Shown: in pieces, positions 1-23,178 of the stretch
How the letters are laid out: each line of letters opens with the position of its first letter
Position numbering within the stretch: position 1 is the first letter of the stretch
IMG/VR virus record: IMGVR_UViG_3300009103_000163
Location: 1-23,178 of that record
Reading direction: 5' to 3' (one strand)
DNA length: 23,178 nucleotides
Source of the DNA: a virus
Position numbers and translations under genes: made by a program
Notes under the pieces: generated by a model
Told to the model about the DNA's origin: nothing
Seen by the model: the letters and a program-made list of their open reading frames with translations, nothing else
The model's database searches: none

Positions 1-1
1 A

Positions 2-40
2 GTAAAGGCTAGGCACGACAAAGATGAAAAAATTTTTTAA
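2..40 (+). CDS. C-terminal end of an upstream gene (partial)
   Basis: An open frame enters from the left edge and stops with TAA at 38-40; the last residues would be ...KDEKIF. The stop lies 23 bases before the next ATG, the normal spacing here. The sequence around this stop resembles that around the stop at 1300-1302, where the protein ends ...LEKKF, so this may be the tail of another small SH3-like protein. Only 12 codons are visible, so the call is weak. Confidence 0.35.
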   Translation, partial: VKARHDKDEKIF

Positions 41-63
41 GTCTTGCTTTTGAAGGAGACATA

Positions 64-294
64 ATGCATACACAAGAAAGACCGGACGATATTTTACAAA
101 TGACAGCAAGAATTGTTGCCCTGATCATGGTTGGGCTCGTAATTAGTCTTGCTGCCTTTCCGTGGCTGGTGCCGTTTATTTGGGAAATGCCGGAAAACAC
201 TACGGCACCATATTATGGCTTGCTGATTTATATTGAAATGGCTAGAACGAATCTATATTCAACGCTTCAAGCCAAAAGTAAGAAGGAGGCATAA
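64..294 (+). CDS. small membrane protein
   Basis: Encodes 76 residues. The start is well supported: AAGGAG at 53-58 lies five bases before the ATG. Residues about 16-40 form one long hydrophobic stretch (ARIVALIMVGLVISLAAF and on to PWLVPFIW), so it probably spans the inner membrane once, with a second weaker hydrophobic patch near 50-58. The tail is basic (KSKKEA). Its stop is directly followed by the deformylase ATG, so the two are probably co-transcribed. I do not recognise a family. It resembles the membrane protein at 1389 in size, hydrophobicity and basic tail, and both follow similar intergenic sequence. Confidence 0.7.
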   Translation: MHTQERPDDILQMTARIVALIMVGLVISLAAFPWLVPFIWEMPENTTAPYYGLLIYIEMARTNLYSTLQAKSKKEA

Positions 295-295
295 G

Positions 296-829
296 ATGAA
301 ATACGCGCCGTGGCAACAGATTGAGCTTTACGGAAGTGAGGCTTTGTCGAAAAAGTGCCCAGAGGTTGAATGCCTATCGGATGAAGACACCATGTTTATT
401 GAAGACATGGTGCAGACAATGTATGCCGCTAAAGGTGTCGGTCTTGCAGCCCCTCAAGTTGGTAGTACTCTGCGAGTGGTTGTTATGGATTGCTCGAAAG
501 ATGGCACCGGTCTCAAGAAGCTTGTTAATCCCCAAATTTGCGCGTCACGAGGAAGAGTTCAGTCCAAGGAAGGGTGTTTGAGCTTTCCGGGGTTGGAGCT
601 TCATGTAACTCGCGCTAAAGAGGTGGATGTGGAGGCTCTTGCTCCCAGCGGTGAGGTTATCAAATTTACTGCTAACGGGCTTGAAGCTATTTGTATCCAA
701 CATGAAATTGATCATCTCGACGGAATCACCTTTGAGCAACGAGTTTCGCGACAAGTCCGTCGCCATGCTTTTCGTAAGTGGGATCTAGATAAGGAAGTCG
801 AGAAGTTGGTGAACCTTGGCTCTTATTGA
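296..829 (+). CDS. def: peptide deformylase
   Basis: A 177-residue metalloenzyme that removes the formyl group from the N-terminal methionine of new proteins. All three family motifs are present and intact: GVGLAAPQ at residues 47-54, EGCLS at 92-96 and HEIDH at 136-140. Cys94, His136 and His140 would bind the metal and Glu137 would be the catalytic acid/base. The length is normal for a bacterial enzyme and longer than the shortest phage versions, because a basic C-terminal extension (VRRHAFRKWDLDKEVEKL) is retained. The ATG follows AAGGAGG by six bases; an upstream TTG at 233 would overlap the preceding gene and is less likely. Phage deformylases are known in marine phages, where they are thought to keep up N-terminal processing of phage proteins during infection. 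Confidence 0.95.
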   Translation: MKYAPWQQIELYGSEALSKKCPEVECLSDEDTMFIEDMVQTMYAAKGVGLAAPQVGSTLRVVVMDCSKDGTGLKKLVNPQICASRGRVQSKEGCLSFPGLELHVTRAKEVDVEALAPSGEVIKFTANGLEAICIQHEIDHLDGITFEQRVSRQVRRHAFRKWDLDKEVEKLVNLGSY

Positions 830-833
830 GATA

Positions 834-1037
834 ATGTTGGGACTAGCTGTGTTCTTATTCATCAATGAACACTTTATTTCGAAAAAGCTCAATCAAGAGT
901 TACAGAGAGAGTCCATGCATAGGATGCTTTTGCAGACTATTATCGATGAACTATTGAAAGATCAGGATAGTTATGTATCCAAGATCAATGAGTTACAAAA
1001 AGAAAATGGCGAGCCCACGGAAAAAGCACTTCAATAA
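834..1037 (+). CDS. small membrane-anchored coiled-coil protein
   Basis: Encodes 67 residues from ATG 834 (73 from a TTG at 816 that overlaps the deformylase stop). Residues 1-14 are a short hydrophobic anchor (LGLAVFLFI), followed by a charged helical region rich in E, K, Q and L (about 18-60) that could be a coiled coil. That layout, one short membrane helix plus a coiled coil, is shared by phage spanins and Rz-like proteins as well as many unrelated proteins, so no function is assigned. The next gene starts inside it in another frame. Confidence 0.55.
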   Translation: MLGLAVFLFINEHFISKKLNQELQRESMHRMLLQTIIDELLKDQDSYVSKINELQKENGEPTEKALQ

Positions 1038-1302
1038 GATTTGGGGAATTGAAGTGGGCGATCTGATCTATGACTCTGGTGTCTATAGTATCTCGGATGA
1101 GATTAAATATGGCAAGGTGATTGATCTATACGAGCCTGATGGGGCTAGTATAATGTGTGATGTTTTTTGGTTTGATGATTCTGTGATAGAGCACGGAGTG
1201 TCGATTTCTGTTGTGCGACCAATTGGAAAAATACAAAAAATATTGGCTCAAAAAAACACCGAACAGAACATATCCACCGAAGAACTGGAAAAAAAATTTT
1301 AA
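1006..1302 (+). CDS. small SH3-like 'GDLI' protein
   Basis: A 98-residue protein from ATG 1006; ATGs at 988 and 973 are in frame and possible, and no strong Shine-Dalgarno decides between them. The core runs IEVGDLIYDSG, then GKVIDL, then CDVFWF, then a final VVRPI. This strand-turn-strand spacing matches several other small proteins in the window (1647, 4332, 4834 and the C-terminus of 2874) and looks like a small SH3/KOW-type beta barrel. A basic N-terminus and a charged, unstructured C-terminus flank it. The function is unknown; such proteins are frequent in large marine phages. Confidence 0.6.
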   Translation: MASPRKKHFNKIWGIEVGDLIYDSGVYSISDEIKYGKVIDLYEPDGASIMCDVFWFDDSVIEHGVSISVVRPIGKIQKILAQKNTEQNISTEELEKKF

Positions 1303-1388
1303 GTTTTGCGTCTGAAGTGGCATTTATGCCCCAAGGGCGTTACGAAGTTGGCAACTCTATTTACCCCACGCCCGCGAGGTAATAGATT

Positions 1389-1610
1389 ATGTCTGACACA
1401 TTAAAATCAGTGATGGGGATCCTGTTGGTTGTTTATCTTGGACTCTCCGTTTTGGGAAAGTTCATGCTAGTGAACACGATAGGGGTCGTCGCAATCACTG
1501 CGGCTCTTCCGCTTATCATGTTTTTGGAGATATGCGATGTTTTGTCTGCCAGTTGTTCGTATCTGTCAGAGAAAATTCAAACCAAAAACAAGTTGAACAA
1601 GAGAGCATAA
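1389..1610 (+). CDS. small membrane protein
   Basis: Encodes 73 residues. Two hydrophobic segments (about 8-22 and 28-52) suggest one or two membrane spans, followed by a basic C-terminus (KTKNKLNKRA). GAGGTAAT lies about seven bases upstream of the ATG and gives a reasonable start. No enzymatic motif is visible. It follows the SH3-like gene at 1006 as the membrane protein at 64 follows the truncated gene at the left edge, so the pair may be a duplicated unit. Confidence 0.6.
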   Translation: MSDTLKSVMGILLVVYLGLSVLGKFMLVNTIGVVAITAALPLIMFLEICDVLSASCSYLSEKIQTKNKLNKRA

Positions 1611-1646
1611 TATGTTATTGTGGTTCTAATATGTCTTAGGAACGAA

Positions 1647-1895
1647 ATGAACGATTATTGGTTATCACGCAAAAGGGCTTGCGGGTTTGATGTCGGTGAC
1701 ATTGTTGAATATAATCGTATTCAATCAGAAGCACCGAGTTTTCTCGGCATTGTTCTAGGCTTGGAAATAGTAGAATCGAACCTGTATGAAAAGGGGTATG
1801 TCGAGGCTACAATCTGTTGGTTCAACACGTTCATCAATAGTAAAAAAAAGTCTCAAACATTTGAGGACACTCGATGTCTTCGAAAGGTTTGTTAG
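1647..1895 (+). CDS. small SH3-like 'GDIV' protein
   Basis: An 82-residue protein; ATG 1647 is preceded by AGGAA, and a GTG at 1620 would add nine residues. The core FDVGDIVEYN, then LGIVLGLEIV, then VEATICWFN repeats the pattern of the SH3-like proteins at 1006, 4332 and 4834: an N-terminal xVGD(L/I)V strand, a G-x-V strand and a V-x-x-x-W-F strand. It ends with a short basic stretch and CLRKVC. The function is not known. Confidence 0.55.
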   Translation: MNDYWLSRKRACGFDVGDIVEYNRIQSEAPSFLGIVLGLEIVESNLYEKGYVEATICWFNTFINSKKKSQTFEDTRCLRKVC

Positions 1896-1911
1896 TCTAA
1901 TTACTTATGAG

Positions 1912-2553
1912 ATGAAATACTTCCAACGAACGCCCAGTGAGTGTCTACAAGAAGAATGCTCATTGCTGTGCGTTGATATACTTGGAGAGAAGTATTCCAA
2001 GGTTCACATCAAGAACCTTGAGATGAACGAAGATGTTTCTTCCTCTGTCACCCACGTAGAGTGTGAACTGTTTGTGGGTGGCGCAGCTTTTACGATCAAT
2101 GGAAGTGGGCGTGGAATCATTGATGCGCTATATAATGTCATAACTTCAGCGCTCAATTCAAAATATGTCTCTTTGGAGAATATTTATCTTTTAGATTTCT
2201 CCATTAGTGCTGATTTTGATAGTCCAAAGAAACGTTCAAGGACAGACGCAAAGGTTGAAGCGCGCATTATTGTCTCAAATGAGAGTAACAGATCCTTTCT
2301 TTTTCGACATAAAGCCGAGTCGATGAACGCAGCGGTTATTGTTTGCATAACCAAAATAATGGAATATTTTATTAACTCCGAAGAGACTGTCTCTGTTCTA
2401 TATGGTTTAATTAAAGACGCCAAAAAAAGAGGTCGAGAAGACCTCAGTCAAAAGTATGTTTATGCCCTCTCTGAACTAGTTAAAAATGTGAGCTATGAAA
2501 GCAAGATTAAGAACTTGTCGGAGGTGGACATGAATTGCAAAAAAGGAATGTAA
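1912..2553 (+). CDS. free-standing LeuA-type regulatory (dimerisation) domain protein
   Basis: Encodes 213 residues from ATG 1912, which has no strong ribosome binding site; the frame is open further upstream but overlaps the preceding gene. Residues about 46-155 resemble the C-terminal allosteric domain of 2-isopropylmalate synthase and citramalate synthase: a beta strand (HVECELFVGG), the GSGRG loop at 64-68 followed by IDALYN, a strand LLDFSI, an alternating DAKVEARIIV strand, and a helix beginning SMNAAVIVCITKIME. In LeuA this domain binds leucine and dimerises. No TIM-barrel catalytic domain is present, so this is not a synthase. About 60 charged helical residues follow. It could sense a small molecule or have been reused as a dimer scaffold; that is inference. 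The assignment is by pattern, not by search. Confidence 0.55.
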   Translation: MKYFQRTPSECLQEECSLLCVDILGEKYSKVHIKNLEMNEDVSSSVTHVECELFVGGAAFTINGSGRGIIDALYNVITSALNSKYVSLENIYLLDFSISADFDSPKKRSRTDAKVEARIIVSNESNRSFLFRHKAESMNAAVIVCITKIMEYFINSEETVSVLYGLIKDAKKRGREDLSQKYVYALSELVKNVSYESKIKNLSEVDMNCKKGM

Positions 2554-2807
2554 GGGTTTGGGTGTTACTCTTGATAGGGGTGTTTTTTTCAATGAGTTTG
2601 CCATGGACATGTCCCCAAGCCTTCGGAAAATCTCCAAAATCAAAATTCTATGACTTCTCTGACCAACTCATCGAAGGCAGCATTAAGAAGCCCACCAACT
2701 TATATGTTGATGCCAGACAGGCAGTAAAGTTCGAAAGGTTGCTTAAGCTTAAGAAGTCTTTTTTACCCTCGCTCTTCAAAACAGCCAAAGAAAGAGTATT
2801 TAAATAA
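2535..2807 (+). CDS. small exported protein
   Basis: A 90-residue protein that starts with TTG at 2535: GGAGGTG at 2520-2526 sits eight bases ahead and no ATG is available near it. Residues 1-31 form a signal peptide, with basic NVR, a hydrophobic core VWVLLLIGVFF and probable cleavage after ...QAFG. A Cys at 26 does not sit in a good lipobox. The mature part contains a pattern D-F-x-x-Q-L-I-E-G-x-x-x-K-P-x-x-x-Y, then R-x-x-x-K-F-x-x-L-L-x-L, then F-L-P-x-L. From memory this pattern recurs in small proteins of deltaproteobacterial and myxobacterial surface/motility loci, which would make it host-derived. The last 18 bases of the LeuA-like gene overlap it. Confidence 0.6.
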   Translation: MQKRNVRVWVLLLIGVFFSMSLPWTCPQAFGKSPKSKFYDFSDQLIEGSIKKPTNLYVDARQAVKFERLLKLKKSFLPSLFKTAKERVFK

Positions 2808-2815
2808 TTTATTTC

Positions 2816-2844
2816 TTGACAATCTCCCAGATTTGTGGTGTAAT
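2816..2844 (+). promoter_or_regulatory. sigma70-type promoter before 2874
   Basis: TTGACA at 2816-2821, a 17-base spacer and TGTAAT at 2839-2844. Transcription would begin about 2851, roughly 23 bases before the ATG at 2874. The -35 is a perfect match to the consensus and the site lies in a gene-free gap. Confidence 0.75.
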
Positions 2845-2873
2845 ACACACGTAAGCAAGGTAAAGGAGCTTTG

Positions 2874-3317
2874 ATGCTACACGAGAAAGCAGTCAAAAAG
2901 GTCGAGAAGGCACTTGGGGTCGAGGTCCAGCATGGCGGCAACGGGCGATATTGGGCTGAGTATAATGGTCACATTGTCTCTTGGCGCACACAGCAGTGGG
3001 ACGGTAAGGAAACCGGACACGGTTGGCATGTTCGCTCCGTGGGCGATGTGTCGGATCCGATGACAGACTATTACGCCGGTTCGTTTCGCAGTAACTGCAC
3101 ACAGATGATTAATGCAGTCAGACCGCCTGAGCCCAAGTTCCCTGTTGGTTGTTTGGTCCGTGGCAAGAACAACAAGAGGGCAACGCGACAGGGTTATGCT
3201 GGCAAGGTCGGACTGGTCACAAAGACCGGCACCTATCTTCGTGTCAATTGGCTTGGAGAGGAAGAGCCGGATTATGCAGTGACTTACCCCGAGCGCGACC
3301 TAGAACTGATTTCGTAA
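2874..3317 (+). CDS. two-part hypothetical protein with C-terminal SH3-like domain
   Basis: A 147-residue protein; AAAGGAG lies six bases before ATG 2874. The N-terminal part (about 1-85) is rich in aromatic and glycine residues (GRYWAEYNGHIVSW, GHGWHVRSVGD, DYYAGSF) and looks like a compact beta-rich domain found, by recollection, in other marine phage hypothetical proteins. The C-terminal part (about 92-147) begins FPVGCLVRGKNN and contains GKVGLV and LRVNWLG, the same arrangement as the small GDLV proteins nearby. It therefore looks like a fusion of that barrel to a second domain. It has its own strong promoter, consistent with expression by unmodified host polymerase. Confidence 0.7.
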   Translation: MLHEKAVKKVEKALGVEVQHGGNGRYWAEYNGHIVSWRTQQWDGKETGHGWHVRSVGDVSDPMTDYYAGSFRSNCTQMINAVRPPEPKFPVGCLVRGKNNKRATRQGYAGKVGLVTKTGTYLRVNWLGEEEPDYAVTYPERDLELIS

Positions 3318-3361
3318 TAAACTGCCTATACGCGCTTTGTTTGCCTTTTTTGGAAATCAGC

Positions 3362-3370
3362 ACTATTTAT
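3362..3370 (+). promoter_or_regulatory. ACTATTTAT motif, site A (candidate phage promoter)
   Basis: AGCACTATTTAT ends 32 bases before the ATG of the histone-like gene. The same 9-mer occurs at 5367 and 9602, each time in a gene-free gap just before a new transcription unit, with no TTGACA-like -35. This suggests recognition by a phage-modified polymerase. Confidence 0.45.
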
Positions 3371-3402
3371 TTGTGCATAATCTCTAAAAAAGGAGGAGAA
3401 AG

Positions 3403-3594
3403 ATGAGTGCAGTTGAATCAGTTCAAAACCTAATTGAAATTCTTACGGAGGCATTAGCTGATGCCGAAAAGCACAACCGAGGTGTTGATGCGGCGGGTGC
3501 AAGATTGCGAAAGAAGTTGCAATCTATTGTTAATGGATCGAAAGAACTTCGAAGCGAAGTGCAAGCAGAAAGAAATGCTCGAAAGAGTAAGTGA
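3403..3594 (+). CDS. histone H1-like (Hc1-type) small basic protein
   Basis: A 63-residue, very helical, lysine/arginine-rich protein with a strong ribosome binding site (AGGAGG, six bases from the ATG). The central segment DAAGARLRKKLQSI followed by KELRSEVQ resembles the AAG-x-R-x-RK-x-L and ELRKE-type core of bacterial Hc1/histone H1-like proteins. Those bind DNA and compact nucleoids in chlamydiae and occur in Bacteroidetes and some phages. A role in packing or shielding phage or host DNA is an inference. Its only control element appears to be the ACTATTTAT motif at 3362. The next gene has its own separate promoter. Confidence 0.6.
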   Translation: MSAVESVQNLIEILTEALADAEKHNRGVDAAGARLRKKLQSIVNGSKELRSEVQAERNARKSK

Positions 3595-3598
3595 ACAC

Positions 3599-3627
3599 TT
3601 GACTTACAACTAAAAAAGAAGTATAGT
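3599..3627 (+). promoter_or_regulatory. sigma70-type promoter giving a probably leaderless mRNA
   Basis: TTGACT at 3599-3604, a 17-base spacer, and TATAGT at 3622-3627. Counting seven bases from the last base of the -10 places +1 at 3634, which is the A of the ATG of the nuclease gene. No Shine-Dalgarno lies at normal distance (only AAGAAG, 12 bases upstream), so a leaderless transcript is likely. Confidence 0.7.
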
Positions 3628-3633
3628 CCAATT

Positions 3634-4335
3634 ATGAAAGAAATTGACCTTATTAAGAAGAAGTTGCCAGAGATACGCGACAGGGGTTACATCCCGACTC
3701 TTCGAAAAGGAAACACTGGAGTTGGATATACTTTTGAGTGTCTTTTTGGCATTGAAGAGAATAACGATTCTGGGGCGGATCTCAATGGAAAAATCGAGTT
3801 CAAGGCTGGACGCAAAGGCAAAAGCTGTAGAACATCGAGTTTTACTCAAGCCCCCATATGGCATTACCAGATTAGGGATATTATCAAAAAATACGGAAAA
3901 CCCCATCCCGAGGATTCCGATAGAATTAATTGGTATCCCTCTTTGAGTAGCGACACTAATCCTTCAGGCTTAATTTTGTCTATAGTCGGGGAGGATCTGT
4001 TGATTCGAGATCAAAATGAAGATTTGACACTTGGAGAAATACCAATGGAAGTGCTTCGATATCGCTTCCGGCGTAAATTGGACAATCTTCTTCTCGTATA
4101 CGCCGATTCTATGATGGTCGGAAAAGCAGAACACTTTCATTACAATGAAGCCTACCTCTGTCAAACCCCCGATCTTAAAAAGATCAAACATCTTATCGAG
4201 GAAGACCGGCTAGTTGTGGAGCCTCGATGCCATTTGTATAAATCAACTGGCAAGGTTAGAGATCGCGGCGTGGCTTTCCGTATTAATGGAAAACATCTTC
4301 GAAGTTTGTACGAGCATGTAGAAAAGATTCTATGA
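3634..4335 (+). CDS. MvaI/BcnI-family restriction-type endonuclease
   Basis: A 233-residue protein matching the MvaI/BcnI family, which has a MutH-like PD-(D/E)XK fold and cuts short CC(N)GG-type sites. The family signature is clear: RGYIPTLRKGNTGVGYTFE at 17-35, LFGIEENND at 37-45, and an active site with D49, E55 and K57 (GADLNGKIEFK). BcnI and MvaI act as monomers of about 230-250 residues, so the length fits. No DNA methyltransferase is found in the window, so the gene is an orphan here. A phage nuclease of this kind could degrade host DNA while the phage genome is protected by modified bases, or could be a homing or nicking enzyme; that is inference. Transcription starts at the ATG from a strong host-type promoter, which suggests early expression. 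It overlaps the next gene by ATGA. Confidence 0.8.
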   Translation: MKEIDLIKKKLPEIRDRGYIPTLRKGNTGVGYTFECLFGIEENNDSGADLNGKIEFKAGRKGKSCRTSSFTQAPIWHYQIRDIIKKYGKPHPEDSDRINWYPSLSSDTNPSGLILSIVGEDLLIRDQNEDLTLGEIPMEVLRYRFRRKLDNLLLVYADSMMVGKAEHFHYNEAYLCQTPDLKKIKHLIEEDRLVVEPRCHLYKSTGKVRDRGVAFRINGKHLRSLYEHVEKIL

Positions 4336-4562
4336 AAGTCGGAGATCTCGTAAAACTTAAGCCCTCGGTGCTTCATTCGACGGCTGACCTTCATATGAGG
4401 GATCGACAGGGGCGACGGAGGGATGACGACCACGTTAATATTGTGGGCATTGTTGTAAGTAAAGATAACAATGCAGTCAAGGTTCACTGGTTTTGTCCCG
4501 ACTCTAATTCCCCACCCACAAATCAATATGTCTTGAAGCTTAAAGTGGTCTCAGAATTATAG
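4332..4562 (+). CDS. small SH3-like 'GDLV' protein
   Basis: A 76-residue protein overlapping the nuclease stop (ATGA), so translation is probably coupled. It begins directly with the barrel: MKVGDLVKLKP, then VGIVVSKDN, then VKVHWF, then YVLKLKVVSEL. This is the cleanest example of the GDLV pattern in the window. An acidic/basic loop (RDRQGRRRDDD) is inserted between strands. There is no catalytic motif. It could be an accessory of the nuclease, given the coupling, but the other copies have no such neighbour. Confidence 0.7.
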   Translation: MKVGDLVKLKPSVLHSTADLHMRDRQGRRRDDDHVNIVGIVVSKDNNAVKVHWFCPDSNSPPTNQYVLKLKVVSEL

Positions 4563-4567
4563 TTTCT

Positions 4568-4576
4568 TCTATTTAT
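4568..4576 (+). promoter_or_regulatory. TCTATTTAT, weak ACTATTTAT variant (site E)
   Basis: One mismatch to the ACTATTTAT motif, in the short gap before the gene at 4580. It is too close to that ATG for a normal leader, so it may be chance. Confidence 0.2.
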
Positions 4577-4579
4577 GTC

Positions 4580-4837
4580 ATGGAGTATCAGACGAACAAT
4601 ACATCCCTCTGCCATAAACCACTCATGAAAAAAAAGACATCCGATCCTGCTCTTACGGTCTGCAACGATAAGCATGAACCAATATGGTTTTTTGACGACA
4701 AGCGCTGTCCTATGTGCAAGCTCAAATTCCTAGTTGCAGACATAGAAGACGATCTGCAAGAACTAAGAGAGCAGTATTATGATGCTGAGTTGGAAATCGA
4801 GAGGCTTCGTAGTCGCGTATCTGATTTGGAAGAATGA
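4580..4837 (+). CDS. small zinc-binding-like coiled-coil protein
   Basis: Encodes 85 residues from ATG 4580, or 70 from ATG 4625 (residue 16); neither has a Shine-Dalgarno. A 17-codon frame from 4575 ends in ATGA exactly at 4625, so the shorter start could be translationally coupled. Cys28, His32, Cys43 and Cys46 (CNDKHEPI then CPMC) form a probable zinc knuckle. Residues 52-85 are a heptad-like coiled coil (DDLQELREQYYDAELEIERL). A zinc knuckle plus coiled coil suggests a small scaffold or DNA/RNA-associated protein. The next gene overlaps by ATGA. Confidence 0.6.
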   Translation: MEYQTNNTSLCHKPLMKKKTSDPALTVCNDKHEPIWFFDDKRCPMCKLKFLVADIEDDLQELREQYYDAELEIERLRSRVSDLEE

Positions 4838-5088
4838 ACAATTCTGAACGGGGCAGAGTAGAGTTGGGTGATCTTGTCGAGTATTGTCTAGATCCCAGAT
4901 ATCCTGCTTTAAAAAAAACATCTAATTCAGATAATCTAAAGAAGTTGCTCGATATTAAGATTGGTGTGGTCGTTGGTGCCCCTGATCAGGATGGGTATAT
5001 GAAGATTCAGCCAACTCCAGCGCTAGAAAAGAAAGAGACACTAATTGAAATTGAGGTGCATACTGAATTTTGTAGGATTTTAACATGA
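4834..5088 (+). CDS. small SH3-like 'GDLV' protein
   Basis: An 84-residue protein starting within the stop of the previous gene (ATGA). Residues 10-17 are VELGDLVEY; a charged insert follows, then IGVVVGAPDQDG and a C-terminal strand region (LIEIEVHTEFCRIL). The strand order follows the GDLV family seen at 1006, 1647 and 4332, but the third strand lacks the W-F pair, so this copy is divergent. Confidence 0.6.
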   Translation: MNNSERGRVELGDLVEYCLDPRYPALKKTSNSDNLKKLLDIKIGVVVGAPDQDGYMKIQPTPALEKKETLIEIEVHTEFCRILT

Positions 5089-5321
5089 GCAGTCAAGAGT
5101 GTAGAATATATGATCTGTTAGAATACAAGCTCAAAAGATACGTCGACTCTTTTCGCCAAGGCTCAGATGAATGGCATACTGCTATGCAAATATTGCTTTT
5201 GTATTTGGACGGAGAGGTGTCAATTAAGTGGTCCTCAGACATTATTTATGTGGTAGACAATAAGACTAATGATACGGCTCTAGTTGCCACTCCCGTTAGC
5301 GGGGCTAGCCCAATACACTAA
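5085..5321 (+). CDS. hypothetical protein
   Basis: Encodes 78 residues with an ATGA overlap to the preceding gene. The N-terminal half is helical and charged (DLLEYKLKRYVDSF), the middle hydrophobic (MQILLLYLDG), and the end contains short strand-like segments (SIKWSSDIIYVVDN). No known motif. It is the last gene of the coupled run from the nuclease onward. A 76-base gap with the ACTATTTAT motif follows. Confidence 0.6.
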   Translation: MSSQECRIYDLLEYKLKRYVDSFRQGSDEWHTAMQILLLYLDGEVSIKWSSDIIYVVDNKTNDTALVATPVSGASPIH

Positions 5322-5366
5322 TTTCAAAAAGCTTCCAATCACCATTCGCTTTTTCGCTTTTAAAGC

Positions 5367-5375
5367 ACTATTTAT
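5367..5375 (+). promoter_or_regulatory. ACTATTTAT motif, site B (candidate phage promoter)
   Basis: AGCACTATTTATA lies 22 bases before ATG 5398, at the head of the cassette array. It shares the 12-base AGCACTATTTAT with site A at 3360. Confidence 0.5.
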
Positions 5376-5397
5376 AAAGCCAGACGGAGGCACATAT

Positions 5398-5631
5398 ATG
5401 AGAGTTGCAAAAACAAGGCTCCGAAAGATTATTAAAGAATCGCTTAATGAGATGGGTTATGCTAGCTCTCATGAAGAAAAAGCTTGGGCGAAAGAGAGAG
5501 AGGAGTTTGCCGGCAACACCATCATGGATCTAGAAGCGCTCCACGATCAGTTGTATGGTCGCTTTACAGATGATGAAAATAAAATACTCGATCAAGCAAT
5601 TGCTCTATTGAATAGAGAAGCCGGGAGTTGA
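5398..5631 (+). CDS. cassette protein 1 with N-terminal IIKE leader
   Basis: A 77-residue protein; GGAGG lies seven bases before ATG 5398. Residues 1-16 (MRVAKTRLRKIIKESL) match the shared amphipathic leader of the array: a basic helix ending in I-I-K-E. The rest is acidic and helical, with no recognised domain (REEFAGNTIMDLEALHDQL, DENKILDQAIALL). In T4, internal head proteins carry an N-terminal capsid-targeting sequence cut after (L/I)-x-E; the I-K-E here fits that pattern. Packaging is an inference. Confidence 0.75.
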   Translation: MRVAKTRLRKIIKESLNEMGYASSHEEKAWAKEREEFAGNTIMDLEALHDQLYGRFTDDENKILDQAIALLNREAGS

Positions 5632-5633
5632 TT

Positions 5634-5918
5634 ATGAGAATTACAAAGAAACAGATTACAAAAATTATTAAGGAAGAGTTACGACTCGCTGCTGAGTCCA
5701 CTCAGGCTCAAGATGCAGAATTGCACACCCTTGTTGATAAGCTGATTGGAGCTTGGGGACCAGAAGAGGTCGCCAAAGAGTTGGAGGGATTAGCTCAAGA
5801 AATAAGGATGGATCATGGTTCAGCCGATACTTCGTCCGGCGGTGAGATAAATATACCAGAAGCTCCCCCAATTGGCTCTCAAACTCACCAGAGGCGCCGC
5901 TTTTATAAGAACCGCTAG
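5634..5918 (+). CDS. cassette protein 2 with N-terminal IIKEEL leader
   Basis: A 94-residue protein; ATG 5634 follows GGGAG by six bases and lies two bases past the stop of the previous gene. The leader MRITKKQITKIIKEEL is followed by an acidic helical domain (ELHTLVDKLIGAWGPEEVAKELEGLAQEI) and a low-complexity Pro/Ser/Gly tail ending in basic RRRFYKNR. Only the first 17 or so residues resemble the neighbours. Confidence 0.8.
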   Translation: MRITKKQITKIIKEELRLAAESTQAQDAELHTLVDKLIGAWGPEEVAKELEGLAQEIRMDHGSADTSSGGEINIPEAPPIGSQTHQRRRFYKNR

Positions 5919-5934
5919 AAGGAAAAAACATTAA

Positions 5935-6624
5935 ATGAAATTCACAAAGAAGCAGATTAGAAGAATTATCAAGGAAGAGTTGGGCGATCCCGAAGCCGAA
6001 GGGCGCCTTGAGCGCGCGAGGCAGGTAGGTCTAAGCCGGACTGCGCGTCTTAAAGCCCCCTCCAGTGTTGAAGAGGTTGAACTAATTGCAGATCTGATGG
6101 CAAATGATCCCGAATTTAGAATTCTAAGCCCTTTCGTTGATAAGTTTAAAAAATACGCCCAGAGTGGTGGCGCGGCTATGAGTTCTTTAGAGGCTGCATT
6201 ACCAGAATATATACCGGGAAGGTTAATCGCATCTCTTGCCACCAAAGCAAAAGAGGCAATGACAGGCAGCGAAACGCCTATCCCGCAGCCCAAGCCCGCC
6301 GCGTCCGCAGCAGATATGGAAAGGTGGGAAAGTGATTATCTCAATGAAGGGAAAAATTTAAACCTCACCACACAGAAACTAGCTCAAATTATTAAAGAGC
6401 AGATAGCTGAGGTTGAACAAATGACCCTTAACCAGTCAAGCGTTGACGCAGTATTAAACATGGCTAAGCAGATTGAGCCAATGTTTAATGCGTTTCGGAA
6501 GTCCGCAGGACAATCTGAAGTTGCCGCTAGTGATCCTCTTTATGAACAGATCGAGGATATATTGATGGAGCTGCCTTATCAGCTCGAAGAAATTGCTCAG
6601 AAGATGAAAAAAGGAGGTATCTAA
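5935..6624 (+). CDS. cassette protein 3, two leader motifs
   Basis: A 229-residue protein from ATG 5935 (AAGGA upstream). The leader is MKFTKKQIRRIIKEEL. A second copy, TTQKLAQIIKEQI, lies near residues 144-156, as if two cassettes had been fused in frame. Between them is a helical domain (SSVEEVELIADLMANDPEFRIL) and a proline/alanine linker (PIPQPKPAASAAD); after the second motif comes another helical domain (SVDAVLNMAKQIEPMFNAF). No enzymatic motif is visible. If I-x-E sites are cut on capsid maturation, this protein would yield two products. Confidence 0.8.
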   Translation: MKFTKKQIRRIIKEELGDPEAEGRLERARQVGLSRTARLKAPSSVEEVELIADLMANDPEFRILSPFVDKFKKYAQSGGAAMSSLEAALPEYIPGRLIASLATKAKEAMTGSETPIPQPKPAASAADMERWESDYLNEGKNLNLTTQKLAQIIKEQIAEVEQMTLNQSSVDAVLNMAKQIEPMFNAFRKSAGQSEVAASDPLYEQIEDILMELPYQLEEIAQKMKKGGI

Positions 6625-6734
6625 TGAAGAATTTTACTCATAAATTATGGAACTTGTTTAACAGCAAACATTGTTGCTGCTGTTGTGGCTGCTGCCCGTG
6701 TGAGAAGTGTTTGGGAGGGTGCAAACTCAAGTGA
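6624..6734 (+). CDS. very short cysteine-rich protein
   Basis: A 36-codon frame whose ATG (6624) overlaps the preceding stop and follows a near-perfect Shine-Dalgarno (AAGGAGGT at 6611-6618). Residues 1-16 are MKNFTHKLWNLFNSKH; then come 10 cysteines in 17 residues: five in a row (17-21), then a Gly, two more, Pro-Cys, Cys29 and Cys33, ending with basic KLK. This Cys density suggests metal binding (metallothionein-like or an Fe-S/zinc cluster) or palmitoylation-like membrane contact after the amphipathic start. No family is recognised. The last codons overlap the GTG start of the next gene. Confidence 0.7.
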   Translation: MKNFTHKLWNLFNSKHCCCCCGCCPCEKCLGGCKLK

Positions 6735-7261
6735 AAATCTCAGAAAAAAATCTAGTTCAGCTTATCAAAGAAGGGCTGCGAAGAGAAGCCCCAAAAAAAA
6801 CACGGCTCAAGAGGATTATCAAGGAAGAGTTAGTGGTTCTTGCTGAAAGGCAGCGACCGGGGCACAGAGATCCCGAAAGTGGAAACTGGCAATATCCCGG
6901 TGATCCCGGCTATGATCCACGTAGAGATGATTCTCTACATCCCGCAAAGAGCGACTACGGCTTGGGAGAGGAGGAGTATTCAAGGGCTCTTCGTGCTCAT
7001 CCTGAAGGTGGTCCAGTCGATCCAAACTGGGAGCATCCACTTGAACATCTGCTTGAAATACGCTCGGAGCGACACCCTCAAGGTCAAAAGGTCGCCACAG
7101 CCAAGGGTGGTATGAAACCATATGAGCAGGGTTATGAGGCAGGCACAAGAGGTGATCGGTCTGAGATGCCACTAGAGAAATACGGCACACCTTTTTACGA
7201 TGCTTGGATGAGTGGCTGGGACGACGGGTTAGCTCAATTCCACGGAGGGGGCAGTTACTAA
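6731..7261 (+). CDS. cassette protein 4, tandem leader motifs
   Basis: A 176-residue protein starting at GTG 6731, inside the stop of the Cys-rich gene (GTGA), with GGAGGG 11 bases upstream. Two leader copies are back to back: VKISEKNLVQLIKEGL and KKTRLKRIIKEELV (about residues 21-34). The rest is hydrophilic, rich in G, P, D, H and R (GHRDPESGNWQYPGDPGYD), with a C-terminal part YEQGYEAGTRGDRSEM then FYDAWMSGWDDGL, which resembles short Gly/aromatic segments of small phage and ribosome-modulation-factor-like proteins. The function is unknown. Confidence 0.75.
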   Translation: MKISEKNLVQLIKEGLRREAPKKTRLKRIIKEELVVLAERQRPGHRDPESGNWQYPGDPGYDPRRDDSLHPAKSDYGLGEEEYSRALRAHPEGGPVDPNWEHPLEHLLEIRSERHPQGQKVATAKGGMKPYEQGYEAGTRGDRSEMPLEKYGTPFYDAWMSGWDDGLAQFHGGGSY

Positions 7262-7494
7262 TGAAAATCACAAAGAAGCAGTTAACAACAATAATCAAAG
7301 AAGAGAGGGCGAAGGTCTTGAAGGAACAAAGAAAAGCCCCAGATGCTAGATGGTGGGAGCTTGCATTCGGCAATGTCATTGAAGACGAAGTGGGTTATGG
7401 CGAGGTAGACCCGGAAACAAATCGCAATATCCTTGCTGCTTTGCAGAATATGGTTAGAAATATTAAAGACGAACTCCGAGGAGACGTGAGGTGA
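7261..7494 (+). CDS. cassette protein 5 with N-terminal IIKEE leader
   Basis: A 77-residue protein; GGAGG precedes ATG 7261, which overlaps the previous stop. The leader is MKITKKQLTTIIKEERAKVL. The remainder is a helical acidic domain (RWWELAFGNVIEDEVGYGEVD, then NILAALQNMVRNIKDEL). The stop overlaps the next start (GTGA). Confidence 0.8.
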   Translation: MKITKKQLTTIIKEERAKVLKEQRKAPDARWWELAFGNVIEDEVGYGEVDPETNRNILAALQNMVRNIKDELRGDVR

Positions 7495-7748
7495 AAATCA
7501 CAAAAGCCCAACTAAAACAAATCATAAAAGAAGAACTTAGTCAAACCAAAGGTGCTCCGATCCCCGGTGCTTTGGATAGTGCTGACGCTTGGTATAACAA
7601 ATTTATGGAAATGATCAAAACAGAGTTTGACTCTAGTGGATGGTCCATGGCTGGTATCGGTTCTGAATTGCTTGAGGCAATTGAGAGACTACAGCGTCAA
7701 GTCAAGGATGAGGTCGCTGCTACGAGCAGAAAGGATTATAGAGAATGA
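7491..7748 (+). CDS. cassette protein 6 with N-terminal IIKEEL leader
   Basis: An 85-residue protein starting at GTG 7491 within the previous stop. The leader MKITKAQLKQIIKEEL is encoded by DNA almost identical to that of the next gene: only three differences in the first 44 bases. The rest is a helical domain (SADAWYNKFMEMIKTEFDSSG, then LLEAIERLQRQVKDEV) with no similarity to the next gene. The sharp switch from identity to no similarity points to recent leader shuffling. Confidence 0.8.
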   Translation: MKITKAQLKQIIKEELSQTKGAPIPGALDSADAWYNKFMEMIKTEFDSSGWSMAGIGSELLEAIERLQRQVKDEVAATSRKDYRE

Positions 7749-7981
7749 AAATCACAAAAGCACAACTAAAGCAAATCATAAAAGAAGAGATTGATGCCAA
7801 TGGTGGTGGAGGTTTGCCACGTACTCACAAAGGCGAAACAATCACGCCTCAAAGCGTCGCTGGTGAGCTGTTTAATTTAGCCGCCAAGGTAGAGGCTCTA
7901 GGTGAGGACTTCTTTTCCGATAGCGATAGTTTAGCCGACTGGGTTAATCAATTTATGGCTAAACACAACATCATGCAGTAA
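7745..7981 (+). CDS. cassette protein 7 with N-terminal IIKEE leader
   Basis: A 78-residue protein with an ATGA overlap to the previous gene. The leader MKITKAQLKQIIKEEI equals that of cassette 6 apart from the last residue. The body has a glycine-rich linker (NGGGGLP) and a helical domain (SVAGELFNLAAKVEALGEDFFSD, then LADWVNQFMAKHN). Unknown function. Confidence 0.8.
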   Translation: MKITKAQLKQIIKEEIDANGGGGLPRTHKGETITPQSVAGELFNLAAKVEALGEDFFSDSDSLADWVNQFMAKHNIMQ

Positions 7982-7994
7982 AAGGAGCATTAAA

Positions 7995-8276
7995 GTGAAT
8001 ATTACCAAAGAACAACTTAAGAAAATTATCAAAGAAGAATTATTGAGAGAGGGTGAAGGCGATCCGGTTACTCTGCCTGCCGACGTGGTTTTCTCGCATA
8101 CCAAAGAGACGCAGCAAATTGAGTGGCTTCTTGAAAAAGACCCAGAGGCTCTGCCAGAAGCTCTAGAGCGTTTGAAGAAAGCTAACATGAAATTTTTTAA
8201 TGCAGTGATGGCAAGCAAGGGGCAGTACGCGCCTGAGCACAGCCAAGAATACACTGGTGGCAGAGGCGGACACTAA
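7995..8276 (+). CDS. cassette protein 8 with N-terminal IIKEEL leader
   Basis: A 93-residue protein starting at GTG 7995, preceded by AAAGGAG. The leader is MNITKEQLKKIIKEELLREG. The body is helical (TKETQQIEWLLEKDPEALPEA, then LERLKKANMKFFNAVMASK) and ends in a glycine/histidine tail (TGGRGGH). No known domain. Confidence 0.8.
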   Translation: MNITKEQLKKIIKEELLREGEGDPVTLPADVVFSHTKETQQIEWLLEKDPEALPEALERLKKANMKFFNAVMASKGQYAPEHSQEYTGGRGGH

Positions 8277-8277
8277 A

Positions 8278-8598
8278 ATGAACAAGGCACGCTTAAAGAA
8301 GATCATCAAAGAAGAACTTCTCAAGGAAATGATGTTCTCTGATGCGGATGCCAGACAGTATTTGACCGATCGGGCGGATAAATATCGACGTCAAGGTCTT
8401 GAAGGCATGGAAATAAAAATGCTGCTGCAAGACGATTTTATGGATGATCTTGGACACTTGCTTGATATTGCAGATTACGAAGATTTAATCGATCAATTGT
8501 CACAGCCTGCCCAAGAGCCCTCAAGCTTGCCGCGCAAGCCGATGACTCCCGACCGTCGACTGCGGAGGCTCAGTGCATTGGCAGAGAGTTCAAAATGA
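8278..8598 (+). CDS. cassette protein 9 with N-terminal IIKEEL leader
   Basis: A 106-residue protein; I prefer ATG 8278, just after the previous stop, because it places the leader MNKARLKKIIKEELLKEM at the N-terminus. The body is a helical domain (DADARQYLTDRADKYRRQGLEGMEIK, cut here) with an acidic LLDIADYEDLIDQL segment and a proline-rich basic tail (PSSLPRKPMTPDRRLRRL). It overlaps the next gene by ATGA. Confidence 0.78.
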   Translation: MNKARLKKIIKEELLKEMMFSDADARQYLTDRADKYRRQGLEGMEIKMLLQDDFMDDLGHLLDIADYEDLIDQLSQPAQEPSSLPRKPMTPDRRLRRLSALAESSK

Positions 8599-9182
8599 AC
8601 AAGACACGTTTAAAAAAAATCATTAGAGAAGAACTTCTTCGGGAAGCCCAATGGGGCAATTTCACTGGTGGAGCCGCGCCGCTGGACGAACCAGCGAGCG
8701 AGGGCGGCTCAATCCCAAAGGAACAGTTAAAGAAACTTTGGGACATATTCACTGACATGGGGAAGACCCCAGAAGAAATTTTGGCAACACCAGAGTTCAA
8801 AGAGGCGGGAATTCAAGATCCATCTCAACTGCACGAAGCAGTTTTAAAAAAAATCATCTTAGAGGAGCTACAAGAGGCTTGCGGAATTCAACCCTCACCT
8901 TCGCCCGTGGAGCCCTCTAAAGACCATTCTATGAGCCCTCAAGAGGGCGAGAGCCGGATGGCAAAGGGCAACCTTTGGCATCTGACTCAAGATGCTGCCG
9001 AGTTGTATGATCTGATGGGCAATAACGTGGATTTGCCCGAATGGGTCGAAGCAAAATTGACAAAAGCTGCCGATTATGTTTCCATGGTTAGGAAATATCT
9101 TTCTTATAAAGACGTCGAAGGCGCAATTCCTCAAGATCCAGAAGTTGCCATGATGGGCACGCTGGATGAATATGAGTCGTGA
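8595..9182 (+). CDS. cassette protein 10, two leader motifs plus conserved helical domain
   Basis: A 195-residue protein. The first leader is MNKTRLKKIIREELLREAQ; a second copy, EAVLKKIILEELQEACG, lies near residues 79-95, again suggesting two fused cassettes. Between them is a short helical domain (PKEQLKKLWDIFTDMGKTPEE, cut here). The C-terminal part (about 122-175) begins RMAKGNLWHLTQDAAELYDL and continues LPEWVEAKLTKAADYVSMV. A domain of this form (M-A-x-x-x-L-x-x-x-x-x-x-A-x-E-L, then L-P-x-W-V-x-x-K-x-x-K-A) is, to my recollection, common in marine phage proteins that also bear the IIKEE leader. The function is unknown. Confidence 0.8.
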   Translation: MNKTRLKKIIREELLREAQWGNFTGGAAPLDEPASEGGSIPKEQLKKLWDIFTDMGKTPEEILATPEFKEAGIQDPSQLHEAVLKKIILEELQEACGIQPSPSPVEPSKDHSMSPQEGESRMAKGNLWHLTQDAAELYDLMGNNVDLPEWVEAKLTKAADYVSMVRKYLSYKDVEGAIPQDPEVAMMGTLDEYES

Positions 9183-9214
9183 TAGAGATTGTTGTAGCCA
9201 GTTTGGTTATTTTC

Positions 9215-9242
9215 TTGACATTTCTTTAATATCCTGTATACT
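9215..9242 (+). promoter_or_regulatory. sigma70-type promoter before 9275
   Basis: TTGACA at 9215-9220, a 16-base spacer and TATACT at 9237-9242, with a leader of about 25 bases to the ATG. It gives the small gene its own transcript, ended by the hairpin at 9546. Confidence 0.8.
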
Positions 9243-9274
9243 CGTGGTATAAACTATTCCTCAAAGGAGATTTC

Positions 9275-9523
9275 ATGAGTGAACAAGATAGGACAAAAGA
9301 AGAGTATGCTGTCGATTACATCAAGTCCTTGGCAGCGGTTGAGGAGGAGATGAAGCCATATCAAGAGCATAAACGCGATTTGCGTAAAAGCTACATTGAG
9401 AATGGTTGGCTCAATCGAGATGAGATCTGGGCAGCAGTTAAGGCTTTTCGATTTCTTCAAAAGGACGGCAACATGGACCAATTTAGCGAGATGTACGAAA
9501 AGTTGAGAAAATCGGGATTTTGA
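9275..9523 (+). CDS. small helical protein, probable early phage gene
   Basis: An 82-residue charged helical protein with strong promoter, AAAGGAG ribosome binding site and terminator, so it forms a one-gene unit between the cassette array and the tubulin operon. The sequence YIKSLAAVEEEMKPYQEHKR is followed by DLRKSYIENGWLNRDEI and WAAVKAFRFLQ. The pattern (helix with K-x-x-L-K-x-x-Y-x-x-N-G-W-L-x-x-x-E) resembles, loosely, small DNA-associated phage proteins with a coiled-coil body such as DUF2312/GapR, but I cannot confirm it. Strong self-contained expression suggests a regulator or host-takeover protein. Confidence 0.65.
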   Translation: MSEQDRTKEEYAVDYIKSLAAVEEEMKPYQEHKRDLRKSYIENGWLNRDEIWAAVKAFRFLQKDGNMDQFSEMYEKLRKSGF

Positions 9524-9545
9524 ACTAGAAAATCAACAAAAGTAG

Positions 9546-9574
9546 AAAAAGCCTAGCATTAGCTAGGCTTTTTT
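9546..9574 (+). terminator. rho-independent terminator
   Basis: Stem GCCTAGC (9551-9557), loop ATTA, stem GCTAGGC (9562-9568), then six T; the A-run before the stem extends pairing. It separates the gene at 9275 from the tubulin operon and would work partly in both directions. Confidence 0.9.
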
Positions 9575-9601
9575 GTTTCTGGGCGTAATGAAGCTTTGCT
9601 A

Positions 9602-9610
9602 ACTATTTAT
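9602..9610 (+). promoter_or_regulatory. ACTATTTAT motif, site C (candidate phage promoter)
   Basis: The motif sits 27 bases after a terminator and 22 bases before the ATG of the tubulin-like gene. Since the terminator should stop upstream transcription, a promoter is needed here, and no TTGACA element is visible. This is the best-supported of the ACTATTTAT sites. Confidence 0.6.
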
Positions 9611-9632
9611 AGTGTTTAGGAGGGCTTATATT

Positions 9633-10691
9633 ATGAGTGACGAAAACGATTTTAGTGATGATTTTGATTTTGTAGATCATTACGGTTCAGATGAGGCAGA
9701 GGCTAGTGAGGACGCACTGCCAGAAAATGAAGCAATTAGTGCAATTAATTGTGGTTTTATTGGAGTTGGTGGAGGAGGCGGAAAGCTAGTTAAAGCTTTT
9801 ATTGACTTAGGGTTCAATAAATCTCTTCTTGTCAATACGACTGAAAAAGATCAGCCTGATGGTGTAGATGATTCCCACTTGGTTTTAATTCCAGATGCAG
9901 ACGGTGTAGGAAAGGATGTTGTTTATGGCAAAAAAGTGCTTAAAGACAACAGCGCCGTGGTGGAAGATGCCCTCAGAACGAAGCTTGGTAAGGTAGACTG
10001 GCTCTTTATCTTCGCTGGAGGTGGTGGTGGCACTGGTAGTGCTAGTGGGGCATTACATGACGTTTTTGAGCGTTATTTAAAATCCATTGAAGCCGACGGC
10101 TCTGTGGTGTATGTGGTCACGGTGCCTTCTGCTCAGGAGTCTTTAAATGACACCATTAAGAGCAATGCAAACACTTTGCTGGGTGATGTTGAGGGCAAGC
10201 CTCACATTGTCCTGAGCAATGAGAAACAACTTCAACTCTTGCGCGGGAAAGTCGGAATATTGAACATGTATTCACTAGCGAACAAGACTTTTGCCAAATT
10301 GTTTCACCAAATTTTAAAGTTGGCAGCAGAGCACTCACCAATCCAAACATTTGACTCGAAAGACTTGGACAGTTGTCTCAAAACTGACGGTAGAATGTTT
10401 TTGGGTTCTACAGTGGTGAAGGATCCTTCGATTCCACGACTAGGAGCGACAATCCTACAGAACTGCCTAAAGAGATCTCCCTGTCCACAACCAAGAGGCA
10501 AGGGGGACGCGGGTTCTCTCTTGTTGGTAATCACCCCAGAAATGGCAGACGATCCTGATATCAGCAAAGGACTGGAAGCTGCTATTTCTTATGTAGGTTC
10601 TCGAACCGGCACTCTATTTTCGGGAGTGTATGTAAGGGATAATCTACCGGGCTTGATTGCAATCATGACAATGAGCGGAGTCGACTGGTAA
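9633..10691 (+). CDS. FtsZ/tubulin-like GTPase
   Basis: A 352-residue protein; AGGAGGG precedes ATG 9633 (a GTG at 9612 is in frame but lies within the promoter motif). Residues 1-35 are an acidic extension. GTPase motifs follow: T1 loop GVGGGGGK at 44-51, LLVNTTEKD at 65-73 in place of the FtsZ NTDAQ segment, and the tubulin signature GGGGGTGSASGA at 129-140. VVYVVTVPS (158-166) matches the strand before T5, and FDSKDL at 240-245 supplies Asp241 and Asp244 in the T7 loop region that completes the GTPase site of the neighbouring subunit. The C-terminal domain is complete (LLLVITPEM, LIAIMTMSG), but the FtsZ C-terminal tail for FtsA/ZipA is absent. It probably forms filaments; phage tubulins such as PhuZ centre and segregate phage DNA. 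It heads the long operon. Confidence 0.85.
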   Translation: MSDENDFSDDFDFVDHYGSDEAEASEDALPENEAISAINCGFIGVGGGGGKLVKAFIDLGFNKSLLVNTTEKDQPDGVDDSHLVLIPDADGVGKDVVYGKKVLKDNSAVVEDALRTKLGKVDWLFIFAGGGGGTGSASGALHDVFERYLKSIEADGSVVYVVTVPSAQESLNDTIKSNANTLLGDVEGKPHIVLSNEKQLQLLRGKVGILNMYSLANKTFAKLFHQILKLAAEHSPIQTFDSKDLDSCLKTDGRMFLGSTVVKDPSIPRLGATILQNCLKRSPCPQPRGKGDAGSLLLVITPEMADDPDISKGLEAAISYVGSRTGTLFSGVYVRDNLPGLIAIMTMSGVDW

Positions 10692-10694
10692 TAT

Positions 10695-13600
10695 ATGAAA
10701 GTCAATTTTGAAATTAAGAATCTAAGCGACGTGGATATCAGTTCTTTTAAGAAGATCTTAGAGGAACTGATTCCTTTTGTGCAAGATCGTTTAGGTTATG
10801 ATAAGCCAGTTAAGGTGCTTTTCATTTCAGATCCAGAGAACGCAATAAATGTTCTTGGAAAGACGGCACACTATGCTCCCGACACACACACTGTTACGAT
10901 CTATGTTGATAATAGGCACCCAAAGGATATGTTAAGAAGTGTGGCGCACGAATTGGTGCATCATGCACAAAATTGTAGAGGCGAATTTGATGGTGGGTGC
11001 TCAACTGAAGCGGGCTATGCACAGACAGACGCGCACTTAAGAGACATGGAGAGGGAGGCATACGAGAAAGGAAACTTGTGCTTTCGAGATTTTGAGGACC
11101 AGCTTAAGACTAACAAAAAAAAACAAACTATTTATATTAACGTCATGAAAGAAGGTCTCAAACCAAAGTATATTAAAGAAGGTTTTAGCGATAGTACGCT
11201 TTGCCGAGGCAATTGTAAATCTGAAGCAGAAGCTGGTGCTTACTGTGGTAAAGTCGGGGTCTCGCTGGCTGAAAGCGGCAGACATAAGCTAAGTCGGGAG
11301 AGGATAAGGGAAATTGTAAAAAAAGCTTTACAAGAGAGAACACAGGTTACATGTGAGTTCGGTGGACCTAATCAAGTCATTCCTGAAGCAACTGCAACGG
11401 AAACGGCTTCTGCGATTGGTCAGGCGGCTTTCGGAGGAGATCACACGGAGCCCGATGCTCCATATCAAAAAATTTGTGTAAAAGGAGGGGGCTTTTCTCC
11501 ACTGGGAGAGTCACTAAATAAAGGAACTAAAATTATGAATAAAAAAAATAAACTGGGTCTAACTTCTCTATATGAGGGATGGGACAAATTCTTACAAGAG
11601 GCTGGTCGACCACATAGTATGCGTGGTGGTAGGACCATGGCAGATCTCGACCGCGAGGCGAAGATGAGAGAAACGGATCCTCGCTCTATCGGGCTATCTA
11701 CCAAAATCAACAAAGAGTTTCCTGATGCGATTGTAAAGCAGCAGGGCGACGAACTGGTTGTTGTGCTTGGCGACCCAAGTGATGTGGTTGCGCTACAGCA
11801 AGACCCAGACATGCAGCGGTGGATGAGCGATGAAATCGGTGATTGGGCGGCAACAGATGATGGGTTTGTTGTTTCGCTACAAGGCGGTTTGAACGAATCT
11901 GGTTGGGGTGAGGACGAGTACATGGATGTGCTTGAAGACGAATTTCCATGGCTAGCTAAATCTGTGCAGTCTCAGGAAATTCCCGCCGAAGTAGCTGTGC
12001 AACTGGCAAAGGAATACGGCTCAGAGGAGGAGACCGAGGAGCAAATGAATGAGTGGGGTGGAAGACCCTATGATCCAACCGTTCCCGGCGATTTCCAACG
12101 CTATCGAGACAACCCGACCGGCGATGCTGAGTATCCCATGACAGCAAAGCAAGAACGAAAATTTCAAGTTGGCGATCAGGTTAGGGTGGTCGACGGTGGG
12201 CTTCGCGGAGCAACAGGAGAAATTATTGAACCAATTACACTTGTAACTGGAGAGTCGGGGTTTGTTATCCTTCTAGATTCGCCAGCCGATAAGAAAGTTT
12301 TTGGTCAAGCGGGTGATGAGGTTCCTGTCGCCGCTGACAAGCTAGCCCCACCAATGAGTGCTATTAACGAAGAAGACCCGTCCAACGACAATGAGGAGGA
12401 TACCATGACCACAACACAAGTTAGCAAAAGAGCAGTTTTAGAGGCTGTTATTCGTAAATCTCTAATTGGTGAGAACATCGACCTTGAGCAGTTTCCAAAT
12501 CCGCTTCCAACCAATCAAGGTGGTGAAACCTTTCTCTCAAAAGGACTTAGGGATGGTGATAAGGGGGATGATAGGGTCGAAGCCGGACCAAAATCCCTCG
12601 CCGCTGCGGCGGCGAAGCCATCACAAAGTGCGATTTATCTCGGCAAGGCATTGGGAATGGCTATGGGGCCTATGGGTGATGGAGGAAACTTAAAGGCGAT
12701 TATTTCCGCAGATGGCTATATTCTTGATGGTCATCATCGATGGGCGGCAACCATGTTTAATAATCCCGGTGCAGACGTGGGAGGCACTGGAATTGAAATG
12801 AACATGCAGGAACTAATTCCAATTCTGCGCGCGGCGGGTGATGCTTATGGAAATGATCGGCGTGGTGAGCCATCAGGCGGAGACAAGAATATTTTCAAGG
12901 CAACAATTAAAGATGTAGTTGCAACCTTGAAAGTACTCAACAAGGGCACTGAGCATAATTCCCCCGGTGATGCGAAAAAGTGGCTAGACGAGATTGGTGG
13001 TATCGACGTGCTGGAGAAACGACTCGCCGCAATCAAGGCGAAGGGTGCTGATGTATCCGCTGCGCCAGCAAGAGCAGAAATGCCGGTGATTGATGCAGAT
13101 AAGGGAGAAGATCAGAATATTGCAACAAGATTAAAGAAGGGCGCAATTGATATCAAGCCTCCATATACGGAACTACCAGATGATAAGAAAAAAGATGATA
13201 GTAAACCCATACATCTCGAAAATTTGAATGAGTATCGGGAGGATTATGGGAAAGTCGACACGGGGAACCCCTTAGAAGATAAGAAGCAAGAATTCAATGC
13301 AAAATGGATGTACTATAATGAAGAGTGGCGGCACATGGATCCTGACGAAGAGGAGTGGTGGAATAGCGCCCTTGACGCGCTTTCGAAAGAGATTAAAGCC
13401 ATGGAAGGTGGTGTTGACCAACACGCTCACCTTCGCACGGGAGGGCTCACCGAGCGCCGACAAAAGCGACGCCATAACGAAAGATATGGTCTCTTAATGG
13501 AGCGAATGCTTGGAATTCAGAATTTAAGCCCGATCGGAACCATGGAGAGTCGGACAAATTGGCTTTTTGAAGAGGAGGAAGAGGAGGGGTCAGATCCACA

Positions 13601-13739
13601 CGCATATTGTCCCGAAGAAAGCTATCTTTCTGCACAAGAAGCAGAAAAGGAGAAAGAAAAGAGTGAAAATTCGGGAAATTGGTCAGATTCTGAGATCGAT
13701 AAACTAGCAAAACATTCAAAAGATTCAAAAAATGGTTGA
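10695..13739 (+). CDS. multidomain virion-associated-like protein: HExxH peptidase, SH3-like and ParB-like domains
   Basis: A 1014-codon frame three bases after the tubulin stop. Residues 1-130 are a zinc metallopeptidase domain: HELVH at 85-89, and EREAY (119-123) offers the third ligand. A lysine-rich linker follows (about 139-146). Residues 164-215 contain a Cys-containing segment and a leader-like helix (LSRERIREIVKKALQE). Residues 281-303 (KLGLTSLYEGWDKFLQEAG) are another helix of that kind. Residues about 488-553 begin KFQVGDQVRVVDGGLRGATG, an SH3-like domain. Residues 571-590 (MTTTQVSKRAVLEAVIRKSL) form a further leader-like helix, and residues about 640-735 are a ParB/sulfiredoxin-like domain with YILDGHHRWAA around 678. 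The C-terminus is acidic and helical. Internal ATGs with plausible ribosome sites (11145, 11535, 12405) coincide with the leader-like helices, so this may be several genes fused or read in frame. Confidence 0.75.
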   Translation: MKVNFEIKNLSDVDISSFKKILEELIPFVQDRLGYDKPVKVLFISDPENAINVLGKTAHYAPDTHTVTIYVDNRHPKDMLRSVAHELVHHAQNCRGEFDGGCSTEAGYAQTDAHLRDMEREAYEKGNLCFRDFEDQLKTNKKKQTIYINVMKEGLKPKYIKEGFSDSTLCRGNCKSEAEAGAYCGKVGVSLAESGRHKLSRERIREIVKKALQERTQVTCEFGGPNQVIPEATATETASAIGQAAFGGDHTEPDAPYQKICVKGGGFSPLGESLNKGTKIMNKKNKLGLTSLYEGWDKFLQEAGRPHSMRGGRTMADLDREAKMRETDPRSIGLSTKINKEFPDAIVKQQGDELVVVLGDPSDVVALQQDPDMQRWMSDEIGDWAATDDGFVVSLQGGLNESGWGEDEYMDVLEDEFPWLAKSVQSQEIPAEVAVQLAKEYGSEEETEEQMNEWGGRPYDPTVPGDFQRYRDNPTGDAEYPMTAKQERKFQVGDQVRVVDGGLRGATGEIIEPITLVTGESGFVILLDSPADKKVFGQAGDEVPVAADKLAPPMSAINEEDPSNDNEEDTMTTTQVSKRAVLEAVIRKSLIGENIDLEQFPNPLPTNQGGETFLSKGLRDGDKGDDRVEAGPKSLAAAAAKPSQSAIYLGKALGMAMGPMGDGGNLKAIISADGYILDGHHRWAATMFNNPGADVGGTGIEMNMQELIPILRAAGDAYGNDRRGEPSGGDKNIFKATIKDVVATLKVLNKGTEHNSPGDAKKWLDEIGGIDVLEKRLAAIKAKGADVSAAPARAEMPVIDADKGEDQNIATRLKKGAIDIKPPYTELPDDKKKDDSKPIHLENLNEYREDYGKVDTGNPLEDKKQEFNAKWMYYNEEWRHMDPDEEEWWNSALDALSKEIKAMEGGVDQHAHLRTGGLTERRQKRRHNERYGLLMERMLGIQNLSPIGTMESRTNWLFEEEEEEGSDPHAYCPEESYLSAQEAEKEKEKSENSGNWSDSEIDKLAKHSKDSKNG
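11127..11135 (+). promoter_or_regulatory. ACTATTTAT motif inside a reading frame (site D)
   Basis: The exact 9-mer lies 10 bases before the in-frame ATG at 11145 and directly after a run of nine A. It may be an internal promoter or a relic of an intergenic gap between two genes now read as one. Confidence 0.35.
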
Positions 13740-14064
13740 TTTAGATAAAATTACAAGAAATTTCGCCCGAAGTTGTCTTCTCCGAGAGGATGTGGATAGA
13801 GCCGAGTTGGATATAGAGCTGTTAATGGAAAGCAATTTGTTTGAGGCTGGATTAATGAGTGCTCAAATTCAATCTGTGCTAGAAGTTATGGAAAATGTCC
13901 GCCTAACCTCCAATCGAGATAGAAATCGTATGGCGCTGGCTAAAGAAAATATGAAAAAAGTCCGCAGACACGTCAAAAAGATTGAAGAGCGCGTGGTGAT
14001 GCTCCAAGAACAGGTTTCCTTGCTTGAGGAGGGCTCAAAAAAGGAAAAAGACGAGGGAGAATAA
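13732..14064 (+). CDS. small coiled-coil protein
   Basis: A 110-residue helical protein whose ATG overlaps the end of the preceding frame by eight bases. The N-terminal half (RNFARSCLLREDVDRAELDI, then LLMESNLFEAGLM) is helical and acidic. The C-terminal half (NMKKVRRHVKKIEERVVMLQ, then EQVSLLEEG) is a clear heptad coiled coil. The tail is charged (SKKEKDEGE). Its place between two large multidomain proteins suggests a structural or scaffold part. No family recognised. Confidence 0.75.
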   Translation: MVDLDKITRNFARSCLLREDVDRAELDIELLMESNLFEAGLMSAQIQSVLEVMENVRLTSNRDRNRMALAKENMKKVRRHVKKIEERVVMLQEQVSLLEEGSKKEKDEGE

Positions 14065-14066
14065 CA

Positions 14067-16178
14067 ATGTCGACACGCCCTGTGATTCTAGAAGGTGGTT
14101 TGGGTGGTCATATGGACCATCTTTATGAAAATCCAAACCTCACGTTCGGGGAAATGAAAGAGATTTTTCGTCTTGCCGCCTCGGGAGAACTTGAGGGCAC
14201 TCAAAAAGTCGATGGACAGAACATTTTTCTCTCTTATTCTCTTACAAGAGGTCATGCAATTGCTGCGCGCAATAAAACCCACCTTAAAGCCGGCGGGATG
14301 AATGCCCAAGAACTTGCAAACTTCTTTAAAGGCAGGGATGCGCTTCAAAAAGCCTTTGTCGATGGATTTCGGGCTTTTGAAGAGGCTGTTGCTTCGTTTT
14401 CCGATGAAGAAATTGTTGGCGCTTTCGGGCGAGATGGAGAAATCTACTATAGTGCCGAAGTAATTGAACCTGCCAACGCAAATGTTATTGATTACGACGA
14501 ACAGGTCTTAAATATCCATCGCAGTGGTCATGGAGAGGTTGAGCGAGAAACAGCAAACGTTGTTGCTTCGGATAAAGACCCAAAAATGCAGAAATCCTCT
14601 GCTATTCTCGACGCGGCGATCTCAAAAATAGAAAATACTAAGCAATCTAACAATTTTAGAGTTCAAAGGGGCTCAATTGAGAAGCTTAAGTCTGTTTTAG
14701 ATGGAAAACATGCTGAAGAAGCCATTTCGAGGTTAGAAGCCATCGTCGGGGGAGATTCTGAGACAGTAGGCGAGTTTGTTGTGAAAAAGCTTAAGCCAGT
14801 TGTCCAAAAGGGCGTAAAATTACCCAAAGACAAACAAAATATGTTAATTCAGAAAATGTTGGGCTCAAAGGGAATAAATAAAAGAGAAATCAAGAAAGGA
14901 CTGGACGAGGAGGGGCAAAAAGCAGTTGAACAACTACTCTCGCAGAGTAAAACGATTTTAAAAACAATAATAAAGCCGATAGAGCTAGTGGTACACGATT
15001 TTGCTGTCGATGCGCTTCAAGGGATGCAAAGCATTTTTATGCTTGGCGCTCAGGAACCCAAAGTGCAGAAATTAAGGGACAAAGTTGCTGCTGAAATTCA
15101 ATCGATCGAAGCCAGTGGAGACGAAGCCAACATGGCAAAGCTAAAATCTCAACTTGAGAAAATGAAGTATGCAGAAAGAGGTTTAGAAGGCATCACGACG
15201 GCTGCCGAGGGCTTTGTTTTTGATTTTAACGGACACACTTATAAGCTTACTGGCAACTATGCCCCAATCAATCAAATTTTGGGCATACTTAGATATAAGA
15301 GGGGTGGGAAAGAGGAAGTAAATGAATCTCTTGCTCGGGGGTCTGGTATTGCTCTTGTTCCCGGTGGTTTTAAGCCCCCTCACGCTGGACATTACGAGTT
15401 GGCGGCATGGGCTGGTTCCCAGCCGGGAGTAGATAAGGCAATTGTGCTGGTTTCTCCTCTAGAGAGAGACACAGTTGACGTCGCACAATCATTAGCCATA
15501 TGGGAGATTTACAAATCTCTTGGCGGAAACTTTGAAGTAGAAGAAAGCGGCGTAAATTCTCCAGTTGGCGCAGCATATGAATACGTTGACAACAAGGCTC
15601 GACCGGGCGATACGATTTATGTAATTAAAGGAGAGAAGGACCGTGGAGATAAAAGATTCCAAGATATGCGCGGTCGGAAAGAAGGTGTTGAAGTGAAAGA
15701 ACTGGTTTCACCAACTTTTGCAGGTGGTGTTAGCGGCACAGTAATGAGAAGTTATATCAAAAAAGGTGATGTAAAGAGTTTTCAAGCCGCTTTGCCTGCC
15801 GGTCTTGATCAATCCTCCAAAGATAAGGCTTGGGAAGTTGTTTCTAGCGGAAATATCAACCTGCAAGAGTATTTAAAGCTAGTTATTAATGAAGTTTTAG
15901 AGGCAATGCCGAATGCCCCTAGAGATTTTGGAAGACTCGCGGTAGCGGCTCTTGATGGTGAAGAATTGACTCAAAACGTGAGGGCTATTGAAAAAAACGC
16001 CCATATGGGCTTTGGGGCTATTGAGGAAGAAGTGGATGAAATAGAAACAATTGAAGAGGTTTCTGCGATGGGCATGGTAGGTGGTGGTTCTATAGAGGGC
16101 GGAGCAAAGAGCCCATGGACTGACTTTAGTGAAGCTGACAATGAAAAACAAAAACCGGGAGAAAATAATGGAATATAA
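14067..16178 (+). CDS. bifunctional-looking nucleotidyltransferase: KxDG ligase-like domain plus HxGH adenylyl/cytidylyltransferase domain
   Basis: A 703-residue protein with GAGGGAGA before its ATG. The N-terminal part has the motif order of the covalent nucleotidyltransferase (DNA/RNA ligase) superfamily: motif I KVDG at 47-50, a GEIYYSAEV strand at 124-132 in the place of motif III, EGFVF at 381-385 for motif IV and YKLTG at 392-396 for motif V. A long helical insert (about 160-375) separates III from IV, which is unusual. Residues about 422-575 form a class I nucleotidyltransferase domain: GIALVPGGFKPPHAGHYELA with HAGH at 439-442, and SGTVMR at 556-561 in the place of the ISSTxIR motif of NMN adenylyltransferases. 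A leader-like helix LKLVINEVLEAM follows, then an acidic tail ending EEVSAMGMVGGGSIEGGA. Substrates are unknown; tRNA/RNA repair or NAD metabolism are possible. Confidence 0.75.
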   Translation: MSTRPVILEGGLGGHMDHLYENPNLTFGEMKEIFRLAASGELEGTQKVDGQNIFLSYSLTRGHAIAARNKTHLKAGGMNAQELANFFKGRDALQKAFVDGFRAFEEAVASFSDEEIVGAFGRDGEIYYSAEVIEPANANVIDYDEQVLNIHRSGHGEVERETANVVASDKDPKMQKSSAILDAAISKIENTKQSNNFRVQRGSIEKLKSVLDGKHAEEAISRLEAIVGGDSETVGEFVVKKLKPVVQKGVKLPKDKQNMLIQKMLGSKGINKREIKKGLDEEGQKAVEQLLSQSKTILKTIIKPIELVVHDFAVDALQGMQSIFMLGAQEPKVQKLRDKVAAEIQSIEASGDEANMAKLKSQLEKMKYAERGLEGITTAAEGFVFDFNGHTYKLTGNYAPINQILGILRYKRGGKEEVNESLARGSGIALVPGGFKPPHAGHYELAAWAGSQPGVDKAIVLVSPLERDTVDVAQSLAIWEIYKSLGGNFEVEESGVNSPVGAAYEYVDNKARPGDTIYVIKGEKDRGDKRFQDMRGRKEGVEVKELVSPTFAGGVSGTVMRSYIKKGDVKSFQAALPAGLDQSSKDKAWEVVSSGNINLQEYLKLVINEVLEAMPNAPRDFGRLAVAALDGEELTQNVRAIEKNAHMGFGAIEEEVDEIETIEEVSAMGMVGGGSIEGGAKSPWTDFSEADNEKQKPGENNGI

Positions 16179-17163
16179 GACTTACTCTAGAAAAGATCTG
16201 CTTGAAGAGGTGCTTTTGCGTGAAAATATCCGTAAAGTGCTCGGTACCGTCTTGGAAGAAAGAAGGCAAAAAGAGCAAAAAACGTGGTATCTCCGCGAGC
16301 TTATTAAAGAACTGTTATTGGAAGCTGATACAGAGGTTGCACCGCACGAGTCGACAGGAATTAATGTTCTAGAAGATCTCCTGAAGAAGATTGTTCCGCA
16401 AGTTGAACAAGACTTCAAAACACTTACCACCAGCAAAGAACAAAGAGACTCTTTTCGTGCTCATATTCTAAATGCTACAGAAAATTCAATTGCTCCGATG
16501 TCTGCCTTGAGGGATGAAGGCGAGGGCGAGGGGGAACTAGAAGACCTCGATGCCTTACAGGAGGCAGATCCGAATGATGCTCATGAAGTTGCGTCGGACT
16601 TGCCGACACCATCGACCGGCGATCAATATGGAAGAGGTGAGTATCCTTTTGGTCGACCACCAGCGACGCCTCAAGGAAATTTCGAATTAGAAGAGGATAT
16701 CGAAGTTAGTGTAGGGGCTTCTGACGGTGAGGAGGAGCGAGATATTGGCGATATCGCTTCTTTGGATGATGACGAAAAGATGATCGATATTGGTAATGTG
16801 GGCGGTCCACAGAGTGATGATGAATCTTTCGAAGGATTGGCAGGTCAGGATGATACCGGTCGTAATATCGCAAATATGAGTTTTAAGAAGATTGAAAAAA
16901 GCATTGTTGACTCTTATCAGCTTCTCGGCGATACGAAAGATCAGGATCTCTTTAGAGATTATCTGTTAACAAATTTAAAATTATATTTTGATAAATTTGA
17001 GGATGAGCTTGGCGCCGGGGCAGAGACAGAGCCCACTAATGATGAATATCAAAAAGAAAAGGAGAAGGCACCAGAAACAGAGGAGCCGGGTGCAGAAGAA
17101 CCAGAGGGTGGCGAAGAGGGTGAAGAAGAGGGGGAAGAGGGAGAATTAGAGTTGGAGCTATAA
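16168..17163 (+). CDS. very acidic helical protein, possible scaffold or internal head protein
   Basis: A 331-residue protein; GGGAGA precedes ATG 16168, which lies inside the end of the previous gene (an in-frame ATG at 16129 is less likely). The N-terminus has two leader-like helices (DLLEEVLLRENIRKVLG and YLRELIKELLLEAD), each with I/L-x-E sites. Residues about 120-230 are a disordered acidic region rich in D, E, G, with repeated DIG(D/N) units (DIGDIASLDDDEKMIDIGN). Residues about 240-295 are a folded helical segment (NMSFKKIEKSIVDSYQLLGD, cut here). The last 35 residues are almost only E, G and P. Composition and position suggest a DNA-mimic, scaffold or virion protein. Confidence 0.75.
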   Translation: MEYKTYSRKDLLEEVLLRENIRKVLGTVLEERRQKEQKTWYLRELIKELLLEADTEVAPHESTGINVLEDLLKKIVPQVEQDFKTLTTSKEQRDSFRAHILNATENSIAPMSALRDEGEGEGELEDLDALQEADPNDAHEVASDLPTPSTGDQYGRGEYPFGRPPATPQGNFELEEDIEVSVGASDGEEERDIGDIASLDDDEKMIDIGNVGGPQSDDESFEGLAGQDDTGRNIANMSFKKIEKSIVDSYQLLGDTKDQDLFRDYLLTNLKLYFDKFEDELGAGAETEPTNDEYQKEKEKAPETEEPGAEEPEGGEEGEEEGEEGELELEL

Positions 17164-17164
17164 T

Positions 17165-17488
17165 ATGAAAGAACACAGCCTCCTCAGAAAGTATAAGCGG
17201 GATGGCGTGATCGACGACCGCTTTGAGTCTCAAATGAGCAAAATATCTTTAGAGGACTTAATATCACTTAAATTGGAAATTGCCGCGAAAGCAGTAAAGG
17301 GAAAAATGTATGGATTTCCAATCTATTTTGCATTACCAGAAATATCTAGGGAAGCAGCATTTAAGTGGGCGTGCTCAATAAGCGAAACCAAGACAAATGC
17401 CGCTAGATTGCTCGGTATATCCCTATCAAGGTTCAATCAGGTTTACAAGAAGTTGAATATTGAAGAATTTTTTAAGAAAAGTACTTGA
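17165..17488 (+). CDS. small protein with Fis-type helix-turn-helix
   Basis: A 107-residue protein starting one base after the previous stop. Residues 75-98 (TKTNAARLLGISLSRFNQVY, then KKLNI) match the C-terminal HTH of Fis and NtrC-type activators, in which N-x-x-x-A-A-x-x-L-G-I-S is typical. The N-terminal 70 residues (KISLEDLISLKLEIAAKAV, then GKMYGFPIYFALPEI) are not Fis-like and look like a dimerisation or partner-binding module. It may bind DNA and act as a late regulator, being last in the long operon. I recall similar HTH proteins in marine T4-like phages. Confidence 0.7.
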   Translation: MKEHSLLRKYKRDGVIDDRFESQMSKISLEDLISLKLEIAAKAVKGKMYGFPIYFALPEISREAAFKWACSISETKTNAARLLGISLSRFNQVYKKLNIEEFFKKST

Positions 17489-17523
17489 TCTAATCTACAC
17501 TCTATGATACCCTCTAAGTAACT

Positions 17524-17593
17524 TAGTTATTTGTTATTAGTACAGTGTTACTAGTCATTAGTAATTGGTCATTAGTAGTTAGTTATTAGTAGA
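17524..17593 (+). repeat. degenerate heptanucleotide tandem array, consensus TAGTNAT
   Basis: Ten 7-base units in exact register: TAGTTAT, TTGTTAT, TAGTACA, GTGTTAC, TAGTCAT, TAGTAAT, TGGTCAT, TAGTAGT, TAGTTAT, TAGTAGA. ATTAGTA recurs at 17536, 17557, 17571 and 17585, i.e. spaced by 21, 14 and 14. It lies 64 bases before the tmRNA, in a gap without genes. Such heptad arrays are typical of filamentous cyanobacterial genomes. Confidence 0.85.
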
Positions 17594-17656
17594 TAGACGG
17601 TGTGTTGTGGGTAATATACCTGCAACGGGGCATGGGTGGGCGTTCTTTTCAAATAT

Positions 17657-17964
17657 GGGGACGAAATGGTTTCGACAGTGTGTTGAGAAATATTCGTGCA
17701 AGGCTGTGTGAGTGTGGCACAGTAAAAACACTCAACCTTTTAAACGCCAACGACAACGTTGAGTTTGATTACGCCTTAGCTGCTTAATCACGGGGTGGCA
17801 GCAACCTTGTTAACCAAAGCTGCAATCTAAGTTTCCAGTTTCTTTAAAGAGCTGGTGGTGCGCGGTGTGGGAAGTTTGTCAGAGTTCATAAACTGACTAA
17901 CCTTGTGAATGACGAATATTTGGAAGCATATTGGACCGGGGTTCGACTCCCCGCGTCTCCACCA
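17657..17964 (+). ncRNA. ssrA: tmRNA (transfer-messenger RNA)
   Basis: About 308 bases. The 5' end GGGGACG pairs with CGTCTCC before the ACCA at the 3' end (one G-U pair), making the tRNA-like acceptor stem. The conserved 5' GGTTTCGAC and the 3' T arm (CGGGG, TTCGACT, CCCCG) are both present, and the CCA is encoded. The reading frame inside starts with GCC at 17746 and ends TAA at 17785-17787, giving the tag ANDNVEFDYALAA. The ALAA end is the form read by ClpX. It is a one-piece tmRNA, shorter than E. coli's (about 363), so it probably has fewer or shorter pseudoknots. It rescues stalled ribosomes and marks the product for proteolysis. Only five bases separate it from tRNA-Asn, so they are probably one transcript. 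No clear promoter is seen. Confidence 0.95.
17746..17787 (+). other. tmRNA tag reading frame
   Basis: Resume codon GCC, then 12 codons and TAA. The peptide ANDNVEFDYALAA begins AND like many proteobacterial tags and ends YALAA like that of E. coli (ANDENYALAA), with three extra residues in the middle. Confidence 0.9.
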
Positions 17965-17969
17965 CTTTT

Positions 17970-18042
17970 TGCGGCGTAGCTCAGTTGGCAGAGCAGATGG
18001 CTGTTAACCATCGGGTCGCTGGTTCGAGCCCAGCCGCCGCAG
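17970..18042 (+). tRNA. tRNA-Asn (GUU)
   Basis: Seven-base acceptor stem TGCGGCG/CGCCGCA with discriminator G, D arm GCTC/GAGC, anticodon stem GATGG/CCATC with loop CTGTTAA (anticodon GTT), T arm GCTGG/CCAGC. U1-A72 and G73 also occur in E. coli tRNA-Asn. CCA is not encoded, unlike the other three tRNAs here. Confidence 0.93.
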
Positions 18043-18058
18043 TTTTCTCTAAAAACTC

Positions 18059-18086
18059 TTGATAAAATCGTATATAGTGTTATATG
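18059..18086 (+). promoter_or_regulatory. probable sigma70-type promoter before 18111
   Basis: TTGATA at 18059-18064, a 16-base spacer and TATATG at 18081-18086, about 24 bases before ATG 18111, which has AGGAGGT upstream. The gap follows tRNA-Asn, so the promoter would serve the small basic protein, ClpP and perhaps the three tRNAs after it. Confidence 0.55.
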
Positions 18087-18110
18087 TGACGTTGACTTTA
18101 GGAGGTTACA

Positions 18111-18350
18111 ATGAGCGAAGAGAATATTGACCCGTCATTTGGTAAGTCGTGGGAAAATGCATTTACCTATAAGACTTTTAAGGCTGCCGATGAAAAGAGA
18201 AATAAAATTTTAGAGTCTGGCAAGAAACAAGTAAAAGTGAAACGTCGTAGTGATGGCGCTTTTGTTGTCAAAACAAGAAATATTACTATCGAAACTCCCA
18301 AGAAGACAAAAAAAGCAAAGAAGCAAAAACGGGGTAACAATGAGGGATAA
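18111..18350 (+). CDS. small basic protein
   Basis: A 79-residue protein; AGGAGGT lies five bases before the ATG. Residues 12-55 (SWENAFTYKTFKAADEKRNK, then ILESGKKQVKVKRRSDGAFV) look like a small alpha/beta unit, and the last 25 residues are mostly K, R, T (PKKTKKAKKQKRG), likely nucleic-acid or membrane-lipid contacting. It overlaps clpP by 11 bases, so the two may be coupled. No family recognised. Confidence 0.7.
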   Translation: MSEENIDPSFGKSWENAFTYKTFKAADEKRNKILESGKKQVKVKRRSDGAFVVKTRNITIETPKKTKKAKKQKRGNNEG

Positions 18351-18984
18351 AATTTGGATGTCTGAACCTTCGAAGCCTCCAGAGGAGAGGGAGCAGACTC
18401 ATGAGATGCCTGTCATTGTTTTGGGAGGCGACACCGAGCCTCAAACAGACGACAGCGTAGAGGTGAATCAAAACAAGATCTTTTTTTACGCGGATGTTTC
18501 CCGTTCTGAAGTGCTCAAGCTAAACAAGCATATGGATAGTTTGCAGAAGAGATTGCAGACCAGTGCGATCCTTTTGGACTCCGACCCTGCTAATATTTTT
18601 CTTCATATTAATAGCTTTGGTGGTTCGTTGTTTGCTGGGCTGGCAGCAGTCGACTATATCAAAAAATGCAAAGTTCCGGTTCACACAGTTATTGATGGTT
18701 GTGCAGCCAGTGCAGCAACTTTGATGTCTGTTGTGGGACAAGAGCGAAAAATGCATCGCCATTCTTTTATGTTAATTCACCAGTTGTCAACACTTATGTG
18801 GGGCAAGTATGAAGATCTAAGAGATGATATGAAAAATAACGATCTTCTAATGAAGACAATTAAGGATATCTACATGGAACATACCAAGATTCCCAAGCGA
18901 CAACTAAACAAAATCCTTAAGCATGACCTCTGGTGGGACGCTGAGACGTGTCTGAAGTATGGTCTGGTTGATGAAATCATATAA
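18340..18984 (+). CDS. clpP: ClpP-type serine peptidase
   Basis: A 214-residue ClpP-family (S14) peptidase. ATG 18340 is preceded by GGGGTAAC and lies within the end of the previous gene. The fold signature FLHINSFGGSLFAGLAAVDY is at 87-106. The catalytic triad is intact: Ser124 in DGCAASAATL, His147 in FMLIHQ and Asp196 in KHDLWW, followed by the usual ending KYGLVDEI. The first 45 residues are a non-family extension rich in E, P and T, which in canonical ClpP would be a short loop that gates the chamber. It could be a tmRNA-linked degradation peptidase working with host ClpX, or a head maturation protease; many phage head proteases share this fold. The proximity to the tmRNA favours the first; there are no capsid genes here to support the second. 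Confidence 0.88.
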   Translation: MRDKIWMSEPSKPPEEREQTHEMPVIVLGGDTEPQTDDSVEVNQNKIFFYADVSRSEVLKLNKHMDSLQKRLQTSAILLDSDPANIFLHINSFGGSLFAGLAAVDYIKKCKVPVHTVIDGCAASAATLMSVVGQERKMHRHSFMLIHQLSTLMWGKYEDLRDDMKNNDLLMKTIKDIYMEHTKIPKRQLNKILKHDLWWDAETCLKYGLVDEII

Positions 18985-18991
18985 CGACCGC

Positions 18992-19067
18992 GCGCCCTTA
19001 GCTCAGAGGTTAGAGCGCGGCTCTTATAAGGTCGTAGTCGCGGGTTCAAATCCCGCAGGGCGTACCA
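18992..19067 (+). tRNA. tRNA-Ile (UAU)
   Basis: Acceptor GCGCCCT/AGGGCGT (G1-U72 wobble), D arm GCTC/GAGC, anticodon stem CGGCT/GGTCG with loop CTTATAA, T arm GCGGG/CCCGC, ACCA encoded. The anticodon TAT (19025-19027) reads AUA, a job most bacteria give to a lysidine-modified CAU tRNA. Confidence 0.92.
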
Positions 19068-19073
19068 TATTTT

Positions 19074-19160
19074 GGCACTGTGGCGGAATTGGTATACGCA
19101 ACAGACTTAAAATCTGTCGCCCTTTCGGGATTGAGGGTTCGAGTCCCTCCAGTGCTACCA
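19074..19160 (+). tRNA. tRNA-Leu (UAA)
   Basis: 87 bases, with the long variable arm of class II tRNAs (GCCCTTTCGGGAT). Acceptor GGCACTG/CAGTGCT, anticodon stem ACAGA/TCTGT with TAA at 19108-19110, T arm GAGGG/CCCTC, and encoded ACCA. Reads UUA. Confidence 0.93.
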
Positions 19161-19165
19161 AACAT

Positions 19166-19242
<77 letters not shown>

Positions 19243-19259
19243 TATATTTAGGAGAAAAA

Positions 19260-19496
19260 ATGGATAGACAAACTCAAATATTAAATGCTGCCGCAGCAAG
19301 ATTCGTTGCACAGCGCGAAGAAGCTAGAGCAATTTTGCTTACATATGCAACCAACTCTGTAGGCATTGCAGACCATTCAAATATTGTGGATGAGGTTGTA
19401 GAATGGACGAGGAAACTGGCGGAAGCTGAGGATTGCTTAGCCGCCTTAAAACAATATTTTGTGCCGCCCCCATCTCAAGAGCCTAGTGATGGGTGA
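19260..19496 (+). CDS. small helical hypothetical protein
   Basis: A 78-residue protein; AGGAG lies six bases before ATG 19260, right after tRNA-Arg. Two long helices are predicted by eye (AAAARFVAQREEARAILLTY and IVDEVVEWTRKLAEAEDCLA) separated by a loop NSVGIADHSN, with a proline-rich end. No family is recognised, though short proteins of this layout are common in marine phages. Confidence 0.65.
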   Translation: MDRQTQILNAAAARFVAQREEARAILLTYATNSVGIADHSNIVDEVVEWTRKLAEAEDCLAALKQYFVPPPSQEPSDG

Positions 19497-19508
19497 GGTG
19501 GGCTTAAA

Positions 19509-20234
19509 TTAGTGTTCTAGGAACTCTAGGAGCTTTTCGTGTGTGGGACTAAACGACAGGAATGGGAATCGAGAGTAAACCGAGTGAATCATTCCAACTA
19601 GTTTTCCGCGCTTGTCAAAAACCGGCGACCCTGACGAGCCGGGTGCAGCGGGTATCGTATAGGCTGCTCTGCGAAAATTGACTACCCCAGAATACCTTCC
19701 CTCTAAGAAGGGTGTCATTTCGTCACTTGCGGTAGCCAAAGGGGAAGCCATATTATATACCTTTTCTCCGTATTTTGGTGCCGTCTGGCGAATTCTGATA
19801 GGCTTCCATCGAGTCATTTTCTTTGCTGTGAGAAGGCAGCAATCGATTGTGGGATCGATTCTGACTATATTCGTTTCGAAAGCTTGACCATTCTCAGCTA
19901 GGACCAGTATCTTTATATTGATTTCTTTTAGATTGGGGATGCCGTCTGTTAGATCGGCTGTGTCACATACGTGCCCAGCAGTAAGAATTTGGGATTCAAG
20001 ATCATTTCTAGAAACAATAACTCCCGAGGCATAAGCCTTCATTGTGTTGCTCATACACTCATCTTCCGCAAAACACACGGTTACTGCGGCTTCGGCGATT
20101 ATTCTAACGAATGATTCTCTAGGAGCGATATCCTCTATTCTGTTGGATACGTTGGTCGCGCATGACGAGAGCATAAAGGAAAAGCTCAATAAAAGCACTA
20201 GAAAAAGTGTCTTAAGTGGTGTATTATAAAGCAT
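19509..20234 (-). CDS. trypsin-like serine protease, lipoprotein
   Basis: A 241-residue protein, the only clear - strand gene in the window. AGGAG lies 11 bases before its ATG (20232-20234). It has a lipoprotein signal: basic start, hydrophobic FLVLLLSFSFML and lipobox LSSC with Cys25 as lipid site, so the mature protein is tethered to a membrane after export. The trypsin-fold triad is His88 in LTAGHVC, an Asp at 131 (TIDCCLL, with Asp127 as alternative) and Ser201 in GSSGSPVF. Four further cysteines in the mature part (54, 60, 90, 132/133) may form disulfides. The length is normal for a single-domain trypsin/DegP-like protease without PDZ. Opposite orientation and self-contained layout are typical of phage morons or a transferred host gene. 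It might act on the host envelope. Confidence 0.85.
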   Translation of the reverse strand: MLYNTPLKTLFLVLLLSFSFMLSSCATNVSNRIEDIAPRESFVRIIAEAAVTVCFAEDECMSNTMKAYASGVIVSRNDLESQILTAGHVCDTADLTDGIPNLKEINIKILVLAENGQAFETNIVRIDPTIDCCLLTAKKMTRWKPIRIRQTAPKYGEKVYNMASPLATASDEMTPFLEGRYSGVVNFRRAAYTIPAAPGSSGSPVFDKRGKLVGMIHSVYSRFPFLSFSPTHEKLLEFLEH

Positions 20235-20332
20235 ATCTGGTTATACTCCTGCGCTTGCTAAAGTAAGTAGGGACGAAAAACTTTTTTAGAAGCTTCTGAA
20301 AAGAAACTACTTATATTGAAAAGACAGGCGAA
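20235..20332. other. divergent intergenic region
   Basis: A 98-base gap between the start of the - strand protease gene and phoH. It contains a perfect palindrome AGAAGCTTCT (20288-20297) that might be an operator, and the ACTACTTAT variant at 20306. No strong TTGACA/TATAAT pair is visible on either strand. Confidence 0.4.
20306..20314 (+). promoter_or_regulatory. ACTACTTAT, variant of the ACTATTTAT motif (site F)
   Basis: One mismatch to the motif, 18 bases before the phoH ATG in the divergent gap, with no -35 box. The placement resembles sites B and C. Confidence 0.3.
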
Positions 20333-21640
20333 ATGAAGAGAACCTATATTTTAGACACGAACGTTTATCTGACCGATTCCTCAGCGATCTTTGCATTTGG
20401 CAATAATGATATTATTGTCCCATTGAAAGTGTTAGAAGAGATAGAGAAACACAAAAAGCGACAAGATGGTGTTGGTGCGAACGCGAGAGCCACGATTCGT
20501 ATGCTCGATCGTTTTCGTTCCCGTGGTAATTTGCACAAGGGAGTTAGGCTCGCGAAGGGCAAGGGAATATTGTCGGTAAAGGGATATGATTCCTCTTTAT
20601 TGCCAGCAGAACTTGATCCAAAGGACGCTGATAATCAAATTATCGGCACCGCCGTCACTGAAAAGGCAGGAGCCCACCCTCGCCGCCGAGTTATAATTGT
20701 ATCTCGCGATATCAACATGCGGGTAAAATGTGATGCTTTGGGTGTGCTGTGTGAGGATTATCGCGTCGAGAAGGTTGTCGAAGACACCTCGAAACTTTTT
20801 ACGGGCTTAACTAAACACTTGGTTGATGATCAGGTGGTGGATGCTTTTTATTCTGGTGAGGACGTTTTCTTGGAACGAGACGAGGTTGTTCTGTTCCCCA
20901 ACCAGTTTGTGATGTTAGTTTCTAGTGCAAATGAAAAGAAAACCGCTCTGGCGCGTTTTGTGGATTATCAAAGTAGGCTGGGACAGATCGTTGAGCACAA
21001 AAGTGGAACATGGGGCGTATCGCCGAGAAATAAAGAACAATCATTCGCCCTCAATTTGCTATTAAGTCCAGATATACCCATTGTTTCTTTGATTGGGCGC
21101 GCAGGATCGGGAAAAACTCTTCTCGCCATGGCGGCAGGCTTGCAGCAAGTGCTCGACGACGGAATATATAAAAAATTAGTTGTTTCCCGACCTGTACAGC
21201 CCATGGGAAAGGACATAGGTTTCCTACCCGGTTCCTTGGAGGAAAAAATGAGACCATGGCTGATGCCCATTCAGGATAATCTAGAATATTTAATGTCCGA
21301 CAAAACTGCTTTTAACATGTATCTTGAACAGGGCGTGATTGAAATAGAGGCATTGACCTATATTCGTGGGCGATCGATCGCCAATGCGTATATCATTATC
21401 GATGAGGCACAGAATCTCACAACTCACGAATTAAAAACCATCATTACTCGCGTCGGCGAGGGAACAAAGATTGTTTTGACTGGTGATGTTGAGCAAATCG
21501 ATAGTCAATATTTGGACTCGACCACTAATGGATTGTCCTATGCTATTGAGAAATTTAAGCCGCACGAGCTTTCAGGACATATCACGCTTCTCAAGGGAGA
21601 GCGTTCTAAAGTTGCTACTCTTGCAGCAAAAATACTTTAA
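20333..21640 (+). CDS. phoH: PhoH-family protein with N-terminal PIN domain
   Basis: A 435-residue protein combining a PIN ribonuclease domain and a PhoH ATPase (the PhoH2/YlaK arrangement). The PIN domain (about 1-140) shows LDTN with Asp8, VPLKVLEEIEKHK for the acidic second site, ADNQIIGTA and VSRDINMR, all expected acidic positions. The PhoH domain has Walker A GRAGSGKT at 255-262, the typical VSRPVQPMGKDIGFLPGSLE, the Walker B YIIIDEAQN with Asp357 and Glu358, and TGDVEQID. In bacteria PhoH2 unwinds and cuts RNA. PhoH genes are a marker of marine phages, often discussed for phosphate stress, but that role is unproven. The start has only a weak AGGCG ribosome site. An atypical middle segment (about 145-235) is present between the domains. 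Confidence 0.92.
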   Translation: MKRTYILDTNVYLTDSSAIFAFGNNDIIVPLKVLEEIEKHKKRQDGVGANARATIRMLDRFRSRGNLHKGVRLAKGKGILSVKGYDSSLLPAELDPKDADNQIIGTAVTEKAGAHPRRRVIIVSRDINMRVKCDALGVLCEDYRVEKVVEDTSKLFTGLTKHLVDDQVVDAFYSGEDVFLERDEVVLFPNQFVMLVSSANEKKTALARFVDYQSRLGQIVEHKSGTWGVSPRNKEQSFALNLLLSPDIPIVSLIGRAGSGKTLLAMAAGLQQVLDDGIYKKLVVSRPVQPMGKDIGFLPGSLEEKMRPWLMPIQDNLEYLMSDKTAFNMYLEQGVIEIEALTYIRGRSIANAYIIIDEAQNLTTHELKTIITRVGEGTKIVLTGDVEQIDSQYLDSTTNGLSYAIEKFKPHELSGHITLLKGERSKVATLAAKIL

Positions 21641-21693
21641 CTTTTCTGTTAATATGTAGCATAATATATAGAACGCTCGACAAGGAGGAAAAT

Positions 21694-22047
21694 ATGTCTA
21701 AGAGTACTAAGAAAAAGCAAGAAGCTGTGGAACAGCAGGAAATTCCAGAAATCACTCAGCAGGAATACATCGAAAAGTATATGGAGCATCTTCAAGCGCC
21801 CATTGAGAAGGTTGACTCGGGGCTGAAAGAGGTAGTTGTAAACTACGTCGGAGAAAAGATGAAGCCGGAAAATGATGAAGTCTCCTTGGAGATGGTTATC
21901 GAGACTTTCGCTAACGAATTCCCTGATTTTCTTATGCCTATTGCAGAGGAGAACTTTATCAGAGGATATTCCCAAGCGATGATGGATGTGGAGAACCCCG
22001 ATTTTATGAAGAACATCATGGCGGCAACTGGAAAAAAGGCTGAATGA
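21694..22047 (+). CDS. hypothetical protein
   Basis: A 117-residue protein with a strong AAGGAGG site six bases before its ATG. The 53-base gap upstream is AT-rich with TAATATATA at 21662-21670, which could be a -10, but no convincing -35 is present. Residues 1-15 are a basic, disordered start. The rest is acidic and helical (QEYIEKYMEHLQAPIEKVDS, then VVVNYVGEKMKPENDEVSLE and ETFANEFPDFLMPIAEENF). No known motif. The stop overlaps the next gene by ATGA, pairing it with the metallopeptidase. Confidence 0.7.
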   Translation: MSKSTKKKQEAVEQQEIPEITQQEYIEKYMEHLQAPIEKVDSGLKEVVVNYVGEKMKPENDEVSLEMVIETFANEFPDFLMPIAEENFIRGYSQAMMDVENPDFMKNIMAATGKKAE

Positions 22048-22730
22048 AGTCTTACATTGAGAGCAAGGTAAAGTCAGGAAAAGAAAAAGCCAACACTCTT
22101 CACGGTAAAGACATTGTGATGGTTGTGGATCCGCTCCCTGAAAATATTTCTCTCGATAGGGTCTTGAGAAAAGTGGAGGCGTATATTCCTTCAGCCATGA
22201 CTGTTGAGCTTGATGCTGTGTATATAGGTGACTTCGAAATACTTAAGCAGCGCAGTCTTCAGGCTTTGTATTTCGAAGGGACCATATATCTGACAAATGA
22301 ACAGGAAGATGAACACGACATGTTTGACGACTTGATTCATGAGATATCTCATGTCGTTGAAACTCTTGCAAAAGATTTTATTTATTCCGATGGAACGATT
22401 CGGAATGAATTCTTGGAAAAACGTCAGAAATTGTTTGACATATTGGAGATAAACGGTTATAGTGTATCATGGAAGAGGATGTTAAATCACAAGTTTGATC
22501 AAGAGCTTGACAATTTCTTCTATTGGGAAGTGGGATATGATAAGCTAAGAACACTGATAGACGGGCTTTTCATTAGTCCATATTCAGCCACTTCTCTCAG
22601 GGAATACTGGGGGAAGGGATTTGAGAAATATGTCCTTAAAGACCGGTCTTACTTATCCAAAGTGAGTCCCAAGCTTTATGACAAAATAGAAACTCTCTTT
22701 ACGAGAACTTATAACGGAGAACAAATATGA
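22044..22730 (+). CDS. HExxH zinc metallopeptidase-like protein
   Basis: A 228-residue protein translationally coupled to its neighbour (ATGA). Zinc motif HEISH is at 99-103, inside the helix DLIHEISHVVETLA. About 90 residues later comes SLREYWGKGFEKYVL, where Glu194 in G-F-E-x-Y fits the third ligand seen in lethal-factor/gluzincin-like phage peptidases; the following LSKVSPKLYDKI is also typical of these by recollection. Residues 35-85 form a beta-rich substrate-domain lead (MTVELDAVYIGDFE, TIYLTNE). No signal peptide. The substrate is unknown; processing of virion or host proteins is possible. It overlaps the next gene at ATGA. Confidence 0.78.
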   Translation: MKSYIESKVKSGKEKANTLHGKDIVMVVDPLPENISLDRVLRKVEAYIPSAMTVELDAVYIGDFEILKQRSLQALYFEGTIYLTNEQEDEHDMFDDLIHEISHVVETLAKDFIYSDGTIRNEFLEKRQKLFDILEINGYSVSWKRMLNHKFDQELDNFFYWEVGYDKLRTLIDGLFISPYSATSLREYWGKGFEKYVLKDRSYLSKVSPKLYDKIETLFTRTYNGEQI

Positions 22731-23062
22731 TTTATCGATCTAAGAAATTGCAGCCAGAAATTAAGACAGGCGTGTCTGAAAGGACTTTGCAGGTCGAAGT
22801 CGTCTTGCCCGAGAGGAAGAAGAAGGGTCGCGAAGTGACTCAGGTTAGCACCAAGCAGGTGCTTGAATACCTAGAGGCAATGAATATTGCCCATGGGAAG
22901 CTGCTTTCTGGACCCGATTCTATTAATAATCGCGAAGGTGAGAAGTGCGCTTGCTGGGTCTTTGAAAAGAGAGATCTCAGAGTTAAGCATGTAGCCACAA
23001 AACCCAGCAAGACTGGCACAACAAAACCCAGCAAGACTGGCACAACAAAGAAGGGCAAGTAA
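22727..23062 (+). CDS. hypothetical protein with basic TKPSKTGT repeat tail
   Basis: A 111-residue protein starting in the stop of the peptidase gene. Residues 1-85 look like a small alpha/beta domain (TLQVEVVLPERKKKGREVTQ, VSTKQVLEYLEAMNIAHGKL, KCACWVFEKR). The tail has two identical eight-residue units TKPSKTGT followed by TKKGK, a strongly basic, disordered end likely to bind nucleic acid. The stop overlaps the next start. Confidence 0.65.
   Translation: MIYRSKKLQPEIKTGVSERTLQVEVVLPERKKKGREVTQVSTKQVLEYLEAMNIAHGKLLSGPDSINNREGEKCACWVFEKRDLRVKHVATKPSKTGTTKPSKTGTTKKGK
22997..23044 (+). repeat. 24-base tandem direct repeat, two copies
   Basis: Two exact copies of a 24-base unit, in frame, coding for TKPSKTGT twice, with a partial third copy after it. 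Copy number could vary by replication slippage, changing the length of the basic tail. Confidence 0.9.
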
Positions 23063-23178
23063 TGCCACATATATCTTTTTCTGAATTGAAGATGTGGAGC
23101 GAGTGCCCCTACAAACGGAAACTTGCATACGGAGATCGGATTAAGGGATTTCAAGGGAATCTTTATACTGCGTTCGGT
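23062..23178 (+). CDS. PD-(D/E)XK superfamily nuclease, N-terminal part (partial)
   Basis: Starts at ATG 23062 inside the preceding stop (TAATG) and runs off the right edge after 39 codons. The visible part, HISFSELKMWSECPYKRKLA then GNLYTAFG, is the typical N-terminus of RecB/Cas4-type PD-(D/E)XK exonucleases: an S-x-S/x-L-x-x-W-x-x-C-P-x-x-x-x-L/Y helix followed by a glycine and the F-G that precedes the conserved H. The Cys may bind a 4Fe-4S cluster in Cas4-like members, but the other cysteines and the catalytic D-ExK would lie outside the window. It would act in phage DNA recombination or degradation. Confidence 0.75.
   Translation, partial: MPHISFSELKMWSECPYKRKLAYGDRIKGFQGNLYTAFG

Follow-up and report, generated by a model that had tools for sequence, protein, structure and literature searches.

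Variable internal proteins that carry a common capsid-targeting sequence (CTS) are known from the T-even phages. In T4, the three internal proteins Ip1-3 share nothing but their leader, and they inhibit different GmrSD restriction enzymes (PMC12373910). The T4 prohead protease gp21 cleaves after L/I-x-E (PMC9026906); a 65-residue propeptide is removed from gp23, and multiple cut sites within a single propeptide are known for both T4 and giant phages (PMC5694885). The many ejection proteins of phiKZ and SPN3US also possess N-terminal propeptides, with several cut sites and a gp21-related protease (PMC5694885).

A comparable but greatly enlarged arrangement is found in the window, the 23,178-base virus fragment analysed here (IMGVR_UViG_3300009103_000163). 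As had been claimed in the original prediction, ten neighbouring genes on the plus strand, between positions 5398 and 9182, each open with a leader of about 16 residues (consensus MKITKxQLKxIIKEEL). As with IPI, IPII and IPIII of T4, a short N-terminal leader is borne by otherwise unrelated small proteins with variable bodies, which are encoded by adjacent genes; the leader contains L/I-x-E, and relatives of the window encode both a gp21-type protease and a gp23-type capsid protein. The N-terminal position is likewise that of the phiKZ and SPN3US propeptides. However, the marine leader, at about 16-22 residues, is longer than the 10 residues of IPIII and far shorter than most SPN3US propeptides (>100 residues), and the cut motif of phiKZ is S/A-x-E, in place of the L/I-x-E and gp23-type capsid proteins of the marine relatives. 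Whereas T4 has three internal proteins, the marine phages hold 2-41 copies of the leader per genome or fragment; their bodies are mostly acidic, while ipII and ipIII are basic (pI 9.6-9.7); and, unlike in T4, some proteins contain internal copies of the leader. The T4 leaders read MKTYQEFIAE or MKTFKEF, and a search of T4 with the leader profile returned no match, such that homology to the T4 CTS is undetectable. We infer that the leader system works like that of T4 rather than being a demonstrated member of it, and that the leader is probably a capsid-targeting propeptide, resembling those of the T4 internal proteins in its working, unrelated to them in sequence, and greatly expanded. What appears to be new is the unrelated leader itself, its multiplication to as many as 41 copies, its spread among marine T4-like phages, its internal copies, and the hundreds of family-less body types that it precedes.

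The genes of the array, given here with their best start positions, overlap or lie 1-16 bases apart, with the exception of a single 106-base gap; a slash marks a putative cut position. The body of the first gene (5398..5631, 77 aa, MRVAKTRLRKIIKESL) is homologous to those of leader genes in records L120 and L080, and for that of the second (5634..5918, 94 aa, MRITKKQITKIIKEEL) no relatives were found. The third (5935..6624, 229 aa, MKFTKKQIRRIIKEEL) holds an internal copy, QKLAQIIKEQI, near 6379, and the fourth (6731..7261, 176 aa, VKISEKNLVQLIKEGL), which most plausibly starts at the GTG at 6731, holds a second copy, TRLKRIIKEEL, directly after the first, near 6806. The fifth gene (7261..7494, 77 aa, MKITKKQLTTIIKEER) has a second site, L-K-E/Q, and is 78% identical to L120:111-338. 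It is followed by the sixth (7491..7748, 85 aa, GTG start, VKITKAQLKQIIKEEL), the seventh (7745..7981, 78 aa, MKITKAQLKQIIKEEI), the eighth (7995..8276, 93 aa, GTG start, VNITKEQLKKIIKEELLRE/G) and the ninth (8278..8598, 106 aa, MNKARLKKIIKEELLKE/M), for which the ATG at 8278 is the most plausible start. The tenth (8595..9182, 195 aa, MNKTRLKKIIREELLRE/A) contains a further internal copy, VLKKIILEEL, near 8844. The internal copies that had been predicted for three genes, those at 5935, 6731 and 8595, are therefore real.

The leader DNA of genes 6 and 7 is nearly identical, as had also been noted, and differs at 3 of the first 44 bases (bases 1, 18 and 27). Such a pair would suit a leader that acts at the level of DNA or of translation start, was spread by recombination and has no function as protein, an explanation to which we assign almost no probability. 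Aside from this pair, the codons of the array leaders vary freely, and the leader is therefore conserved at the protein level; furthermore, a position-specific amino-acid profile is maintained over many contigs, and a second [LI]-x-E is coupled to the leader beyond its core.

A 16-column profile was made from the window copies, refined once, and searched against 743,000 amino acids of fetched loci. It gave about 400 hits (401-416) in marine viral contigs, at least 322 of them distinct; with the cut-off unchanged, these proteins in reversed form gave no hit. Thus the leader pattern is real, not due to chance, and extends far beyond the window. In 424 of 435 leader ORFs the core lies one residue past the start codon, and more than one copy is present in only 15 of the 435. 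The leader DNA pattern was abundant in viral contigs, where the matches listed are a lower bound. When the genomes of 84,980 species of bacteria and archaea were searched with a nearly identical DNA pattern preceded by ATG, only three contigs were found, and one of these, PBIO01000025 (101,404, like the virus record G018), is probably the same contig as G018. The leader hence appears almost confined to phages. A tblastn search of phage records with a 22-residue leader, a query too short for such a search, gave no match. In the open-licence literature, neither an earlier description of the leader string or of marine internal virion proteins, nor virion mass spectrometry or proteomics of the leader proteins or of these phages, was found.

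The leader proteins are short (median length about 118 aa). Their bodies were grouped into 260 clusters, of which 233 are singletons. In an alignment of 140 leader proteins, mean column identity was 5% and the near-invariant columns were confined to the leader; the single conserved folded domain that the original prediction had named as contrary evidence was not seen. The accompanying statement that all similarity stops after about 16 residues describes most of the bodies, but is slightly too absolute. The bodies of genes 5 and 6 are distantly related, as indicated by an E of 0.025 without the leader and by a joint family alignment, and the C-terminal domain of gene 10 recurs in leader genes of many marine phages, as well as in HTVC008M, S-SM2 and the cultured Flavobacterium phage vB_FspM_immuto (immuto). 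A scan of the 140 representatives matched 9 PHROGs and 5 Pfam families, and almost none of the bodies has a known family; the matches comprised one 'virion structural' family, one L,D-transpeptidase and a few others, in one or two members each, and no family with a replication or lysis name was among them. By analogy with Ip1-3 of T4, the best guess at the role of the bodies is counter-defence. The array bodies are mostly acidic, as are the products of many other small genes of related phages. AlphaFold models of the proteins encoded at 7491 and 8595 were of low confidence (mean pLDDT 62 and 56, respectively), and in these weak models a predicted leader helix is followed by a low-confidence linker before the body.

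The genomic setting of the leader was assessed in 31 large records, 27 of which were chosen via the leader pattern and four as relatives of a 703-aa nucleotidyltransferase-type protein from the window (14067..16178, plus strand; weak match to the phrog_3041 cytidyltransferase), which served as the query for finding relatives. The leader occurs in all 31 records, in 2-41 copies each, and the long-contig relatives are T4-like. Peptidase_S77, the family of the T4 gp21 prohead protease, is present in 18 of the 31, and a gp23-type major capsid match in 15. Because PhoH as a neutral control reached close relatives only, 24 contigs obtained with a random 14-mer were used instead; in this sample, which is not matched to the leader phages in habitat, phage type or length, S77 was found in 0 of 24 contigs and leader matches were weak at most. 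Co-occurrence of leader and S77 protease, which had been predicted, is thus seen in 18 of the 31 large records (against 0/24), while the window and five of its relatives among these records show no S77. The latter (G009, G012, G021, G027 and G029), which share the 703-aa protein and acidic proteins of the window, are all fragments. G009 stops shortly behind its leader array, and it and the further S77-negative records G018, G020, G025 and G031 break off at, or a short way from, either the array or the tubulin gene; truncation may therefore account for part of the S77 negatives.

Within 12.5 kb of the protease in the 18 S77 records there are 63 leaders, where 26 would be expected by length, a count that is more a description than a test, since the regions were fetched with leader positions in view. 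All 63 lie on the strand of the protease. Where the head block can be seen, the leader genes come first, followed by the large terminase, the portal, small proteins and the S77 protease. In the S77-positive genomes G001, G002 and G015, most leaders lie away from the protease.

Within the 23-kb window fragment itself, no S77, capsid or terminase gene was found. A ClpP-like gene is present at 18250, and it matches phrog_94, annotated as a 'head maturation protease', at 5e-43. Together with the five fragmentary S77-negative records that share the 703-aa protein, this match raises the possibility that in the lineage of the window the leader is processed by another protease, such as this one, or by factors of the host, and that the T4-type link applies to its relatives only. 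This is improbable, given that the ClpP-like gene sits among tmRNA, tRNA and PhoH genes, outside any recognisable head block, and that the window's tubulin shares 68% identity with its counterpart in G024, a record with both S77 and gp23. The tie between the window and the S77 phages can be drawn, at one remove, from the common leader, the adjacent tubulin gene and the shared bodies.

The tubulin/FtsZ-like gene (9633..10691, plus strand) adjoins the array, and in several relatives it sits among the leader genes, near the block of terminase, portal and prohead protease. It could thus be asked whether the leader docks its proteins not on the capsid but on another structure, such as the adjacent tubulin/FtsZ-like filament, a membrane or a replication compartment; an amphipathic basic helix could, indeed, bind membrane. 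Co-occurrence lends the tubulin form of this idea little support: no tubulin gene is present in 7 of the 18 records that have both leader and S77, two of which carry 28-29 leaders, and immuto has the leader without tubulin. Docking on any of these structures, which would leave both the [IL]-x-E motifs and their match to the capsid cut site unexplained, is accordingly given a small probability.

The capsid proteins themselves indicate where the leader, if it is a capsid-targeting propeptide, might be cut. When the marine major capsid proteins were aligned to T4 gp23, L-[RK]-E/[ASG] was found at the position of T4 E65/A66 in 14 of 14, and the proteases of the leader phages should therefore have T4 specificity, with predicted cleavage after L/I-x-E. 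In the leader, [IL]-x-E is located at residue 14 in 352 of 376 copies (94%), and the next residue is usually E. A second [LI]-x-E lies downstream, most commonly at residue 22 (90 observed against 47 expected), with an enrichment at Fisher p ~1e-21, or ~1e-19 for the non-redundant set, and G, A and E are over-represented directly after it. In gene 10 of the window this second site reads LLRE/A, which is identical to a capsid site. In general the second motif is closer to the capsid site than is the I-x-E at residue 14, which would have E at P1'. The original prediction that the leader ends in I-x-E is thus correct for residue 14, but that motif is not the sole candidate site in many copies, and cleavage at the second L-x-E, about 8 residues downstream, is either more likely than the proposed cleavage after IIKE or would occur in addition to it. 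We think that maturation often proceeds by a cut at the second site, and that the first is a recognition element or an extra cut.

The same motifs bear on the question of whether the leader is cleaved at all. It might instead be an uncleaved tag that binds core or scaffold and keeps small auxiliary proteins inside or attached to the prohead during assembly, after which these are broken down or set free instead of being injected. Such a tag would be found in the same neighbourhood of head genes and on acidic bodies, and T4 supplies a precedent in gp22, gp67 and gp68, which are core proteins broken up by gp21 (PMC9026906). Nevertheless, few parts of the leader are as well conserved as [IL]-x-E, the second site is enriched past the leader core, and the hundreds of unrelated bodies resemble variable cargo rather than assembly factors. 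An uncleaved tag is therefore considered unlikely.

If the leader is a cleavable capsid-targeting propeptide, with docking, cleavage, packaging and injection modelled on T4, its basic amphipathic helix, KITKxQLKxII, would dock small proteins on the prohead core during head assembly, such that one tag would cause many unrelated proteins to be enclosed in the head. A serine protease of the T4 gp21 type would then cut after the E of [IL]-x-E. The cut could fall at IIKE/E around residue 14 or at the second L-x-E/[G/A], which lies around residues 18-24, or both sites could be used. This would set the tag free and leave the bodies in the head with the DNA; in the following infection they would be injected, probably to act upon the defences or physiology of the host. 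The phage would gain new cargo when the leader is copied before another ORF, and fusions of leader genes would give rise to internal copies. The proposal that the array encodes packaged effectors with a common targeting signal is supported in its main line, though only in part, by the N-terminal leader and its near-confinement to phages, the unrelated bodies, the S77 link and the cut site of the capsid protein; on the other side stand the gene content of the window and the divergence from the T4 CTS described above.

Should the marine leader perform the task of its T4 counterpart, the profile would serve as a finder of hundreds of candidate injected proteins from ocean phages that are mostly uncultivated. 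The leader would also be an example of a packaging signal reused to recruit new cargo, and proteins might be loaded into phage heads with it as a new tag. A bolder version, which we put forward only tentatively and would not yet favour, is that a single cleavable tag, copied ahead of new ORFs, is a general means of loading cargo in marine T4-like phages, with tens of injected effectors per virion, and that cleavage at internal copies, within the head, yields two effectors from one gene. In that event, the tag alone would mark hundreds of counter-defence or takeover proteins with no known role.

The MKITK-type leader is not the only one at these loci. About 20 genes encode a leader of the form MKxLxxxWRxFLxE, a regular expression that also describes the leaders of T4 ipII and ipIII, and they occur in tandem in relatives; L172, a record linked to the window via the 703-aa protein, has four of them near MKITK-type genes. 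The presence of several leader types ending in [LI]-x-E within one neighbourhood fits a packaging signal well. A nearest cultured relative found, immuto (Immutovirus), also has MKITK-like leaders (best E 2e-6) and proteins of the MKKSQLRQIIKEAL type, and as in the marine relatives its leader genes lie upstream of head genes, namely terminase, gp20 portal, prohead protease and gp23. It differs from the window in having few matches to the leader, only four at E <= 0.5, and in the additional use of another type: a third common leader, NFxLxxFLxENKLTxNSxLLxE, is likewise encoded upstream of the terminase, portal and protease genes.

A short way upstream of the leader-gene array lies a phage-encoded gene for a restriction endonuclease of the MvaI/BcnI family (window positions 3634-4335; Pfam E = 6.6e-36). 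Beside the array, a gene on the plus strand (9633-10691) encodes a tubulin/FtsZ-like protein, whose match to PF00091 (E = 2.4e-7) falls just under the cut-off. Such a protein is present in many leader-bearing phages, its gene frequently adjoining the leader genes, and tblastn found no match to it among INPHARED phage records. The 1014-aa protein encoded downstream of it (10695-13739) carries a metallopeptidase-like start (HELVHH), a ParB-like segment (DGYILDGHHRW) and internal leader-like helices, and is possibly a multi-domain internal protein.

The ClpP-like protease of the window (18250-18984) matches phrog_94 (head maturation protease; 5e-43); it could act in the head or belong to the Clp-type enzymes. 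A trypsin-like protease (PF13365; 19509-20234, minus strand) with a lipoprotein-like signal (LSSC) is common to many relatives. The window also encodes a peptide deformylase (233-829; Pfam E = 2.4e-45) and a tmRNA (17657-17964; tag ANDNVEFDYALAA), the latter adjoined by tRNA-Asn, with tRNAs for Ile, Leu and Arg close by.

A second shared N-terminal leader, MKxLxxxWRxFLxE, which is similar to the T4 capsid targeting sequence, occurs on separate genes at L172 (13182-15698), a locus from a related record, and at other loci. A third, NFxLxxFLxENKLTxNSxLLxE, is found on three genes of the cultured Flavobacterium phage immuto (NC_055915; positions 8807-9355 and 22632-23932 of locus L211). Leader genes also lie on NHDW01000006.1 (305,838 b; L349, L352 and L353) and PBIO01000025.1 (L351), contigs assigned to Methylococcaceae and Halobacteriovorax MAGs and probably representing phage genomes sorted into bacterial bins.

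Follow-up and report, generated by a model that had tools for sequence, protein, structure and literature searches.

Evidence for a distinct family of tubulin-like GTPases in large T4-type phages

Proteins of the tubulin/FtsZ superfamily are known as FtsZ in bacteria, as CetZ in archaea, as TubZ on Bacillus plasmids and in Clostridium phage c-st, and as PhuZ in the Chimalliviridae (phiKZ, 201phi2-1, PhiPA3 and RAY). In this superfamily, the catalytic T7 acids of one subunit supply the missing part of the next subunit's active site. A survey of marine jumbo phages reported no tubulin outside the phiKZ-like group (PMC9123017). A survey of tailed phages lists tubulin as a distinguishing function of the Chimalliviridae, a handful of large phages elsewhere also having one (PMC11835377). 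Two FtsZ/tubulin representatives have been counted in jumbo phages (PMC7824862). Here we analyse a further tubulin-like gene, called TUB below, and we found no earlier description of its family in the open-access literature. The stretch analysed, referred to as the window, is an entire IMG/VR virus record (IMGVR_UViG_3300009103_000163) of 23,178 bases. An earlier note on this DNA had read the gene as an FtsZ/tubulin-like GTPase at the head of an operon, possibly belonging to a separate group of phage tubulins.

Behind a terminator-like stem, TUB comes first in a run of co-directional ORFs that extends to 17488 with gaps of 1-3 nt or overlaps, so its position at the head of an operon is confirmed. 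The features of this region are as follows.

9546..9573, unstranded: terminator-like stem of 12 pairs with a 4-nt loop and a T run on both sides, parting TUB from the upstream gene
9603..9611, plus strand: CTATTTATA, a candidate late promoter motif, found at this site
9618..9623, plus strand: AGGAGG Shine-Dalgarno site, 9 nt before the ATG, read from the sequence
9633..10691, plus strand: TUB, a 352-aa GTPase of the tubulin/FtsZ superfamily (stop-free ORF, Pfam, conservation, AF2, structure match, tree and alignment)
9633..9746, plus strand: acidic, disordered N-terminal arm of TUB, residues 1-38, with DFDFVDHY at 10-17 (pLDDT <70 at residues 1-30; motif in relatives)
10695..13739, plus strand: 1014-aa multidomain protein with a HELVHH metalloprotease-like N-terminus and KOW-like and ParB-like stretches (weak domain calls)
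13732..14064, plus strand: 110-aa protein with no assigned function, overlapping the previous gene (ORF)
14067..16178, plus strand: 703-aa protein with a cytidylyltransferase-like part and relatives in Microcystis phage Mel-JY01 and Flavobacterium phage immuto
16168..17163, plus strand: acidic protein of about 331 aa, overlapping the previous gene (start codon chosen by us)
17165..17488, plus strand: 107-aa protein, the last ORF of the tight run, which adjoins TUB in other loci too

An alternative GTG start for TUB is possible at 9612; the AGGAGG at 9618-9623 led us to take the ATG at 9633. In 25 of 59 relatives (L025, L029, L036, L058 and others) the longest TUB frame opens with M-(A/P)-(S/C)-(S/T/G), a start that is rare among the other ORFs of these loci and is perhaps a longer form of the protein with its own N-terminal signal. 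Within the large operon proteins (10695-17163, plus strand), short amphipathic segments (for example SRERIREIVKKALQER, KRAVLEAVIRKSLIGE, LRELIKELLLEA) recur that are similar to the starts of the small upstream ORFs described below, as if domains were joined by targeting or cleavage segments of that type.

The motif upstream of TUB is a candidate late promoter, judged from its distribution before genes. Upstream of 865 ORFs of TUB loci there are 27 copies of CTATTTAT and a single copy of its reverse complement; for TATTTATA the two counts are 15 and 0. In a looser form, the pattern precedes TUB most often (18 times) and turns up ahead of neck, PhoH and sheath genes as well; because the motif was first noticed in TUB upstream regions, the strand bias is the control, not the count at TUB. 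The exact T4 late promoter, TATAAATA, is absent from the window and from the coding strand before the 865 ORFs. Identity with the T4 promoter was rejected, since the strand-biased motif TATTTATA is the reverse complement of the T4 sequence and hence a different motif.

Several signals converge on the assignment of the protein. Pfam Tubulin (PF00091) matches TUB at E 1.9e-7 with 32 bits, the curated cut-off being 33 bits, and 43 of the 44 relatives scanned match at E 0.01 or better; a profile built from 44 relatives retrieves FtsZ from the PDB at E 7e-10. Scores at or just under the Pfam cut-off make the family easy to miss. The AF2 model (pLDDT 91, pTM 0.88) has the full two-domain tubulin fold with a central helix (residues 209-232), low confidence being restricted to the N-terminal arm, and the structural aligner relates it to CetZ, TubZ and FtsZ with Z 27-32 over about 290-310 residues at 17-23% identity. 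Given the Pfam value, its recurrence among the relatives, the PDB match and the model confidence, the assignment is not due to chance.

The GTP-binding site is complete. The T1 loop reads GVGGGGGK (residues 44-51) and the T4 loop GGGGGTGS (129-136). In an alignment with FtsZ, CetZ, TubZ and PhuZ, the T7 acids D241 and D244 correspond to D209 and D212 of E. coli FtsZ, and N196 pairs with N165. Across 44 relatives that are about 60-85% identical, the GTP-site and T7 columns do not vary, which bears out the earlier reading of T1, T4 and T7 aspartates. The acidic N-terminal extension and the missing FtsZ-type C-terminal tail, both noticed earlier, also hold for the family as a whole. In a non-redundant set (59 of the first 81 TUB sequences, window included, at a 92% identity limit), the median net charge of the 40 residues preceding the domain is -11, and the extension contains F(D/G)FVxxY in 57 of 59. 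TUB itself ends at the last strand with no tail beyond it, and at most 18 residues separate the start of that strand from the end of the protein across the 59.

Purifying selection on TUB is strong: dN/dS is about 0.02 and 0.05 in two close pairs; dS is saturated between the window TUB and its nearest relative. Taken with the conserved site, such low values are as expected of a working GTPase in which the site is completed by the next subunit, and we consider it very probable that TUB polymerises head to tail.

The earlier note had offered branching within the FtsZ of one bacterial group as the sign of a recently acquired host gene. We built a tree from 18 TUB members, seven FtsZ, seven PhuZ, two CetZ and one TubZ-like sequence. 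All TUB members form a single clade (98/93), and FtsZ (100/99), PhuZ (100/100) and CetZ (100/99) each stand apart, although the deep branching order is unreliable given the long branches and the representation of TubZ by one long-branched TubZ-like sequence. The T1 loop, GVGGGGG, is FtsZ-like, as it would be in a recently captured host ftsZ. However, TUB lies outside all seven FtsZ, among them the FtsZ of the Flavobacteriales and Halobacteriovorax MAGs into which TUB contigs were binned, and the C-terminal linker and tail are missing. A clade of its own beside FtsZ, CetZ and PhuZ indicates that TUB is not a captured host gene; on the tree and the missing tail we reject this origin, to which we assign a negligible probability. 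A product acting on host FtsZ is a separate matter. TUB could hinder division, either co-assembling with FtsZ or displacing the Z ring, and the infected cell would then grow on and yield more phage; it has an FtsZ fold with intact polymerisation residues, and many phages block division by means of small proteins. Yet an identity of about 18-20% to FtsZ makes co-assembly unlikely, a poison would not need strictly conserved catalytic acids, TUB has no FtsZ-type tail with which to bind division partners, and the head-gene neighbourhood described below points elsewhere. We regard division inhibition as unlikely, and favour a filament that serves the phage itself.

The family is large. A first scan of IMG/VR gave 107 relatives and a profile scan about 360, with some redundancy, identity to TUB being 59% or more among the IMG/VR matches listed. 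No credible tblastn match was obtained among 50,697 GenBank phage records or among 72,556 plasmid records. The longest carrier contigs measure 293, 281 and 267 kb, and the gene is present in one copy per contig in 12 of 12 large contigs. The T4-type capsid family phrog_138 was detected in 15 of 20 carrier records, including all ten largest (125-293 kb). A chimallin profile that recovered the phiKZ positive control at E 1.8e-232 matched 0 of 16 carrier contigs, which may be incomplete and in which a very divergent shell protein could escape. A nucleus-forming phage was rejected on this negative result, and the T4-type capsid together with the lack of a detectable chimallin indicates that the carriers are not nucleus-forming, phiKZ-type phages. 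The separate clade, the want of relatives in the GenBank phage records searched and the T4-type genomes without detectable chimallin support the view that TUB is a distinct phage tubulin family, as the earlier note had suspected from the sequence.

TUB is not universal in this capsid group. Among 21 further contigs with related capsid genes, many of them fragments, only one carries TUB, and those lacking it include a contig of 273 kb; head assembly in the group thus does not require it. By capsid, the nearest isolates are Flavobacterium phage immuto and Microcystis phage Mel-JY01, with 44-46% identity across the aligned part; in neither does Pfam or the family profile find a tubulin. Two proteins encoded downstream of TUB in the window's operon have homologues there, both in immuto and one in Mel-JY01. 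Five TUB matches lie on MAG-binned contigs, four assigned to Flavobacteriales or Flavobacteriaceae and one to Halobacteriovorax. The carriers are large uncultured T4-type myoviruses, apparently from the sea, the marine origin being taken from MAG names, not sample metadata, and the bins and the capsid relative immuto point to Bacteroidota as hosts. Bacteroidota rarely use Shine-Dalgarno sites. Such sites precede about half of the ORFs in TUB loci (394 of 821), unlike in immuto (1 of 10 genes), which places the Bacteroidota host in doubt.

The earlier note had also linked the operon to possible virion proteins. The relatives make this link stronger than the note could see: of 85 non-redundant loci, each 8 kb or longer, 41 have T4-type virion genes within 10 kb of TUB, with a capsid gene in 28, and these counts are lower bounds because loci stop at contig ends. 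In the window itself the proteins downstream of TUB are only possible virion proteins, and it belongs to the roughly half of loci with no recognised virion gene at that distance. At least four arrangements were observed.

L036 type: capsid, TUB, neck protein, and on to the tail sheath
L002 type: terminase, portal, TUB, protease, and on to the capsid
L117 and L120 type: protease, TUB, scaffold, capsid
L021 type: TUB about 6 kb before the terminase

Other loci adjoin PrkA-SpoVR and a GroEL-like gene (9) or PhoH (11). PrkA kinase, SpoVR and GroEL-like genes, known from bacterial stress and sporulation, lie a few kb from TUB in L054, L055, L057, L071, L073, L077, L084 and L121; the L057 contig (G001) also carries two tandem T4-type capsid paralogues at 176341-180096. 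The most frequent single neighbour reaches at most 21 of 59 loci, so that no constant partner is seen. Gene-order classes agree with the TUB tree, needing 9 changes where shuffled labels need 28, and across 15 genomes the identity of TUB goes with that of the capsid protein (Mantel r 0.755, with 0 of 2000 permutations as high). It follows that TUB has been inherited with the genome, near the head module in many lineages.

Upstream of TUB in the window (5284-9182, plus strand), about ten consecutive small ORFs open with variants of MKITKxQLKxIIKEEL. Near the N-terminus, this pattern occurs 24 times in 1101 ORFs of the loci, against 1 after shuffling. In T4, capsid targeting sequences are cut by gp21 after (I/L)-X-E (PMC9026906), and the starts seen here resemble them in position and in the I-K-E step. 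By this analogy the ORFs are possibly an array of capsid-targeted internal proteins. Their proximity, as well as the location of TUB within the head module in many relatives, would suit a TUB carried inside or on the virion, with its action there or after ejection. We give this reading a low probability: the N-terminus of TUB is an acidic arm and not capsid-targeting-like, and the fully kept nucleotide site and T7 loop point to an enzyme or a filament.

The window holds other genes of interest. Left of TUB on the plus strand are a peptide deformylase (251-829), a 63-aa histone H1-like Hc1 protein (3403-3594; Pfam E 2.6e-11) and an MvaI/BcnI-type restriction endonuclease (3634-4335; Pfam E 6.6e-36) with no methyltransferase seen beside the gene. 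To the right, also on the plus strand, come a phage-borne tmRNA with the tag ANDNVEFDYALAA and tRNAs Asn, Ile(tat), Leu(taa) and Arg(tct) (17657-18043 and 18992-19242), a ClpP-like (head maturation) protease (18328-18984) and a PIN-PhoH protein (20333-21640). The sole large minus-strand gene of the right half (19509-20234) encodes a secreted or lipoprotein trypsin-like protease with a signal peptide and GSSGSP, and its homologues lie on the strand opposite TUB in several relatives. A 24-nt unit is repeated in 2.2 copies with 100% match inside an ORF (22997-23049).

What could such a protein do in a T4-type infection? We propose that TUB, a predicted active GTPase, would assemble head to tail late in infection, giving dynamic filaments which may place or move proheads or the phage DNA pool and so bring capsids and DNA together for packaging. 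The acidic arm with DFDFVxxY may contact a partner or a neighbouring filament and would then do the job of the C-terminal tails of FtsZ, TubZ and PhuZ. This proposal is drawn from the fold and the high structural similarity to the polymerising CetZ, TubZ and FtsZ, from the invariant GTP-site and T7 acids, the dN/dS values and the separate clade, from the T4-type capsid and lack of a detectable chimallin, and from the virion genes within 10 kb, the tracking of the capsid and the late-promoter-like motif. Against it stand the loci with no nearby virion gene, the lack of a constant partner and the single carrier among the 21 further contigs. We hold the balance to be about even for the placing or moving of proheads or DNA late in infection, and a GTP-driven filament made late and positioning them has, as a whole, an equal chance of being right or wrong. 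It is somewhat more doubtful that this T4-type lineage has its own nucleus-free tubulin cytoskeleton, apart from PhuZ, with filaments that work in head assembly or genome packaging.

Among known tubulins, the archaeal CetZ are the top structural match (CetZ2, Z 32.4, 23% identity), but the two CetZ sequences form a clade separate from TUB, which is phage-encoded. Bacterial FtsZ (Z 27-29, the highest being 28.8) has the T1, T4 and T7 motifs in common with TUB and differs by its separate clade and by the linker and C-terminal peptide that TUB lacks. The top viral structure match, A0A6J5RW92, annotated 'FtsZ Cell division GTPase' from an uncultured Caudovirales phage, reaches E 1.2e-21; compared by structure match alone, this protein of 452 residues is 17% identical to TUB. 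TubZ ranks alongside CetZ (Z 32.3, for a Bacillus TubZ, and 29.2), and the T3 and T7 loops of the TubZ-like plasmid protein resemble those of TUB (DGVGKD/EGVGKE and TFDSKDL/TLDRKDL). A TubZ-type motor that segregates a plasmid-like phage genome during pseudolysogeny would fit this likeness. Identity to TubZ is 17-21% and TUB is without a C-terminal extension. No TubR-like gene, iteron array or constant small neighbour is seen beside TUB, although a divergent TubR or a distant site could escape, and a TubZ operon was rejected for want of the iterons and the small neighbour. T4-type virion genes neighbour TUB in many relatives, and T4-type phages are typically lytic. A partition motor is accordingly improbable in our estimation.

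PhuZ is a natural comparison for the proposed filament. TUB and PhuZ are both tubulin-superfamily GTPases of large phages with myovirus tails that keep the T7 acids, and both are patchy in occurrence; PhuZ is missing from a third of Chimalliviridae (PMC10299810). They differ in that PhuZ ranks under other tubulins in structure matches to TUB, the PHROG PhuZ profile gives only weak matches, and the acidic arm is N-terminal in TUB and C-terminal in PhuZ. Unlike PhuZ, TUB would work without a chimallin nucleus: its family, on about 360 contigs with some redundancy, belongs to T4-type phages in which no chimallin is detectable. That these phages have a well-conserved tubulin-like protein of their own, often encoded beside capsid genes, points to cytoskeleton use in a second phage lineage, in this case probably for building or placing virus particles. 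If TUB polymerises, a phage tubulin cytoskeleton needs no phage nucleus and exists in a second lineage, and a comparison of PhuZ with TUB would make the purpose of viral tubulins, whether DNA placement, capsid traffic or both, a testable matter.
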